Below are positions 1 through 57,840 of a stretch of DNA of 57,840 bases, in pieces. Made by a program: the position numbers and the translations under genes. Positions within the stretch are counted from its first letter, which is position 1. Every line of letters starts with the position of its first letter. Below the pieces are notes generated by a model that was not told where the DNA came from, did not search any database, and worked only from the letters and a program-made list of their open reading frames with translations. Origin of the DNA: Sulfuricurvum sp. (lineage in GTDB: Bacteria; Campylobacterota; Campylobacteria; Campylobacterales; Sulfurimonadaceae); contig JAUYRN010000011.1 in NCBI GenBank assembly GCA_030696775.1, positions 1 to 57,840 on the forward strand. Reading direction: 5' to 3'.

Positions 1-1758
1 ACCGTTGGTCGCGGTGAAGTCTCCTATTGCAAGACCGGTAACTGCTTCGCTAAAGGTGTAGGTATAGGCAATACTTGTTGTTGCCGCATTCGCTGTAGTC
101 GCAAGGTTATCTGTTACGGTTACGGTTGGTACTACTGTATCGATGGTAACAGTCTGAGTTGCTGTCGTGGATACGTTACCCGAAACATCGGTAGCCGTGA
201 CGCTGATGCTTGTACTTGCCGTATCCGCAGGAATATTGGCAGTTGCAAATGTCGTCGTATAGGCTCCTGTCGTCACATCCGCTGTAACGGTCTGAGTTAT
301 GCTACCTAAAATAACCGCAACACTTGAGCCCGCTTCTGCTACACCGGCAATAGCAACTCCAGCTGTTTTTTCAGTAGCGTTAATGATGTTATCACCTGCC
401 ACTGTACTAATTGTTGGTGTGGCAGGCGGTATAATATCCGTTGGCAACATAAATACTATAGGGCTCGCATTGATATTTCCAGCAACATCCGCAACATTTC
501 CGGCAGAAATAGTGATGGTGTCACTAGCCGCAACCGTTGTGGAGCTTCCCAAAGTAACCCTAAACGAAGTCGAATCAACAGCGCTGAATGTAGCCCCCGT
601 ACCAAATGTATGCCCTGCAGAGAGAACTAGATCACTTAAAGCAACCGTAGCAGAATCCATCGCTTCACTGAATTTGATCGTGATGGTGTCACCTGCACTA
701 TAAGTGGTGCTACTATCAGCATCCACAACTGCGATCGCTCCTGTGGCAGCGGCTATAGGGGCGACCGTATCGATCACTGTTGTAAAGGCACTTGAAGCTA
801 CACTAGCATTCCCGGCTGCATCTACTACTTTTACGGTATAACTGACATGATCATCATTCACCAACGTACTATCGGTGTATGTCCAAGTAGAGCCGCTTAC
901 GGTAGCATTGCCCAGCTTAGTCATTCCATCATATACCGCTACTACCTCTCCTGCACCAAGGGTGCCAGTAATAGTACCCGAAAGAGCTAACGAAGTATCA
1001 TCAGTTACCTCGCCGCTAACTAAAGCACCCGTGATAGTCCCTACATTATCCGTCACGGTAGTAATTGCCGCTGTAGCTGTTGGTAGTGTCGTGTCTGCCA
1101 CTACAACTGGAGCAGTATCTCCACCTCCGCCACTACCTGCTGCAACGGCAACTACGCCCACACCAAGAGCACCCAATCCAACCATGGCACCCGTAGACAT
1201 CCCAGCAAAGAATCCGCCTGCTGTTTCTGCTGTTGCAGCCGTACCAGCGGCAGCACCTCCTGCTACTGCGTCTGTAGCTACTCCCGTAGCTAATTCAGCA
1301 TAATGATCCAAATGTGCAAGCGAAGTGTTGTTGGCAAGAGCTGTTTGAAGTGTTTCGTTTTGGGACACCATGCCCATCAATGTCGTGGTATTACCCTGAG
1401 AATAGACCAAACTGCTTCCATCAGAAAGAGTTATTCCAGTATCCGACGATTCGATCGTATGGCTTGCCCCGTCACCTAAAGACAGTTCAATTTCAGCTCC
1501 TTGGGAGGTATAAAACCCTTCCAAAGAAATTTGAGTTCCATCTGCGTACTGAAGCGAAAGGGCATCTCCCGCTTTTATGGCGATAACATCGTCAGCGATT
1601 GAGTCTCTTCCCACTTTTTTGAGGTGGAATTTTTCACCAGCTTTGACACTTATTTTCGTGTGTGACCCGGTAGTAGCTTCACCTAAAGAGCCTTTGCTTC
1701 CCACTGCTTGCACTGTTTTGATCACATTTGCCGATGGCATCTCAATTGCTGTCTTCAT
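1..1758 (-). CDS. Giant BapA/LapA-type Ig-repeat adhesin, N-terminal part only (5' complete, runs off the left edge)
   Basis: The reverse strand stays open from an ATG at 1758 to base 1, so 586 residues are visible. AAAGG lies about 9 bases before the ATG. There is no Sec signal, as expected for a type I secretion substrate. Residues 1 to about 150 form a compact head resembling the prefix of BapA-type adhesins. About 155-212 are Ala/Gly-rich and hydrophobic, ending in SGGGG. From about 225 onward Ig-like repeats follow, with recurring FSEA and DTVxP junctions. The gene lies 94 bases downstream of the adaptor gene of a full type I system in the same direction, so I infer it is an exported adhesin of that system. 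The C-terminus, with any RTX repeats or secretion signal, is outside the window. The 950-aa protein at 6469-9321 shares its architecture. Confidence 0.85.
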   Translation of the reverse strand, partial: MKTAIEMPSANVIKTVQAVGSKGSLGEATTGSHTKISVKAGEKFHLKKVGRDSIADDVIAIKAGDALSLQYADGTQISLEGFYTSQGAEIELSLGDGASHTIESSDTGITLSDGSSLVYSQGNTTTLMGMVSQNETLQTALANNTSLAHLDHYAELATGVATDAVAGGAAAGTAATAETAGGFFAGMSTGAMVGLGALGVGVVAVAAGSGGGGDTAPVVVADTTLPTATAAITTVTDNVGTITGALVSGEVTDDTSLALSGTITGTLGAGEVVAVYDGMTKLGNATVSGSTWTYTDSTLVNDDHVSYTVKVVDAAGNASVASSAFTTVIDTVAPIAAATGAIAVVDADSSTTYSAGDTITIKFSEAMDSATVALSDLVLSAGHTFGTGATFSAVDSTSFRVTLGSSTTVAASDTITISAGNVADVAGNINASPIVFMLPTDIIPPATPTISTVAGDNIINATEKTAGVAIAGVAEAGSSVAVILGSITQTVTADVTTGAYTTTFATANIPADTASTSISVTATDVSGNVSTTATQTVTIDTVVPTVTVTDNLATTANAATTSIAYTYTFSEAVTGLAIGDFTATNG

Positions 1759-1852
1759 ATTACTTGCCTTTAAGGTCAGAATTATTATGCGTTATTTATA
1801 ACACACCAAGTCTTAATTTATCTTCAAAAGCTTTTAAAATAAACAAAATATA

Positions 1853-3022
1853 TCAACGCTCATGCAGTGATTCAGAGAAGGTTTTCGTAACGGGTTTTGA
1901 CAAATAGGTCAGTACACTGCGATTTCCGGTAATAATATCGACTTGGGCGCTCATTCCTGGGGCTATGTTTATTTTTTTGCCGGATTTAGAGATGAGCTGT
2001 GTTTGATCCAACGCAATTTGTACTCTAAAGTACTGCTTATCTCCCTGTGCTGTTTTTTCGGTCAAGGTATCAGGGCTGATGTATTTTACTTTTCCGTGAA
2101 AAATTCCATAAATACTGTAATCGTATGCATCGAGCTTAACGGCTGCTTTTTGCCCTTGTTTGATAAACGAGATATCCGACGGACTTAGTTTCGCTTCGAT
2201 GATGAGCTGATCGCCAGAGGGGACAAGCTCTAAAATAACATCACCCGGTCGAACTCTTGCCCCTTGTGTCGTTAGAATAATATTTTTGACGATAGCATCC
2301 ATCTGTGAAATAATGACGGTACGATCCAGCGTTATCGTGCGGTCGGTTAACTCTTGCTCTTTGGTGGATAACTCTTCTTCAGCTTTGGTCATTTCGGCTT
2401 GGGAGTCTTGGAAATATTTATTCCGCTTATTGGATATTTGCCCTTTTAAGTCAGCAATTTGACGTTTTAGACGGATAATTTCCGTCGCACCGATATCGCC
2501 GTTTTTCAGTAAAGGGAGATTAAGATCCAGCTCATCTTGTGCAAGTTTTAACGATTCTTCCAAAGCGGATATTTCATCATTAAGTGCTTGCTGACGACGG
2601 TGAAAAAGAGCGGTTTGATTATCAACAAACTCCGGATAGTTCTTTACCTGTTGGGGAAAAATCAGCGGCTTTCCGTACACTTCTGCTCGAAGACGAACCA
2701 AGGCTGCTTGAAGTGCGGCCACTTTAGCTCGGCTGTCATCATACGACGCTTGCGCTTGGGATTTTTCCAGAACGATGAGACGATCCCCTTTTTTAACATG
2801 CTGACCTTCGTGCACGTAAATCTCTTCAACCACTCCGTCATTAGCCGATTGGATCTCTTGGGTTTTTGCTGTCGTTATGACTTGCCCTTGGGCGTGCGAG
2901 ATTTGGTCGATTTGTGCATACGATGCCCAGACGAAAAAAGGGACTATCACTAAAAATAATGAGCCAAATACAACCACGAGAGGGTTTAAGCGTGTTATGT
3001 AAGGTAGTGTGTGTGATTTCAT
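1853..3022 (-). CDS. Type I secretion periplasmic adaptor (HlyD/LapC family)
   Basis: 389 residues. One N-terminal transmembrane helix (about residues 14-34) is followed by a lipoyl/biotinyl half-motif, a long alpha-helical coiled-coil hairpin (about 85-235), the second lipoyl half and a beta-barrel region. This is the HlyD order, and the length is normal for the family. The protein bridges the inner-membrane ABC exporter and the TolC-like channel. Its ATG overlaps the stop of the exporter gene as ATGA, so the two are translationally coupled. The next gene downstream is the truncated adhesin, after 94 bases. The family call is firm; LapC-like is inferred from the LapB-like partner and the adhesin-type substrate. 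Confidence 0.93.
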   Translation of the reverse strand: MKSHTLPYITRLNPLVVVFGSLFLVIVPFFVWASYAQIDQISHAQGQVITTAKTQEIQSANDGVVEEIYVHEGQHVKKGDRLIVLEKSQAQASYDDSRAKVAALQAALVRLRAEVYGKPLIFPQQVKNYPEFVDNQTALFHRRQQALNDEISALEESLKLAQDELDLNLPLLKNGDIGATEIIRLKRQIADLKGQISNKRNKYFQDSQAEMTKAEEELSTKEQELTDRTITLDRTVIISQMDAIVKNIILTTQGARVRPGDVILELVPSGDQLIIEAKLSPSDISFIKQGQKAAVKLDAYDYSIYGIFHGKVKYISPDTLTEKTAQGDKQYFRVQIALDQTQLISKSGKKINIAPGMSAQVDIITGNRSVLTYLSKPVTKTFSESLHER

Positions 3023-5124
3023 TGTTTGCCCTGTGCGGTAGGTTTGAGTTGTTGCAACACTGCGTCGCGTGGTCCGTCCATTACAATGCCCTGCGGTGTC
3101 ATGACAATAATGCGGTTTACCAGCCCCAACAAAGCAGGCTTATGAGTCACTAGAATCAGGGTTTTATCCGCAGTGATTTGTTGATGCAGTGCCGCTAAGA
3201 TATTTCGCTCTGTTCCCTCATCCATATTGGCAGTGGGTTCATCCAATAGCCAAACATTGGGAGATGCCAAGATCATCCTCGTTATCGCAATCATCTGTTT
3301 TTGACCGCCTGAAACACTCTCTCCCCCCTCAGGAACGGGAGTGTCCAGTCCTTGAGGGAGTGAATTGATAAGATGGATCAATCCGGTTTTTCCGGCAGCT
3401 TCGATAATCTTATCATCATTAATCCCGACTAGTCCCAGCAAAAGGTTATCGCGAAGCGTTCCGGAGAGGAGTTTGATGTTTTGAGGAAGATAGCCGATGG
3501 TTTCATTGAGTCGATTGCGTGAGATATGCTGAATATCAATTCCGTTAATCAGAATGCTTCCTTCTTGTGGCATATAAAGCCCTGAGAGGATTTTTAATAG
3601 CGTTGATTTTCCTGAGCCTATGACGCCCAGTATTGCAACACGCTCCCCCTCTTTGATCGACAAATTGGCAACTTTTACCGTTGCCATATCTTTGCCGTAG
3701 GCGAATTGAATGTTTTGACACACAAAACTAGGATTCATATTGACGGGACTTAAAGGGCGTTCGATCCCTTCATTGTCACTTTTGAGAGCATAGACGTTAT
3801 CCAAATCTTTGACGGCTATTTTGGTTCGTCCCCATTGGACTAGGAGATTAGGCAGCATCGCGATAGGCGATAGCACACGTCCTGAGAGAATTGTAACGGC
3901 AATCAATCCCCCCATCGTCAGTGTATCGGTGGTACTGACCAAATACGCCCCCGTACCCACCAGTGCCATATAGCTGATTTGCTGTAAAAATGCCGCCATA
4001 TAGTTGGAGAGTTCGCTGTAATGACGTATGGCTATATCATCATGTATCGCATCTTCAGTGAGGGCATTCCAGCGGCTTAGGATGCTCCACCCCGCTCCGG
4101 TTGCTTTTATGTTTTCCGCATTTTCGACGGTTTCAACGAGCAATCCCAGTTTTTTATGGGATGCCATCGACGAGGTTTTAGAAAGATTTTCGATTTTTTT
4201 GCGAAAAAGAGTGCCGGTAATGATCGAAACCACCAAAAACACCAAGGCAATCAATCCCATCGACCAGCCCGAAACCATAACGATCACTGCTAAAAAGATC
4301 ATCGAAAAAGGAAAGTCGATAATCACATACAAAGCCGCCGAAGAGATAAAACTGCGAACAGTACTGTAGCTTTGCAACTGACCGGACAAGGTTCCGATAC
4401 TTTTTGGAAGAGCATCGGAACGGATTTTTAAAAAGCGATTAAAGATATCATGCGAATAGGCTACATCCATATTTTTGGAGGCATGATCGAGAATCGTTGC
4501 GCGGGAAAGCTTGAGTATCATTTCCAAAAGAATAGCAATAAACACCCCGATGCTCAAAGCAATCAGTGTCGAAATACCTTGCGTGGGAATAACGCGGTCG
4601 TACACTTGCATACTGTAAAAAGAGGTACCAAGCGCCAAGATGTTGATACTCAAAGAGGCAATGGCGGCATGGATAAGTATCGGTTTTTGAGCGCGTGCCA
4701 CTTCCATGAACATTTGAGTTGCCGATATTTTTTCTGGACTGGAACGTTGCGATTTGATGGAGGTAAACAGTGTTTTTGCCGGAAAGTTTCTCTCGCGGCG
4801 AATCCCGTTTACCCCGTCGCTTTTCCATGACCCGTCCGCTTCGTGTTCGATGATGACCCGCATCCCCTCACCTGGGATCAATGCCAATATCGGCAATGCC
4901 TCATGGGACAATGTTTTTGTCCAAAAAGGTTTTTTGAGATTAAACGTCTCAAAAAGCGTTTCAAAAAAAGAGAGAATCGATTTATCATCAACGGTCACCA
5001 ATCTTTTTTCTAAGGTCACAACCTCATACGAAGAAAGTCTCGATGATGCGAAATGGGGAAGCGAGCAGTTCCCAGTGAGCCACTGCATATCTTCTCTAGC
5101 TTTATCCAGATGGGTATAAATCAT
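3019..5124 (-). CDS. Type I secretion ABC exporter (LapB-like)
   Basis: 701 residues. Residues 1-140 occupy the position of the C39-like domain, but I see no catalytic Cys/His pair, as in LapB-type exporters that bind rather than cleave their substrate. Five or six transmembrane helices span about 150-440. The nucleotide-binding domain has Walker A GVIGSGKST, signature VSGGQ and Walker B VWLLDEPT. It moves large unfolded adhesins across the inner membrane with the adaptor and outer channel encoded on either side. Its ATG overlaps the tolC-like stop, and its own stop overlaps the adaptor ATG, both as ATGA. Substrates are inferred to be the flanking Ig-repeat proteins. Confidence 0.94.
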   Translation of the reverse strand: MIYTHLDKAREDMQWLTGNCSLPHFASSRLSSYEVVTLEKRLVTVDDKSILSFFETLFETFNLKKPFWTKTLSHEALPILALIPGEGMRVIIEHEADGSWKSDGVNGIRRERNFPAKTLFTSIKSQRSSPEKISATQMFMEVARAQKPILIHAAIASLSINILALGTSFYSMQVYDRVIPTQGISTLIALSIGVFIAILLEMILKLSRATILDHASKNMDVAYSHDIFNRFLKIRSDALPKSIGTLSGQLQSYSTVRSFISSAALYVIIDFPFSMIFLAVIVMVSGWSMGLIALVFLVVSIITGTLFRKKIENLSKTSSMASHKKLGLLVETVENAENIKATGAGWSILSRWNALTEDAIHDDIAIRHYSELSNYMAAFLQQISYMALVGTGAYLVSTTDTLTMGGLIAVTILSGRVLSPIAMLPNLLVQWGRTKIAVKDLDNVYALKSDNEGIERPLSPVNMNPSFVCQNIQFAYGKDMATVKVANLSIKEGERVAILGVIGSGKSTLLKILSGLYMPQEGSILINGIDIQHISRNRLNETIGYLPQNIKLLSGTLRDNLLLGLVGINDDKIIEAAGKTGLIHLINSLPQGLDTPVPEGGESVSGGQKQMIAITRMILASPNVWLLDEPTANMDEGTERNILAALHQQITADKTLILVTHKPALLGLVNRIIVMTPQGIVMDGPRDAVLQQLKPTAQGKQ

Positions 5125-6383
5125 TTCATGTCTCCGGATTCAAGTTTTATTTCTCCATTTTTTAACGCCAAGCGATAGGCAGAAGTCACCAGCGTTGCTT
5201 TAATGTCAGCCAATGAAATTTTGTTTTGGGTAAGTTCACGTGACGAATTTACCAAGTCAAGCCATTGACGTTTACCCGCAATAAAGAGACGGGTATAAGA
5301 GTCCAATACGTTTTGGGAGGCTTCGATGGTCTTGTTCATCCCATCGATACGATCCATCGATGCATGATAATTATCGAAATCGAGCATCAAAGCATCGCTG
5401 AGTTCTCGCTCTTTGGTCAGCTTATCCGATTGGACTTGCAAAACCTTGGACTCGGCACTTTGAATACTCGACAATGCAGATAAACCTGCACCCGGCGACA
5501 TAGAGACAGCGACATAAAGTACATTATCAGTCGTAGCTTGATCGCTGTACATCGAGCCTCGCAGATGCTCTGCCCGCAAAGAGACGTTGGGCCATATAAC
5601 GGCTTCTGCTCTGGCTTTTTCTGCTTGGGCCGTTTTAATTTGCTCACTGATTTTTTTCAAGGAAGGATGGATTTTTATCATTTGCTCCATCATCTGGTCA
5701 ATCGGTGTTGTTTGTTTGATAATCTTGGTATTCCCAAACTCAATATCACACTCCAGGCTAGAGCCTATGAGCAGTTCCAGCTGAGAGCGTGCAGTATTGC
5801 GTTTTGATCGGGCAACAGTCAAATCGGCACTGATTTGAGAGAGGCGGGATTTTATGAGCTCGCTGTCTGCGACTGATGAAACACCCGCTTCGATACGACG
5901 ACTTAACATTTGATCAAATATTTCAAGCTGTTTTTTTCCGTCTTCCAGTGCGGCTATACTTCCATCCGCTTGGACATAGTTTTGCAAAACGCGCAAGAGG
6001 TTATCCATCAGAGCATAGGCACTTTCATCAAGAGCATATTGAGACTCATTTTTACGAGATTGCGCGATATCAACTATAGCATCAAGCTTCCCGCCCGTCC
6101 ACAACGGCTGATCGAGACGTATCGTCGTCCCTGTGCGTCCGGCACCTTGCGATACATCCACTGAGGGGGTAGGATAATAGTTCCATTTCGCTCCCTCTAG
6201 CTGGGCATCGGCACCTTGGATAATGTAGCGTGAGGACTGGATACTGGGATAGGTTTTAAAACTGGCGTTCATAAGGGTTTCAACACTGCTGACGCATGTG
6301 CCGCTTTTGCCGATTCGAAGAGGAGTTTCTGAACCATAAAGCGTTGAAAAAAAGATTAGAAAAATACCGATACTATAATGCAT
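5121..6383 (-). CDS. TolC-family outer-membrane channel of the type I system
   Basis: 420 residues with a signal peptide (IGIFLIFFSTLYGS region). Two repeats of long amphipathic helices are typical of outer-membrane efflux proteins, and the length is usual for TolC/LapE. The ATG at 6383 is preceded by AAAGGG. It forms the outer-membrane exit duct. It is the first gene of the tightly coupled trio tolC-like, exporter, adaptor. The 950-aa Ig-repeat protein gene ends 85 bases upstream, so both may be read from one transcript unless the hairpin between them stops transcription. Confidence 0.92.
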   Translation of the reverse strand: MHYSIGIFLIFFSTLYGSETPLRIGKSGTCVSSVETLMNASFKTYPSIQSSRYIIQGADAQLEGAKWNYYPTPSVDVSQGAGRTGTTIRLDQPLWTGGKLDAIVDIAQSRKNESQYALDESAYALMDNLLRVLQNYVQADGSIAALEDGKKQLEIFDQMLSRRIEAGVSSVADSELIKSRLSQISADLTVARSKRNTARSQLELLIGSSLECDIEFGNTKIIKQTTPIDQMMEQMIKIHPSLKKISEQIKTAQAEKARAEAVIWPNVSLRAEHLRGSMYSDQATTDNVLYVAVSMSPGAGLSALSSIQSAESKVLQVQSDKLTKERELSDALMLDFDNYHASMDRIDGMNKTIEASQNVLDSYTRLFIAGKRQWLDLVNSSRELTQNKISLADIKATLVTSAYRLALKNGEIKLESGDMK

Positions 6384-6428
6384 ACACGTAACCCTTTAAA
6401 AAAACATAATTGTAGCGTAATAGACAGG

Positions 6429-6448
6429 CTCTTCCACAGGAGGAAGAG
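6429..6448. terminator. Hairpin between the 950-aa protein gene and the tolC-like gene
   Basis: Arms CTCTTCC (6429-6435) and GGAAGAG (6442-6448) form a perfect 7-bp stem with a 6-base loop. A TTTT run follows on the + side, so as an intrinsic terminator it would work best for + transcription. For the reverse-strand genes it may only attenuate or protect the transcript 3' end. Function is inferred. Confidence 0.35.
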
Positions 6449-6468
6449 TTTTGTGAAGAAATGAGGAT

Positions 6469-9321
6469 TTAGATAACAGCGGTGCGGGTAAAGGAGCTGA
6501 CATCACTACCGTAAATGTCTTGCAATGCTAACGGATCATTGCCTGGAGCATTATAATAAGTTACTATCCATGTGGCTCCAGCAACTGATCCAATCGATGG
6601 ATCGACTGTCAATGTTGCCGTATTTCCTAGAACAGAAACAGCTTCAATAGCAAAATGTTCTAAAGCATTGCCATCATTAGGATCAGCCGTTAATGTTCCA
6701 TCTGTAACATAAAACAAACTATTTGGTGCAAAATTAACATTGTCCAATACTTCATCAAATGTCAAAGTAATAGTATCAGTCAATCTATCACCACTAACTC
6801 CAGTCAGCGTAGGAGCTAAAGTGTCTACTTCATAGTTACTGCTTGTAGCACCAAGCCCAGTGATTCCATTAGCATCAGTATATGATGTGCCCAACGTAAT
6901 AATATTTACGGCATCATCAACATCCGCATTTGCTTTAAGATCAGCCGTCCAAGTTTTCCCGCCATTTGCAGTTGCTAGATTCTCTAAAAAACCATTCTGC
7001 ACCGTAAAGTCACCTATATCAAGCGACAATACTGCTTCACTAAATGATACTGTCATTTTTGCAACATTGCCTGAACTTAATATGGTGTCATCTATTGCAA
7101 TCAAGGCATTTGGGGCGAGCGTATCAGAGTTAAAATCAGTAAAACTTGTTGCATCATTACCTGCCAAGTCTTGAATTACAGATGTTATATCAGTCGTTCC
7201 GTCTGTATATGAAACACTAATACCTGCATTTGTCCAGTCGAATAACTCTCCTCGAGCATTTGTAATACTATCAAAGTACAAAAAGACCTGATTATCCGCC
7301 ATTCCAATACTATTGTCTGAGACCCCGATGGATTTGACTGTCCATGAATCGCCGTTAATAATAACACCAAAGTTCCCAGGAGCAGTTTGATTAACTTGTT
7401 CTAAATTTTCATCAAATGTCAAAATAATTCGCTGGTGAGTAGGATCCGCTTGAATTGGTGTTACAGCAGTAACATGTGTAGCATCTAATGGAAACGGAGC
7501 TCTCATATCAACAGTTTGTAATGAAGAGAGAGTCGATATATTTGTAGTATCGATAGCATTCCCTGTAATATCTACGGCATCACTTGTTTCTGCACTCACT
7601 TTCATCACACCTTCATATCCCGCTTCAGGGCGTACTGATAGTGTGTAAACATTATCTGAAACTTTTTCAAATGTTTTAAATACCACCCCGTCTGTATCCG
7701 TTGCCGCGGTATAAGTTGATTCTATGGTTCCGTCTGTTTTTTGCATCGTTACAACAATATCATCAATTGTAAAATTCGTCACCGCTTCACTAAATGTAAA
7801 TACATAAAGAATGTCTGCCCCATTAGCATCAGTGCTTCCATCACTGTTTGTACCGTCCATATTCGCTGTGACCATTGTTTCATCATCGGTAATAATCAGA
7901 ATTGGACTAACTGTATCTGATTGTATCGCGGTAGTATCAACAGTAAAATTAAGGCTAGCACCTAATGCGCCCGAATTACCTGCAAGATCTGTATACGTGT
8001 TTAAAACCCTAATCACATTGGTTGTATCACTTGTAGTAGCAGCAGGAGTAAATAAAGCCGTCCATGTAATTTTATCTGCACTCGTTAATGTACTCAAAGT
8101 ACCATTGGCACCCGTTAGATCAATTGTTGCATTGGAAAAATTTGTTACTGCCTCAGAAAAAACAACTGTGAATTGTGTCGTTTCACCTGCAGTCAAAGCC
8201 GTATCCATAAGAGTTGCGGACACTACAGTCGGAGCTAACATATCCACTGTTTGATAAGAGGTAATGGATGCGATGTTTAAATTTCCGCTACTCGTTACGG
8301 CAGCTCCTGCAGTGACAATAGCCGTCATCTCCCCCGTGAATCCTGCCTCGGGTGTCACTAACATTTTATAAACGGTTGATGACTGCTGCTGTAACGTTCC
8401 CGGTGTCCCATGAGTCACTGTTATACCGCTTGTATTAAACGAAACAACTGGCGCACTAAATGTAAACGTATATTCTACTGTCGTCCCTGCGATATTAGCT
8501 ACAGTACTCTGATCATCGGTAATCGTAACCGTTAATGGATCTGGCGCTGAAACCGTAGTATCCACCTCATAATTTACACTTGTAGCTGCGGCACCAACTT
8601 TTGACGTTGCACTACTTGTATAAGAACCAGCGGCCAATGTAATGACATTGGTCGTATCCGCGATCGCCGTTGTTGGAGTAAAGATAGCCGTCCATGTGAT
8701 ATTGTCAGAACTGCTAAATGTACTCACGGTTCCATTTGGTACCGTAATATCTGCATTACTAAATCCGGTTACTGCTTCGCTAAAGACAATCGTAACCGTT
8801 GCCGTTTCTCCGGTATTAAGTACAACATCTGATATCGTAATAATTGCCGTCGGTGCAGTTGGATCTACCACGGGAAGAGGTGCTGTCGGAGTCGTGCTAT
8901 CTCCACCGCCTCCACCGCCTGCTGCAGCGGCAACTCCGCCTGCAACTGCAAGGATACCAACACCCCACCATGCGCTCGTCGACATAACAGGAGTAGCGGC
9001 TGCAACTGGTGCGGCAACCGGTGCTGATGCTAGTTCCATCCCTCCCGATGTCGCCGTATAGTTATAGTATGCACCACCCTGATCGAGGCCTTGTATTTGT
9101 ACAGAGTTTTCAAACGAAGAATAATCATTCAAAATAGCGGAAGGTTCAGATGTACCATCTGCAAAAATATGAAGGTCTTTTCCAACCGTTTTAGTTGTTA
9201 TATGCTTAGGTGCTTGACCTGCTTCATCTACTAAAACAATTTTATCACCACTCATAACCATTTGCTGTGTAAGCTGTGTTACACCCGCTACTTTTTTCCC
9301 AATTATTATTGTTCTCAACAT
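6469..9321 (-). CDS. Ig-repeat surface protein with BapA-like head, upstream of the type I system
   Basis: 950 residues. The head (about 1-110) lacks a Sec signal. A stretch rich in Ala and Val (about 112-140) contains two Trp and ends in six Gly. About seven Ig-like/SwmB-like repeats of some 95-110 residues follow, with recurrent DTxAPT starts, VVFSEAVT strands and NVITL motifs. The head, hydrophobic Gly-rich link and Ig repeats match the layout of the truncated adhesin at 1-1758, so the two are probably paralogous substrates of the secretion system between them. Unlike classical type I substrates, I see no RTX nonapeptides near the C-terminus, which ends SSFTRTAVI, so the secretion signal is unclear. 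AAAGG precedes the ATG. Many Thr, Ser and Asp and no Cys fit an extracellular protein. Confidence 0.85.
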   Translation of the reverse strand: MLRTIIIGKKVAGVTQLTQQMVMSGDKIVLVDEAGQAPKHITTKTVGKDLHIFADGTSEPSAILNDYSSFENSVQIQGLDQGGAYYNYTATSGGMELASAPVAAPVAAATPVMSTSAWWGVGILAVAGGVAAAAGGGGGGDSTTPTAPLPVVDPTAPTAIITISDVVLNTGETATVTIVFSEAVTGFSNADITVPNGTVSTFSSSDNITWTAIFTPTTAIADTTNVITLAAGSYTSSATSKVGAAATSVNYEVDTTVSAPDPLTVTITDDQSTVANIAGTTVEYTFTFSAPVVSFNTSGITVTHGTPGTLQQQSSTVYKMLVTPEAGFTGEMTAIVTAGAAVTSSGNLNIASITSYQTVDMLAPTVVSATLMDTALTAGETTQFTVVFSEAVTNFSNATIDLTGANGTLSTLTSADKITWTALFTPAATTSDTTNVIRVLNTYTDLAGNSGALGASLNFTVDTTAIQSDTVSPILIITDDETMVTANMDGTNSDGSTDANGADILYVFTFSEAVTNFTIDDIVVTMQKTDGTIESTYTAATDTDGVVFKTFEKVSDNVYTLSVRPEAGYEGVMKVSAETSDAVDITGNAIDTTNISTLSSLQTVDMRAPFPLDATHVTAVTPIQADPTHQRIILTFDENLEQVNQTAPGNFGVIINGDSWTVKSIGVSDNSIGMADNQVFLYFDSITNARGELFDWTNAGISVSYTDGTTDITSVIQDLAGNDATSFTDFNSDTLAPNALIAIDDTILSSGNVAKMTVSFSEAVLSLDIGDFTVQNGFLENLATANGGKTWTADLKANADVDDAVNIITLGTSYTDANGITGLGATSSNYEVDTLAPTLTGVSGDRLTDTITLTFDEVLDNVNFAPNSLFYVTDGTLTADPNDGNALEHFAIEAVSVLGNTATLTVDPSIGSVAGATWIVTYYNAPGNDPLALQDIYGSDVSSFTRTAVI

Positions 9322-9476
9322 TTAAAATACCTTTACAATTTGGAATACTTATCTAATTTTTATGAAAAATCACAACAGAAAATCAGAAAGAGCATACCAA
9401 TATTCGTATTACAATAATATTAAAGCACTATTTAATATTTAAAATAGTTACTAATAGGAACAATTTTGAAATTGAT

Positions 9477-10004
9477 TTATCGTTTTAATAAAACGTCCAC
9501 ATTTAAATCAATCTGGTCACGTACTTTCATAAACATCATACTTGGCGGTATGATTCCAAAATCGGACATTTTCATGCCGCCTGTTGCTTTAATACGAACT
9601 TTATTTCCTTCCTCAACAATGCTTCCCTCAAAGCTCATCGGTTTACTCACACCATGCAAATTCATCGTACCTTTAAGGGTATAGTTGTCTCCACTTTTGG
9701 CTACGACCTCTTTAACTTCAAAAACCGCTTTTGGAAACAATGAAGATTCTACTGTCTCGTGCATATGTTCATCGCGTTTTTTATTGTCACTGTAAAGATC
9801 ACTCATTGATATTTCAATCGACCCTTTGAGCGTTGAAGGGTTGGCATCCATGGCTAAATGCGACGTTGCTTTTTTTGTGAATGGGTCAATGGTGCTATCG
9901 GCAACCATTTCGGTATGGGCTCTAATAATTCCAGATTCAAAACTCAAATTACCGGCATACATGGATGCAACTAATGCTAACACTGCGAGACTTATTTTTT
10001 TCAT
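9477..10004 (-). CDS. YceI-family periplasmic lipocalin-like protein
   Basis: 175 residues with a signal peptide (MKKISLAVLALVASMYA). The rest is a beta-barrel with the YceI pattern: an SFES start, an LxGSIEISM strand, then FPKAVFEVKEV and a GxxxLHGVSKPMSF motif. YceI proteins bind isoprenoid or other amphiphilic ligands in the periplasm; the ligand here is unknown. It is the last gene of a six-gene operon, its ATG overlapping the stop of the membrane protein before it. YceI proteins often accompany membrane cytochrome genes, which fits the oxidase-like gene two positions upstream. Confidence 0.88.
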   Translation of the reverse strand: MKKISLAVLALVASMYAGNLSFESGIIRAHTEMVADSTIDPFTKKATSHLAMDANPSTLKGSIEISMSDLYSDNKKRDEHMHETVESSLFPKAVFEVKEVVAKSGDNYTLKGTMNLHGVSKPMSFEGSIVEEGNKVRIKATGGMKMSDFGIIPPSMMFMKVRDQIDLNVDVLLKR

Positions 10005-10954
10005 ACGGTTCTCCTAAAATAAAATGGATAGATAAGAGCAAAAGCTCCTAAGATAACAAGGCTAATCCAAAGCTGATGATCGAGTGCGACCAAATTTGCC
10101 ATCGACGATGCGCCCCAGCCTACTCCCACCATGGCGATTCCGATACTGCGGACATCCCCCATCTGAGTCAACTCACGAAACAGTAAAACATTATAGAATG
10201 AAATAACAATCGGATAGATAACCGCAAGCGCTATCGGCTGATGCACATAAAATACCCCATAACTTAGAGTAAAAAGTCCCAGTATGACCCATGTGCTTTT
10301 CATCAATGTTTTGCCATAACGAAACGCCAAATAAACACCAAGGAGATGAGAGCCAATAATCAATGCCGTATAATGACCCCAAATATCCATTTCGCCTGAG
10401 CGACTCAGCGTCTCAAACAAAGCGGAATCTGCAAAAATCCACACCATCATCACGCCGATTATTGTCCAGTTCATCGAATGGATTTTAGACTTTGATTGTA
10501 TCGGAAGTGTCGAAAAATAGAGCGCTATCAGTGAAATACTGGGCAAAACAATGGCTATAACTCCCCGCTGTTGGAACGGATACGTATAGAGAGCTGTTCC
10601 TATAGCGTACGAAAGAGCAAGTCCCAGTGCCAGATTTTTTCGGCTTTGTTCGCGAAAGACATAGAGCAACAAAGGGGTTGTGTACCCAACGATAAAGCCC
10701 AATACCAATAAAAGTCCCAGTGAATAATCGGGATAAAACCACGAAAGAATAATCTGTGCGATAAACATAAAAAAAAGCTCTTGCTTAATCCCATGATGCT
10801 TCCAATACGCACTCACAATACTTCCAATCACCCCTCCAATAGGAAGTGTATAAAGATCATGAATATGTGAGTCAAATGCTCCCACAACTCCCGTTTGTGC
10901 AATCAGGAGATAATAAAGCAACTGAGAACTAAGAACAATGACGAGCATATTCAT
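10001..10954 (-). CDS. Polytopic membrane protein of unknown function (about 10 helices)
   Basis: 317 residues, almost entirely hydrophobic, with about ten predicted helices separated by short basic loops such as YWKHHGIK and FREQSRKN. The pattern recalls a small MFS or permease-like protein, but I see no diagnostic motif and do not name a substrate. Its ATG overlaps the stop of the heme-copper-oxidase-like gene (ATGA), and its stop overlaps the yceI ATG, so it is made together with both. A role in placing or feeding the oxidase-like protein is possible but not shown. Confidence 0.75.
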   Translation of the reverse strand: MNMLVIVLSSQLLYYLLIAQTGVVGAFDSHIHDLYTLPIGGVIGSIVSAYWKHHGIKQELFFMFIAQIILSWFYPDYSLGLLLVLGFIVGYTTPLLLYVFREQSRKNLALGLALSYAIGTALYTYPFQQRGVIAIVLPSISLIALYFSTLPIQSKSKIHSMNWTIIGVMMVWIFADSALFETLSRSGEMDIWGHYTALIIGSHLLGVYLAFRYGKTLMKSTWVILGLFTLSYGVFYVHQPIALAVIYPIVISFYNVLLFRELTQMGDVRSIGIAMVGVGWGASSMANLVALDHQLWISLVILGAFALIYPFYFRRTV

Positions 10955-12507
10955 TTACGCAAGCCTAAGAAATAAATCATGGCATAAAGACCATCATACA
11001 AAGCAATCAACAATGCCAACTCATCCAAAATTCCTGCCATGTACAAAGCGGCGAACGTCGAAGAGATGAGGAGACGAATGATGGCGCTGAGGCTTGCGAG
11101 ACGATTTTCATCCCCATGCAGTCCAAACCAATGAATCATCCCCGTTCCCATCACAAAGGCGAATACAACATACTCATACGCTCCAGTAAACGTGAATCCA
11201 AGCAATCCAAAAAGCCAGCCCCCTGCGATCAGCAAAGCCAACCCTCCAAAGGCATCCCCTAAAAAACCTATCAAATGATAAATTTTTAACGGAGTATTGA
11301 TAGGGATAATCAATCGGTCGTACAGTATTTTTGCGACTAAAACAACAATCAACACCCCGAAAATAGCACGCAGAGTCAAAAATGGTTCAATGCTTCCGCC
11401 AATCAATCCCGCCTCAATAAGACCTGCGAGAGAAAGAGACAGTGCCATTAATCCAATTAAAAGTGTCCAGAGTGTCGCGTACAACCGTTTAAACAGTGAC
11501 GGCAAAAGGTGATAAGCGATAGAGAGTGCCATAAACGCCACTCCTAACCCCATGGCGATATGCGCATGTCCTACGACCAAATCATTACGATGAATCAGAG
11601 CTCGAAGTTCAGGGATAAAAAGAATATTTCCCTCAATATCGACAAAGATAAATGCCGCAATGGAAAGAATTAGATAAGGATTTGTTTTAAATCGTATTCC
11701 CGCATCACGAAGCCAAATCCACAATAGCGGCAGATACAATAACGTCAAATACTGAAAAAACCACTCTTCATTGTAGCTCAACGTATGGAAAAAATTACGA
11801 ATTAACAGAGAAGTGACATATCCTACCAGCGGAGCAATCCATAACCAATGAAAACGTGGGGTAAAAGCTTTCGGGGCAGAGAGTTTAATGAGTAGATAAT
11901 AAATCGGAATAAGGGCAAAACTCATCCCCAGAGTGTTGTCCCCGTGAGGGCCTACGAGAGTTTTTTCTACCTGACCGTATTGGGGATTCATCAAAACTAC
12001 CAATGCGATGGGGGCGGCGATGACTGCTAAAAGCGATACATTCACCCACAGCGGACGTTTTTCATAACACTTCAGTGCGTCCAAAAGTGCCAAAAGATAA
12101 AACAGCCCGCTAAAGGCGAGGAGAAAATTCAACTGATAGGGAAAATCGTAAAATGGTAATCCCCGAATGTTTCCAAAAAGAAGCGCCATACTCATAAAGA
12201 GTAAAAATACGTTCCAAACGACGAAGTATCTCGCTAAATGTTTCAAACCGTTTTGACTCAAAACACCCTCTTTTTCAAACAGCGCAAAAGGCAACAATGA
12301 GAGAATGAGCGGAAAAAAACCGTACAACATTTGTGAAATATGAAGAGACCTGGCACGTTCAGGGGAAAGCAGGGTCATGGAAGCATCCAATCCTAACATC
12401 TCCACTGCGTACAGAAGACCTGCAAAAAGTCCTAAAAAGAGCCAAAATAAAAGAAGAGGGAGATTATCGTTTAAGAATTTTGACAATTTTTCCATCCTCC
12501 ATTTCAA
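10951..12507 (-). CDS. Divergent heme-copper oxidase subunit I homologue (CcoN/NorB-like) with altered copper-site region
   Basis: 518 residues, 12 or more helices. It aligns by eye with CcoN: His56 in a LHISQMLYGF helix (low-spin haem position), His188 in GPHGDNTLGM where CcoN has the copper ligand in HNAVGF, and His306 followed by GHAH (314, 316), matching CcoN HYTDW-TIGHVHSGALG. The expected His-His pair of helix 7 is replaced by a single His241 in NFFHT, so the Cu or FeB site looks incomplete. No subunit II or cytochrome c subunit is nearby; the partners are an ABC transporter, a membrane protein and YceI. An ATG at 12495 is an alternative start. The start overlaps the ATPase gene by 44 bases. 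The family is likely; activity as a terminal oxidase or NO reductase is doubtful. Confidence 0.8.
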   Translation of the reverse strand: MKWRMEKLSKFLNDNLPLLLFWLFLGLFAGLLYAVEMLGLDASMTLLSPERARSLHISQMLYGFFPLILSLLPFALFEKEGVLSQNGLKHLARYFVVWNVFLLFMSMALLFGNIRGLPFYDFPYQLNFLLAFSGLFYLLALLDALKCYEKRPLWVNVSLLAVIAAPIALVVLMNPQYGQVEKTLVGPHGDNTLGMSFALIPIYYLLIKLSAPKAFTPRFHWLWIAPLVGYVTSLLIRNFFHTLSYNEEWFFQYLTLLYLPLLWIWLRDAGIRFKTNPYLILSIAAFIFVDIEGNILFIPELRALIHRNDLVVGHAHIAMGLGVAFMALSIAYHLLPSLFKRLYATLWTLLIGLMALSLSLAGLIEAGLIGGSIEPFLTLRAIFGVLIVVLVAKILYDRLIIPINTPLKIYHLIGFLGDAFGGLALLIAGGWLFGLLGFTFTGAYEYVVFAFVMGTGMIHWFGLHGDENRLASLSAIIRLLISSTFAALYMAGILDELALLIALYDGLYAMIYFLGLRK

Positions 12508-13099
12508 TGATTGTATCAGCGTAGTCTGCTATTTTTTTATCATGGGAAGCGACCACAAATCCTGTCCCTTCCTGCGAAAAACGCTTGAACAATTCATACA
12601 CACCCAACGCATTTTTCGTGTCCAGATTACCCGTTGGTTCATCCGCAAACACTACAGCAGGACGGTTTACCAAAGCTCGTGCAATGGCTGCGCGCTGACG
12701 CTCACCTCCTGAAACTTCATCGCTGTAACGAGCCGCTAAGCGCCCAATACCCAAACTCTCCATCAGTGGCTCAACTGTAGCCTCATCCAAAGCAGAGAGG
12801 GCAATGTTTTCACGCAACGTCAAATAGGAGATGAGATAATGAAACTGAAATACAAATCCGATATTATGCCGTCTAAAAACATCAATATTCCCTAGCTCGC
12901 TGATAGCTTTTTCATCAAAGGTCACTTCTCCGCTTGTCGGATTAAGAAGGGTTGATAGAATCGACAACAAGGTTGTTTTTCCGCTTCCGCTCTCTCCAAT
13001 AATTGCCGTAAAACTCCCTGCTTCAATCGAAATATCGACACCGCGTAAGACATGTTCAATACCATAATAATGTTCTATGTTTTTGGCTTGGATTCTCAT
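12464..13099 (-). CDS. ABC transporter ATPase, LolD/MacB type
   Basis: 211 residues with Walker A GESGSGKTT, Q-loop FQFHYL, signature VSGGERQR, Walker B VVFADEPT and switch His in VASHDK. The length and the GERQRAAIARAL region fit the LolD/MacB/FtsE branch, which pairs with MacB-like permeases to drive periplasmic or membrane-extraction work rather than bulk import. The ATG overlaps the permease stop by four bases, and its 3' end overlaps the oxidase-like gene by 44 bases. Substrate unknown. Confidence 0.92.
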   Translation of the reverse strand: MRIQAKNIEHYYGIEHVLRGVDISIEAGSFTAIIGESGSGKTTLLSILSTLLNPTSGEVTFDEKAISELGNIDVFRRHNIGFVFQFHYLISYLTLRENIALSALDEATVEPLMESLGIGRLAARYSDEVSGGERQRAAIARALVNRPAVVFADEPTGNLDTKNALGVYELFKRFSQEGTGFVVASHDKKIADYADTIIEMEDGKIVKILKR

Positions 13100-14175
13100 G
13101 CCCCGCCTCGCTGTATCAGTGTCATCGGATCAATACGAGCGGCATAGATCGCAGGAAGTAACGTCCCCAACATTGCCATCACGACTGAAACCACGAAAAC
13201 ATTGAGTGCCAATGAGACTGTGATCTCACCGTTAATGTATCCTTGAAACTTATCCGCATGCTCTATCAGCTCTAAAACACCAAGTGACAAGGCCAAAGCG
13301 AAAGAAAATGCAACCAATGCGATAATCAATGTTTCCGCCAAAAGCTTTTTAATAATCACCCACGAGGAGAGTCCGATGGAACGCATAATTCCAAACTCTG
13401 TTTTACGATCATTGACCACCATGCTCATCATGCTCACAATCCCCAAAATTCCCATCAAAAATGCCATTGCTCCAATCACATCGGAACTGGTTTTTATGAT
13501 TTTGAACTGATTATAAGAATCGATAAAACTGTCCGTAGTTTTGGCTTCTATGTCGGGGTTTAAAGCATTTATTTTTATTACGACACTATCACTTTTTGCC
13601 AAATCATCCAGACTGACCAAAAAGATCGATGCACTTTTATGAAACAATACTCCGCCATCGTGTAAATTCATAACCACCCCGCCATCTTCAAACCCGATAC
13701 GGCTTTTAAATACTCCGCTTACGACAAATTTTTGCTTGGAGAGGATGATTGTTTTGGGATGCTTGAGAGTCTCATAGATTTTAGAGCCCAGGATCACTTC
13801 ACCATTTTTTGGCGTAGAGCCTTGGGTCAACGTATAGCTCTTAAAACGGTTCTCGCTGACACCATAAATCCCTACGATAGGAAGAGGCTCAACCGGCGCA
13901 GCTCCTAAAATCAAGGCACCAGCCTCACGCACACCCTCTATCTGAACAATCTCATCTACCATCGAACGATTAATGTCACTGAAAAAAGTATCGGCGATCC
14001 CTTTTTGCGTGACGATAATGTCCCCATCGGTTTTGAGCATTGCCGAATACATGCTCACCACCCCGCCGGAGATAGCGCTGATAAGAAAAATGGCCGCGAT
14101 AGAGACACTCATGCTCATAAAGATGAGTGCGGTCTTAAAGCGATTCTTTCGAAGCGCCTTAATCGGGGTTATCAC
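13096..14175 (-). CDS. MacB/FtsX-like ABC permease
   Basis: 359 residues: a first helix (about 13-38), a periplasmic MacB-type domain (about 40-235), then three C-terminal helices in FtsX order, ending with an AARIDPMTLIQRGGA tail typical of MacB/LolC/LolE permeases. It pairs with the ATPase encoded immediately downstream (ATGA overlap). Such transporters use ATP to move the periplasmic domain mechanically. Here the partner gene products are a heme-copper-oxidase-like protein and YceI, so lipid or cofactor handling for that protein is one possibility. There is no outer-membrane or HlyD partner in the operon. Confidence 0.88.
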   Translation of the reverse strand: MITPIKALRKNRFKTALIFMSMSVSIAAIFLISAISGGVVSMYSAMLKTDGDIIVTQKGIADTFFSDINRSMVDEIVQIEGVREAGALILGAAPVEPLPIVGIYGVSENRFKSYTLTQGSTPKNGEVILGSKIYETLKHPKTIILSKQKFVVSGVFKSRIGFEDGGVVMNLHDGGVLFHKSASIFLVSLDDLAKSDSVVIKINALNPDIEAKTTDSFIDSYNQFKIIKTSSDVIGAMAFLMGILGIVSMMSMVVNDRKTEFGIMRSIGLSSWVIIKKLLAETLIIALVAFSFALALSLGVLELIEHADKFQGYINGEITVSLALNVFVVSVVMAMLGTLLPAIYAARIDPMTLIQRGGA

Positions 14176-14630
14176 TGTTCGATCGCTTGTTTTAGTTCTG
14201 TTGTGGTGGAGACAAACTGGATTTGTGTCAAGAAATTACCCCGAAATTTCATGATCGTGATTTTTTCTTCTTGGGCAGGAAACTTTAGCCCCTGCTCTTC
14301 ATCACGGATCAGTAAAACAGTATGGGCATATTTGCGCATTTTTGGAAGAGCAAATGCTTCGGTGATAAAATTGGGCATTTGGCTAATATCCGCAACAAAT
14401 GCTGAATTGTTCTTTTTTAAATACCCTTTATCCTGTGTGGACAAATACTCATTGACGGTCGCTCCTGTACCTTTTTCAAATGCCATAATCAACGTTTTTG
14501 GCATCACTTTAAGGGTGCTTTTTTTCCCAAACTGATCTTGTAAATCCAACGGCATAACCGATTGCCCCATTTTATAAGGAGCGCCAAAAAGACTTATCGC
14601 AACAAGAGCAAACATAACAACTTTTTTCAT
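14172..14630 (-). CDS. Secreted thioredoxin-fold-like protein (YtfJ-like), first gene of the oxidase-like operon
   Basis: 152 residues with a signal peptide (MKKVVMFALVAISLFG). The LDLQDQFGKKSTLK start and the TLIMAFEKG strand recall redoxin or YtfJ-type thioredoxin folds, but there is no cysteine, so no thiol chemistry is expected. The ATG at 14630 is preceded by AAAGGAT. It opens a six-gene operon whose genes are all joined by short overlaps. The promoter must lie in the 176-base divergent gap shared with the GGDEF-EAL gene. Function unknown; the fold assignment is tentative. Confidence 0.7.
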   Translation of the reverse strand: MKKVVMFALVAISLFGAPYKMGQSVMPLDLQDQFGKKSTLKVMPKTLIMAFEKGTGATVNEYLSTQDKGYLKKNNSAFVADISQMPNFITEAFALPKMRKYAHTVLLIRDEEQGLKFPAQEEKITIMKFRGNFLTQIQFVSTTTELKQAIEQ

Positions 14631-14806
14631 AACAATCCTTTAGTTAATTCAACAAAAGTGTAACCTATCAAAGGTAAATGGTTTACTTTTTCGCGAAGAA
14701 TACAAAGGGTGTATGAATTTTTGATGAAAGGAGAATTAACGGCGACATAAAGGTTAGATAGAATAAAATCTCTTTGCACTATTTAAACTCAAACAATCAG
14801 GTACAG

Positions 14807-17077
14807 ATGAAATTCAAATCAAATACACTATTTCTTATCGCTGCTTTTATTCTTTTTACGCTCGCGGTCACTCTCTTTAGTTACTATGAATACCGACAAA
14901 ATAAAATCGAGCTCTATCGTCAAATCGACGAGAAGCTTCTTGCTTCAGCAGAGGGAGCTTCTCTCGTTTTGCCCCCTGATTTTTATAGCCGTGCGGTTGA
15001 TCCCTCATCCATTACACAAGAAGAAGATGACTCCAATATTGACCGCTTAAGCCGTTTTGCCAAAGGGCAAAAAGTCGTGTATATCTACACCATAATCCAA
15101 AAAAATGGTAAGATTTATTTTACCGCTTCAAGCGGTACGGAGGAGGAACGTAAAAGCGGCATCAATCTCACCCGTTATTTTGACACCTATGATGATGCGA
15201 GCGATGAGCTGAAAAATGTTTTTCATACCCAGAAAAAACAGTTTGCCGAATATACGGATAAATGGGGAACCTTCCGAAGTGTTTTTGTCCCCATGAAAAG
15301 CCAAAGAGGAACACTCTATGTTATCGGAGCAGATATTCAAATCGATACGATCAACCAAACCCTCAACGATAAAGCCCTTAACCTCTTGCTACGTCTTGCC
15401 GTTGTCCTAGCGCTTACACTCCCATTTCTTACATGGCGTTTACGGCAACTCAATAGCCGTTTATTGGAAAAAAATGGCACGCTCGGGCAAGAACTCGAAG
15501 AGGGAGAAAAGAACCTCAGGCAGCGCAATATTGAGCTTCAAACTATTCTTGATGCCGCACAAGAAACTATCTGCTTGATCGATAAACAAGGAAACGTCCT
15601 GACGATCAACAGTACAGCTGCCCAGAGACTGGGGACAGTACCCTCAGAAATACTTGGAAAATGCATCTATGATTTTTTCCCTTCAGAAATAGCACAACAA
15701 CGACGTATCATAATAGAACAAATATTTACTACCGGCATAGGAATAAACGTTGAAGACAGCCGAGCGTCGATGCTCTTTTCCATCAATTACTATCCCGTCT
15801 TCGATAGAAACAATCAAGTAGAATCTGTTGCTGTATTTGCACGAGACATCACCGAACAAAAACGCTCCAATGAACGTATCCAACACCTCGCAACTTTCGA
15901 CTCTCTCACCGGATTGCCCAACCGCCAAAAGCTTCTACTGGATTTAGAACAGCATCAGCCCAACGGATGTGCAATTTTTAACATTGACAATTTTAAAGAG
16001 ATCAACGATTTTTTCGGAATTTCGGCTGGCGATACGCTACTTTGTACCGTGGGTGAATGGTTTAAAACAATGGGCTTTTTCCCCTACAGAATCGGAGGGG
16101 ATGAGTTTGCCATTTTATTTTATGAAACGATAACTCAAAATAAACTATATGATCGTATTGCCACACTCATGTCTGCCCTGGATGAAGAACGCTTTCTTGT
16201 CGAAAATGAAACACTCGATGTTCATATGAGTACCGGAGCGGCACTGGGTGCGCATAAACTTCTTACACGTGCCGACATCGCATTGCATCGGGCTAAAGAG
16301 CAAAAAATTCCGATCGCTTTTTACGAAGAATCTGAAAATGTAGAAAAACAATACCATAACAATATCGCCATGGCAAGCACCATTCGCAAAGCATTAGCCA
16401 CAGGACGTATCCTCTGCCATTATCAGCCGATTGTCACAATTTCGACAGAGAAGATTGAAAAGTATGAGACGCTAGTGCGAATGATCGATGAAGAGGGGAC
16501 GCTTATTATGCCGCTGCAATTTTTACCGATTGCCAAAAAAACAAAACTTTACCCACGCATTACCAAAGAGGTCATCCATCAAGCATGCCATCTCTTCAGC
16601 AACCGCAGTGAAGTGTTTTCTGTCAATATATCGATTTATGATATTCATGATCCCTCTACCGTGCAAGAAATCATTAGCACCATTACACAAACAGGGACGG
16701 CATCCCGAATCGTTTTTGAAATTTTAGAATCTGAGGGAATCGAAAACTATCATGAAGTGGCTCAATTTATCAGCAAAGTCAAATCACTTGGAGCCAAAAT
16801 TGCCATCGATGATTTCGGGACAGGGTATTCCAACTTTGAACATATCCTCAAGCTCGATGTGGATTACATCAAAATCGATGGTTCACTGATTCGGGAAATC
16901 ACAGATAATCCACGACACCGTATCATCGTTGAAACGATTGTCGATTTTGCACAAAAAATTGGAGCGAAAACGATCGCCGAGTTTGTCAGAGATGAGACGA
17001 TATACACTACGATCAAAGAGATTGGGATCGATTATTCCCAAGGATATTATACCGGCAAGCCAGAGCCGCTTCAGTAA
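14807..17077 (+). CDS. Membrane PAS-GGDEF-EAL c-di-GMP protein
   Basis: 756 residues from the ATG at 14807, preceded by CAGG; a TTG 33 bases upstream is less likely. A periplasmic sensor of about 160 residues lies between two helices (about 10-28 and 190-210), then a coiled coil, a PAS domain (about 240-350), GGDEF and EAL. The GGDEF motif is intact (RIGGDEF), but no RxxD inhibitory site precedes it. The EAL domain keeps its metal and catalytic residues: E in YETLVRM, N in VNIS, E in FEILES, DD in DDFGTG, K in IKIDG, E in AEFV and Q in SQGYY. Both synthesis and hydrolysis of c-di-GMP are therefore possible, with hydrolysis the surer. A link to the adhesin secretion locus is a guess. Confidence 0.93.
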   Translation: MKFKSNTLFLIAAFILFTLAVTLFSYYEYRQNKIELYRQIDEKLLASAEGASLVLPPDFYSRAVDPSSITQEEDDSNIDRLSRFAKGQKVVYIYTIIQKNGKIYFTASSGTEEERKSGINLTRYFDTYDDASDELKNVFHTQKKQFAEYTDKWGTFRSVFVPMKSQRGTLYVIGADIQIDTINQTLNDKALNLLLRLAVVLALTLPFLTWRLRQLNSRLLEKNGTLGQELEEGEKNLRQRNIELQTILDAAQETICLIDKQGNVLTINSTAAQRLGTVPSEILGKCIYDFFPSEIAQQRRIIIEQIFTTGIGINVEDSRASMLFSINYYPVFDRNNQVESVAVFARDITEQKRSNERIQHLATFDSLTGLPNRQKLLLDLEQHQPNGCAIFNIDNFKEINDFFGISAGDTLLCTVGEWFKTMGFFPYRIGGDEFAILFYETITQNKLYDRIATLMSALDEERFLVENETLDVHMSTGAALGAHKLLTRADIALHRAKEQKIPIAFYEESENVEKQYHNNIAMASTIRKALATGRILCHYQPIVTISTEKIEKYETLVRMIDEEGTLIMPLQFLPIAKKTKLYPRITKEVIHQACHLFSNRSEVFSVNISIYDIHDPSTVQEIISTITQTGTASRIVFEILESEGIENYHEVAQFISKVKSLGAKIAIDDFGTGYSNFEHILKLDVDYIKIDGSLIREITDNPRHRIIVETIVDFAQKIGAKTIAEFVRDETIYTTIKEIGIDYSQGYYTGKPEPLQ

Positions 17078-17083
17078 ATCGTT

Positions 17084-18229
17084 TTATTTATGCGTGATCG
17101 TCTTGAGTGTTTTTTCAATCTCGCTATGCTGATCCAAAGTTAGTGCGAAACTCTCATCCATCATTTTGTCCAAATGGTTCATCTCGGTTAGAGTAATGCC
17201 TAACGGATCTTTTTTCGCTACTTTGGCAATACCCGAAGTCACTGTGATATTATCGAGTTTTTTACCCGAATGTCGGACAAAATAGGTGAGAAAATAACCG
17301 CCCGTATGATCTTTTTCAATGGCAACAACCGCCCGCTTAGCCTGAGAATTCTCAAACTGCACGCTTGGTACAATAGTGCTAAAGTCCTCTATGCTGACAT
17401 ATCCGATATAGACTTTGGTGTAAATATCGTGATAACGCTGCGTGGCACTTTTACGGAAAAAATCCCAATCAATCGGTTTGCCCCCACGAAGAGAGCGCAG
17501 CATCCACGATAACGTTGCATAGTATTTAAAGGATGCGATTTTAATCTCTTCCGCATGGGCAATTTTGTCACTCTCAATACGTACCATCGGAGCTTTTGGA
17601 GCATTTGTACTGAGGCTTTCCAACAAATGTTGTGCGCTGTATGCTTCGGTAAACCATACACTGGCATAAGGTGGCAGATCGGTTGTTCCCGTCGCCCCTT
17701 CGTTCAGAACTAAAACCGCTCTGACGTTATAGCGAGGAAATAAAACTTCCAAAAGAGCCCGTTTTTTACGAAGTCGCTTTTTGAGACTTGTTGCCGATTT
17801 CACCAGAGTCATTTCCATAAAATACAGTTCTTTGTCGGTAAAAAGAAGTCCGTCAAATTCTCCGATTTCCTTATGGCGAGCACGGTAAATAATTTGCCCT
17901 TTCCAGCTTACAGAGAGCGCATCGCTTTGTGCATGGGTTCGATTTTTGTGCGGCCCTTTGATGATAAAACTTTTAATCTCAGGCTCATTTGCTGCATAAC
18001 GAAGAAGCTTCTCATAGATGTAATTCTCATACACTTCACCCTCAAAAGAGCGAAAAGCACTGACATAGGATTCATCTTCCATCGTCTGCCCTTTGGCTTG
18101 AAGAGAGAGCAAATGCCCGATATTGTAGTCGTAATAGAGAAGATTATCCCCGAGATCCGTGTCTCCGTTGGGAATTACAGTAGAATTAATGATTAACAAA
18201 TGGAGCCTTTTAGACGTTTCTAGGCACAT
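17084..18229 (-). CDS. Unknown protein with a PD-(D/E)XK-like motif
   Basis: 381 residues, soluble, no signal peptide. Residues 65-150 show an order reminiscent of PD-(D/E)XK nucleases: an acidic helix (FEGEVYENYIYEKL), then GEFDGLL with Asp126, a beta hairpin, and FMEMTLVK where Glu139 could be the second acid. The expected ExK is EMT, with Lys144 three residues further on. This is followed by a basic helix (KKRLRKKRALLE) and an AVLVL strand. The rest is unrecognised. The gene is convergent with the GGDEF-EAL gene (6 bases apart) and has no operon partner. I cannot name the family; nuclease activity is a hypothesis only. Confidence 0.7.
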   Translation of the reverse strand: MCLETSKRLHLLIINSTVIPNGDTDLGDNLLYYDYNIGHLLSLQAKGQTMEDESYVSAFRSFEGEVYENYIYEKLLRYAANEPEIKSFIIKGPHKNRTHAQSDALSVSWKGQIIYRARHKEIGEFDGLLFTDKELYFMEMTLVKSATSLKKRLRKKRALLEVLFPRYNVRAVLVLNEGATGTTDLPPYASVWFTEAYSAQHLLESLSTNAPKAPMVRIESDKIAHAEEIKIASFKYYATLSWMLRSLRGGKPIDWDFFRKSATQRYHDIYTKVYIGYVSIEDFSTIVPSVQFENSQAKRAVVAIEKDHTGGYFLTYFVRHSGKKLDNITVTSGIAKVAKKDPLGITLTEMNHLDKMMDESFALTLDQHSEIEKTLKTITHK

Positions 18230-18316
18230 TTCTCTAATGCCCAGTGTATTTTAGCGAAATTAATGAAGTTAAGAATTAAAACACGCAAACATATCTTTTG
18301 GCTCGTTTGTAAATCT

Positions 18317-18396
18317 CGAAAACAGAGTTTTCGTAGCTTTAGGGGGATGCAAGGGACATTTGTCCCTGCCACTAAATGGGCTTTGCTCATTTAGTG
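18317..18396. repeat. Three consecutive hairpins in the gap between two reverse-strand genes
   Basis: In 80 bases lie three inverted repeats: CGAAAAC/GTTTTCG (18317-18333, loop AGA), AGGGACA/TGTCCCT (18352-18367, loop TT) and a 12-bp stem with one G-T pair, CACTAAATGGGC/GCTCATTTAGTG (18370-18396, loop TTT). The block starts 11 bases past the response-regulator stop. Reading from that gene, no clean T-run follows the first hairpin met. It resembles a mosaic intergenic repeat cassette more than a simple terminator. Confidence 0.6.
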
Positions 18397-18407
18397 CGTA
18401 ACATCAG

Positions 18408-19778
18408 TTAAAAAAACTCTATCTCCCCTTCATCCCCCAAATCTACTTCGGTTCCCGTAATGATTGATTCTATACTCATGCACGAACTAAAAAATGAACC
18501 ATCCAAATAGTGAATATCCTGTGTGTCTTGGAGATCAAATACATGAACAATCCACGAAGACATATCATTTTTAAACCCTTCGAGAAACATCAACACATTC
18601 GCTCTTTTTTCATCATCATGTGCCAAAAGCTCCCCATTGGCTTTTAATAACGTGGCAAGAGAAACAATCGCGTAGGAAAGACCCGAAAACTCATACAAAG
18701 CGCCTAGAGCATTTGAATAAGCGCCCAAAACATCATTCGCAAAATGATTGAAATTTTCTGTACTTCCTTCCTCTTTTAGCGTATGGAGCCACGAAGCCCA
18801 TTCAAAAGCCGCATCGCGTAAATCACTAACTTCCCCAAAAGCGTCACTGTCAATACTCGCAACATAATCGGAGGCGGTGATCTTATGGACAAAACTCTCT
18901 CGCAACACTTGATGCTCTATGGCCCCAAGACTGCGAGTCTCAGATTCCTCTTTATGCGCCTCGTGCACGGTATTTTCTACGAAAACTTCTTTGCCCGCTC
19001 CCTTTGCCTCGCTCAGTGGAATCCTAAAATCTACTGACGTGTCCGCAATTCGACAGTGATCGCCCAATCCTCGTATCAGATGTTCAATTGTTGCATCTCT
19101 CTCTATTTTCTTGGGAAGAACAGCGTGGATAAACACCTCATCAAAACTCTCTTCGATGGTAATATTAGCGCTTTCACCGCTCTTTATTTCTTGATTTAAC
19201 AGTGCATAGAGCAATTCGACAACCCTATCAATATTAGGACAAACGCTTGCATTCGCACATTCAAACCGCACTAAAAGCCACATTCCAAAATCCATAATTG
19301 CTTCAATACTGTGAATGGCAAAAATGGTTTTAAAGTTACGGATTTCATTGCTAAAAGGATTAACGGCAGTACTGTTTGAACGTATTTTTTTCTCACGAGA
19401 GGGGATGGAAAGCGCCCCTGCGTAACTTTGAAGTTTCAGACGAATCAACTCTTTATCGATGGGTTTTCGAATATACGCCGCGACACCGATGGACGCCATA
19501 TTCTCTTCCATTTTTGGATCGATAACTGCCGTTACTGCCATGACAATCGTATCAGGATAACGCTCCTTAATAAGCTTGGTGGCTTGAAATCCATCCAATC
19601 GAGGCATCATTACATCCATAAGGATAATGTGCGGGCGCAGCGTTTCGCATTGATCTACCGCATCCCGTCCATCAACTGCCTCATATATCTCAAACTCTTC
19701 CAATTTACGGCAAATTGCTCGTAAGACCAAGCGATTGTCTTCCACATCGTCTACAATAAGCAGCTTTATCTTATCCAT
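18408..19778 (-). CDS. Response regulator with a long non-DNA-binding output region
   Basis: 456 residues. Residues 1-125 are a receiver domain: acidic DD pair at 10-11, phospho-acceptor Asp55 in LMDVMMP, conserved Thr in VTAV and Lys in RKPID. The remaining 330 residues carry no helix-turn-helix, GGDEF, EAL or HD motif that I recognise. They are mostly helical with alternating acidic stretches, and a part around 170-260 could be a small alpha/beta domain. GAGG precedes the ATG, which directly abuts the kinase stop, so the two are co-translated. Output therefore is probably protein interaction rather than transcription. Confidence 0.88.
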   Translation of the reverse strand: MDKIKLLIVDDVEDNRLVLRAICRKLEEFEIYEAVDGRDAVDQCETLRPHIILMDVMMPRLDGFQATKLIKERYPDTIVMAVTAVIDPKMEENMASIGVAAYIRKPIDKELIRLKLQSYAGALSIPSREKKIRSNSTAVNPFSNEIRNFKTIFAIHSIEAIMDFGMWLLVRFECANASVCPNIDRVVELLYALLNQEIKSGESANITIEESFDEVFIHAVLPKKIERDATIEHLIRGLGDHCRIADTSVDFRIPLSEAKGAGKEVFVENTVHEAHKEESETRSLGAIEHQVLRESFVHKITASDYVASIDSDAFGEVSDLRDAAFEWASWLHTLKEEGSTENFNHFANDVLGAYSNALGALYEFSGLSYAIVSLATLLKANGELLAHDDEKRANVLMFLEGFKNDMSSWIVHVFDLQDTQDIHYLDGSFFSSCMSIESIITGTEVDLGDEGEIEFF

Positions 19779-21362
19779 TTAAATATCCTCGTTTATCTTA
19801 TTTTCTATTGGCACTTTGAGGGTAAAACAACTTCCCTGGCCCAACGTAGAGACTACTTCCAATTCCATGCCCATGCCCTTGGCATATTCATTCACAATAC
19901 CAAGACCAAGCCCTGTTCCCAAATCGTGAGCGCTCACTTGTTCAAACGGCTCGAAAATCGCAGCGAGTTTATCTTCCGGTATTCCCGCACCTGTGTCTTC
20001 AATCTCAATCCAACATGCGCTGGGCATAAGAACGACACGAAGGCATACCTTTCCTTGATTGGTAAATTTAAGTGCGTTTGAAAGAAGATTTGTCAATATT
20101 TGCTGCAAGCGCAATACATCGCACTCAACGAGTATCACCATCTTTGGAACGTCTAAAAGATAGTCCAAACCGCGTTTAGTATTTAATCCACTCATTGCTT
20201 CATAGACATCACGTACCAGAGAAACGACATCCGTCGTGACGATCTCATATCGCTCTTTCCCTGATCGAAGCTTTGCCATATCCAATAATGAATTAATCAA
20301 TTTCAAAAGATGCTGAGAATTTTTATGGGAACGCTCAATGTACATCCGAACCAGATCTCGACTCTCATCGTCGATGAAAATGTCATCAAAACTCTCCAGC
20401 GCGCTGTCGGTAAAGTTGATAATCGCGTTTAGAGGGGTACGTAGTTCATGCGACACTTGATCAAAAAACTTATTTTTAGTTTCCAGAGTTTTGATAGCGG
20501 CCTCTTTTGCCTCCATGACTTCGGTGATTTCGTGAGAAAGGGAGAAAAACTCAATAATTTCCCCCGCTTGGTTGATGATGGGAATAAGCGAAGTATCCAA
20601 ATAGCGTGATCCGCCCAGCTTATCTGAGAGTTCTAAAAATCCTCGATAGATTTTCCCCGCCTTGACTCTTTCCCAGATTGCCATATGGATCGCATCTGTA
20701 ATGCTTTTTCCTCGTAAAATCGAAAAATGTTTACCTATCAATTCTCCATAGGCATACAAGAACGTTTCACTCAACGCTCGATTTGCAAAAGTAATAATGC
20801 CATCAGGGTCACATTTGAAAACTAGAGTTGCGGCTTCTATCGCTTTATCGTACTGACGGAGTAAAAACTGTGTTTTATCACGATCTTTGACGCTGCTTTT
20901 TATCCCCTCTTCCAATGCCGATTTATACCCCATCATCTCGGTGACATCACTGAGTGTCATCACGTAAATATTATGAAAAAACTCTAGTGATCGCAAGGTA
21001 AGATTAAATGTTCGAAGCGTCCCCTCTTTCATAATTCCCACACGATAATCGCTTTTTTTTCCCTTCAAAACATTCTCGCTCCAAGAATGATCTTGATACC
21101 CGTCATAAATGTATCCAAATTTTTGAATCGGCTCAAACAAAGAGGCAAAAGAAAATGCTTTATCGAGAATATCAAAATGGATAGACTCACAAAACTCAAT
21201 TAATGCTTTATTTGCATCAATGATTCGTTTTCCATCCGTAATAGCAATTAAATCGGTGGTCGTATTAACGATGGCTTCATGATACCTGCACCGTAAATCT
21301 TTACTGCGCAAATCTTGTTTTATAGACTCTTTGGTCACTTCCTCATACGGCTCTTGAGTCAT
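19779..21362 (-). CDS. Cytoplasmic PAS-PAS sensor histidine kinase
   Basis: 527 residues with no membrane segment. Two PAS domains (about 25-140 and 170-285) are followed by a HisKA helix with His305 in SHELRTPLN, then an HATPase domain with the N-box NLLSNALKF, DTGAGIP (G1), the F-box FEPFEQ and GTGLGLG (G2). All motifs are intact. The partner is the regulator that starts at the next base. AGGTG precedes the ATG. The ligand or cofactor of the PAS domains cannot be read from sequence. A divergent 141-base gap separates it from the 199-aa gene. Confidence 0.92.
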   Translation of the reverse strand: MTQEPYEEVTKESIKQDLRSKDLRCRYHEAIVNTTTDLIAITDGKRIIDANKALIEFCESIHFDILDKAFSFASLFEPIQKFGYIYDGYQDHSWSENVLKGKKSDYRVGIMKEGTLRTFNLTLRSLEFFHNIYVMTLSDVTEMMGYKSALEEGIKSSVKDRDKTQFLLRQYDKAIEAATLVFKCDPDGIITFANRALSETFLYAYGELIGKHFSILRGKSITDAIHMAIWERVKAGKIYRGFLELSDKLGGSRYLDTSLIPIINQAGEIIEFFSLSHEITEVMEAKEAAIKTLETKNKFFDQVSHELRTPLNAIINFTDSALESFDDIFIDDESRDLVRMYIERSHKNSQHLLKLINSLLDMAKLRSGKERYEIVTTDVVSLVRDVYEAMSGLNTKRGLDYLLDVPKMVILVECDVLRLQQILTNLLSNALKFTNQGKVCLRVVLMPSACWIEIEDTGAGIPEDKLAAIFEPFEQVSAHDLGTGLGLGIVNEYAKGMGMELEVVSTLGQGSCFTLKVPIENKINEDI

Positions 21363-21503
21363 TAAAACATCACCTTTTTTTGATATGTGTTAAGTTTATA
21401 ACATATAGTTTACATTATTAATCCTAATAAATTCTGAAAAAATAATGTTTATTTTTTAGTCCTTTTAATCTCCTCTTTCATCAGAAAATGATACACTTAT
21501 TAC

Positions 21504-22103
21504 ATGCAACCATTCACCCCAACCGATGATCAGATTCGCACCCAGTTTGTCACATCTTTGATGAACTATTTCAAAATAGATGAGGATGTATTTTTACGTT
21601 CCCACATCGACGAACTTATCCGTCCTATTAGCACGGCTCGCTACAGCGAATTCTTGCGTCGACTTTCAAGCCGTGATTTTGCCTATAAAACAGGAATTGA
21701 AAAAATTTCTCTTATCGCTCACGAACTCTACGAAGAGCAGCTCTCTCCTCTGGAAATGCAAGCGCATGAACGAACGCAAAAACTGTATGCCCTCATGTAT
21801 GATCTACGTCGAAATATCACCGATGAAAAGAACAGTGAGAGCAGTGCTTCCCAACGATTTGAAAATGTTCGTTTTACCTCCATCAAACATGCTGACTCCG
21901 CCGAACCTCTTTTGGATTCACTGGACATTGACGTTATTCGAATTCTCACAAAACGATGGATTTACGATTATGTCGCGAACGACCGAGGATTATTTGAAGC
22001 GCGGGTTGAGCACGAATACCTCAATTTGTTAATCGAACAAGAACGATTGGCGAGACAACCTCTCATCGCAAAAACCACCAAAAAAGCTCTCAAACGCTCA
22101 TGA
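21504..22103 (+). CDS. Unknown soluble protein, first gene of a two-gene operon
   Basis: 199 residues, helical and charged, with a basic tail (KTTKKALKRS). No signal peptide, membrane helix or recognisable motif. No clear Shine-Dalgarno precedes the ATG. The stop overlaps the ATG of the winged-helix gene as ATGA, so the two products are probably made in step and may interact. Given the partner, a role in DNA replication or regulation is possible, but nothing in this protein itself shows it. Confidence 0.7.
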   Translation: MQPFTPTDDQIRTQFVTSLMNYFKIDEDVFLRSHIDELIRPISTARYSEFLRRLSSRDFAYKTGIEKISLIAHELYEEQLSPLEMQAHERTQKLYALMYDLRRNITDEKNSESSASQRFENVRFTSIKHADSAEPLLDSLDIDVIRILTKRWIYDYVANDRGLFEARVEHEYLNLLIEQERLARQPLIAKTTKKALKRS

Positions 22104-22978
22104 TAGGAATCCCATCTTCTCTCATCGACCGTAATGACTTGAACCTCTTAGAACGTGCTCTTCTTCCGCTGATTATCCGTCATAGTCTCATTTGGGGAGA
22201 CAAGCCAAAAGCGTTAAGTGCCTCATTTTTAGCAGAGCTTTTACGCCATAGCCCTAGAGAGGTAGTCGAAGCATTGGACGCATTAGTGGTAAAAAAAATA
22301 GTCAAAACCACCCGTGAAAAAACGGCTAACGGGGTAATGATTCTCTACGTCCTTGAACCCATAAGCACCCTTCCAAGTGCCACGACTTTAGTCTCCTCAC
22401 AGTACACGGACAGCAACTATTACCTCAACCTTTCCAACGATTTTTTCCAAGAACTTCACGCCTATGCTCTTGAAGTATGTGATCGAGAAGGACTGCGACG
22501 GGAGCTGTTTGATGATTTCAACCTCTATCAACGCTCACAGAATCGCCGATCGTTTGACTGGTTTGCCGAGTTTGAACGATGGATACGACGTGAAGTAAGC
22601 TCCAATGCACCTGCAATCGCTAATCCAACGCAAGTCGAAGAAGCAAAACCCAGTACCCAAGAGTTCGAGATGGCGCAGTATTTTATTCGTCGTCTTTCTT
22701 CTATCGATCCGCAGTTTGAAGAGCCGTTTGATGTGATGAGCTGGGCGGGGCAGATTAAACTTTTGAGCGAGACGGGAGGGTATTCTCTGCTTGAGATCAA
22801 AGCGGGAATTGATTGGCTCTTTAGCAGTAAAGGTGACTGGTTCAGGCCCAATGTCCCAGATGCTTATCATTTGAGAAAACATTTTAAACGGCTCATCTCT
22901 AACACTCGAAGTTTCCGAGACGGAGAGACAAAGCTCCCCGATGGAATTAATATTTTCGATATTATTGGGCGGGAATAA
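22100..22978 (+). CDS. Winged-helix protein with DnaD/DnaT-like tail
   Basis: 292 residues. Residues 15-85 look like a winged helix: a helix containing LLPLIIRHSL, SASFLAELLRHSPREVVEALDALVVKKIV as helix-turn-helix, then a wing. After a linker rich in Asn, Pro and Glu (about 165-190), the C-terminal part has the pattern W-x4-KLL-x4-GYSLLEIKAGIDWLFSSKGDWF and ends in YHLRKHFKRLI, which recalls DnaD/DnaT or phage replication-organiser domains. It may be a chromosomal replication or primosome accessory factor, or a leftover from a mobile element; no phage gene is nearby. It overlaps the preceding gene by 4 bases, and its 3' end overlaps the convergent OmpA-like gene by 17. Confidence 0.72.
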   Translation: MIGIPSSLIDRNDLNLLERALLPLIIRHSLIWGDKPKALSASFLAELLRHSPREVVEALDALVVKKIVKTTREKTANGVMILYVLEPISTLPSATTLVSSQYTDSNYYLNLSNDFFQELHAYALEVCDREGLRRELFDDFNLYQRSQNRRSFDWFAEFERWIRREVSSNAPAIANPTQVEEAKPSTQEFEMAQYFIRRLSSIDPQFEEPFDVMSWAGQIKLLSETGGYSLLEIKAGIDWLFSSKGDWFRPNVPDAYHLRKHFKRLISNTRSFRDGETKLPDGINIFDIIGRE

Positions 22979-23903
22979 TTTCCATTTCAACCCGTGTTTT
23001 TTGAAGCTTATCCTCGATCACTTTTCTTTCTATCCTGCTCGTCTCTATCCCTAAAAGCATTAACTGTTTTTTTATCTCTTCAGCGCGTGATACTGAAAAA
23101 AGATGTGCATTCGGATAGCTCCCAACCAATCGTACAGGAGCAACCGTATCTTGAAATACACGCATCGAGAGGTTATCTCCACCCTGTATCGAATCCACCA
23201 ATTTTTTCAATTCTCTTTTCCCCAATATACTCAAAACGACATCCCCTTTTACAAAAAGATCTTTATTTTGATATACATGAAGGTTAGGAGTTTTTACTAT
23301 CACCTTTTCACTCTTAGCTTCACTTTTTTCATGGACTAGTTCGTTCTTTTCCAATTTCATAGAAATACATGCTCCTTTTACATTGGGAGCAAAAAGAGTA
23401 TACGCACCATCCCGGATTTTCCACTCTTTGGTTTTTAACTCTTTGAGATTGTCATCAAGCCCTTTATAGTTTAAAATACTATATCCTTGCGGCACCATCA
23501 ATGTCAAAATATTTTGTTCAGTAACGCACGTTTTCGAACTCGAGCAATCGCCACCGCAGACAAGTAACACGCTTGTCTTTCCTGCACTCTCTGCGATAAA
23601 ATCATCCCGCTGCATCTGTTGCATATAGGAATAACGGTCTGTTGCACTAAACCGCAGTTGCACTTTGCCGTCTTTTTGCGTTTCAATCGTATAGTTTTGC
23701 GGCTGGGCATAAAGAAGCTGCTCTTGATGAAATCCCTGATCAAACATAAATCCATACTGTTCTGCTTTTTCACCTTGGTGATGAAAATGAGCAATGCCAG
23801 AAGATAAATCAGCTTTAGGATAAAACACCATTTCCGTAGTATTTGCCTGTACGACACTGCTTCCCATATACGCCACTAAAAATATCAATATACTTTTTTT
23901 CAT
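22962..23903 (-). CDS. Periplasmic protein with a degenerate OmpA-like C-terminal domain
   Basis: 313 residues from the second of two adjacent ATGs, which has GAGG at proper spacing; the first, at 23906, is only 2 bases from it. The signal peptide ends near SSVVQA. The middle is a unique region with a Cys pair (CGGDCSSSKTC). The C-terminal 100 residues follow OmpA-like order: DVVLSILGKRELKKLVDSI, GSYPNAHLFSVSRAEEIKKQL, LGIETSRI. The usual NxxLSxxRA peptidoglycan-binding motif reads FSVSRAEE, so the fold is likely but binding is uncertain. A cell-wall-associated role is inferred. Confidence 0.75.
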   Translation of the reverse strand: MKKSILIFLVAYMGSSVVQANTTEMVFYPKADLSSGIAHFHHQGEKAEQYGFMFDQGFHQEQLLYAQPQNYTIETQKDGKVQLRFSATDRYSYMQQMQRDDFIAESAGKTSVLLVCGGDCSSSKTCVTEQNILTLMVPQGYSILNYKGLDDNLKELKTKEWKIRDGAYTLFAPNVKGACISMKLEKNELVHEKSEAKSEKVIVKTPNLHVYQNKDLFVKGDVVLSILGKRELKKLVDSIQGGDNLSMRVFQDTVAPVRLVGSYPNAHLFSVSRAEEIKKQLMLLGIETSRIERKVIEDKLQKTRVEMEIIPAQ

Positions 23904-24013
23904 CATAACCTCAACGTAATTTCATTTCTCACATACTAATTCTAAATGCCTTAAAAACTATATTTTATTCATTTACGTGATACAATAAAACATCTCAAAA
24001 TAAGAATTTTATA

Positions 24014-25300
24014 ATGTTTAAAACAGAATCTTATCTTCCTATAATTGAATCCAGCATCCACGATTTTTACAGTGATCTCGAATATGAGGGATATCTTGGC
24101 AATAGTAATTTCGACTATGCCCGCGCTATCAACCACCATAAAGAGCTTTTTATTGCACTACTTGCATCCACCAATGCGGAGGATGCAACGGACAAAACTG
24201 AAGAGTTCGTACACTTTTGTGTTACGCACGAAATTCCCTATATGTTCGTGTATGGAGAGCTTCTCACTATTGCTCGAAATTTAATGGGAATTCTGGCAAA
24301 AGAAGGAGATCTTGAAAATCTAAAAAAACTCAATATCTATTTTGACAACCTTGAACATGAGATTACCATTGCTTATTTTCATAAATTTCTCAGGCGTCTT
24401 GCTGCCAAAAACCACCTCCGCCTCTCCCATATTGCCAACCTCGTTGAAAAAAATCTAATGATTCACTATCAACAGCACATAGAGTGGCTCATCTCTCTTA
24501 TTTCTTACATTGAAAATCACTGTAAAACTTCGTATCCAGAACTCGATCATTGTCTCTGTAAATTCGGAAAATGGCTTCATAATACTTCTATTCCCTATAT
24601 CGTCACCACAAGCCACTTTAAAGAAGTAACACGATTGCACCAAAGTTTGCATGATGCAGCAAGCGACGTAGTAGGACAGTGCCAGCATCTCATTCAAAAG
24701 CCTAAACATTTGATCCATCTGCTCCAACGCCTTGACTACATCTCATTGGAAATCGGAAATGAAATTGCTATTTTAAACGATATGATGATGATCGAAGAGT
24801 ATTCTAAAGATCCCCTGACGGGACTATTAACACGCCGACTCTTCGATAAAGTGATGATGGGACAAATCGAAATAGCTAAAGCCACAGAGAGTCAATGCTC
24901 TCTTATCATGTGCGATTTGGATCACTTCAAAGTGATCAATGATACCCATGGTCATCTCTCAGGAGATGCCGTTATCCAAGACTTTGCAGCCGTACTAAAA
25001 AAAATATTACGAAAATCAGATTTTATTTTCCGTTATGGAGGGGAAGAGTTCATCGTTCTTCTCCCTGCCACGTCCAAAGATCAAGCGCGAACCATTGCTC
25101 AAAAAATTTGCAATGAAGCTGCGTCTCAAGTTGTCCACTTTGATACCGTTGCATTGAACTACACTGTCAGTATCGGAGTCTCTCCCGTCATAACCGGTGA
25201 CACCTCATACATTTTAAAAGAGACGATTCAAAGTTATGTTGCTGAAGTCGACAGCAAGCTCTATCTTGCCAAGCAAAACGGGCGCAATCGGGTGGAATAA
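24014..25300 (+). CDS. Zinc-sensing CZB-GGDEF diguanylate cyclase with an extra N-terminal domain
   Basis: 428 residues, soluble. Residues 150-225 carry the chemoreceptor zinc-binding (CZB) signature: His155, Cys182 in CKFGKW, His209 and His213, spaced 27, 27 and 4 residues, close to the spacing in E. coli DgcZ. A GGDEF domain follows (about 265-428) with an intact YGGEEF and an RKSD inhibitory site. In DgcZ zinc binding represses cyclase activity, so zinc control is likely here. Residues 1-145 form a helical domain absent from DgcZ, with His- and aromatic-rich stretches (HHKELF, HEIPYMFVYGEL); I do not recognise it. No Shine-Dalgarno is evident before the ATG. Confidence 0.9.
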   Translation: MFKTESYLPIIESSIHDFYSDLEYEGYLGNSNFDYARAINHHKELFIALLASTNAEDATDKTEEFVHFCVTHEIPYMFVYGELLTIARNLMGILAKEGDLENLKKLNIYFDNLEHEITIAYFHKFLRRLAAKNHLRLSHIANLVEKNLMIHYQQHIEWLISLISYIENHCKTSYPELDHCLCKFGKWLHNTSIPYIVTTSHFKEVTRLHQSLHDAASDVVGQCQHLIQKPKHLIHLLQRLDYISLEIGNEIAILNDMMMIEEYSKDPLTGLLTRRLFDKVMMGQIEIAKATESQCSLIMCDLDHFKVINDTHGHLSGDAVIQDFAAVLKKILRKSDFIFRYGGEEFIVLLPATSKDQARTIAQKICNEAASQVVHFDTVALNYTVSIGVSPVITGDTSYILKETIQSYVAEVDSKLYLAKQNGRNRVE

Positions 25301-25304
25301 TCCC

Positions 25305-25640
25305 TTAACGAATGCGGACCAGCACTTTACGTTGACAATCACAGTTCCCAAAATAGACCCATTGCTCTTGATACATCGGTTCAGGTGCGTACACAACAGG
25401 TGCTTGAACATTTTGTACATAGGTTACGGATTCTCTTTGAGGTGAAGAGAGAGCATATCCAAGTACACTTCCAACAACCAAAGGGATAACCCAGTTGTTA
25501 TGATTCCCGTTATAGGACATTCGACTGTGATGCGATCCAAAGTCGCCTCTTCCGCGTTCATAGCCACGATCAGCGTAAAGTGACGTAGAGAGAATGGCAG
25601 ATGCACTTAAAATAGTGACGAAAAGTTGTAATGGTTTCAT
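25305..25640 (-). CDS. Small secreted glycine-zipper-like protein
   Basis: 111 residues. Signal peptide (about 1-23), an Arg/Gly/His-rich stretch, one hydrophobic segment with Gly spacing (WVIPLVVGSVLGYAL), then a Tyr/Pro/Val-rich tail ending with CDC. Such small proteins are usually envelope components; function is unknown. GGAGT precedes the ATG. It ends 4 bases from the convergent cyclase gene. Confidence 0.7.
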   Translation of the reverse strand: MKPLQLFVTILSASAILSTSLYADRGYERGRGDFGSHHSRMSYNGNHNNWVIPLVVGSVLGYALSSPQRESVTYVQNVQAPVVYAPEPMYQEQWVYFGNCDCQRKVLVRIR

Positions 25641-25739
25641 TGGAAACTCCTACTTTTTAGATAGTCGTATTATTACCCTTAACTGTGAAGCCATTGTGGA
25701 ATGGTATAATTGCCCAACTAGATACAGGAGCGTGTTGTA

Positions 25740-26501
25740 ATGAACTATCAATGGTTAGGATTATGGGTTCTTACGGCATCACTGTACGCTTCCCCGCAAT
25801 GTTACACACAAGGCTATGGCAACCTCATCACTGCCGCCAACGAAACCTCCCTGATCCTCAAAGATGGTACTCAATTGCCGTATCATACCGACAGCGCAAA
25901 AACGTCATGGGATGAAAAAATCAATAATGCCGATTTAGAAATGCAGCTTTCACAAGCCTACGATGCCGGCGGGATTGAAACTCCGCCTCCCTATCTCTTC
26001 GATCCGGGACGTTTGCGCTACCAACCTTTTTTCCAAGCCCTTTACGGCAAAGATAAAAAAGCAATCGAAAAAAATCTTGTCACGATCCAATGGCCAACAC
26101 TCAAAGGTTCCGTAAAACTCCCTGTCAACAAAGTGGGCGAAGTAGATAAAAAACTTTATGCAATCGGTCAAGAGATTGCAAAACTTCCTAAAAAAGATCG
26201 GATTTGGGCGGAGGGCGCGACGACCTATTGCTATCGCGTCATCAAAGACACCGACAGACTCTCCATGCACAGCTTTGGTATCGCCATCGACTTAGCCCCA
26301 GATACAACCCAATACTGGAAAGCTGAAGCTCCAAGTGAAACAGCAAAAATCGGTTACAAAAACACCATGCCTATGTCCATCGTTCGCATTTTCGAAAAAC
26401 ATGGTTTTATTTGGGGTGGGCGCTGGTATCACTACGATACGATGCATTTCGAATATCGTCCGGAACTTTTGGCTCCGTCGTGTGTTAAAAAGGGAATATG
26501 A
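25740..26501 (+). CDS. M15-family peptidoglycan peptidase (VanY/endolysin type)
   Basis: 253 residues with a signal peptide (about 1-17). The M15 zinc site is complete: His177 and Asp184 in SMHSFGIAID, and Asp233 and His236 in HYDTMHFEY. This is the M15C pattern of L-Ala-D-Glu endopeptidases and D-Ala-D-Ala carboxypeptidases. It acts on periplasmic peptidoglycan. CAGGAG lies 10 bases before the ATG. It stands alone, divergent from the small secreted protein gene. Confidence 0.9.
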   Translation: MNYQWLGLWVLTASLYASPQCYTQGYGNLITAANETSLILKDGTQLPYHTDSAKTSWDEKINNADLEMQLSQAYDAGGIETPPPYLFDPGRLRYQPFFQALYGKDKKAIEKNLVTIQWPTLKGSVKLPVNKVGEVDKKLYAIGQEIAKLPKKDRIWAEGATTYCYRVIKDTDRLSMHSFGIAIDLAPDTTQYWKAEAPSETAKIGYKNTMPMSIVRIFEKHGFIWGGRWYHYDTMHFEYRPELLAPSCVKKGI

Positions 26502-26504
26502 ATT

Positions 26505-27839
26505 TTAACAGCTCGTGCACGTAATCGTTTGGTTGCGCCCTTGATGTTTTGCGGCGTAAAGTGCTTGGTCTGCTCGCTCAATCGCCACATTCAGAATATC
26601 ATCTGTATTGACGCGAGTTATTCCTATACTGCATGTGATATGTCCTACTTGATTAAAAGTATGGGCTTCAATTGCGAGACGAATTTTTTCAGCCGCCAAG
26701 TATGCTTGATCACAATTCGTATGGTGCAATAGCAAAACAAACTCTTCCCCTCCCCATCGAGCGAAAACATCTGCCTCTCGCATTAACTCCGCCACAATAG
26801 AAGAAAATGTTTTAAGAACATAATCGCCGATATTGTGACCATAGGTGTCATTGACCTTTTTAAAATCATCCAAATCCAGCATTAAAAGCGATAAGTCAAT
26901 ATTATATCGCTTTGATGTTGCCAATTCTTGGTCGAAAAGTTCTGCAAACATATGCCGATTATTGATTGAAGTCAAAGAATCTTTCGTTGCTAAAGTGGCT
27001 AAATGTTTATTTTTTTGTTGAAGGATTTGGTTCAGCTCCTCAAATTTATCGAAATGAGTATTAACCAACTGTGACCACTTCAAATACGTTCGAGAGATAA
27101 GATCTTGCTGTGTCACAATACCGATAATAGTCCCTTTCTCATCCACAACAACAATCCTCTTGTAATGATGACTTTTGAAAAAATTAAGTGCATCACTGAT
27201 CGTGGCTGTGGAAAGCATGGTTTCTAGAGGTGAGGACATAACCTCTCCTGCAGTAATACTGTTGCAATGGTCATCATCGATAAATTTCAAAATATCTTTG
27301 GAGGTAACAATCCCGACAGGTAAATTTTCATCTCGAATAATGACACAATCAGAAAGAGTATCTTTCATATATTCCAGTATATTATTCATGCTTTCTGAAC
27401 AGTCAAAGCTTTTAAATCCAAATTTCTTGTCGAAAATAGTCCCTATTTGAAGACTTTCCAAAACAACCTGAGGATCGACACTTGCGACAATGTCACTGTT
27501 GGTAACCAACCCAAACAAAGTGCCATCCTCATTACAAACGCAAATATACTCACCCATTTTGTCGGTCATATTAAGAGCATTAATAACATTACTCTCTTTG
27601 CTCAAACGGGGAAGAGTATACAATGGAATTTGTGAAAGCCGTGTTGAAAAATCAATTTTTTCTACTTTTAAGCGAATCAAATCTTTGGACGTAATAATAT
27701 GATACAGCGAGCCATTCACAACGACAATACTGCGATGCTCATGCTCATACATCTTTTTTAGAGCATCATTGACCGTATCATTAATATCTGCACAAATAAC
27801 ATCCGTAGATGCAATCATTTCAAGGGTGGGGAAAAACAT
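26505..27839 (-). CDS. CBS-CBS-GGDEF diguanylate cyclase
   Basis: 444 residues from the ATG at 27839, chosen because AGGAGT lies 8 bases before it; an upstream in-frame ATG at 27959 adds 40 unlikely residues. Four CBS motifs form two pairs (about 8-130 and 135-265), recognisable by the repeated GIVTxxDI and GLVTNSDI ends. A short coiled coil leads into GGDEF (about 290-444) with intact WGGEEF and a READ inhibitory site. CBS pairs bind adenine nucleotides, so c-di-GMP synthesis may follow energy state; the ligand is inferred. It is convergent with the M15 gene, 3 bases apart. Confidence 0.92.
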   Translation of the reverse strand: MFFPTLEMIASTDVICADINDTVNDALKKMYEHEHRSIVVVNGSLYHIITSKDLIRLKVEKIDFSTRLSQIPLYTLPRLSKESNVINALNMTDKMGEYICVCNEDGTLFGLVTNSDIVASVDPQVVLESLQIGTIFDKKFGFKSFDCSESMNNILEYMKDTLSDCVIIRDENLPVGIVTSKDILKFIDDDHCNSITAGEVMSSPLETMLSTATISDALNFFKSHHYKRIVVVDEKGTIIGIVTQQDLISRTYLKWSQLVNTHFDKFEELNQILQQKNKHLATLATKDSLTSINNRHMFAELFDQELATSKRYNIDLSLLMLDLDDFKKVNDTYGHNIGDYVLKTFSSIVAELMREADVFARWGGEEFVLLLHHTNCDQAYLAAEKIRLAIEAHTFNQVGHITCSIGITRVNTDDILNVAIERADQALYAAKHQGRNQTITCTSC

Positions 27840-28040
27840 ACAATAAACTCCTAAATATGTTTTATTATACCCCCAATTGTCATAAAAGATAATTTTTCTG
27901 TTGCATAATGACAAGTCAATATTTACTGAATTATAAAAAAAATAAGCAAAACTTTTCAAAATTATACGAGGGATTAATGCTGTAGTCGTATTGTAATTAT
28001 TACATCGTAGACTTTTGCATTATTTTGCAAGGTGCCCTTA

Positions 28041-29684
28041 ATGTCAACAGCTCAATCGTCATCATTTTTTTCCCGTCTATCCATCAAACAAAAGATCAGT
28101 CTCATTGTTATACTCACCCAGCTCTTTGCTCTAGTTGCCATATCCATCGGTGTTATTGGGATGTTTCTTTCCAATACATCCATTCAAACCATACACACCC
28201 AAAGTCTCGTTCCCTTGCAGCAACTTAGAACTTGCAAAAACATTATCGACAAAGAGATCAGCAAAACAGCCATCGATATCTCAGAAGGAGTTGGAGATTT
28301 TGACAAAGCATCAAAAACAATCAAAATCTCACATGAGCATTTCAACACAACATGGGCATTGTATTCAAGTGCGAAATTGACCGAACAAGAATCAAAGAAC
28401 CTTCCCGAAATAAAAGAATCGATGGAGCGTGCGAGCCGCTCCATTACTCTTTTAGAAGAAAAAATTGCCGCTAAAGACCTCATGGGTGTCCTCGACCTCA
28501 TCCAAAGTGATTTTCCCTATAGCCTCGCTCCGGCAAATGAAAAAATCGACACCTTGATTGAACTGCAAATTGCCAATGCCGATCATCTTTACGCTCTCTC
28601 CCAAGCTAAATTCAAACAGACACTGATGTTAATCGCGATTACACTTCCTTTGGGAATGATTGTCGTTTTTTTTATTCTCAGAACAATCACTCGAGATTTG
28701 CTCAACAAAATTGCAAATATTACGCAGATTGCGCACCACCTCAGAGAAGGAAATTTACTTCATCGAATCGATTCCAATGGTAATGATGAACTGGCAACTG
28801 CTGCAAAGGACATGAATAACTCTTGTGAAGAACTTCAGAAAATAATATCCGATATTAAATATGCATCCGCCCACAATATGACATCCGCTGAGAAAATGAA
28901 CACCGTCTCCTCTACCATCAAAGAAAAACTTCAAACAAGCACCGCGCATGTTTCTCAAACACATTCCCACATTGTCACTTTACAAGAAATTGTTCTCAGT
29001 TCAACAACTGCAGCGCAAGACACAAATCATAAAATCGATGAAGCCAACACAAATCTTACTTCTGTAACCACTCAAATGTCCAATATTAATGGCAGTATTC
29101 AGTCCGTTGCCCTCACGCAGCAAACTCTCTCAAAAGAGTTAAATACCCTGGCATCTCAGGCTCAGAATGTCAAAGGTATTCTCGAGATCATTGGTGATAT
29201 TGCCGATCAAACCAATCTGCTCGCACTCAACGCAGCCATTGAAGCAGCCCGGGCAGGAGAGCATGGACGCGGGTTTGCCGTCGTTGCCGATGAAGTACGA
29301 AAACTTGCTGAACGCACTCAAGACAGCTTATCTCAGATCAATCGAACGATCAACACCATCGTGGATGCCATCACCGACAGCAGTCAAAAAATGGATAAAT
29401 CTACCACGTCAATCCTGAGCGTTTCTCATGATTCCAATCTCATCCAAAAAATCATTGCAACCTCTTCTTCTCTTATCTCTTTGGCAGCTTCGAGTGTTCA
29501 TCACTCCAACCAACAGCTTCAAAAATTAATGAGCGGAATGGACTTTATCGCATCCAATATCAACTCTCTCAATCTCATTACTTCTTCGAATGAAGAGAGC
29601 ATCCAGCAAATCACCAACGTTGCTATACAGCTCGACCAAAGCACCTCGGATATCAATCAAAAGCTGCAAAAGTTTAGGACTTAA
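28041..29684 (+). CDS. Methyl-accepting chemotaxis protein with a four-helix-bundle sensor
   Basis: 547 residues from the ATG at 28041 (AAGG at good spacing; a GTG lies 9 bases upstream). First helix about 18-42, a periplasmic helical sensor of about 150 residues without cache folds, second helix about 193-215, HAMP (about 216-270), then the signalling domain with the highly conserved hairpin tip ([19 protein letters not shown]). There is no C-terminal CheR-binding pentapeptide. It sends chemotaxis signals to CheA/CheW encoded elsewhere. Its 3' end overlaps the convergent arsC gene by 11 bases. Confidence 0.93.
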
Positions 29685-30024
29685 CTAAAAAGTCAATCAC
29701 TTTTTCAACTGGACGCCCAATCAGCGCTCGATTGTTTTCAATGAGAATTGGTCTTTCGATTAATTTAGGGTACTCCGCCAGCGCGTCGATAAGTTTTGCC
29801 TCCTCTGTTACTTCCGCAAGCCCTAACTCTTTATACAGATCTTCTTTTGTCCGCATAAGTTCCCGCGCCGATATTCCAAGCTTTTGTAAAAGCTCTGTGA
29901 TCTCTTCTCGCGAAGGTGTTGTTTCCAGATATTTAACTACTTCATAGGAAAGACCCTTCTCTTCGAGGAGTTTAAGGGCTTCACGCGATTTCGAACATTT
30001 TGGATTGTGCCAGATGGTTATCAT
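29674..30024 (-). CDS. arsC: Arsenate reductase, glutaredoxin-coupled ArsC family
   Basis: 116 residues from the ATG at 30024 (AGAGAG upstream); a longer frame adds 8 residues. The catalytic Cys is in [12 protein letters not shown]. The arginines of the ArsC active site are present in RTKEDLY, ERPILI and IGRP, and the YKELGL motif is intact. These proteins reduce arsenate with glutathione or glutaredoxin. No other ars gene is near, and it stands alone between a chemoreceptor and a TonB receptor. Spx and YffB relatives share the fold, but the RP/IGRP pattern favours ArsC. Confidence 0.9.
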
Positions 30025-30201
30025 GGTATCTCTCTTTTTTACCAACATTATAACGGCTCAATCGATTGGATAGTGCTAATAAAAATGCGCTACAGTCTTT
30101 AATTTTTAAAATATTAATCTTAACTTATTTTAATTACTTAACACTAATGTAACACTCTTTCTTCATAATCACACTCTTAATTCAAATTTTAAGGAAGAAT
30201 A

Positions 30202-32379
30202 ATGACAAAAACCAGTCGAATCTCTCATAGTATCCTTCTCTCTACACTTTTAGCCAGTTCGTGTATCGCGACTGAAAATCTAGGAATTATAGGTATCGAC
30301 TCGACAACCATCGATGATCGCTTTCATACCAGCAAAACAGAATCATCATCCACCGCTACCATTGATGGCAAAAAAGTCGATGAAGCCCATATCGAAAATC
30401 TTCAGCAAGTTCTCCAAGCAATTCCAGGCATTACAACTGAAATCAAAACAGGAGATACTCTCAAAATTCATATCAGAGGAGTTGAAAATCAACGCTATAT
30501 GGGTGAAAAACCCGGCGTTGCCATCGTCATCGACGGTCTTCCAGTTTTTGAACGCACTGGAGCAGTCAACATCGATCTCGATAATATCGCATCCATCAAA
30601 GTGATTAAAGGAGGAGCATCCTATCTGTTCGGTGATGATGCCCTCGCAGGAGCGGTCATCATCACCACGAAAAAAGGGGCTTCAAATAAATCTATGCTCG
30701 CTTCTGAGATTGGTAGTTTCGGCTATCAAAAACTTTTAGCTGAAACCTCCTTTGCCAATGACTCACTTAATGCTCGCCTTCAAGTAAGCGAGCGCAAAAG
30801 TGACGGCTACTGGAAAGATTCCCAGTACATGTCACGCTACGCCAATGGAAAATTACAGTATTACCTTGATGACACAAGTGATTTAACTTTTGGGCTAGAA
30901 GCGTCTCACCGTGAAAAAGATTCTCATGGAACGGTTGAGGGAATGTCCCAAGCGCTTACGGATCCTACAAGTATAGAGGGGCGTGATTACTCTCGAAAAT
31001 ACGATGTTGATTTACTCAAATTATTTTTAACGTATAGCAAAGATTTTGGCAATAATTCCAATCTCTTAATCAACGTCTACCAGTACGGTGATGATACTCA
31101 ATTTGTCAGTGCACCTCAAAAATACAGCTCTACGGGTGCCGTTGTGACTGATGATGATGCCTATACCACACTGAATGATTATCATCAAGTACAACGAGGG
31201 CTTAAAAGTGAATATCGCAGTGAAGGACAAAACTTAGCGTATCTCCTTGGAGCCGATATTCGCAACAATGTGTATGAAAATAAAACATCCTATCTTGTTG
31301 ATTTTCGTACCCGCCCTACCCCTCCAACATATTACGCTGGAACCATAACAAGTGACAATAAAACAATAGAAGAAGTTTATGCGCCCTATGCAGAAGTTAA
31401 AATTCCACTCAACGAAACTACTACGCTCACGCTAAATGGTCGGTACGATAACATTCGTCTCGATTACGACGATACTCTTCACGCGCTCTCACTTCAAAAA
31501 GATTTCGATGTTTACTCACACCGTGTAGGTCTTACGCATGCCCTAAACGATTCGACGACCCTTTTTATTAGCCGCTCGACAGGTTTTCGTGCCCCCTCTA
31601 TCGATCAGCTTTTCAACGGTACCATTACCCTCGACTCCAAAGTGCTTAACAACCCTGATCTTAAACCAGAAGAAGCCATCAATTATGATCTCGGAATTCG
31701 TGGAACAATACTAGCCATGGATAACACTCTGAGCTACGAAGCCACGCTCTTTTGGCTCGATCGTAAAGACTATATCATGTCCTCAGTCGGGCAATATACA
31801 GCCGCCACAACCACTAACCCTCAAAAATATGAAAACATTGGGGGAATGCGCAGTAAAGGGTTAGAGCTTTCACTTCAAAGCGACTCTAAAAAAACATTTT
31901 CATTTGATATGGCGTACACTTATCTCGATGCGTATTTTACTCAATACGATAATTTTTACCTCGGACTTGGCAGCCCTTATCTTCCAACCTATACGCAAGT
32001 GCACTACGATTTAACGGGTAATACGGTTCCAAGAACCTCCAAACACACGCTAAATTTGACAGGAAACTACAATATTACTTCTTCAACTCTTTTATCAGCA
32101 GAATTTACTGCAAAATCAAGCTACTACGCTGATGAACTCAATCAGCTCCAAATGCCGGGATATGAAGTTGTCAATCTCCTCGCTAAACACACCGAAAAAT
32201 GGGGAAATACAACGTTTGATGTATTCGTTCGTATCGACAATGTCTTTGATAAATTCTACTTCAACACCGCTCGCAGCAGTGGAGATCGCGATTACAACAG
32301 AATTTATAATGAAGAAGACCTTTCCCTTACCGTCAATCCGGGTCGAGTCTATACGGCTGGACTTTCCATCAAATTTTAA
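30202..32379 (+). CDS. TonB-dependent outer-membrane receptor
   Basis: 725 residues with a signal peptide (about 1-23). The plug domain (about 45-165) has VDEAHIENLQQVLQ, IHIRGVE, GVAIVIDGLPV and the IKVIKGGASYLFG motif. A 22-strand barrel follows, ending in a terminal Phe. AAGGAAG precedes the ATG. It opens an operon: the next gene starts 9 bases after its stop and the operon ends with its own tonB. The ligand is not visible. The cargo is inferred to be a metal or metal chelate, because the following genes encode a His-rich protein and an electron-transfer polyferredoxin. I could not make out a convincing Fur box in the 177-base gap upstream. Confidence 0.93.
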   Translation: MTKTSRISHSILLSTLLASSCIATENLGIIGIDSTTIDDRFHTSKTESSSTATIDGKKVDEAHIENLQQVLQAIPGITTEIKTGDTLKIHIRGVENQRYMGEKPGVAIVIDGLPVFERTGAVNIDLDNIASIKVIKGGASYLFGDDALAGAVIITTKKGASNKSMLASEIGSFGYQKLLAETSFANDSLNARLQVSERKSDGYWKDSQYMSRYANGKLQYYLDDTSDLTFGLEASHREKDSHGTVEGMSQALTDPTSIEGRDYSRKYDVDLLKLFLTYSKDFGNNSNLLINVYQYGDDTQFVSAPQKYSSTGAVVTDDDAYTTLNDYHQVQRGLKSEYRSEGQNLAYLLGADIRNNVYENKTSYLVDFRTRPTPPTYYAGTITSDNKTIEEVYAPYAEVKIPLNETTTLTLNGRYDNIRLDYDDTLHALSLQKDFDVYSHRVGLTHALNDSTTLFISRSTGFRAPSIDQLFNGTITLDSKVLNNPDLKPEEAINYDLGIRGTILAMDNTLSYEATLFWLDRKDYIMSSVGQYTAATTTNPQKYENIGGMRSKGLELSLQSDSKKTFSFDMAYTYLDAYFTQYDNFYLGLGSPYLPTYTQVHYDLTGNTVPRTSKHTLNLTGNYNITSSTLLSAEFTAKSSYYADELNQLQMPGYEVVNLLAKHTEKWGNTTFDVFVRIDNVFDKFYFNTARSSGDRDYNRIYNEEDLSLTVNPGRVYTAGLSIKF

Positions 32380-32388
32380 GGAGATACA

Positions 32389-33207
32389 ATGAACAAAACT
32401 ATTTTAACACTCCTTGTCGCAGCTACCCTTTGGGGGTACGGTGATGGAGAAATGTATTGGGCTCCACACGGATGCGATGAAGGAACAGTCACGGCATCCA
32501 AACACGGCGGGCACGGCAAGGGAGAAAGTGCAATGTTTGCGCTTATGAACATGAAAGAAAACACTTCTACCCATCTTATTCTCCCTGATCTTTCCAAACA
32601 ACCACTCACGTTTAAACTCAACACCGTAATGCTCCCAAAACCTAAAATGGGTGGATATTATGCCATGGTAGCAGAAGGAAACAACACGGATGGTGTATAC
32701 AGTGCTATCCGTTATCTATCCCTGCAAGGTCGCCCAAGTAAAGTATCTCCAACAAAACTCACGTCCCTGCCCAAAGTAGCGTTAGAAATCGTCCCAACTC
32801 CGCTACACCGTGAGCATGACCGCTATACCGCTTCAAAATCCTACACCTTTATCCTTAGCTTTATGAACAAACCGCTGAATAATACAATGGTTACACTAGA
32901 AACCTTCAACACTCCTGCTCAATCATACACAACGAATGATAAGGGAGTTTTTACTATCACCCTTCCCGATGATTTTAAAAATGTTCAGATAGGGCGTAGC
33001 GAAAACAAACCTTCAGAATTTCTCCTTAGCGCACAACACCGCGATGGTGCAATTCTTTTTAAAAGCACCTTGTCTATGCCCTATTCTCTGAACCCTAACG
33101 ACTACTGGCAATCTCAGAGCTACGGAGCAGGTGCTATCTTTATCGGTTTCTTAGTGGGATTATTCTTCTATCGCCGACATAAAAACCAAGGAGTTTCCCG
33201 TGGATAA
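32389..33207 (+). CDS. His-rich periplasmic protein with C-terminal membrane anchor (DUF4198-like)
   Basis: 272 residues. Signal peptide about 1-17. Near the mature N-terminus a His/Gly cluster (APHGCDEG, KHGGHGKGE) could bind metal. The middle has Ig-like strands and a carboxypeptidase-regulatory-like pattern (TNDKGVFTITLP) as in DUF4198 proteins, some of which serve nickel or cobalt uptake. A helix at about 244-262 followed by RRHKN anchors it with the body in the periplasm. Strong AAGGAG before the ATG. It overlaps the polyferredoxin start by 8 bases. Metal handling is inferred. Confidence 0.78.
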   Translation: MNKTILTLLVAATLWGYGDGEMYWAPHGCDEGTVTASKHGGHGKGESAMFALMNMKENTSTHLILPDLSKQPLTFKLNTVMLPKPKMGGYYAMVAEGNNTDGVYSAIRYLSLQGRPSKVSPTKLTSLPKVALEIVPTPLHREHDRYTASKSYTFILSFMNKPLNNTMVTLETFNTPAQSYTTNDKGVFTITLPDDFKNVQIGRSENKPSEFLLSAQHRDGAILFKSTLSMPYSLNPNDYWQSQSYGAGAIFIGFLVGLFFYRRHKNQGVSRG

Positions 33208-34201
33208 ACTACTCACAGTTACAGCACTACGACGCGTGATTCAACTCACTGCTTTTGTTTTTTTCGTCTACGGTGCAACAATTTTCGCAACCTTTTATAC
33301 AAACGATAAACTCACCCAAAACTTACCAGCACTCTCATGTGCCTATGATATGAAAGGTGGTGATTTTTGTGCTTTGATCCCATTACAGCACCAGATGGAT
33401 CACCGCGTATCGGGGATCTTTACTCAAAATGCAAAAGTGATGGAAGCATTAATTGGAACCCTTATCACATTGGGAACATTTGCCATTCTCATCCTTCTCC
33501 TCAACAAAGCATTTTGCGGATGGCTCTGTCCTCTCGGTTTTTTTCAAGAAACGATCAGCATGATAGGAACCAAACTGGGTATCACTCAGATGGGGAGTTT
33601 TTCTCGGGAAACAATCAACAAAATTCGTCCAATCAAATGGTTTATTTTCCTCTTTTTAGTCCTTATTCTTCCTCTTTTGACGGGTATCGGCTTTCTTGGG
33701 CACGAATGGGGTAATCCATTTTGCTCTATCTGTCCCAGCCGTATCATGACGACAACTATGACCGGAGACATGTCACAAGTGTATATCTCTCAAGCAAATT
33801 GGGGCTATTTTGCTCTTTCCCTCATCGCTGATTTGCTGTTTGGTTTGATGGTCGCTCTTGCCTTGTTTGTCCGTCAACCGTTTTGCCGTATCTGCCCGAT
33901 GCTGCCAATGCAGACATTGTTCAAAAAAATCGGACTTTTACGCCTCGTTAAAAATGGAAATTCTCATTGTGATACATGTTCAAGTTGTGTCAAAGCATGC
34001 CCCATGGATATTTACGAGATCCAAAACCAAGCCGAAAATAAAAATATCACGCACACAGACTGTACCCTCTGCGGTCGATGCGTTGAATTCTGTCCTCATG
34101 ATGGAGTAATGAACTTCAAATACGGTCCCTTTACGATTCTCTCTTCGTCTAAAGAGTCATTTAAAAAACGAACCAAAATTGATAAATGGTGGAAAGGGTA
34201 A
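33200..34201 (+). CDS. Membrane polyferredoxin (NapH/CcoG-like)
   Basis: 333 residues starting at GTG 33200, which has AAGGAG at ideal spacing inside the end of the previous gene. Four or five helices carry two cytoplasm-side Cys motifs of the NapH type (FCGWLCPLG and FCRICPMLP). The C-terminal part has two 4Fe-4S ferredoxin motifs (CDTCSSCVKACP and CTLCGRCVEFCP). Such proteins pass electrons from cytosol or quinol to periplasmic partners, as NapH does to Nap and FtrD-type proteins do in iron uptake. No nap or nos gene is nearby, so a reductive role in the uptake system around it is the best guess. Confidence 0.9.
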   Translation: MDKLLTVTALRRVIQLTAFVFFVYGATIFATFYTNDKLTQNLPALSCAYDMKGGDFCALIPLQHQMDHRVSGIFTQNAKVMEALIGTLITLGTFAILILLLNKAFCGWLCPLGFFQETISMIGTKLGITQMGSFSRETINKIRPIKWFIFLFLVLILPLLTGIGFLGHEWGNPFCSICPSRIMTTTMTGDMSQVYISQANWGYFALSLIADLLFGLMVALALFVRQPFCRICPMLPMQTLFKKIGLLRLVKNGNSHCDTCSSCVKACPMDIYEIQNQAENKNITHTDCTLCGRCVEFCPHDGVMNFKYGPFTILSSSKESFKKRTKIDKWWKG

Positions 34202-34205
34202 ATCA

Positions 34206-34853
34206 ATGGAAGCAATGACACTCTTTTCACTCTTTATAGTCGCTCTCTCGTATGGAGCGACTGCTTGTATGCTTACTTGTATGCCGTTGCTTTCACCAAT
34301 TCTTTTAGCCAATAGCGCAACTCGACAACAAAGTCTCCGCGTATTACTTCCCATTAGTTTGGGACGCATCAGCGGCTACATTTTTCTCTCCCTCATCGCC
34401 TATCTCGGGGCAACCATGATTAAAACACTTATCAGCGATACCGAGTTGATTGGGTATCTCCTCGGCAGTGTTACACTGATCCTCGCCGGACGTTTGTGGT
34501 TTTCGCTGAGAGTTTCCGCATCTTGCTGCAGTTCTTCACTCAATACCCCGCAGGGGAACATGGCACTATTTATGACCGGAATGTTCCTCTCCATGTCTAT
34601 TTGCGCACCCGTTATCACCATGATGACACTCAGCGCCACTAGCACTTCTATCGGGTGGGCAATAGCTTATGGCTTAGCTTTCGGGTTAGGTGCAACACTG
34701 TTGTGGTTTCTTTTTTTCTCTATTGTCCTCACTGCAATTCTCAAAGAGAGCCTCTCCCACCTCTCAAACTATCGCAATATTCTCCAACACGCGGCACCGC
34801 TGATCCTCGCAGGGGTTGGCATCGCAATTTTTAACGGATGGATACACCTATGA
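34206..34853 (+). CDS. DsbD/TauE-like polytopic membrane protein
   Basis: 215 residues from the ATG at 34206, with GAAAGGG upstream; a longer frame from 34179 would overlap the polyferredoxin. Six helices. The first has a Cys pair (TACMLTCMP) and helix 3 is preceded by a SASCCSSS cluster. The pattern fits the DsbD_2/SafE-like family (relatives of CcdA), which move reducing power or small molecules across the membrane. Together with the polyferredoxin this suggests delivery of electrons to the periplasm. Its stop overlaps the tonB-like ATG as ATGA. Confidence 0.8.
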   Translation: MEAMTLFSLFIVALSYGATACMLTCMPLLSPILLANSATRQQSLRVLLPISLGRISGYIFLSLIAYLGATMIKTLISDTELIGYLLGSVTLILAGRLWFSLRVSASCCSSSLNTPQGNMALFMTGMFLSMSICAPVITMMTLSATSTSIGWAIAYGLAFGLGATLLWFLFFSIVLTAILKESLSHLSNYRNILQHAAPLILAGVGIAIFNGWIHL

Positions 34854-35554
34854 ATACCTCCAAACAAGCATTTGCGCTGTCATTAACCTTTCACTCTCTT
34901 ATGGCATTAACCGCACTATGGATACTGACCGGCATCCATTCGCAAACGACATCATTTGCCGTCCCAATCAAGCATATCACGATTGTCTCCTTGTCTCAAC
35001 TCTCCAAAATTGTATCCCCTCCTACCGAACTTGCTCAGCCTCTAAACCAGACACCCACACCTGAAATACCCAAACAAAAAATAGCCGAACCTATTCCAAA
35101 TGAAGCACCTCATCCTCTCACCACTGCTCCCCGAGTCCCGTCTATAGCGGTTCCAGTAGCAGAAGCGGCAGTCCCCACCGTTATCAATACAAAACCAAAT
35201 GTCTCAATTGCCACGGCTCAAACACCTGCTCAAAGTCCTCTCAAAGCAACACGAAAAGTCGATATCAGTGCTGAAAAACAGTCTTTTCTTACTTATTTAC
35301 GAACCACAATTCAACAAAATCTCCACTATCCTTCAGCCGCTCGTCGTAGAGGGATAGAAGGCGAAGTAAACGTTCGGTTCACCCTTGAGAATGGAGGTGT
35401 CATCCGTAATATAGCTATTTTCGAAGGAGAAAAAATTTTTCACGAAGAAGCCAAACGCGCAATTGTCTCAGCATCAGGCATTAAAATCCCAGAAGCGTTA
35501 TCCGGTACTTTTCCTACCGATATGCAATTGACGCTAGCATTCAAGCTCGATTAA
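34850..35554 (+). CDS. tonB: TonB energy transducer
   Basis: 234 residues from the ATG at 34850 that overlaps the preceding stop; an ATG 12 bases upstream is possible. An N-terminal anchor (about 10-30) is followed by a Pro-rich spacer (about 55-130, with TPTPEIP and EPIP) and a TonB C-terminal domain (about 150-234) with YPSAARRRGIEGEVNVRF and a final LAFKLD strand. It energises the receptor encoded first in this operon. ExbB and ExbD are not encoded here, so it must use a pair from elsewhere. A dedicated tonB means a self-contained uptake unit. Confidence 0.92.
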   Translation: MNTSKQAFALSLTFHSLMALTALWILTGIHSQTTSFAVPIKHITIVSLSQLSKIVSPPTELAQPLNQTPTPEIPKQKIAEPIPNEAPHPLTTAPRVPSIAVPVAEAAVPTVINTKPNVSIATAQTPAQSPLKATRKVDISAEKQSFLTYLRTTIQQNLHYPSAARRRGIEGEVNVRFTLENGGVIRNIAIFEGEKIFHEEAKRAIVSASGIKIPEALSGTFPTDMQLTLAFKLD

Positions 35555-35635
35555 AATAATATACCATTTAATTATTTTAATTATAATAGTGATGTATTCT
35601 ATTGAAGTAATATCTTGTAAAATTGGAGAAACAAA

Positions 35636-36019
35636 ATGTCAAAAAAATTACTCTTGAAAATAGGTGCATTGATTGCACTTACGATAACGGTCCCCCAAAG
35701 TTTTGCACAAGCAAATGGCGAATCTATTTTTGATCAAAAATGTGCCATGTGCCATTTAAAACAAAGACCCTCAGCCGATGAGATGAAAAATATGATTGCG
35801 CCCCCGATGATGGGTGTTATGCGTCACGTCAAACAAGTAAAAACAAACCGCACTGAAGCAATAGCATTTATCGCCGACTATCTTTTTGCTCCGTCCCAAA
35901 AAAGTGCAGTTTGTCTTCCTCAGTCGATTGCAAGATTTGGCGTCATGCCCTCACAAAAAGATAATCTTACAAAAGAAGAGGCTCAAACGGTCGCAGCCTA
36001 TATTTACGATACTTTTTGA
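35636..36019 (+). CDS. Small secreted monohaem cytochrome c
   Basis: 127 residues. Signal peptide about 1-24, one haem site CAMCH (Cys36, Cys39, His40), and Met residues in APPMMGVM and FGVMPS that could give the sixth ligand. AATTGGAG precedes the ATG. It lies 81 bases after tonB in the same direction, so it may be the periplasmic electron partner of the polyferredoxin operon or a separate unit. Confidence 0.9.
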   Translation: MSKKLLLKIGALIALTITVPQSFAQANGESIFDQKCAMCHLKQRPSADEMKNMIAPPMMGVMRHVKQVKTNRTEAIAFIADYLFAPSQKSAVCLPQSIARFGVMPSQKDNLTKEEAQTVAAYIYDTF

Positions 36020-36076
36020 GCAAATTTTAATCCTTAAATGATGTGAAACTAAAAATTTACCTAAGATGCACTGTGG

Positions 36077-36082
36077 TATAAT
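36077..36082 (+). promoter_or_regulatory. -10 element of the leuC promoter
   Basis: TATAAT at 36077-36082 inside GTGGTATAATCGCG is a consensus sigma-70 -10 box, 35 bases before the leuC ATG. No clear -35 box is seen, as is common in Campylobacterota. A Shine-Dalgarno AAAAGG at 36104-36109 decides the leuC start. Confidence 0.65.
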
Positions 36083-36117
36083 CGCGCCATTATTTAGAAC
36101 CCTAAAAGGTAACTCTT

Positions 36118-37386
36118 ATGCACCAAACCATTACAGAAAAAATATTCTCTCAACACGTTGGAAAAGCTGTGTATGCAGGTGAAATCATCCGCTGTCCTAT
36201 CGATATGGTCATCGGAAACGATATTACCACTCCTATATCTATCAAAGCTTTTGAAGATTCAGGCGCGACAGAACTTGCCAATCCTGAGGGTTTCTCGCTT
36301 GTTTTAGACCATTTTATCCCTGCAAAAGACATCGCTTCTGCAAATCAAGCCCGCATCAGCCGTGATTTCGCTAAAAAATATCAACTCAAATACTTTTTTG
36401 ATGAAAAAGACATGGGGATCGAACACGCATTGCTTCCGGAAAAAGGTCTCATCGTTCCGGGTGATGTCATTATCGGTGCAGATTCTCACACGTGTACTCA
36501 CGGTGCGCTTGGAGCTTTCTCTACTGGAATGGGGTCAACTGACTTGGCCTTTGCTATGATTACTGGAGGAAACTGGTTTAAAGTTCCTGAAAGTATCAAA
36601 GTTGTCCTCAGCGGAAAACCGGGTAAATACACCACTGGTAAAGACATTATCTTAGAAATTATCCGCCTGATCGGTGTTGATGGCGCCCTTTATCGTACTT
36701 TAGAATTCACCGGAAGCACAATCCAATATCTCAACATGGATGATCGTTTCAGCATGTGTAACATGGCAATCGAAGCGGGTGCAAAAAGCGGTATTGTTGC
36801 GTATGATGAAGTGACTGCCCAGTTCCTCGCCGATAAACCGTTGGCGCGCAAACCGCAACTTCATTACTCCGATGAAGACGCGACCTACGTTCAAATTCTT
36901 GAAATCGATGTCGGTAACCTTGAACCTGTCATCGCTTATCCATTTTTGCCTTCCAATGGACACAGCCTCTCTCAGGCCGTAAGTGATGCTATCAAAATTG
37001 ACCAAGCATTTATCGGCAGCTGCACCAACGGTCGATTAGGAGATCTTAAAATCGCCGCTGAAATTCTCAAAGGCAAGCGCGTCCATCCGGATGTTCGCCT
37101 CATCGTCACACCGGCGACACAACGTATCGCACGAGAAGCTACCAAAGCGGGATACATGGACATCATCATCGATGCAGGCGGGGTTGTTTCCAATCCAACC
37201 TGTGGCGCATGCTTAGGTGGCTATATGGGAATCTTGGGCGATAACGAAGTCGCTGTTGCGACCACTAACCGTAACTTCGTCGGACGCATGGGCTCACGCT
37301 CATCGAAAGTCTATCTCGCCAACTCAGCGGTTGCCGCTGCTTCAGCGATTACAGGATACATAACTGACCCTGAAACGATAAAATAA
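36118..37386 (+). CDS. leuC: 3-isopropylmalate dehydratase large subunit
   Basis: 422 residues, the short form shared by LeuC2 and homoaconitase relatives. It isomerises 2- and 3-isopropylmalate in leucine synthesis. Aconitase-family signatures are clear: GADSHTCTHGALGAFSTGMG, FIGSCTNGRL and TCGACLGGYMG, whose three Cys bind the 4Fe-4S cluster. The catalytic small subunit LeuD is not next to it, and the flanking genes are a cytochrome c and a gamma-glutamylcyclotransferase fusion. Its own promoter (TATAAT at 36077) fits a single-gene unit. Homoaconitate or methylmalate substrates are possible relatives, but LeuC is most likely. Confidence 0.92.
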   Translation: MHQTITEKIFSQHVGKAVYAGEIIRCPIDMVIGNDITTPISIKAFEDSGATELANPEGFSLVLDHFIPAKDIASANQARISRDFAKKYQLKYFFDEKDMGIEHALLPEKGLIVPGDVIIGADSHTCTHGALGAFSTGMGSTDLAFAMITGGNWFKVPESIKVVLSGKPGKYTTGKDIILEIIRLIGVDGALYRTLEFTGSTIQYLNMDDRFSMCNMAIEAGAKSGIVAYDEVTAQFLADKPLARKPQLHYSDEDATYVQILEIDVGNLEPVIAYPFLPSNGHSLSQAVSDAIKIDQAFIGSCTNGRLGDLKIAAEILKGKRVHPDVRLIVTPATQRIAREATKAGYMDIIIDAGGVVSNPTCGACLGGYMGILGDNEVAVATTNRNFVGRMGSRSSKVYLANSAVAAASAITGYITDPETIK

Positions 37387-37522
37387 CCTCTTTTTACGGG
37401 GTTATACACCTGTATCGCAAGCTTTCTGTGTCCCTTTATCAAATCCCCATTTAAATCACTACACATTTTTAGTATTCTCTTAATATACTGCTTTTAACTA
37501 TACACCTCATCAAAGGGCTCGG

Positions 37523-38527
37523 ATGGATACAGATACACTAGGAATTATCATATCGTTGATAGGGGCAGCCTTTATCGCCCGTCAAACGTATGCTCACTTT
37601 ATCCGAAATCGGGCATTTGCCTATATCGAACGGTTCAACCACAAAGATTTTATGGAACTGAGGATCGCTATTGAGCAATGGATTGTTGAAAATCCGAGTC
37701 CGACGAGCTTATCAACGTTGCTAAAATCTAAAAGTAGGGATGATATCTCTATGTCTGTTCAAATACGAACCTATCTCAATCTCTTTCAGGAACTTGCCGT
37801 TGCATTTGAGAAGGGGATGGTTGATAAACATATTTTTTACCGCAACTTTGATTTTCTGATCGTCTCAAACTGGGAGCGCTTTGCCGATTTTATTTATACT
37901 GTACGGGCACTAACGGGAGACTTTACGATGTATAAGCGGTTTGAGCTTATGGCTATAGAAGTTAAAGCGGCGAAAAAAACGAAAGATATCTCAGGGAAAC
38001 TGTATGTTTTTGGATACGGTTCATTGATGCTTGAGGAGAGTATTCATAAAACATTGCAAAGAGCAGACCAAGAATATTCTCTTTTTAATGCGACGCTAAA
38101 AGGGTATGCCCGTGGGTGGGATATCGTGATCGATATTTTTTCAGATGCATTACAACGCCCCATTAAAGCACTCTTTTTGAATGTACGGAAACACTCCGAT
38201 GGATTAGTAGACGGGATGATATTCAGTGTTACATTTGAAGAGCTGACTCGCATTAAAGATCGTGAGATCAATTATGATTGTATTGAAGTGACGCCGCGTA
38301 TCTCTTCATCGATTCTTGGCTCATCAGATGTTGTCGTTACGTTTGTAGGCCAAAGCGAACATTTGCTCGATTACTGCACCGAACCGTGTTATGTGATGCA
38401 AGGCTATCTCAATGTCTTGGAAAAAATCAAGCCCGTACATCTTCATCAATACGAACACATAAAAGAATCAGCCTCTTTCAACGCGGAAGTATTGGAGGGA
38501 ACCTATTCATTCCCGCCTAAAGCATGA
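37523..38527 (+). CDS. Membrane-anchored fusion: DUF4760-like N-terminus plus gamma-glutamylcyclotransferase-like domain
   Basis: 334 residues. Residues 4-22 are a membrane helix. About 30-150 form a helical region like DUF4760-type proteins. From about 162 a gamma-glutamylcyclotransferase (GGCT/AIG2-like) domain starts with the hallmark VFGYGSLM, has the GLVDGMIFSV strand, and carries the DREINY element that holds the probable catalytic Glu. GGCT enzymes cleave gamma-glutamyl amino acids to 5-oxoproline; the ChaC branch acts on glutathione. The fusion to a membrane anchor is unusual. AAGGG precedes the ATG. Confidence 0.82.
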   Translation: MDTDTLGIIISLIGAAFIARQTYAHFIRNRAFAYIERFNHKDFMELRIAIEQWIVENPSPTSLSTLLKSKSRDDISMSVQIRTYLNLFQELAVAFEKGMVDKHIFYRNFDFLIVSNWERFADFIYTVRALTGDFTMYKRFELMAIEVKAAKKTKDISGKLYVFGYGSLMLEESIHKTLQRADQEYSLFNATLKGYARGWDIVIDIFSDALQRPIKALFLNVRKHSDGLVDGMIFSVTFEELTRIKDREINYDCIEVTPRISSSILGSSDVVVTFVGQSEHLLDYCTEPCYVMQGYLNVLEKIKPVHLHQYEHIKESASFNAEVLEGTYSFPPKA

Positions 38528-38616
38528 ATAAAAATTTTCTCCCTCTCTTGAGTTGGCGTATATAAAGTCAGTCTGCATCCCCAAATTAAAATATGCGTAA
38601 AAAGGTATCGTTTAAT

Positions 38617-39498
38617 TTACACTCCCGTATTACACGCTTCCAACGTTCCTTTATCAAATCCCCGTTTAAACCACTCCATCCGCTGTGCTGACGTTCCATG
38701 AGTAAACGCATCAGGGACAACATACCCTTGTGCTTGTTTTTGGAGGGTATCATCGCCGATTTGACTGGCGGCGTTGAGTGCCTCTTTGATATCCCCCTCT
38801 TCGAGTACCGCTCTCTCTTTTTGGGTGTGATATGCCCATACGCCGGCATAACAATCTGCTTGAAGTTCCACTTTTACCTGTACGGCATTCCCTTTTGTCT
38901 TGCTCGATTTCTCTTGGGCCCTGTGCGCTTTATCCAATGTCCCGAGTTGATTTTGAACATGGTGCCCGATTTCATGAGCAATTACATACGCTTGGGCGAA
39001 GTCTCCGGGGGCATTGTGACGCTGGGATAGCTCATCGAAAAAGCTCAAATCCAAATACACCTTTTGATCCACAGGGCAGTAAAACGGTCCGACCTGAGCA
39101 TTAGCATATCCGCAGCCGCTTTGGACGCTTCCGCGAAACAGCACTAACTTCGGTTGGGGATAGGTTAGCCCTTCTTGCTTAAAAAGCTTCGTCCACACCT
39201 CTTCCGTTTGCCCTAAAATAGCGGCTACAAACTGGGCACTGCGATCATCCTCCGGTTGACTAACAGCCGTGTTAGTACGTGTTTGAGTATCGAGCAAAGT
39301 GAGAGGGTTGTACCCCATAAAATACCCAACAACCCCTATCACCAAAACGATCCTTCCGATATTGGTTCCCATCAAAAACCGAATAATCGGAATAAGCAGA
39401 TTCGCCCCTCTCCCGCTGCCGAAATTCATCCGTCCTCCTGAGCCTTGAGAACGTAAATCCTCAACATTGCTACTTCGCTTTAAATCTTCCCATTTCAT
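38617..39498 (-). CDS. YpfJ-type neutral zinc metallopeptidase
   Basis: 293 residues from the ATG at 39498 (AGGGA upstream); an in-frame ATG at 39531 is less likely. The N-terminus MKWEDLKRSSNVEDLR matches this family. One helix (about 45-63) anchors it, and the body has Cys residues in SGCGYANAQVGPFYCP and the zinc motif HEIGHH near 175, with the later Glu in ELQADCYAG. Substrate is unknown. It is a single gene, convergent with the GGCT fusion. Confidence 0.93.
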   Translation of the reverse strand: MKWEDLKRSSNVEDLRSQGSGGRMNFGSGRGANLLIPIIRFLMGTNIGRIVLVIGVVGYFMGYNPLTLLDTQTRTNTAVSQPEDDRSAQFVAAILGQTEEVWTKLFKQEGLTYPQPKLVLFRGSVQSGCGYANAQVGPFYCPVDQKVYLDLSFFDELSQRHNAPGDFAQAYVIAHEIGHHVQNQLGTLDKAHRAQEKSSKTKGNAVQVKVELQADCYAGVWAYHTQKERAVLEEGDIKEALNAASQIGDDTLQKQAQGYVVPDAFTHGTSAQRMEWFKRGFDKGTLEACNTGV

Positions 39499-39674
39499 AA
39501 CAGCATCCCTATCTTCTCTATTTCGCTCCAAAGCTCTGCTTAGGAATCTATCTTATTAGCTGCTGTATTTTAGCAATATTTATCCTCTAATCTGAACCAA
39601 CTACAATTCATTCACATTTTTATTTTAAAATACTCTAGCATCAAATTATAATAACGATTATATTTTGGATTAGC

Positions 39675-39680
39675 TATACT
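39675..39680 (+). promoter_or_regulatory. Candidate -10 box for the DUF2780-mobA-moaC genes
   Basis: TATACT at 39675-39680 lies 28 bases before the DUF2780 ATG in an AT-rich 209-base gap. It is the only good -10-like hexamer at plausible distance. No -35 is seen. Confidence 0.4.
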
Positions 39681-39707
39681 TTGAAAATATAATACATGGG
39701 GATTGCA

Positions 39708-40175
39708 ATGCGTTCTTTTTATCTCGCTTCTTTACTTTTACTCGGCTCATTTTCTAATGCCAGCGCCTTTGATCTTGGTGGCATGATGCAAACCGTTGCT
39801 CCAATCGCAACTTCAGTCGCACCTATTACAGATGCAAAGCTTCTCTCCAATCCATTGATCAAAAACCTCACTACTTCTTTGGGTGTCACTCCAACCCAAG
39901 CCATTGGTGGAACAGCTGCTATTCTTAATGACGCAAAAGGCAATATGAAGCCAGCTGACTTTAAAACCCTCACAAAACAAGTCCCTCAAGTCAATACGCT
40001 CCTCTCCGCAGCACCTGCTGGCATGCTAGGACTTGGAAGCCTTGGCTCACAGTTTTCAATGCTGGGAATGGATGCATCCATGATCGATAAATTTTCACCC
40101 CTCGTGCTCCAATATCTTCAAAACGGTGCAACACCGAGTATGGATAAAATTGTAGCCGCGGCCTTCGCACAATAA
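39708..40175 (+). CDS. Secreted DUF2780-family protein
   Basis: 155 residues from the ATG at 39708, which has GGGGA at the right distance; the ATG 12 bases upstream lacks a ribosome site. Signal peptide about 1-18 (ASAFD). The rest is low-complexity and helical, with Ala, Thr, Leu, Met and a LGVTPTQAIGGTAAIL motif typical of DUF2780 proteins. Function is unknown. Its stop directly abuts the mobA ATG. Confidence 0.82.
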   Translation: MRSFYLASLLLLGSFSNASAFDLGGMMQTVAPIATSVAPITDAKLLSNPLIKNLTTSLGVTPTQAIGGTAAILNDAKGNMKPADFKTLTKQVPQVNTLLSAAPAGMLGLGSLGSQFSMLGMDASMIDKFSPLVLQYLQNGATPSMDKIVAAAFAQ

Positions 40176-40757
40176 ATGTTTACCCTGCCTTGTATTCTCT
40201 TCGCAGGGGGGAAAAGTTCCCGCATGGGACAAGATAAAGCACTTCTTTCTTTTGGCGGATATACTTCTCTTGCCGAATTCCAATACAACCGACTCACAAA
40301 GCTTTTCAGCAATGTCTATATTTCCACTAAAACACGTGAGAAATTCGATTTTGAAGCTCAATTTATCCTTGATGCAGACAATAGTGATTTTGCCCCAACA
40401 GCAGGTTTTGTGAGTGCTTTTGAGAGCTTAAAGTGCGAAAGTTTTTTTGCCCTCAGTGTTGATACCCCTTTTGTTGATGTCGATACGATCGAAACACTTC
40501 TTCATGCTGATGAATCTCATCTCGATGCCATCATTGCCAAAACGCCGTCAGGAACTCATCCTCTATGCGGAATTTATCATCATACATTGTTAGAAACCTT
40601 TCAGCAGATGCAGCGTGAAGGGGATCACCGACTAGGAAAACTGCTCTCCATGAAGCAAACACGTTTTGTAGAATTTGAAAACGAAGAAATTTTTATGAAT
40701 CTCAATCATCCTCACGAATATGAAGAAGCACTTTCTCGCTATAATAATAAAAATTAA
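40176..40757 (+). CDS. mobA: Molybdenum cofactor guanylyltransferase
   Basis: 193 residues. The nucleotide-transferase signature is near the start (LFAGGKSSRMGQDKALL), and the DTPFVDVDTIE acidic motif and HPLCGIYH are present. MobA attaches GMP to molybdopterin to give the bis-MGD form used by DMSO-reductase-family enzymes. The ATG directly follows the DUF2780 stop and has no Shine-Dalgarno, so translation is probably coupled. moaC follows after 15 bases. A DMSO-reductase-family operon lies 1.8 kb away, converging on this group. Confidence 0.92.
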   Translation: MFTLPCILFAGGKSSRMGQDKALLSFGGYTSLAEFQYNRLTKLFSNVYISTKTREKFDFEAQFILDADNSDFAPTAGFVSAFESLKCESFFALSVDTPFVDVDTIETLLHADESHLDAIIAKTPSGTHPLCGIYHHTLLETFQQMQREGDHRLGKLLSMKQTRFVEFENEEIFMNLNHPHEYEEALSRYNNKN

Positions 40758-40772
40758 ATAGGGGTTTACCCA

Positions 40773-41267
40773 ATGCATTTAACCCACCTCGATGAGCGTG
40801 ACCGACCAAAAATGGTCGATGTATCCGACAAAACGGCCACCACTCGAGTAGCCATTGCAAGCGGACTCATTACCATGAGCCAAGCTGCCTTTGATGCTGT
40901 CGTCAACCAAACCGCCAAAAAAGGTCCTGTCCTCCAAACAGCTGTAATTGCTGCCATCATGGGAACCAAAAAGACAAGTGACCTTATTCCAATGTGCCAT
41001 CCGTTAAACTTAAGCGGTGTAAACTGTGACATTGACGAACTTCCTGATTTACCTGGATTTCGTCTTACCGTTACTGCAAAACTAACAGGACAGACAGGAG
41101 TGGAAATGGAAGCCCTCACAGGAACAAGCATCGGCTTGCTCACCATTTACGATATGCTAAAAGCAATCGATAAAGGGATGGTCATCGGACCCATCCAACT
41201 TGAAACCAAATCAGGAGGAAAAAGTGGCGATTACATGCGAAATGAACGGACAAACACTACAGCTTGA
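40773..41267 (+). CDS. moaC: Cyclic pyranopterin monophosphate synthase
   Basis: 164 residues. MoaC converts the MoaA product to cyclic pyranopterin monophosphate in molybdopterin synthesis. Family motifs are all seen: [48 protein letters not shown] and the Lys/Asp pair KAIDKGM. AGGGG precedes the ATG. The last 44 bases overlap the DUF493 gene and contain its ribosome-binding site. Confidence 0.96.
41213..41218 (+). promoter_or_regulatory. Shine-Dalgarno that sets the DUF493 start inside moaC
   Basis: A perfect AGGAGG at 41213-41218 lies 5 bases before GTG 41224, within the moaC coding end. It favours this GTG over the TTG at 41200 or the ATG at 41242 as start of the next gene. Confidence 0.75.
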
Positions 41268-41496
41268 ATACCCTTGCTCATGGTGCTACAAAGTAATAGC
41301 ATTTGAACGGGCAGGTATTGAGATAGCGGCAATGGAAATTTTTTCTGAGCGAATCTATACCCTTAAGCCCTCCAACACGAGCGGCACAGGGAAATACGTC
41401 AGCATGAACTTAGAACTGTTGGTGCATAATGAGGATGAACGTACCTTTTTTTACGAAACACTCAAAGCACATCAGCACATCAAAATGGTACTCTAA
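41224..41496 (+). CDS. DUF493 (YbeD/HP0495-like) protein
   Basis: 90 residues from GTG 41224, set by the AGGAGG just before it. The sequence has the small ferredoxin-like DUF493 pattern: [13 protein letters not shown], then strands in [15 protein letters not shown] and a final helix [11 protein letters not shown]. Such proteins are often regulatory; YbeD lies beside lipoate genes in E. coli. Here it overlaps moaC by 44 bases, so it is co-expressed with molybdopterin synthesis. Its target is unknown. Confidence 0.85.
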
Positions 41497-41505
41497 AGGA
41501 AACAC

Positions 41506-42477
41506 ATGAGCCTCGAAACATTTGAAAGTCAATTTAATCTTCAAGATATTGCTAACCTTCCTCTGGATGAGTTAAAAAGTCGCACATCCGCGCTCTTAAA
41601 AGAGGAAGCTTCTTCTCTTCACAATGAGCTCGAAGAACTCATCGAGCAAAAAGAAAAAATAGAGCGTCAAATAGCCCGAAAAAGTGACGAATTACAGCAC
41701 CTGAAGTATCAATGTTTTGATATTTTAGAAAAAAAGTTTAGTGAGAATGAAGAGATTTTAGCGAAATTGCACCTCATTAAGATTCAATCCGTAGATCTGC
41801 TTGACATACTTGAAGAGATGGTCGAATCAGCGATTATCACAACTCTCGAACGGGATTCTGACACCGAAGAAACGTTGCATGAAATCATTAAAGAGATAAC
41901 CTTCCAAACGCTTAATGCCAACGTCCTAAATGCTGTTCGTATTCGACGCATCTTTTCAAGTATACTTCAAAGTGCGCTCAATGTTGCCGAAGCAACACCC
42001 AATCAAGCTGAACCTATTTTACGGGGAACACTTTTGGGTATCCGCTCAGCACTCCATAAATCGATAGAGAAATTCCGTCAATATCTCCTCTATCTTCCCG
42101 ATGAAATCCGAGCGCTTTACCATAAAGAGTATCAATTAATCGAAGATGAATTGGAACAAATTCATACCCTATTTGGGCAAATCGTCCACTCTCTTGCCAA
42201 AAATAACTCTCCTGTCCTTATAGAGCAACTTACAGCTATTGGCACAGAAATCCGTTTGGACAGTGATGAACTCTCGATTTTGTCGAAAGAAACAGCCAAA
42301 CTTCTCCAAGGTAAACTCTCCAAACTGCGTCAAGAAGTAAGTGAACGCGGTGCGGCACTCCTTAATTCTAACTCAGCACAAGAAGCAAAAGCAATGGGCA
42401 AAAGAGCGTGGAGTGTTGCGAAGTCAACGATGGAAGGGGCACTCAAAAGTGCCAAAGAAGCTATGGAGAAAAAATAA
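41506..42477 (+). CDS. Coiled-coil protein of unknown function
   Basis: 323 residues, acidic, no signal peptide or membrane helix. Residues 25-75 form a strong coiled coil (LEELIEQKEKIERQIARK); about 100-260 are helical and rich in Leu, Glu and Ile; the last 40 are Ala/Lys-rich amphipathic (AKAMGKRAWSVAKSTME). AAAGGAAA precedes the ATG, 9 bases after the DUF493 stop, so it ends the mobA-moaC transcript. I do not recognise a family. Confidence 0.75.
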   Translation: MSLETFESQFNLQDIANLPLDELKSRTSALLKEEASSLHNELEELIEQKEKIERQIARKSDELQHLKYQCFDILEKKFSENEEILAKLHLIKIQSVDLLDILEEMVESAIITTLERDSDTEETLHEIIKEITFQTLNANVLNAVRIRRIFSSILQSALNVAEATPNQAEPILRGTLLGIRSALHKSIEKFRQYLLYLPDEIRALYHKEYQLIEDELEQIHTLFGQIVHSLAKNNSPVLIEQLTAIGTEIRLDSDELSILSKETAKLLQGKLSKLRQEVSERGAALLNSNSAQEAKAMGKRAWSVAKSTMEGALKSAKEAMEKK

Positions 42478-42482
42478 CCTCT

Positions 42483-42510
42483 CGTCATACCTGCGAATTC
42501 GGGTATGACG
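42483..42510. terminator. Bidirectional hairpin between convergent operons
   Basis: Arms CGTCATACC (42483-42491) and GGTATGACG (42502-42510) pair perfectly, with a GCGAATTCG-containing loop. The element fills the 39-base gap between the coiled-coil gene and the polyferredoxin gene. Its outer CGTCAT/ATGACG ends match the repeat at 57518-57597, so it is probably a short member of the same intergenic repeat family serving as terminator. No T-run is present. Confidence 0.6.
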
Positions 42511-42516
42511 GATTAG

Positions 42517-43602
42517 CTACATATCCTTAGCCATCGTAAACATATTACTAAACTCTTTTTTATAACCGGAACAACGATCACAAATGGGGTCACCGCCTTT
42601 ATAAGGGAACGGACAACGACACTCATTGCACATCACCATCTCATAATGAACCAGCTGCTCTGAGCGCTCATACGCAATACTTATCATATCAAATCCAGCT
42701 TTAGCTGTGATGGCATTAGGCTTACATATATCTTCACATATCCCGCATCCGATACATTTGCCCTGAGCGAAATAGATTCCCTGCTTATCTGAGGTCGGAA
42801 ACAATGCATCCGTAGGACAAAATTGGGTACAATCACCACAATTCGTACACAGGTCAAAAGCAATTTGTTTGTTAAAAAAAAGCGGTGATGATTCTGCAAA
42901 ATCCGTTACTTCCATCGCCGTCACAACATCTTTAAGACTATTTTTTAGCAGGACTTTCTTAAGAGGCATTGTCATATTGGGAAGCGCATGATGAGAGGCT
43001 GTCATACTTTTTTGAACACGTGGAGTATCCGCCACCACTTCTTTTGCTTTTTCCAATCCTTTACGAAAAAGGGCGCGGCGCGGTTCTTGTTCCTCATGAA
43101 CTTCAAGGGTATTAATTTTTTTATCCACTGCTATTTGTACTAAAAAGTCGTTTGCTTGATCAATAGTCGCACGAATAGCCACTTCCATCTTTCCATGCTC
43201 ATTCAATGCACATGTGGAACAATGACTCATATCACATACAACCGCCAATTCTCCGCGCAAGGTCATCGTCAGCAAATGTTCGGTATCAAATACACCTAAA
43301 CACGGTGTTGTACTTTTACATGAAAGCTGAGTGTTTGTCTGAGACTGAAAAGATACCGAAAATTCATTGGGATCAAAACTTTCAATCTCAAATGCTTCAG
43401 TAGGACAGCTTCCAATACATCCAGCGCATTCTATGCATTCATTCTCAAACAAAGTAAGCTTATTACGGACTAAATGGATTGCCTCTTTGGGGCACAAATC
43501 GATACAAATATGACAATCATTATGAAAATACTCATTGCGCAAACAACGTGTCGCAGTAAAACTAAAAAGGTTGTTTTTTTGAATAAAGTTATGATTACCC
43601 AT
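42517..43602 (-). CDS. Four-cluster ferredoxin-like protein with a C-terminal Cys-rich (zinc-ribbon-like) tail
   Basis: 361 residues from the ATG at 43602 (AAGAGA upstream), which overlaps the torD stop by 8 bases; an ORF from 43662 would overlap by 68. Four ferredoxin motifs: CHICIDLCP, CIECAGCIGSCP, CTNCGDCTQFCP and CIGCGICEDICKP. The tail has CNECRCPFPYKGGDPICDRC, like a rubredoxin or zinc ribbon. No signal peptide, so cytoplasmic. It is the last gene of the molybdoenzyme operon. A role in supplying electrons or FeS clusters during enzyme maturation is inferred. Confidence 0.85.
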   Translation of the reverse strand: MGNHNFIQKNNLFSFTATRCLRNEYFHNDCHICIDLCPKEAIHLVRNKLTLFENECIECAGCIGSCPTEAFEIESFDPNEFSVSFQSQTNTQLSCKSTTPCLGVFDTEHLLTMTLRGELAVVCDMSHCSTCALNEHGKMEVAIRATIDQANDFLVQIAVDKKINTLEVHEEQEPRRALFRKGLEKAKEVVADTPRVQKSMTASHHALPNMTMPLKKVLLKNSLKDVVTAMEVTDFAESSPLFFNKQIAFDLCTNCGDCTQFCPTDALFPTSDKQGIYFAQGKCIGCGICEDICKPNAITAKAGFDMISIAYERSEQLVHYEMVMCNECRCPFPYKGGDPICDRCSGYKKEFSNMFTMAKDM

Positions 43603-44164
43603 TAGCAATCTCTTGGTGTAAATATTCATAATCAGAGCATAAAAACTCCACCATAAAATCACATATATCTTTGTAAAAAGGGGTATCTGCCATGCTTTTC
43701 ATCCCTAGCATATATGGGATAACCCACATAAATAAATGTTCATCCATAAACTGGACTTGTGCTTTCATCTCATTGCGAAATACCAGCATCTGCATAAAAG
43801 CCAATTCGATAGAGAGATGATCCGGAGCCATGAGCTCGGTTTGATCCATGTTAAGCTCAAAACCATGCGTAAAATAAAAAGCCATTACCGGATTTTGCAG
43901 TCCAACGAGCGTTTCATTTTTCGCATCCAAAACAAACGACTCAACCGGCTGGGTATTGAGAAAAAAGAGGGAAGTATAATCGGTATTCAATGCCGAATAT
44001 AGCTCTTCTTCATTGGTTGTGTCAAACCACGCTTTCGTCTCTTCACCAATAACCTCGAGCAATTGTTGATTATTTTTGAGGTCAGTGATAAAACGACGAT
44101 CGGGGATATTACTCATTACGCGCGATAAAAATGCATAGATATAACGACGATACTCTGTATTCAT
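43595..44164 (-). CDS. TorD-family molybdoenzyme chaperone
   Basis: 189 residues, all helical. The TorD/DmsD motif reads PDHLSIELAFMQML, with a later Met/Trp-rich helix (DEHLFMWVIPYMLGM). These chaperones bind the Tat signal of their enzyme and hold the apoprotein for cofactor insertion. The likely client is the 970-aa catalytic subunit encoded 2.8 kb upstream in the same operon. It follows a hairpin terminator, so its level may be lower than that of the structural subunits. Confidence 0.9.
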   Translation of the reverse strand: MNTEYRRYIYAFLSRVMSNIPDRRFITDLKNNQQLLEVIGEETKAWFDTTNEEELYSALNTDYTSLFFLNTQPVESFVLDAKNETLVGLQNPVMAFYFTHGFELNMDQTELMAPDHLSIELAFMQMLVFRNEMKAQVQFMDEHLFMWVIPYMLGMKSMADTPFYKDICDFMVEFLCSDYEYLHQEIANG

Positions 44165-44240
44165 AAATAATTCCTAAAAAAAGTAAGGGATTGTGTCACA
44201 CGAGGACTTTGAGACAGCAAAGTTTAGACAATTAAAACAC

Positions 44241-44260
44241 TAACCCAAAGAGGGGTTAGG
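44241..44260 (-). terminator. Intrinsic terminator or attenuator inside the molybdoenzyme operon
   Basis: On the reverse strand CTAACCC and GGGTTAG form a 7-bp stem with a 6-base loop, followed by TGTTTTAATT. It lies just after the small Cys-rich protein gene (stop at 44267) and 77 bases before torD, placing structural genes before it and maturation genes after it. Confidence 0.6.
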
Positions 44261-44266
44261 TCGGTG

Positions 44267-44665
44267 TTATAAACACCCTTTGAAGAACGATTTCTTCGGT
44301 GGAGGAGGAGCTTTAAATTCTGTTGCAGCGATTGTGTTTGTTTTTTCATCCAATACACCTACGATAATAACACCGTTCTTATTCATCCCCTCACCAAGTT
44401 CGGAAACTTTCAACTTGCTACTATCCACAAAATATGTTTTACCCGTATTATGTTGGTAAATAGCCAATTTTGGATTAGTAGTTGCACCCGGTTCAATTTT
44501 TTTAAAACAGTCATCCGAACCACACGTGTAGTTTTCCAGATAACAATCTGCAAATGCGCCTTGAGCAGCACATGCCGGAGTTGTTAACAGACCTTCAAAC
44601 TCTTGCCCTTCATTTGCAAATGCGCTAACAACAAATGCTGCGCAAATCAGTGCAAATTTTTTCAT
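44267..44665 (-). CDS. Small secreted Cys-rich protein of the molybdoenzyme operon
   Basis: 132 residues. Signal peptide about 1-17. The mature part has Cys residues in TPACAAQ, ADCYLENYTCGSDDCF and a C-terminal GCL, able to form disulfides. The tail is Pro/Lys-rich (APPPPKKSFFKGCL). The ATG overlaps the stop of the cytochrome subunit as TAATG, so it is co-translated with it. I do not recognise the family. It may be an accessory subunit or a haem or FeS assembly factor for the periplasmic enzyme. Confidence 0.78.
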   Translation of the reverse strand: MKKFALICAAFVVSAFANEGQEFEGLLTTPACAAQGAFADCYLENYTCGSDDCFKKIEPGATTNPKLAIYQHNTGKTYFVDSSKLKVSELGEGMNKNGVIIVGVLDEKTNTIAATEFKAPPPPKKSFFKGCL

Positions 44666-45867
44666 TATTCTACCTCCGATTTCAGGGTTTTGAGGTATGC
44701 CACTATATCATCAACTGTCGCTTTATCCAAAAAGCTAAAGTCGGTCATGGTCGAAATACGTTTACCCTTTTCAATATTGTACCACGGTGTATTCGCGTGC
44801 GCATTACGATTATAACCTGGCACAACAACCGCAGACGGTTTTAAGATTGACTCACGAAGATACGCAGCAGTAGCATAGCCACCCACGTTTTTGAGTGATG
44901 GTCCAAGCAAGCTCTGAGCGTCTGCAGCACTCATTTGGTGACAACCGGTACATCCGTTTGTTGCAGCCGCTTCTTTACCTTTAGCTGCATCACCTTTTGT
45001 ATCTGTCGTTAGCTCAGCAACCATAGCTGCATTTGCTGTTTGACCTTCTAAATTGATAGCAACCCATGAACTAAGATTTTTCAATCCGTTACGTCCCATA
45101 CTGGATCCATCCCATACCGCGATTGCAACAGGAACAGTACCTTTTAGATTCACATATTCATCTTTGAGAGGACGGCTTAGTGTTCCGCTCCAACCTGCTG
45201 GTCCATGAACCATAGCACCGTTTGATTTTACTGAGTTATCTTTGATCTCTGTAGTTGAACGGAATCCTTCAGCAACAAAAACTTTTTCATAATCAGTTTT
45301 AGCCAATGATGCCACTTTTGCGTCGAAATCAGCTAACTCTTTTCCAAATACACCCGTTTGTTGGCGATTGATTTGAGTAGAAACATCTTTGTTTCCATTT
45401 GGCTCATACACTTTTGCTGTTGCTTTTTGTAAATGGACAACAACCGGACGACCTGCTGAACCCATACCGATGTATGGAAGCGGTTGAGGTTTAGCGGTAG
45501 CACCCGCGAATTGAACCGCGAATCCATCTGTATAAACATCACTGGTCATACATTGCTCAACGTCTTTTGTTTTATCTGCCCATTTTACCATTACCGCAAT
45601 ATTTTTTCCATCGTGCAAAGCAGCAACTTGTGCTTTTTTACCTTTAGAATTTGCGACTAAAGCATTGGCTTTTTTGTCGTTAAATTCAATCGATGTTTGC
45701 GGATAAAGAATAACGGTTTCAAATTTTGCTTTCGACCAAAGAGCCGAATCCGCTTTAATGGTATCAAGATTATCTGATACTTTTACTGCAGTAATCGCAG
45801 GATTTGCAGCCAAAGCCGCAGATGCGACAACGCCTAATGAAAGAAGTGAGTTAAGAAGCTTTTTCAT
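44665..45867 (-). CDS. Haem b subunit (ethylbenzene-dehydrogenase gamma type) fused to cytochrome c
   Basis: 400 residues. Signal peptide about 1-20. About 22-280 match the gamma subunit of type II DMSO-reductase-family enzymes: a YIGMGSAGRPVVVHL strand (Met135 a candidate haem b ligand) and VPVAIAVWDGSSMGRNGLKNLSSW, with Lys263 as the possible second ligand. From about 292 a cytochrome c domain starts, with CTGCH (306-310) and a later Met. The usual gamma subunit has only the first part, so this one carries an extra c-haem and can pass electrons onward itself. The TAATG overlap with the FeS gene shows coupling. Confidence 0.9.
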   Translation of the reverse strand: MKKLLNSLLSLGVVASAALAANPAITAVKVSDNLDTIKADSALWSKAKFETVILYPQTSIEFNDKKANALVANSKGKKAQVAALHDGKNIAVMVKWADKTKDVEQCMTSDVYTDGFAVQFAGATAKPQPLPYIGMGSAGRPVVVHLQKATAKVYEPNGNKDVSTQINRQQTGVFGKELADFDAKVASLAKTDYEKVFVAEGFRSTTEIKDNSVKSNGAMVHGPAGWSGTLSRPLKDEYVNLKGTVPVAIAVWDGSSMGRNGLKNLSSWVAINLEGQTANAAMVAELTTDTKGDAAKGKEAAATNGCTGCHQMSAADAQSLLGPSLKNVGGYATAAYLRESILKPSAVVVPGYNRNAHANTPWYNIEKGKRISTMTDFSFLDKATVDDIVAYLKTLKSEVE

Positions 45868-46964
45868 TAATGGTGTCCTCCCGCTTTCGTAAATTTACCG
45901 GCAAGGTAGCGAGTATCTACAGGTGCCAATGGTGTACGTTTTTGCTCTTTTGCAACTTCTTGATAGTAATTATTATCCAAACGGAACATATCTGCATGTT
46001 GGTACGCGATCAGAATGTCCATAAGCTCACTAACGCCCGTCTCTTTACGTTTTTTCATTTCCGCTTTAAGCGTTTTAATCGCATGATGAACTTCAGGTCC
46101 AAACAATTTTTCAAGCTCTTCGATTGGAAGACGCGTTGATCCCTCGATGATTTTCCCCTCCGCATCAAATTTAGCAGGAGATTCGGTCGGAGGAACATAA
46201 TATACATTTGGTTGTGTGCCGTAATCCGGACGCAAACCAATTGCTACTTTATATTGATGTACCAATTTATACACTTGTGACTCTTCATCATCCAAGAATC
46301 CTACAAAACGAATACGTCCAACACATTGTTGTGCACATGCTGGTGGCAATCCCTGCTCAATACGTGGGAAACAAAGGATACATTTCTCTGATTTAGAGAT
46401 TTTTGGATTGAAATAGATTTTTTTGTAAGGACATCCAGCGATACAATAACGATATCCTTGACAACGATCTAAATCCACCAAAACAACACCGTCTTGCTCA
46501 CGCTTGAAGATAGCATCACGAGGACACGCACTCAAACATCCCGGATTTGTACAGTGATTACAAATACGTGGCAAGTAGAAGAAATAGTTGTCTTGTGGGA
46601 ATGCACCTGCTCCCTGATCCTCATCCCAGTTTGGTCCCCAAGTAGGAGATACATGCGGTTTAAAGGTACTGTGATCAGCACTTTCCGTCATGATAGACTC
46701 ATAGTTATAATCCCAAGGAACCCCATAATCGGCTTCAAGATTTGGAATAACTCCCGGCTGAAGATCGCCCGCAGCGTCAAATCCGCCGCCAAGTTCCATC
46801 CAATTTTTTGGATAACCCGTACCCGGATAGGTCTCAACGTTATTCCAATACATATATTCACGACCATTACGGTTCGTCCACTGTGTTTTACATGCCACAG
46901 TACATGTTTGGCACCCGATACATTTGTTCAGGTCCATGACCATTGCTAATTGTCTTTTAGACAT
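45867..46964 (-). CDS. Four-cluster FeS subunit of a type II molybdoenzyme (NarH/SerB/DdhB type)
   Basis: 365 residues. Four Cys groups: CIGCQTCTVAC (15-25), CNHCTNPGCLSACP, CQGYRYCIAGCP and CILCFPRIEQGLPPACAQQC. In the third group the second Cys position is Tyr, and in NarH it is Trp, the mark of one 3Fe-4S and three 4Fe-4S clusters. It links the catalytic subunit to the haem subunit. It has no signal peptide, so it must cross the membrane piggyback with the Tat-exported catalytic subunit. AAGGGG precedes the ATG, 9 bases after the catalytic gene. Confidence 0.94.
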   Translation of the reverse strand: MSKRQLAMVMDLNKCIGCQTCTVACKTQWTNRNGREYMYWNNVETYPGTGYPKNWMELGGGFDAAGDLQPGVIPNLEADYGVPWDYNYESIMTESADHSTFKPHVSPTWGPNWDEDQGAGAFPQDNYFFYLPRICNHCTNPGCLSACPRDAIFKREQDGVVLVDLDRCQGYRYCIAGCPYKKIYFNPKISKSEKCILCFPRIEQGLPPACAQQCVGRIRFVGFLDDEESQVYKLVHQYKVAIGLRPDYGTQPNVYYVPPTESPAKFDAEGKIIEGSTRLPIEELEKLFGPEVHHAIKTLKAEMKKRKETGVSELMDILIAYQHADMFRLDNNYYQEVAKEQKRTPLAPVDTRYLAGKFTKAGGHH

Positions 46965-46973
46965 CTAAACCCC

Positions 46974-49886
46974 TTAATATTTTACGTCAGTTGCTTTTTC
47001 ATAGTTCACGGCACCATCGTAAGCGTATTGGTTACCATCCCATAGACCACCGAATTTCAAGTGACCCCAGCCATCAGCCATTTCCAAAAGGTTCATCGCG
47101 ACAGGAACGACCTCATTGTGACCTTTATTTTTCAAATACATGTACGGTTCCCATCCATGCTCCATTACCAATCCATCAGCCGGTGCAGATGAAGAGAGTT
47201 TTGCCATTGCATAAAACTCACCTTGGTGATTGAAAATACGGATAGTATCGCCATCAGCGATTCCTTTAGTTTCTGCAACCACACGGTTTACTTGAATCGC
47301 AGGGACACCGCGCTGTAGTCGTAAAAGTGTACGTGACGTTTTATAGTTGGAGTGAATAGACCAACGTGCATGAGGCGTCATGAACACATACGGATGATCC
47401 GATGTTTGTGGACGAATCCCTTCCATACCAGTGTTTGTAGCTGCACCCATTTTGATGTACATATCATGGTCAACATAGAATGTTTGCCGTCCTGATAGTG
47501 TCTCAAGGCGCTCAAATTTATACAAATGATATTCCATAGAGCTGTATGGACGATCTGAGTACAACGGCGAACTTTTTGCTGCTTTTTCATTAATAAGCAA
47601 GAATCCGCCCACTTTGTACATTTTTTCCATTGTCCATGGCTCGTATTGCTCACATTTTTCCAATGCCGCTTGAACTGCCATCTTATCAGTTCCGAGATAA
47701 TTTTCACCGGCCCCTTCAGATTCCGCATCCGTATTTGTATACTCTTTGTGGAATATAGTCAAATCATGGAAACCAGGTTTTGCATATTTTTTATGATCAG
47801 GAACTTTTGCTTTACTAATGTTCTGAGGGCGATTTGCAAGCTCTTCCATTTTTTTAGCAAGAAGAGTAAACATTGACCACTCATCCATTGATTCACCAAT
47901 ATTTTTGATGTTCGCAACCGGTTGAGCCAAATTGGTAAAACGGTGGTAACCCGGAGACGTACGAAGGTCATAAACTTCGTAGTGCGATTTTGCAGGAAGC
48001 AAAATATCCGCAAATTGGGCCGCTTCAGACATACGATAGTCAACGTACGCATAAAATTTCGTTTTTTCTAAAAATGCTTTACGATATTCAGTCCCTTTAT
48101 TGCGACGGAATTTTGAGTCTGCTACGATGAGAGCACAATCAGGCTGCCACCATGGTTTGTTCACATTACCATGCTTTGACTCTTTGTTAACGGTATCATT
48201 CTCGCCTTGTTTGAGCATTTCTGACAATACTGCCATGTACTCTTTTTTAGACATACCATTTTGTGCACGCTTCACGTCTTCATCACTGAAAAACTTGTCA
48301 AACGATTTCATTCCGTCACCGAATACGAATTCGCCCACAAAACCAGATCCAAAACGAGCATTGTATTTACCGCTAAATCCTGCCAATACGCCAAGACCGG
48401 AAAGTTGGAACTCATTTTCAGTATTGAGTCCGCCGTATGGTCCCATACGACCTGTCAAACCACAGATAGAAGAGATATTCCAAATTGACATAACACCATT
48501 GAAATATTTGTTGAGAGAGAAGCCGGTTGTAATCTCAACGACTTTTGGCAATGCAATGTCATGCGCAAGAATACGAACGGTATCAGGATGTACCCCTGTG
48601 ATCTCTTTGGTTGCTTCAGGTGCAAATTTTGCCGCAGATGCTTTAAGCATTTCAAATACGGTTGTTACATTGCGCTTATCGCCATGCATATCCGTAATTG
48701 TCCATGAACCTTCAAGCTCTGGAGTGATTCCCTGCTCATCAAGACGAAGTGATTTAATTGCACTTCCTTCAGATGCCGGCATTAACGCAGGTTTTCCTGT
48801 CGCTGAATTCATGCAGTAGAACTCTTCTGTATATTTATGGTGATCTTCTTCATTCGCCGCATGCTCCATATCGGAACGACGGATCATTTTTTGCGTTTTC
48901 ACATCGACCAAGAATGGAAGATCGGTAAACGTTTTCATGAACTCCGGCTTATAAAGCTTTTCGTTGATGATAATATTCATAACACTCATTGCCAAAATGT
49001 TGTCAGAACCTGCTTTGATCGGGATCCAAAGGTCCGCTGATTTAGCGGTTGCATTGAACTCAGGAGTGATAACGATGACTTTTGCGCCGTTGTATTTTCC
49101 TTCCCAAACGAAGTGAGCATCAGGAATACGAGAAACCGATGGATTTCCACCCCACATAACAGCGGTGTCGACGGTATACATGAAATCCCACGTACAACCA
49201 ACGTTACCCTCTCCATAGGCGATAGCAGCACCTGAGAACATGTCCCCTAGGTATGATGATGGATAAATACGAATCGCGCCCAATTGAGTTGAGAAACGCA
49301 ATGGAGCACCACGACGACCTTCTGTAAGCAAACCTGTACCTGCGTGAACCATCAATTTATCTGGTCCGCGTTGTGGATCAGTCATACAATCAAAAATTTG
49401 TTGACATACGACCTCAGCAGCCTCATCCCAGCTAATACGTTTCCATTTACCTTCACCACGCTCACCAACACGTTGCATTGGATAAAGCAAACGGTCTTTT
49501 TGGTACATTACTTGAGAGTGCTGAACCCCTTTATTACATCCACGTGGGTTGAAGTCAGGGATTTTTGCATTGATAACCGGATAACGAGCCGATTGGTTTT
49601 CACGAGTAACAACACCGTTATTTGACCAAACTTCCCAAGCACAGTTACCTTGACAGTTTACACAGTGATACGCGAAACCATGCTCTTCTTTTTTACCGTA
49701 CGTAAACGCAAATTCATTGCGATACATGCTTTCAGTATAGTTGGTATTCGGGTAATTCTCTTTCCCGTTTTCAACCGACATTACATTTGTTTTTGCGAAA
49801 AGTGAACCTTGTGAAGCCACCAATGCAGCCGTCATACCTGAAACTTTCAGGAAATCACGACGATTATTGTTCATTACTTTTGTCAT
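46974..49886 (-). CDS. Type II DMSO-reductase-family molybdopterin catalytic subunit
   Basis: 970 residues. Tat motif RRDFLK (9-14) and a hydrophobic stretch show periplasmic export. FS0 cluster ligands are His74, Cys78, Cys82 and Cys117 (HCVNCQGNC, then RGCNKG): the type II pattern of NarG, SerA, DdhA and PcrA, here with an extra Cys75. Asp215 in SYLGDMFSG is the candidate Mo ligand. Bis-MGD-binding motifs are seen (MWGGNPSVSRIPD, VITPEFNATAKSADLWIPIKAG). Known relatives act on nitrate, selenate, chlorate, dimethyl sulfide or hydrocarbons; the substrate here is unknown. The upstream rhodanese suggests a sulfur compound. AAGG precedes the ATG. Confidence 0.93.
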   Translation of the reverse strand: MTKVMNNNRRDFLKVSGMTAALVASQGSLFAKTNVMSVENGKENYPNTNYTESMYRNEFAFTYGKKEEHGFAYHCVNCQGNCAWEVWSNNGVVTRENQSARYPVINAKIPDFNPRGCNKGVQHSQVMYQKDRLLYPMQRVGERGEGKWKRISWDEAAEVVCQQIFDCMTDPQRGPDKLMVHAGTGLLTEGRRGAPLRFSTQLGAIRIYPSSYLGDMFSGAAIAYGEGNVGCTWDFMYTVDTAVMWGGNPSVSRIPDAHFVWEGKYNGAKVIVITPEFNATAKSADLWIPIKAGSDNILAMSVMNIIINEKLYKPEFMKTFTDLPFLVDVKTQKMIRRSDMEHAANEEDHHKYTEEFYCMNSATGKPALMPASEGSAIKSLRLDEQGITPELEGSWTITDMHGDKRNVTTVFEMLKASAAKFAPEATKEITGVHPDTVRILAHDIALPKVVEITTGFSLNKYFNGVMSIWNISSICGLTGRMGPYGGLNTENEFQLSGLGVLAGFSGKYNARFGSGFVGEFVFGDGMKSFDKFFSDEDVKRAQNGMSKKEYMAVLSEMLKQGENDTVNKESKHGNVNKPWWQPDCALIVADSKFRRNKGTEYRKAFLEKTKFYAYVDYRMSEAAQFADILLPAKSHYEVYDLRTSPGYHRFTNLAQPVANIKNIGESMDEWSMFTLLAKKMEELANRPQNISKAKVPDHKKYAKPGFHDLTIFHKEYTNTDAESEGAGENYLGTDKMAVQAALEKCEQYEPWTMEKMYKVGGFLLINEKAAKSSPLYSDRPYSSMEYHLYKFERLETLSGRQTFYVDHDMYIKMGAATNTGMEGIRPQTSDHPYVFMTPHARWSIHSNYKTSRTLLRLQRGVPAIQVNRVVAETKGIADGDTIRIFNHQGEFYAMAKLSSSAPADGLVMEHGWEPYMYLKNKGHNEVVPVAMNLLEMADGWGHLKFGGLWDGNQYAYDGAVNYEKATDVKY

Positions 49887-49895
49887 ATTTGAGCC

Positions 49896-51011
49896 TTATC
49901 GTTTAATCGGAAGATTCATGTCGTTACCCCAAACATCCCAGCTTCCAGTGAAGACTTTGACGTTTTTGTAACCGAGCAATTGGAGCGCTGTAATGTGTTC
50001 AGAACCGCGACCCGCGCCTACTTGACAGTAAGCATAAATCGTTTTATCTTTGGTAACACCATAATTATCGTATACTTTTTGGATCTCATCTGCAGACTTA
50101 AATGACATTTTTTTATCTGCATCCGAAATTTGACTCCATTCGATGAAGGTTGCTCCCGGAATGTGTCCGCCGCGTGCTACGTTATCCATTTTACGCTCAC
50201 CGATAATCTCTGCAAGTCCGCGAGAGTCAATAATAACAAATTTGGAACTTTTACCATTTTTGAGAATATCTTCCATTGCATGTTTCACTTCATTTTTATC
50301 AGCGATTACAGTGTATTTGACATTTTTAGGATTAATTTTATAGGTTTTAGCGGTAACAGTTTCATCACCTTTGACGACTAAAAGACGTTTTTCAACTTCT
50401 GTCATCTTTGTTTTCAATGCTACAGAATCTGTTTGAGCTTTTGCAATGATCGCATCAAGTGCTGCTTTGTCAGCACCCTCTTTTTTCAATGCTTCTTTTG
50501 CATCTTTTTGAGCTTTTGAACTTGCTTTTAATTCTTTATTAAGAGCATCGTACTCTTTTTGAGCCGGATCAACTGCCATCATAGCTGAACGTCCGCCATT
50601 GAGTACTTTTACATTTTTGTGTCCATAACTGTCAAAAAATGAATAAACACCTGTTGCATTGGGACCCTTGAAGTCATCGTATGCGATAACCATCATGTCA
50701 TTGCTAATCCCTTTTTTACCAATTGTTTGTTCAGCATCATCAATACAGCGATATAAAGGTGCACAGTGCATCTCTCCATCAATCTCTGAATGATGCAAAT
50801 GGTGCGCATACATCTCAACTGAACCTTTAATATGCCCAAGTTTATAAATGTCTTCGTTATCACCTGATACAAACATAACTTTTGGATTTCCGATCAACTT
50901 AACCGCGTCTTCGGCTGAAATAAGAATGTCCTTATTTACATAATCCGCAGCCAATACATTTGCCGCAGATAATGATGCCGCCAAACAGAGTGTCATTAAC
51001 AATCTATTCAT
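49896..51011 (-). CDS. Periplasmic tandem rhodanese with coiled-coil insert
   Basis: 371 residues from the ATG at 51011 (AAGGAG upstream; an in-frame start 21 bases earlier is less likely). Signal peptide about 1-22. The first rhodanese domain (about 30-148) has Asp where the active Cys should be (AYDDFKGPN). An insert rich in Lys, Ala and Glu (about 150-215) is probably a coiled coil. The second domain (about 235-371) keeps the active Cys329 in YCQVGAGRGSE. Rhodaneses carry sulfane sulfur. As first gene of the molybdoenzyme operon, 9 bases before the catalytic subunit, it may feed a sulfur substrate to, or take it from, that enzyme. Confidence 0.9.
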   Translation of the reverse strand: MNRLLMTLCLAASLSAANVLAADYVNKDILISAEDAVKLIGNPKVMFVSGDNEDIYKLGHIKGSVEMYAHHLHHSEIDGEMHCAPLYRCIDDAEQTIGKKGISNDMMVIAYDDFKGPNATGVYSFFDSYGHKNVKVLNGGRSAMMAVDPAQKEYDALNKELKASSKAQKDAKEALKKEGADKAALDAIIAKAQTDSVALKTKMTEVEKRLLVVKGDETVTAKTYKINPKNVKYTVIADKNEVKHAMEDILKNGKSSKFVIIDSRGLAEIIGERKMDNVARGGHIPGATFIEWSQISDADKKMSFKSADEIQKVYDNYGVTKDKTIYAYCQVGAGRGSEHITALQLLGYKNVKVFTGSWDVWGNDMNLPIKR

Positions 51012-51099
51012 CCATGCTCCTTTTTCTCTCAAATTAATATTCTAATCTCCCATTGTATCCATGATGGGTACAACTAATTTTTACAGAATAACCGTCCCT

Positions 51100-51105
51100 A
51101 TTATA
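51100..51105 (-). promoter_or_regulatory. Candidate -10 box of the rhodanese-molybdoenzyme operon
   Basis: TATAAT reads on the reverse strand at 51105-51100, 89 bases before the rhodanese ATG, leaving a leader of about 80 bases. The gap between the divergent operons (51012-51337, 326 bases) is AT-rich. Besides this box I see no strong inverted repeat or regulator site in it. Confidence 0.5.
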
Positions 51106-51337
51106 GATTCGAGAGTCTTAATAACTCTTAAATTTGTTTTAAAACTTGCTATTTATTTACCATTTGTTACATTCCCATCACAATTTCGTGCAATCTTCCC
51201 AATAAGATATTGTTTTATGTTTTCTTATAAATCTACTAACTTTTCTAAACCTTATAACTTAAACTTAAAAGTATTTGTTTAATGAGTTTTTGCTAGTATC
51301 ACAGTTACATTTATATCAAAATCCAAGGAGTCCTCGT

Positions 51338-51943
51338 ATGAGCACTACCACTGTTTCGTATGCAATTGAACATTTAGACACCCTCACTCTTATAGAATTT
51401 CTCGAAGATAAAGCCCTTCCAATTGAAGACGTGCGCGCGATTTATGACGCCTTTAAAGATGATAAACAATTAGTTGGACAAGTCGCCATGAATCTCTCAT
51501 TGCGTACCTCTGTTTATGAACGCGAAAAAGAGTACAGTCCTATTATGGTTGCATTACTGATTGATATTTCTCAAAATCCGATCGATATGGGGGCTCGTTG
51601 GGCGGTCGCTAAAAACCCTCATACTCCCGTAGAAGTTTTACGACATTTGGCCAATGACACCATCAATCTTGTTCGTGCGCTAGTAGCAACCAATCCCTCA
51701 ACGCCAAGTGATGTTTTAGAGAAATTTTTCAGTGATGAAAAGATTGTGCGTGATGGACTTTCAGGCAATCCAAACACTCCCCCAAAACTACTAAAAATAC
51801 TGGTGGATGACAATGACAAAATGGTGCGTATGCGCCTTGCTGAAAACCGTGCAGCACCAAGAGAAATCATTGAATCACTTCTAAAAGATAATGATATTGA
51901 CGTAACGAAAGCAGCACAAGCAAATTTGGATGCTTCTAAATGA
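51338..51943 (+). CDS. LRV-repeat protein, first gene of the mrp operon
   Basis: 201 residues from the ATG at 51338 (AAGGAGT upstream), preferred to an in-frame ATG at 51275. After an N-terminal helical region (about 1-90), four leucine-rich-variant repeats of about 24-26 residues follow, each starting NPxTP or similar and holding a VLxxL helix. The classic Azotobacter LRV protein has an FeS-binding Cys cluster before the repeats; this one has no cysteine. The stop overlaps the next ATG as ATGA, and mrp, an FeS carrier, is two genes downstream, so an FeS-related scaffold role is plausible. Confidence 0.82.
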   Translation: MSTTTVSYAIEHLDTLTLIEFLEDKALPIEDVRAIYDAFKDDKQLVGQVAMNLSLRTSVYEREKEYSPIMVALLIDISQNPIDMGARWAVAKNPHTPVEVLRHLANDTINLVRALVATNPSTPSDVLEKFFSDEKIVRDGLSGNPNTPPKLLKILVDDNDKMVRMRLAENRAAPREIIESLLKDNDIDVTKAAQANLDASK

Positions 51944-52311
51944 AAAAACACAATCATGAAATGCGTAGTAAATTTCTGACTCTGGAAAACCATTTTCTCA
52001 ATACTTTTTTCTCAGGTCTCTATTTGAGTGCAGGCGATTTTATCCGTATTGCTGCGGCAAATGGACTTGATTTAAAAATGCATTCACGTGAAATGCTTAT
52101 CAAAGAACTATTGAATGAAACCGATAAACTTGGGACCATAGGAGGTGTCGTTGCTGCCTTGAATCGTCTCATTGATGAACGTATCACGGCCTATCACCGC
52201 CTTAGTCTCGAATACCCTGCCGCACGTGTACCACTCGCAAAGCTTGCACAAAAAGCTACGGGCACAAAATCCCTTCTCGCACGAGATGTTAGAGGTAATC
52301 CTTATGAATAG
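51940..52311 (+). CDS. Small unknown protein between the LRV gene and mrp
   Basis: 123 residues, helical, basic, rich in His and Arg at the start (KKHNHEMRSK). No signal peptide, membrane helix or Cys. It overlaps the LRV gene by ATGA and mrp by 8 bases, so the three products are tightly coupled. No family recognised. Confidence 0.7.
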   Translation: MKKHNHEMRSKFLTLENHFLNTFFSGLYLSAGDFIRIAAANGLDLKMHSREMLIKELLNETDKLGTIGGVVAALNRLIDERITAYHRLSLEYPAARVPLAKLAQKATGTKSLLARDVRGNPYE

Positions 52312-53344
52312 TAAAAACTTTGAGCACGCACTACAAGCCCTTAAATACCCAAATCTTGATCGAACCCTTGGAGAGCTAAAGCTTATCTCGACTTCAAAGG
52401 TAACAGACGATAATGCTTACGTAGAACTTCTGACCGTCAGTGATGAATCGTATCTCACCGTCAAAACAGCCATTGAAAATGCTTTCGCACATGAATTTAA
52501 ATCGTTAAATATCACGAAAAAAGCGCAAATACAAAAAGACACCAACTACGGTACAACGGCAACCCCCAATAATCGAGCACCGTATGCGGCAAACGTTATC
52601 GCTGTAACGAGCGGCAAGGGTGGAGTGGGCAAAAGTACCGTAAGCGTTAATCTTGCTATCGCACTTGCTCAGTTAGGCTATAAGGTAGGTTTATTGGATG
52701 CTGACGTGTATGGACCTAACGTACCTCGTCTTACCAATACTGATTTGGAAAAAATCAGCTGGAATGATGACAATAAAATCGTCCCAAGCGAAAATTACGG
52801 ACTCAAAATAATGAGCGTGGCATTAACCACCCCTACCTCAGATACACCACTTGTCTGGCGTTCATCCGTTGCCGTTTCTGCGCTGATTCAGTTTTTAGAA
52901 GATGTTGCATGGGGCGAGCTTGATTTTATGGTCATCGATATGCCTCCGGGCACTGGCGACATTCAACTCACCATGGCGCAAGAGCTTCCAATCACAGCAG
53001 GTGTTCTCGTCACTACTCCTCAACTCGTAGCATCCGATGATGTCAGCCGTGCTATCCGGATGTTTCAAGACATCCACGTCCCTATGGCAGGATTGGTTGA
53101 AAACATGAGCTATTTTATTGCTCCGGATACAGGAAATCGTTATGATATTTTTGGTTCAGGTGGAGGACAGCGACTAAGCGAACGATACAATATTCCCCTA
53201 TTAGGTCAAATACCGCTCGATATGGAAATCCGAGAAGGTTCAGATAATGGAGAACCCCCAGTAGCACTTGGAAACGATGTACAAAAAAAATATTATCAAG
53301 ATATTGTGAAAAGAATGCTAGAGACAATAGAGTTTAAACTTTAG
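52304..53344 (+). CDS. mrp: Mrp/ApbC-family P-loop FeS-cluster carrier
   Basis: 346 residues from the ATG at 52304 (AGAGG upstream); the longer frame would overlap the previous gene by 140 bases. An N-terminal MIP18/DUF59 domain (about 1-78) precedes the deviant Walker A SGKGGVGKS (103-111), LLDADVYGPN and VIDMPPGTGD. Mrp proteins bind and pass on 4Fe-4S clusters. The usual CxxC after ENMS is missing: the segment reads ENMSYFIAPDTG. Such Mrp variants exist in other groups, but how they hold a cluster is unclear. Confidence 0.94.
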   Translation: MNSKNFEHALQALKYPNLDRTLGELKLISTSKVTDDNAYVELLTVSDESYLTVKTAIENAFAHEFKSLNITKKAQIQKDTNYGTTATPNNRAPYAANVIAVTSGKGGVGKSTVSVNLAIALAQLGYKVGLLDADVYGPNVPRLTNTDLEKISWNDDNKIVPSENYGLKIMSVALTTPTSDTPLVWRSSVAVSALIQFLEDVAWGELDFMVIDMPPGTGDIQLTMAQELPITAGVLVTTPQLVASDDVSRAIRMFQDIHVPMAGLVENMSYFIAPDTGNRYDIFGSGGGQRLSERYNIPLLGQIPLDMEIREGSDNGEPPVALGNDVQKKYYQDIVKRMLETIEFKL

Positions 53345-53418
53345 TCGCACCCAAAGGGCACAAGAACCTCTTTGATGTCCTCGTAATCATACGCCCATTA
53401 GGGAGAATGACGAAAAAA

Positions 53419-53835
53419 TTATTCCTGCGCCTTAAGTTCTGCATACAGCTTTATACAAGCCTCCACATCACTTCGTGCCGGCTTTACACGTATAGAGAGA
53501 TAGCTAACGCTTCCATCACTGCGCTCACGACGGAGTGCCGTTGCATACACCCAGTAATGTCCATTATCTTTACGACGATTTTTGACAAATCCTGTCCAAA
53601 AACCTTTATTCTGTAAATCATCCCACAGCCCTTTAAACGCAATACGTGGCATATCGGGATGACGAACCATATTATGAGGCTGACCCAAAAGCTCTTCTTT
53701 CGTATATCCTGCAACCTCACAAAATAAATCATTGACATACGTAATAATTCCGTTGCTGTCCGTTTCACTTAAAATATATCCACTCGATGGGTAAAACCAT
53801 TCATTACTGGTTGGATCTTGATAAATATCAGCCAT
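53419..53835 (-). CDS. PAS-domain protein, CetB/Aer-like
   Basis: 138 residues from the ATG at 53835; an in-frame ATG lies 18 bases upstream. The whole protein is one PAS domain with the Aer/CetB pattern: ILSETDSNGIITYVNDLFCEVAGYTKEELLGQPHNMVRHPDMP and the later FWTGFVKNRRKDG-like loop. In Campylobacter CetB binds FAD and signals energy state to the receptor CetA. No receptor gene is adjacent here, so the partner must be elsewhere. Confidence 0.85.
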   Translation of the reverse strand: MADIYQDPTSNEWFYPSSGYILSETDSNGIITYVNDLFCEVAGYTKEELLGQPHNMVRHPDMPRIAFKGLWDDLQNKGFWTGFVKNRRKDNGHYWVYATALRRERSDGSVSYLSIRVKPARSDVEACIKLYAELKAQE

Positions 53836-53879
53836 GTGTACATTCCTAAACATGAAGTTACAAAAGTATATCTAAAAAT

Positions 53880-53950
53880 TAGAAGGAAAGAATTGAAAAG
53901 AAGAAAGAAGAAAGAAGATTTTTCCGTTCACCCTGAGCCCCTCGAAGGGT
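53880..53950. repeat. Purine tract and REP-like hairpin between genes
   Basis: 53880-53918 is almost all A and G on the + strand with an AAGAAAG repeat. It is followed by a TTCACCCTGAGCCCCTCGAAGGGT element (53928-53950) whose ACCCT/AGGGT ends pair. The latter resembles a repeat common in many bacterial intergenic regions. It lies between the PAS gene start and the 3' end of a DUF302 gene, so it may terminate the latter. Confidence 0.5.
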
Positions 53951-53972
53951 AGAGTAAACAGAAAGTGTAAAA

Positions 53973-54803
53973 TTATTTAAACGTTTTTTGAAGACTTTTT
54001 GTAACAGCATCAGGAATCGTCATAATTCCCATAAATCCGCCCATGTCTAACAATGGATAGCTAACTGCGATAAAATATTTTGCATTTAACGCTTTTGCTT
54101 TTCCACCTTCGATAAGCACAGCCCATGGCAAAAGCTCACTGTTTTGTGCACCGATCTTTTTAGGGAAAGCACTGGTACGTTTATCAAGCTCAACAAACGC
54201 AACATAACGATCATCTCCCACTTGAACAACTGTCCCTTTAGCTGCTTTTGCACGAGCAACTAAATCAGCTGTTGATCCCTCACCTACAACGTCCATATCT
54301 TGATAATACGGCATTCCAAGCATAAAGCGATAATTAGATAATCCTGCAAATTCCCATTGATCTTCAGAATTTCTTAATGGACCAAATGCTTTTTCCAAAG
54401 CGATGTATTCAGCAGAAGCGGTTGCATGATTGTAATCATCTTGCAAGAATGCTTTATTAAAATAAATAGGGTTAGCGATATGCACTTGATGGCGCTCATC
54501 ATCCACTAAAATTCTTCCTACAGCAGCCAAAGCACGTATTGGCTTGTTAGCATCAGCTTTCATAGCTGCATTCGTATACAAAATCGTTGTACACGTTTCA
54601 GCTGGCTTAAACGTACCTACGACTTCAAAACCCTGAGCCGCTAATTTTGATTTAGCGCTCTCAACGTCAACATACGCTCCAACTCTGTATGCTGGAACCA
54701 TTTTTTCTATGGCAACGCCACCTTCAATCTTTGGCGCAGTTGCTGAACATCCTGAAAATGCGATGGCAAATGCCAACGCAGTTAATGATAGTATTTTTTT
54801 CAT
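53973..54803 (-). CDS. DUF302-type lipoprotein
   Basis: 276 residues. The signal peptide ends in a lipobox (AFSGC, Cys19), so it is a lipoprotein. The body holds two halves, with a DVESAKSKLAAQGFEVVGTF start typical of DUF302. Function unknown; DUF302 proteins are small alpha/beta folds. Its ATG overlaps the stop of the second DUF302 gene upstream, and a FadL-type porin precedes both. Confidence 0.8.
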   Translation of the reverse strand: MKKILSLTALAFAIAFSGCSATAPKIEGGVAIEKMVPAYRVGAYVDVESAKSKLAAQGFEVVGTFKPAETCTTILYTNAAMKADANKPIRALAAVGRILVDDERHQVHIANPIYFNKAFLQDDYNHATASAEYIALEKAFGPLRNSEDQWEFAGLSNYRFMLGMPYYQDMDVVGEGSTADLVARAKAAKGTVVQVGDDRYVAFVELDKRTSAFPKKIGAQNSELLPWAVLIEGGKAKALNAKYFIAVSYPLLDMGGFMGIMTIPDAVTKSLQKTFK

Positions 54804-55810
54804 AGCTCTTTTGCTCCTAGATCTGTCATGATTTTAGTGATTTCTTTATCAAGACCTAGAATAGAATCAACCATCTTAGGATCTTTGATACCCATAACCG
54901 CTGCCCATGTTTCCAAACGTGGCATACCTATCATCATCTTGTTAGATCCTTTGTCAACATACATGTACATTGAACACGGTGCGAAGACATTGGCATCAGG
55001 ACGACCTTGGTTGAAAATACCCTCTGAGAAGCGGAAGTGACACAATGAATAAACCCAATACGCATCAAAACGATCAAACTTGATTCCTGCACCGTCCATA
55101 GACTCTTTCATATCTTTATAACCGGCAATGATATATTTATGCGCTTCGAATGCCTCTTCAAATCGACTTTGGAAATCACCTTTAAACTTTTCTACTCCGC
55201 CAGCACGATCAAACGGTACTTCAAATGTCATCATAGGTTTCGCAGGAAGCGTTTTGTAATCGACATATTGCACTTTTGAACTAATCGCATTTTCGGTCAT
55301 TTTGTCTAACTCAGTGAAAGAAGCATTAAACTTTTCACGAACTTCTTTGTCTTTTACCCCAACGATGTCCAACATAGTATCCGGCATTACATGTCCTACG
55401 TATGTTTTATCTTCGCCCAATTTTTTGTAGATTCCAAGATTAAATGGAGAAAATCCGCCAAGAGACGGTTCTTTCATCAACAATGGTCCAACAGTCGCAT
55501 CATTGGTAATTGAGAAAAATCCAAGATTGTCCAATGTTACTTTAAACGTCGGGTCAAAATCTGGATGAGGCCCCGTTACACCTTTGATCGTTTGTGTCGC
55601 TGTTCCCCATTTGGTTTTATACGCATTGTCGATATGCTCATGCGGATCAGAAAGAACAAATCCGATAGCACTGATCTTTTCATTGACCAAACTCATAAAC
55701 TCTTTTTCTTTATCGCCGTCACCAACGTAAAATTTTACCCCTTGGGCACCAAAAGCAACAGAGGCTGCAAGCGATAGTGCGAACGCACTCATTAAAAATT
55801 TGTTTAACAT
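54800..55810 (-). CDS. Secreted DUF302-domain protein
   Basis: 336 residues with a cleavable signal (about 1-22). The second half holds a DUF302 domain, recognisable by FRFSEGIFNQGRPDANVFAPCSMYMYVD and the IGMPRLETWAAVMGIKD segment. AGGAGA precedes the ATG. A TACAAT -10 candidate at 55857-55862 gives it its own promoter. Function unknown; its link to the FadL-type porin is inferred from order only. Confidence 0.8.
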   Translation of the reverse strand: MLNKFLMSAFALSLAASVAFGAQGVKFYVGDGDKEKEFMSLVNEKISAIGFVLSDPHEHIDNAYKTKWGTATQTIKGVTGPHPDFDPTFKVTLDNLGFFSITNDATVGPLLMKEPSLGGFSPFNLGIYKKLGEDKTYVGHVMPDTMLDIVGVKDKEVREKFNASFTELDKMTENAISSKVQYVDYKTLPAKPMMTFEVPFDRAGGVEKFKGDFQSRFEEAFEAHKYIIAGYKDMKESMDGAGIKFDRFDAYWVYSLCHFRFSEGIFNQGRPDANVFAPCSMYMYVDKGSNKMMIGMPRLETWAAVMGIKDPKMVDSILGLDKEITKIMTDLGAKEL

Positions 55811-55856
55811 CTTATCTCCTAATGTAAGTTGAGGATCTTCTCATTTTATGTAGACT

Positions 55857-55862
55857 ATTGTA
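55857..55862 (-). promoter_or_regulatory. Candidate -10 box of the DUF302 gene pair
   Basis: TACAAT reads on the reverse strand at 55862-55857, 47 bases before the ATG at 55810. No -35 seen. Confidence 0.4.
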
Positions 55863-55947
55863 TCACAAAGACATCAAAAAAACGATAATAACACATCAAC
55901 AATTTGATCTCTTATTATGGATTAGAAAAGTGAATGGATTGTGAATA

Positions 55948-55965
55948 TCTCTCCGAGTGGAGAGA
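55948..55965. terminator. Hairpin after the FadL-type gene
   Basis: TCTCTCC and GGAGAGA form a 7-bp stem with a GAGT loop, 9 bases past the porin stop. No T-run follows on the reverse strand, so it may only stabilise the transcript end. Confidence 0.4.
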
Positions 55966-55973
55966 AAAACTTC

Positions 55974-57215
55974 TTAGAATTTGAAAGTAAGTTGTGCAGT
56001 TGCAGCTTGCTGACTGTGTTTGGTTGAAACACTTGTTGGATTCATTGGTCCAAAACCAGCAAATGCTGCAGTGCTGTACGTTTCAGTTACTTCAGGAACA
56101 TACACATATGCCAAATCTACTGATGTTGTTTTGTTGAAGCTATATCCACCACCAACAGTATAATGATCTTCAACAATAGCCGGGAATCCCGTTAGATTGA
56201 ATAAATTCAATGCTGCTCCATCAGGTGTCATTCCATTTTGCTCTTTAACTGGATTTTTAGCATGATTATATCCGACACGTAATGCCCAACTATCTTGTGC
56301 ATATTGATAACCTAGAATAATAACATTCTGATCTTCCCATCCGAAATCTTTATATCCTTTTGCGCTACCCCATTGAATCTGTTTAAAATCAACCGCAAAA
56401 GTATTACCCGATATTTCATATGATGCACCAACACCAATTTCCGCTGGTTGTTCAAGATGATCACTATTAAGACTATTTAAAACTCCTAAGCCATGAAAGC
56501 TTGCTAATGCGCCTGTGATTTGTCCAGAATATACCATATCAATCGCTGATTTATATGATGCACCAACTGTTAAGCCTTGTTCTGTGTATGCAGCACCTAC
56601 GTTATAACCAACACCGAAATCCTGTGCAACACCTTTTCCGCTAGATACCGCTGGATAATAACCAGGACTCATATTAGTTGCATCTAAAGTACCATTATAA
56701 TTAATGTCCAATGATCCGTATTGTAGAACAGGTGCAACACCTACACTAAATCCACCTGTTTTATATGCCAATGGTATTGCAAACTGCATTAACTGAAGGT
56801 TAGTAGAAAAATTCATATTTTCGTCGTGACCAGCGTAGTCAGTACCCATTCCAGCCACACCGTACATCCCGATTCCCCACCACAAGTTGTCCGAAGCTTT
56901 TTGAGCAACAGCAACTTCAGGAATTACGGAAAGATCTGCACCACTATCCGTGTAAGACGTACCACCATTCATACTATTTTTTACATTTGGCATAAAAACA
57001 GTACCACCGAAGGAAATCTCACTACCTGTAACTGTTGTGATCAATGCAGGATTTGAAAGAGCTGTTTCTGCGCCATGACTCATACCAATACCAATTCCAC
57101 CCATACCACGTGCTTTTGCACCCATACCGATTAAGTGATCTCCATTTGTTGCGAATGCCGCTGTTGATGTCAATGCAACTGCTGCTGCAACTGCCAATTT
57201 AATAGTACGTTTCAT
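55974..57215 (-). CDS. FadL/TodX-type outer-membrane transport protein
   Basis: 413 residues. Signal peptide about 1-22. The mature N-terminus (NGDHLIGMGAKARGMGG) is the FadL hatch signature, and the barrel ends in a terminal Phe. Members import long-chain fatty acids, aromatic compounds or other hydrophobic substrates. No fatty-acid or hydrocarbon catabolic gene is in the window, only two DUF302 genes downstream. A TATAAT box and a palindrome lie upstream of the ATG, so regulation is likely. Confidence 0.92.
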   Translation of the reverse strand: MKRTIKLAVAAAVALTSTAAFATNGDHLIGMGAKARGMGGIGIGMSHGAETALSNPALITTVTGSEISFGGTVFMPNVKNSMNGGTSYTDSGADLSVIPEVAVAQKASDNLWWGIGMYGVAGMGTDYAGHDENMNFSTNLQLMQFAIPLAYKTGGFSVGVAPVLQYGSLDINYNGTLDATNMSPGYYPAVSSGKGVAQDFGVGYNVGAAYTEQGLTVGASYKSAIDMVYSGQITGALASFHGLGVLNSLNSDHLEQPAEIGVGASYEISGNTFAVDFKQIQWGSAKGYKDFGWEDQNVIILGYQYAQDSWALRVGYNHAKNPVKEQNGMTPDGAALNLFNLTGFPAIVEDHYTVGGGYSFNKTTSVDLAYVYVPEVTETYSTAAFAGFGPMNPTSVSTKHSQQAATAQLTFKF

Positions 57216-57245
57216 TAATTCTCCTGAATTATATTTTTCAAATCG

Positions 57246-57262
57246 GTAAACGATTCGTTAAC
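57246..57262. promoter_or_regulatory. 17-bp palindrome at the start of the FadL-gene transcript (operator candidate)
   Basis: GTAAACGATTCGTTAAC is a near-perfect palindrome about its central base: only the two mirrored positions 3 and 15 fail to pair. It begins 7 bases after the -10 box at 57269-57274, right where transcription should start, so a dimeric regulator binding here would block the promoter. The regulator is not identified. Confidence 0.5.
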
Positions 57263-57268
57263 AGTGTC

Positions 57269-57274
57269 ATTATA
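57269..57274 (-). promoter_or_regulatory. -10 box of the FadL-type gene
   Basis: TATAAT on the reverse strand at 57274-57269, 54 bases before the ATG at 57215. It is a consensus hexamer, with no clear -35. Confidence 0.55.
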
Positions 57275-57517
57275 GAGGGGATAAAATAAATCTAAACTTA
57301 ACACGAAATTATCACAAAATAAGCATTTCGAATAGTAAGTATTACAAAAAAAAAACGACGGTGTTATTAGGCTTTATTATGATACATTAGACGTCAAAAA
57401 AGGCACAAATAGCCTCTATAAGGAACGAGAAAGCTTAACAAAGAGTAAATGGCGGTTTTATAAAATTGTAATAACTTTTTGAGAAAAGGATAAAGTGTTA
57501 CAAAAGGTAGCATTTAT

Positions 57518-57597
57518 GTCATTCCCGCGAAGGCGGGAATCTAGCCCTCTTACGTATTTTAAATATGAAGCTGGATTCCCAGCTTCGCGGGAATGAC
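57518..57597. repeat. 80-bp inverted-repeat element (GTCATTCCCGCG family)
   Basis: The left arm 57518-57541 (starting GTCATTCCCGCG) and right arm 57574-57597 match as reverse complements in 22 of 24 positions, with a 32-bp spacer. The left arm itself folds into an ATTCCCGC/GCGGGAAT hairpin. The right side can also fold as GAAGCTGG/CCAGCTTC (57567-57586). The short hairpin at 42483-42510 shares its outer GTCAT ends. It is likely a dispersed non-coding repeat (MITE- or REP-like). Confidence 0.8.
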
Positions 57598-57637
57598 GGT
57601 GAACGATGAATTTTGTAAAAACTTTAACTAATCCTCA

Positions 57638-57667
57638 CTCGTTCCCAAGCTTGAGCTTTGGAACGAG
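57638..57667. repeat. CTCGTTCC palindromic repeat
   Basis: CTCGTTCC (57638-57645) and GGAACGAG (57660-57667) pair perfectly. The inner CAAGCT/AGCTTTG extends the stem with one bulged T. It is a dispersed-repeat type found in other bacteria, of unknown role. Confidence 0.65.
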
Positions 57668-57840
57668 AAAGGGCACGTAAAAAGGAGTTGGCTATAAAAA
57701 GAATATTAACATTAAAGAAACAGTAAACAAAGATTGGTTGTAATAAAAAGATATTTTATTGATTGATTTAGAAGAAGAGGTTGAGATTAGTTTCAAGAGT
57801 GATTGTAAAGAAGAATGGATTAAATCCGAGGCCAGGCGGC

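Follow-up and report, generated by a model that had tools for sequence, protein, structure and literature searches.

Only a small number of copper importers have been described in Gram-negative bacteria. In Bordetella pertussis, the receptor CrtA and the PepSY_TM protein CrpH reportedly import copper for haem-copper oxidases, and the promoter is reported to be free of a Fur site (PMC12914433, PMC13038864). The authors of the CrtA work found neither Cys nor Met to be conserved in this receptor (PMC12914433). Flavinylated clusters encoding PepSY, DUF2271 and DUF4198 proteins are a further point of comparison, some of them including a TonB system (PMC8238504). Here, a stretch of 57,840 nucleotides from Sulfuricurvum sp., a sulfur-oxidising member of the Campylobacterota, was analysed (the window; its source is referred to as the window genome), which contains an operon for a TonB-dependent receptor and membrane-bound redox proteins. 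We consider it fairly likely that this operon mediates copper-chelate import with periplasmic reduction, serving the cbb3 oxidase. What is new here is probably a variant of TonB-dependent reductive copper import together with an apparently undescribed copper control circuit.

Composition and distribution of the operon

Five genes on the forward strand form the operon. They encode a TonB-dependent outer-membrane receptor (30202..32379; Pfam PF00593, E 2.7e-46, and PF07715, E 1.8e-16), a membrane-anchored periplasmic DUF4198-like protein and putative metal binder, for which the working name HisP is used here (32389..33207; PF10670, E 6.6e-4, below cut-off), a NapH-like polyferredoxin (33200..34201; PF12801, E 1.5e-12), a six-helix membrane protein of the DsbD_2 (SafE-like) type (34206..34853; PF13386, E 1.9e-13) and a dedicated TonB (34838..35554; PF03544, E 1.1e-9). 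For DsbD_2, the ATG at 34206 is the likelier start, while the mechanical open reading frame begins with a TTG at 34179. The receptor and HisP genes are separated by 9 bases, and overlaps of 8 and 16 bases are found between HisP and polyferredoxin and between DsbD_2 and TonB. The tight packing described in a previous sequence-only reading of the locus is thus confirmed, all gaps and overlaps being of 16 bases or fewer. Of the six genes named in that reading, five are retained. The sixth, encoding a cytochrome c (35636..36019), is located 81 bases downstream. Of the other loci retrieved, just the near-identical L016 (polyferredoxin 98% identical to that of the window) has it at the same place; different genes occupy this position in other Sulfuricurvum genomes. 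Since it occurs there only in the window and in L016, it was left out of the operon.

Within its class, HisP is an uncommon protein, being present in 5 of 298 sampled genomes including the window genome. All of the other four encode polyferredoxin and DsbD_2 together with the receptor and with HisP or a HisP-like domain. A scan with a polyferredoxin profile, using one genome per species, yielded 80 loci, which together with the window and the four fetched relatives gave 85 neighbourhoods, the proteins of which were clustered. HisP and polyferredoxin were present in 79 neighbourhoods each, the receptor in 73, DsbD_2 in 67, TonB in 53, ExbB in 46 and ExbD in 42. The hosts belong to three lineages, namely Campylobacterota, Gammaproteobacteria (Thiodiazotropha, Sedimenticola, Chromatiales, Methylomonas, Methylophaga, Neptuniibacter) and Zetaproteobacteria (Mariprofundus). 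The usual order is receptor-HisP-polyferredoxin-DsbD_2-ExbB-ExbD-TonB with overlapping gene ends; ExbBD is encoded inside the operon in many gammaproteobacterial copies and elsewhere in the window genome. This neighbourhood search had been proposed in the sequence-only reading, and the recurrence across 85 neighbourhoods of three lineages bears out the unit: receptor, HisP, polyferredoxin, DsbD_2 and TonB are a functional unit and no chance neighbourhood. No match was obtained when a plasmid collection was searched with the DUF4198-like protein, and no published description of this gene combination was found in a literature search.

A variant of the set includes a 2-hydroxyglutaryl-CoA-dehydratase-like protein. 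It is present in L013, and also in L021 and L022, where it belongs to a second copy of the set in divergent position; in L013 and L021 it is accompanied by a BadF-type ATPase, a combination as in ATP-driven double-cubane reductases. If real, this variant may supply very low-potential electrons for the reduction of copper or the copper chelate. The variant is preceded by the regulatory box described below (13 of 15 positions in L013).

Features of the encoded proteins

The description of HisP as His-rich is overstated, as only 8 of its 272 residues (2.9%) are His. Its histidine features are a local HxxH (H39, H42), with H42 present in more than 90% of the relatives, and an invariant H143. The first His is residue 27, which probably lies past the signal peptide. 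With 20.3 bits, HisP scores below the gathering cut-off of PF10670 (34), and a PDB sequence search with the HisP profile gave only Ig-like chance matches, so that Zcp was found by fold comparison alone. An AlphaFold model of HisP built with 57 sequences reached a pLDDT of 84.8, and its best fold matches (VIA) were Zcp (Z 18.4) and the Ni-bound DUF4198 protein 9gcb (Z 16.4), followed by the next unrelated fold at Z 6.6. Judging from the model, HisP has the fold of solved DUF4198/Zcp proteins. The match to Zcp speaks for the copper reading, and by its fold the anchored protein is a relative of DUF4198/Zcp metal binders rather than one of the unrelated metal-binding parts assumed before. The structure entries of Zcp comprise copper, zinc and cobalt complexes as well as a triple mutant, H29A/H31A/H142A; in HisP, H39, H42 and H143 may be the metal ligands. 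One point against the copper reading is the ability of DUF4198 proteins to bind nickel or zinc.

The polyferredoxin contains PF12801 and dicluster ferredoxin matches (Pfam) and four helices predicted from hydropathy. C47, C57, H64 and H68 are shared by all 74 sequences compared and are predicted to fall in the first periplasmic loop if the N-terminus is inside. With 78.2 bits against the NapH/MauN model TIGR02163 (NCBIfam cut-off 213), the protein is, judged by sequence, one that works like NapH/MauN but represents a subfamily of its own. Its structural model (pLDDT 65.8) was too poor for a fold comparison, which likewise weighs against copper. DsbD_2 scores 51.2 bits with PF13386, above the gathering score of 24.9. 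Its intramembrane cysteines C21, C25 and C133, counted from the ATG at 34206 (plus 9 when counted from the TTG), are invariant in 62 of 62 relatives.

The nearest solved structures of the receptor are those of YncD/PqqU (6v81, E 6e-26, phmmer against PDB), and no CrtA entry is among its PDB matches. It scores 132.7 bits with the PqqU equivalog NF041535 (NCBIfam cut-off 1200), and the best NCBIfam subfamily is siderophore-type, also below cut-off. Two observations on the receptor argue against copper: none of its Cys, His or Met residues is conserved at 80% among 58 relatives, and the CxxxM copper motif in the plug of OprC is found neither in the window receptor nor in its two box-bearing relatives. 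The first of these resembles what is reported of CrtA with respect to Cys and Met. Similarity of the window receptor to OprC-type receptors is distant only.

The regulatory box in Campylobacterota

Word counts upstream of the receptors led to AATGTAACA, which is contained in a 19-bp box, TTAACACTAATGTAACACT, located upstream of the window receptor (30138..30156, forward strand). The box consists of the direct repeats TTAACAC-N4-GTAACAC in an 11-bp phase. A candidate -10 element, CATAAT (30164..30169, forward strand), follows 7 bp past the box and was assigned from this spacing; the box occupies the place of the -35 element. TATNAT-like elements are found approximately 7 bp past the box at the same-orientation sites inspected. 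An activator box in place of the -35 element is the geometry of OmpR/PhoB-type activation. A first pattern, TAACACTNNNNTAACA, was derived from the window alone and occurs at five exact places in the genome, the window's own included. The refined pattern, TTAACACNNNNGTAACAYT, occurs at five exact places and at one with a single mismatch; as it was drawn up after the first matches had been seen, it was tested in other genomes. The exact sites of the window genome are located at the window receptor, at an OprC-family receptor (identical 19-mer; OprC E 1e-16), at ccoN of the cbb3 oxidase, from which the box is directed away, at an operon encoding phosphoglucomutase, a dihydroorotase-like protein, response regulator, histidine kinase, ExbB and ExbD, and between dgt and the gene for a 145-residue protein. 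The single-mismatch site is found at a divergent gene pair for a CopZ-like copper chaperone and a SafE-like protein. No riboswitch was found in the window or seven relatives, and no de novo palindrome upstream was clearly above shuffles. An HP1021/CemR-type redox box was considered as identity of the motif; the published descriptions found for it contain neither a repeat of the TTAACACTAATGTAACACT type nor its targets.

In 31 genomes of the family, 45 exact sites were counted compared to 1 for the reversed pattern, the control on which the motif statistics rest, and 116 compared to 29 when up to one mismatch was allowed. All 40 exact sites outside the window genome were fetched and the adjoining genes inspected. 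OprC-type receptors, nosL, nosZ, ccoN or safE are flanked by 24 of them. Fourteen precede OprC-type receptors, all 14 of which contain CxxxM; for those tested, the NCBI copper-receptor model was among the best families, below its cut-off. Five sites are found at NosL (four Pfam-checked), three at NosZ (one checked) and one each at CcoN and SafE/DsbD_2. Copper genes are few among about 2,000, and 24 of 40 sites would not be located at them by chance. At two further sites, the gene behind the box encodes a relative of the window receptor (38% and 56% identity). Among the remaining ones are other receptors (L179, L186, L207, L209), a TonB and genes without clear copper link; these receptors and genes, as well as the phosphoglucomutase operon under the box, count against the copper reading. 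At the three nosZ sites and at ccoN (one tabulated site and that of the window genome), the box is directed away from the gene.

The box precedes all 18 readable operon heads of Campylobacterota, Arcobacter and a divergent subtype included, in forward orientation and with 12 to 15 of the 15 defined positions; shuffled promoters never reached 14 of 15. In the gamma- and zetaproteobacterial operon copies it was not found (score of at most 11 of 15), a further point against copper.

In another genome (G301), the box precedes an operon encoding TonB, phosphoglucomutase, dihydroorotase, regulator, kinase, ExbB and ExbD, which is syntenic with that of the window genome. Its regulator is OmpR-type and is therefore regarded as the candidate regulator of the box; in the window genome, the OmpR-type regulator is encoded at G000:C25 (L119 3800-4465). 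G176, a sister species of the same genus but without HisP, has an exact box in front of a PepSY_TM-receptor-TonB-ExbB-ExbD operon, which suggests that PepSY_TM and polyferredoxin modules are able to occupy the same regulatory slot. No description of this copper-related regulon was found in the literature searched. A wider picture, tentative and on balance rather doubtful, is that Campylobacterota possess an undescribed copper-limitation regulon under an OmpR-family two-component system, the genes of which lie with TonB-ExbBD under the box. The importers would be switched on from one box orientation and nosZ and ccoN perhaps throttled from the reverse. The polyferredoxin-DsbD_2 operon would encode a periplasmic copper reductase that was recruited and has spread horizontally, with one subtype driven by a double-cubane-type reductase fuelled by ATP.

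Metal, mechanism and comparison with known systems

The metal, left open in the sequence-only reading, is most likely copper. In Campylobacterota, there is good in silico support for copper as opposed to iron, because the box, an independent line of evidence, precedes copper genes. For the gamma- and zetaproteobacterial copies, copper is argued from homology and from two loci (L070 and L095) with a second receptor, of the c113 family, beside the operon copy; that of L095 matches OprC (E 9e-23), and that of L070 is assigned by family membership.

It is unlikely that the box instead marks a respiratory or low-oxygen regulon, with the receptor importing another respiratory cofactor in need of reduction such as haem or a quinone. 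Besides copper, nosZ, nosL, ccoN and the copper receptors have low-oxygen physiology in common, and the orientation of the box at nosZ (three sites) and ccoN would fit; however, of the 40 exact sites, 14 are followed by copper-type receptors and 5 by the copper chaperone NosL, and the DUF4198/Zcp fold binds metal ions. Quite improbable is reductive iron uptake of the FtrABCD/P19 kind, in which a ferric chelate would enter via the receptor, be reduced by the polyferredoxin and release Fe(II) to an FeoB encoded elsewhere. The hosts include many redoxcline bacteria that oxidise iron or sulfur, FtrABCD contains a polyferredoxin and the best receptor subfamily is siderophore-type, albeit below cut-off. 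On the other hand, FTR1 and P19 families are not among the Pfam matches of the six proteins, the best matches to a Fur consensus (that of E. coli) upstream of the receptors equalled those in shuffled sequences, and the common box belongs to copper genes. Import of nickel, zinc or cobalt, with a DUF4198-like protein that hands over Ni or Zn and redox proteins that just keep thiols reduced, is very unlikely: a solved DUF4198 protein prefers Ni2+ (Kd 18 nM, PMC12537917) and Zcp entries include zinc and cobalt complexes, but the N-terminal His ligand of the Ni-binding protein is seemingly not present in HisP, Ni and Zn do not require reduction, and none of the genes recognised at the box sites that were classified is related to Ni or Zn.

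According to the copper reading, the receptor, powered by its own TonB and by an ExbBD from elsewhere in the genome, would bring a copper chelate into the periplasm, where HisP at the inner membrane would bind copper through H39, H42 and H143. The polyferredoxin would draw electrons from the cytoplasmic or the quinone side and, jointly with DsbD_2, reduce Cu(II) to Cu(I) and thereby free the copper from its chelate; DsbD_2 might pass electrons on as thiols or keep the C47/C57 pair reduced. Cu(I) would then be delivered to periplasmic chaperones for the cbb3 oxidase and, in relatives, possibly for nitrous-oxide reductase. Transcription is probably activated by an OmpR-family regulator from the 11-bp-phased box, which would replace the -35 element. 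The reductive metal-import unit with its own TonB proposed earlier is supported by conservation, HisP fold and box; we infer metal binding, direction of electron flow, reduction, the regulator and copper limitation as the signal. No inner-membrane copper importer is encoded in the operon, an observation that counts against copper. NosZ, considered as local copper client, is absent from the window genome, which has its own CcoG elsewhere; cbb3 is therefore the likely main client here. The analysis offers a testable function for a gene set conserved in three lineages of sulfur- and iron-oxidisers, and through one DNA box the operon is linked with cbb3 oxidase as well as with nitrous-oxide reductase and NosL, the chaperone of the latter. 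Since nitrous-oxide removal is limited by copper supply, a copper-import regulon would bear on greenhouse-gas turnover at redoxclines.

Among the known systems, FtrABCD, to which the locus had been likened, and P19-FetM share with it a polyferredoxin as presumed electron donor at the periplasmic face. They differ from the window operon, which has no FTR1, P19 or cupredoxin and no E. coli-type Fur box above background, but an outer-membrane receptor and TonB, so that CrtA-CrpH is the closest analogue. The cupric reductase CcoG is likewise a membrane polyferredoxin linked to copper for cbb3 oxidase, whereas the window polyferredoxin has the additional invariant C47, C57, H64 and H68 and a conserved operon context. 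In the flavinylated PepSY-DUF2271-DUF4198 clusters, a membrane electron-transfer protein also adjoins a secreted DUF4198 protein (PMC8238504), but PepSY, DUF2271 and a flavin-binding domain are missing from the window operon (Pfam). OprC/NosA (PMC8610252) are TonB copper receptors of the kind found under the common box in the window genome and family; in contrast to these, the distantly similar window receptor has no CxxxM site. With CrtA-CrpH, the operon has in common a TonB receptor and an inner-membrane redox protein in one operon, sometimes with ExbBD/TonB, and the link to haem-copper oxidases. The regulatory box differs, and the receptor is likened to CrtA by operon make-up, not by sequence. 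The PepSY_TM protein, for which no Pfam match was found in the window operon, is replaced by polyferredoxin, DsbD_2 and an anchored DUF4198-like protein, while the box-headed operon of G176 has the CrtA-CrpH architecture itself. By analogy, the HisP-polyferredoxin-DsbD_2 set appears to occupy a CrtA-CrpH-like slot with different redox proteins.

Orientation of the box and a candidate regulator

The box, a 19-bp direct-repeat element, is oriented opposite to the gene at the nosZ (loci L172, L173 and L180) and ccoN sites (L176 and L123), which differs from its orientation at the importers and NosL. The reversed box may mediate repression of nosZ and ccoN (copper sparing).

In the host genome G000, a box precedes an operon that encodes, besides a phosphoglucomutase and a dihydroorotase-like protein, an OmpR-type regulator together with a kinase and ExbBD (L119:2142-6943, contig C25). 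A box-headed operon with the same gene set plus TonB is found in genome G301 (L246:2001-7910). The OmpR-type regulator encoded in both operons is a candidate for controlling the copper box. An exact box is also located between dgt and the gene of a 145-residue membrane protein (G000:C26:15524-15542, L121), the latter being followed by a PpiC-like gene; this site has no known link to copper.

Neighbouring and inserted genes

Upstream of the operon, a chemotaxis receptor and an ArsC/Spx-like protein are encoded (window:28032-30048). This pair is conserved only in several Sulfuricurvum and is probably unrelated to the operon. In two Sulfuricurvum genomes (L010:11051-15207 and L026), the region 5' of the operon encodes a second polyferredoxin and a thioredoxin-like protein, together with two multi-helix proteins that contain cytochrome c domains. 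In L034:5172-8000 and L067:9866-13698, the operon is adjoined by a second receptor, accompanied by a thioredoxin-like protein and by a BNR-repeat protein that contains an HxCECC motif; in L067, ExbBD-TonB follows. In Mariprofundus and relatives (L072, L077, L080 and L093-L095), an additional LTXXQ/Spy-like protein, His-rich in those read, is encoded between receptor and HisP (the DUF4198-like anchored protein), and several of these loci harbor a two-component pair upstream.

A double-cubane-like operon subtype

In one operon subtype (L013:3978-9952), a BadF-type ATPase accompanies a 2-hydroxyglutaryl-CoA-dehydratase-like protein, a pairing that resembles double-cubane reductases; in L013, a second polyferredoxin carries a fused DUF4198-like domain. 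In L021 and L022, the subtype with the dehydratase-like protein represents a second, divergently placed operon copy, which in L021 also includes the BadF-type ATPase.

Follow-up and report, generated by a model that had tools for sequence, protein, structure and literature searches.

SoxC belongs to the sulfite-oxidase fold family, and dimethyl sulfide (DMS) dehydrogenase, a member of the type II family of molybdenum enzymes, oxidizes sulfur. In Wolinella succinogenes, the exported rhodanese Sud serves a molybdenum enzyme, polysulfide reductase, and in DsrC the penultimate Cys lies on a flexible C-terminal arm. According to the accessible portions of published reports, the absence of soxCD is routinely taken to mean that thiosulfate is oxidized only in part and that elemental sulfur is the product (e.g., PMC12403661 and PMC4288042). 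In the open literature, as far as its text was accessible, we found neither the operon reported here nor any replacement for SoxCD described from Campylobacterota; subscription papers were not covered and may describe one.

In the window, i.e., the whole stretch of 57,840 nucleotides that was analyzed (Sulfuricurvum sp., GCA_030696775.1, contig JAUYRN010000011.1, positions 1 to 57,840), we propose that the minus-strand operon at 42517 to 51011 (Table 1) rather probably specifies a cytochrome c-linked periplasmic enzyme that acts as a dehydrogenase on protein-bound sulfane sulfur, replacing SoxCD with unrelated parts, an inference drawn from genomes with no biochemistry behind it. The rhodanese, catalytic, four-cluster, and heme b genes that the first-pass annotation had placed in this interval are all present on that strand, and the end coordinate given there agrees with the rhodanese ATG at 51011, which is preceded by an AGGAG. 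The two absences it had reported also hold, as a search of the whole genome returned no chlorite dismutase (PF06778) and, as regards the nitrate-reductase membrane subunit, the profile search did not place any of the seven operon products in a membrane-anchor family. The cytochrome c domain on gamma and the 132-amino-acid secreted protein had both been overlooked.

Table 1. Features of the operon and of its flanking regions in the window
Feature	Position	Strand	Evidence
FadL/TodX-family outer-membrane protein and two uncharacterized exported proteins	53973..57215	-	PF03349 75.8 bits for the FadL/TodX-family protein
ApbC/Mrp-type (NUBPL) P-loop NTPase	52277..53344	+	PF10609 312 bits
Divergent LRV-repeat protein	51308..51943	+	PF01816 58 bits
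Exported two-domain rhodanese	49896..51011	-	PF00581 in two stretches
Alpha, type II DMSO-reductase-family molybdenum subunit, TAT-exported	46974..49886	-	TIGR03479 736.8 bits, TAT signal
Beta, Fe-S electron-transfer subunit	45867..46964	-	TIGR03478 521.5 bits, over cut-off
Gamma, heme b (EB_dh) domain fused to C-terminal cytochrome c domain	44665..45867	-	PF09459 residues 43-263, PF00034 residues 294-396
Small secreted protein, 132 aa, proposed sulfur carrier	44267..44665	-	No Pfam/NCBIfam match
Terminator-like hairpin between small-protein gene and torD	44240..44259	-	Pattern match only
TorD-family chaperone	43595..44164	-	PF02613 41.2 bits; TIGR03482 37.6 bits, below cut-off
Multi-[4Fe-4S] protein (polyferredoxin), 381 aa	42517..43662	-	Several Fer4 models over cut-off
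Flank genes: mobA-like (40176), moaC-like (40773), 98-aa gene (41200), DUF6781 protein (41506)	40176..42477	+	PF20572 for DUF6781 protein

The names mobA-like and moaC-like are our assumption, assigned from the sequence without a family search, and the ApbC/Mrp-type NTPase likely has a role in Fe-S maturation. The LRV-repeat protein was present, at an E value of ≤1e-30, in 44/51 alpha-positive and 0/49 alpha-negative relatives. Hairpin-type terminator matches in the region numbered 11, compared to 7.7 (standard deviation, 3.2) in shuffles, and promoter matches were no more frequent there than in shuffles. A DUF302 assignment had support below the threshold only.

TIGR03479 is the best model for alpha, yet its curated cut-off of 984.75 bits is not reached, which indicates an outlying alpha lineage. 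Beta exceeds the cut-off of its model (480.7 bits), and gamma exceeds that of PF09459 (87.6 bits; cut-off, 33.3) and falls short of that of TIGR03477 (94.4 bits; cut-off, 169.85); with TIGR03479, TIGR03478, and PF09459, the type II character assigned at first pass to the catalytic, four-cluster, and heme b subunits is borne out. Equivalog tests of alpha failed for both narG (221.6 of 1084 bits) and EbdA (312.4 of 2000 bits). Perchlorate reductase and ethylbenzene dehydrogenase are the closest characterized relatives of alpha in the PDB, the best match being perchlorate reductase PcrA (5e7o; E value, 3.5e-101), and the identity of alpha is 33% to chlorate reductase and 28% to a haloarchaeal type II alpha. 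In the alignment with PcrA and others, Asp215 occupies the Mo-ligand position and His74-x3-Cys78-x3-Cys82...Cys118 that of FS0, the ligand roles of these residues being presumed from family knowledge. In the tree, which was built without SerA, DdhA, and steroid C25 dehydrogenase, alpha forms a lineage apart from PcrA, ClrA, EbdA, NarG, and the haloarchaeal type II enzyme, and the branch joining ClrA to this lineage has a support of 82/55 only. Some Campylobacterota possess true PcrA-like genes separately (L231 to L233). Three distant matches (G276, G433, and G373; 30 to 35% identical) cluster with PcrA and were not included in the alpha counts; G397 was excluded as well, its 677-amino-acid frame being 39% identical over 312 residues without the aligned FS0 residues, and in the tree it is unstable, falling inside or beside the alpha clade on a very long branch.

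A total of 72 genome loci were found with alpha as the query. Where the flank was sufficient, alpha was accompanied by beta in 63/63 loci, by gamma in 58/58, by the small protein in 57/57, by TorD in 53/56, and by the 381-amino-acid ferredoxin in 50/52, and the rhodanese gene, encoded on the strand of alpha, precedes it by at most 33 bp in 57/57. The association of these genes is not due to chance, and the operon is widespread in Campylobacterota. Both Cys residues of the CxxCH motif in the cytochrome c domain of gamma occur in 64/64 aligned rows, and Cys329, Cys83, and Cys89 of the rhodanese (counted from the ATG at 51011) occur in 66/66. The AlphaFold model of the latter (pLDDT, 88.9) presents a rhodanese fold, with 1uar as the best PDB match (E value, 3.6e-17), and Cys329 is the active-site Cys of the C-terminal rhodanese domain. 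The ClrA, haloarchaeal, and distant Campylobacterota type II loci examined (L231 to L234, L294, and L295) yielded no rhodanese homologue.

The small secreted protein, present in 50/51 alpha-positive and 1/49 alpha-negative relatives, contains four invariant Cys residues. Its C-terminal tail, PPPPxKSFFKGCL, was recognized in all 49 rows with a readable C terminus (of 51 rows), and the tail with the penultimate Cys131 is invariant in 48 aligned rows. Profile searches against Pfam and NCBIfam, Foldseek at an E value of ≤0.001, and a search of a plasmid collection gave no match, and the structural aligner returned middling OB-fold scores (best Z, 6.9), a model-based likeness that may be no more than a common arrangement. 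In the structural model, which is of low confidence (pLDDT, 66), the chain is coil from residue 119 onward. A conserved Cys carried by a flexible C-terminal arm defines a sulfur carrier of the SoxY/DsrC type, and the protein fits this definition, with the flexibility taken from that uncertain model. It is possible that the tail is a sulfur-carrier arm; it could instead serve docking or metal binding.

Among 398 genomes of the order, alpha was found in 96, SoxC in 141, both in 4, and neither in 165 (Fisher p = 6.6e-16), and 92/398 have alpha without SoxC. The corresponding counts for alpha only, SoxC only, both, and neither were 47, 31, 4, and 18 in 100 relatives (p = 3.6e-9); 27, 9, 2, and 3 in the genus of the window (n = 41; p = 2.9e-5); 6, 12, 2, and 0 in the other genera of the family (n = 20); and 26, 24, 1, and 4 in the SoxB-bearing relatives (n = 55). 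Eight genomes across two samples contain both systems. In the genome of the window, no SoxC over the TIGR04555 cut-off was found, the best match (188.8 of 420 bits) lying on another contig. One genome counted as neither (G010) has the small-protein gene, so alpha is probably absent from the assembly or broken; the counts were left unchanged. No type II gene fragments were detected in the 14 SoxC-only loci examined; thus, the alpha operon and soxCD appear as clean alternatives, and switches between them recur in several genera.

A tree-aware test was run on an rpoB tree of 96 of the 100 unselected relatives, four having no usable rpoB. Of 12 independent pairs, an average of 6.3 showed SoxC changing opposite to alpha and 0 showed it changing in the direction of alpha, with a median p of 0.031 (range, 0.008 to 0.125), compared to 0.25 for the SoxB control, and within the family only (57 genomes) the p was 0.0625. 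As the range of p crosses 0.05, this support for the exclusion is only modest. The presence of alpha shows no dependence on SoxB (p = 0.69) or SoxY (p = 0.83), and 15 alpha-positive genomes lack both SoxB and SoxY by the profile tests used, which requires there a carrier other than SoxY. In Sulfuricurvum kujiense DSM 16994, we identified alpha, SoxB, and SoxY, and SoxC was not found. As far as the available text of the reports goes, this species is without soxCD (PMC4288042), S(0) was not formed in 5 weeks on thiosulfate alone, and a possible zero-valent sulfur component was present in solution on thiosulfate (PMC6890823).

The two systems also share a chromosomal location. In all nine SoxC-only loci of Sulfuricurvum, soxCDYZ lies beside the flanking genes of the alpha operon; those from the mobA-like gene to the DUF6781 gene border soxCDYZ in Sulfuricurvum and some Sulfurimonas, homologues of those on the FadL/TodX side border it in Sulfuricurvum, and in two genomes (G004 and G018) both systems stand in tandem in the slot. 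Beyond the Sulfurimonadaceae, where slot sharing was observed, it occurred in a single case from a different family (G272), the soxCD neighborhood being different in the other families examined. The near exclusion with SoxC, together with the shared slot, favors the dehydrogenase side. The first-pass suggestion of a sulfur-compound dehydrogenase or reductase is supported. It would have been refuted had alpha fallen within a group of selenate, chlorate, or hydrocarbon enzymes of proven function that have this rhodanese in their operons, and for the enzymes included in the tree this was not the case. Direction and substrate remain inferences.

It is possible to hypothesize that the rhodanese would bind sulfane (zero-valent) sulfur as a Cys329 persulfide and transfer it to Cys131, the penultimate residue in the flexible tail of the small protein, and that this tail would then enter alpha. 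There, the Mo center would oxidize the terminal sulfur with water-derived oxygen toward sulfite or a bound sulfonate, and the electrons would flow via the Fe-S clusters in alpha and beta to heme b, to the fused cytochrome c of gamma, and toward the respiratory chain. The substrate, the direction, the order of sulfur transfer, and the product are only inferred.

A polysulfide, sulfur, or thiosulfate reductase, in which the rhodanese would deliver polysulfide sulfur and electrons would run inward via cytochrome c, has a precedent within the phylum, i.e., Sud of the Wolinella polysulfide reductase, and type II enzymes do include reductases. We regard this as unlikely, if still worth considering, since it leaves the SoxC exclusion and the shared slot unexplained and the operon lacks a quinol-oxidizing membrane subunit. 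The idea of a Sud-type rhodanese with a Mo enzyme is mentioned in the accessible part of PMC7952632. The fused cytochrome c on gamma does not settle the direction. Also unlikely is a dehydrogenase for another sulfur substrate, whether sulfite, thiosulfate, or an organosulfur compound (methanethiol or dimethyl sulfide): DMS dehydrogenase belongs to the type II family, and the SoxC exclusion would fit a neighboring step of the same pathway as well, but the conservation of the rhodanese and of the Cys-tailed protein suggests sulfane sulfur. As for sulfite, SoxC-like matches under the SoxC cut-off (about 150 to 190 bits), which we judge to be SorA-type, occur in both alpha-positive and SoxC-positive genomes; thus, a separate sulfite dehydrogenase seems present in both, which speaks against this substrate.

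The SoxC exclusion could be an effect of niche and not of equivalent function. That it stems merely from ecology or from chance retention at a plastic locus, with the function of the enzyme unrelated, agrees with the modest tree-aware p and with the 4/398 genomes having both systems; we consider it quite unlikely, given that 51/55 SoxB-bearing relatives have alpha or SoxC, with both in 1, and given the switches in several genera and the lack of type II fragments in the 14 SoxC-only loci. A respiratory reductase of nitrate, selenate, chlorate, or perchlorate, to which the PDB relatives and the identity to chlorate reductase would point, is very improbable: alpha is a separate lineage, the genome has no chlorite dismutase, some Campylobacterota have separate, true PcrA-like genes, and neither the rhodanese nor the SoxC pattern would be accounted for. 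Against the replacement of SoxCD itself stands the fact that no biochemistry, expression, or genetics is behind the proposal.

Oxidation of sulfane sulfur in place of SoxCD remains our preferred reading. The alpha operon occurs in many sulfur-oxidizing Campylobacterota, often at the spot where their relatives have SoxCD, it probably does the same job, and it may explain how bacteria with a pathway deemed incomplete carry sulfur oxidation to completion. If so, the incomplete-oxidation reading would be wrong for many abundant Campylobacterota (92/398 genomes of the order), inorganic sulfane sulfur would join the substrates of type II molybdenum enzymes, and the operon would supply a marker gene by which sulfur oxidation can be recognized, as well as a novel family of sulfur carriers. 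We put forward only tentatively, as a proposal that may or may not hold, that Campylobacterota have a second periplasmic system for sulfane-sulfur oxidation that is independent of Sox, in which a rhodanese would act as loader, a new OB-fold-like protein with a Cys arm at the C terminus as carrier, and a type II molybdenum/Fe-S/heme b/cytochrome c enzyme as dehydrogenase; this system would swap repeatedly with soxCDYZ (at one locus in Sulfuricurvum) and complete the "incomplete" Sox pathway.

Compared to known systems, Sud/PsrABC shares the exported rhodanese with a Mo enzyme, whereas PsrABC is of a different Mo lineage, has a membrane anchor, and works in the direction opposite to the one proposed here. 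DsrC resembles the small protein in its penultimate Cys arm, but there is no sequence match and the OB-fold-like secreted body differs; homology of the small protein to the SoxY and DsrC carriers has not been demonstrated. The "MOLY" disproportionation cluster, with a Mo enzyme and TorD, is reported, in the accessible text, from Desulfobacterota and Nitrospirota (PMC12998232), and on this ground, without a sequence comparison, it was rejected as a match. The haloarchaeal Halarchaeum locus (L295) shares alpha, beta, EB_dh, and TorD, with a HEAT-repeat protein and a P-loop NTPase nearby that are comparable to the LRV and ApbC genes, but it has Rieske and cytochrome b genes, no rhodanese, and an alpha only 28% identical. 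PcrAB, ClrABC, SerABC, DdhABC, and EbdABC share alpha, beta, the heme b gamma, and TorD, and the Mo-Asp and His-type FS0 align; different from them, the alpha operon represents a separate lineage, with cytochrome c fused to gamma and with the rhodanese, the Cys-tailed protein, and the ferredoxin, while ClrABC (L294) has a c-type cytochrome as a separate gene, plus chlorite dismutase. SoxCD with SoxYZ is alike in the proposed reaction, the periplasm, the combination of a Mo enzyme with cytochrome c, and the same neighboring genes in Sulfuricurvum. Both carriers would end in a Cys motif, GGCGG in SoxY (named in TIGR04488) and GCL in the small protein. However, SoxC has its own NCBIfam model (TIGR04555), whereas alpha belongs to the DMSO reductase family with an Fe-S and heme b chain, and its operon, unlike SoxCD, brings a rhodanese and an unrelated carrier candidate.

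Alpha, the type II DMSO-reductase-family Mo subunit of the operon, has TIGR03479 as its nearest family, with a score under the cut-off of that family. Among solved structures, its top sequence match is the perchlorate reductase PcrA (5e7o; E 3.5e-101), with ethylbenzene dehydrogenase (2ivf; 2e-83) also among the best, and in the alignment its Asp215 (Mo-Asp) and FS0 residues match the PcrA positions. The first-pass annotation had proposed comparing alpha phylogenetically with characterized type II enzymes, and in a tree of N-terminal halves (22 rows; SerA and DdhA left out) it lay outside the PcrA, ClrA, EbdA, and NarG groups. In particular, 13 alpha rows and a divergent row from genome G397 formed one group (support 100/99), apart from those enzymes and a haloarchaeal type II enzyme; the 13 rows on their own, excluding G397, are set off by an unstarred branch with values of 61/90. 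Since several long branches meet in this tree, the nearest sister remains undetermined. The G397 locus (L234) holds a 677-aa frame on a very long branch (39% identity to alpha over 312 residues), in which the aligned FS0 residues are absent, and a gamma-like protein (31%); we read the frame as a degenerate or repurposed alpha. The type II alphas of the Campylobacterota genomes G276, G433, and G373 (L231 and L232 of one family, L233 of another) are of another sort, clustering with PcrA (100/99), and are candidate (per)chlorate reductases.

Features of the operon and its flanks
Feature	Coordinates	Strand	Position	Details
Exported two-domain rhodanese	49896-51011	-	First of seven genes (51011 to 42517)	Helical hairpin inserted between domains, about residues 149-207
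Alpha		-	After rhodanese	970 aa; TAT signal
Beta		-	After alpha	TIGR03478 score above cut-off
Gamma		-	After beta	400 aa; EB_dh with C-terminal cytochrome c
Small protein		-	After gamma	132 aa; secreted
Terminator-like hairpin	44259-44240		3' of small-protein gene	Such matches are at about shuffle level
TorD		-	After small-protein gene
Multi-[4Fe-4S] protein	ends 42517	-	Last gene	381 aa
ApbC/Mrp-type NTPase	within 51308-53344		Next gene but one after LRV gene
FadL/TodX-family porin and two exported proteins	53973-57215		Flank both slot versions in Sulfuricurvum	Hydrophobic sulfur uptake may be guessed

When 84,980 species genomes were scanned with a single alpha sequence, a search that reaches close relatives only and may have missed related operons outside Campylobacterota, 72 loci were recovered (best-segment identity, 73-99%), nearly all in records named Campylobacterota. 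The earlier reading that the rhodanese opens the operon was borne out, its gene lying on the same strand at most 33 bp upstream of alpha in 57/57 testable loci. Beta (63/63), gamma (58/58), and the small protein (57/57) were always present where testable, TorD in 53/56 and the ferredoxin in 50/52; Cys329, Cys83, and Cys89 of the rhodanese were kept in 66/66 aligned rows and the gamma CxxCH in 64/64. No rhodanese homologue was found at the ClrA locus (L294), the haloarchaeal type II locus (L295), or four distant Campylobacterota loci (L231-L234). The rhodanese N-terminal domain also bears an invariant patch, MxAHHLH...C-x-PL-x2-C. In one single-contig genome (G098:C1:30223-33106), alpha occupies two adjacent frames, by frameshift, sequencing error, or gene breakage.

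Alpha and SoxC, of the classical sulfane dehydrogenase SoxCD, rarely occur together. Among 100 relatives not picked for the trait, with SoxC counted over the TIGR04555 cut-off, 51 had alpha, 35 SoxC, 4 both (G004, G018, G048, and G052), and 18 neither. An evenly drawn order sample of 398 genomes, partly overlapping the first (SoxC at E <= 1e-80), gave alpha in 96 (100 matches minus four distant), SoxC in 141 (139 over the cut-off), both in 4 (G109, G245, G272, and G345), and neither in 165 (Fisher p 6.6e-16); Fisher tests take no account of kinship. Many genomes are metagenome bins, and presence was set by sequence thresholds. The 15 relatives with one or two contigs showed no overlap (alpha 6, SoxC 7, both 0, neither 2), and thus missing assembly is not the cause of the exclusion. 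On an rpoB tree of 96 relatives (G012, G017, G023, and G052 had unusable rpoB), alpha and SoxC needed 17 changes each. Supported branches provided 12 independent pairs, of which a mean of 6.3 had SoxC changing opposite to alpha and 0 had it changing the same way (median p 0.031, range 0.008-0.125; family only, 57 genomes, p 0.0625, range 0.031-0.25; control trait SoxB, p 0.25). A 76-genome tree gave p 0.002 but is biased, its members being mostly chosen carriers.

In Sulfuricurvum the two systems also share a chromosomal slot, as judged within a reading of 40 soxC regions (soxY/soxZ annotated only where the ORF rule found them). In 9/9 SoxC-only Sulfuricurvum regions, soxC-soxD adjoins the same 276-aa exported-protein gene as the operon studied here, and on the far side the same DUF6781, 98-aa, and moaC genes follow in 8/8 with enough contig. 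G004, the nearest relative of our genome in the 76-row tree, and G018 hold both systems in tandem, in the order divergent LRV-repeat gene, soxCD(YZ), thioredoxin-like, MOSC, two DUF302b-like, rhodanese, and alpha. Elsewhere in Sulfurimonadaceae, soxCD adjoins moaC/mobA/98-aa/DUF6781 genes in four regions (L127, L130, L133, and L134) and the DUF6781 gene in L131; none of these genes was seen in L128, L129, or L132. In G272, of another family, a sox cluster has the LRV gene on one side and the rhodanese on the other; the remaining 19 regions, which come from other families, have soxC in a different place. Fourteen SoxC-only regions yielded no fragments of operon genes or of the LRV gene.

Taken as a whole, we consider it fairly probable that the operon encodes a SoxCD-like sulfane dehydrogenase; rDsr, sHdr, and persulfide dioxygenase are not excluded as other sulfane routes. 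Among the 55 relatives with SoxB over its cut-off, alpha stood alone in 26 and SoxC alone in 24; 1 had both. The 4 with neither were G010, although it has the small-protein gene, G023 (83% complete), G032 (57% complete), and G080. Across the 100 relatives alpha occurred independently of both SoxB (p 0.69) and SoxY (p 0.83). In 15 with alpha and without SoxC, SoxB over cut-off and any SoxY match were both missing, so that reliance of the enzyme on SoxYZ is ruled out in these. S. kujiense DSM 16994 (G016, whose contig 1 is 100% identical to NC_014754.1 across 6,000 compared bases) has alpha, SoxB, and SoxY and no SoxC over cut-off; PMC4288042 describes it and strain RIFRC-1 as lacking soxCD. On thiosulfate alone, according to PMC6890823, S. 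kujiense formed no S(0) in 5 weeks and gave sulfate-like peaks, possibly with a zero-valent sulfur component too, and S(0) formed when sulfide was added. Absence of soxCD is read as incomplete oxidation in PMC12403661. The complete Sox of mine-water Sulfuricurvum, as reported in PMC10086054, is in line with a genus holding both kinds (SoxC in 11/41 of our Sulfuricurvum relatives).

As for mechanism, only the anatomy has been observed and every transfer step is inferred: sulfane sulfur would pass to rhodanese Cys329, Cys131 of the small protein would present it to alpha for oxidation, and electrons would run by way of Fe-S clusters and then haem b, reaching the gamma cytochrome c. This fuller version, in which the small protein acts as the carrier, is more tentative, falling just short of an even chance. 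The LRV gene, which likewise lies within 51308-53344, occurs in 44/51 relatives with alpha and 0/49 without (E <= 1e-30); we infer that its product and the ApbC/Mrp-type NTPase are maturation factors, and the haloarchaeal type II operon comparably stands with a HEAT-repeat gene and a P-loop NTPase gene. The small-protein gene is present in 50/51 relatives with alpha (the exception, G081, has a fragmentary alpha) and in 1/49 others (G010). Its product matches no Pfam or NCBIfam family, and bodies drop to about 40% identity between rows, whereas the C-terminal PPPPxKSFFKGCL is kept in 49/49 readable ends out of 51 rows (L047 stops at a contig edge and L075 reads N). AlphaFold predicts, with low confidence (pLDDT 66), an OB-fold-like body with a coil tail. 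It is by analogy, not homology, that we regard it as a candidate sulfur carrier: the penultimate Cys on the flexible arm of DsrC and the C-terminal Cys arm of SoxY both resemble this tail.
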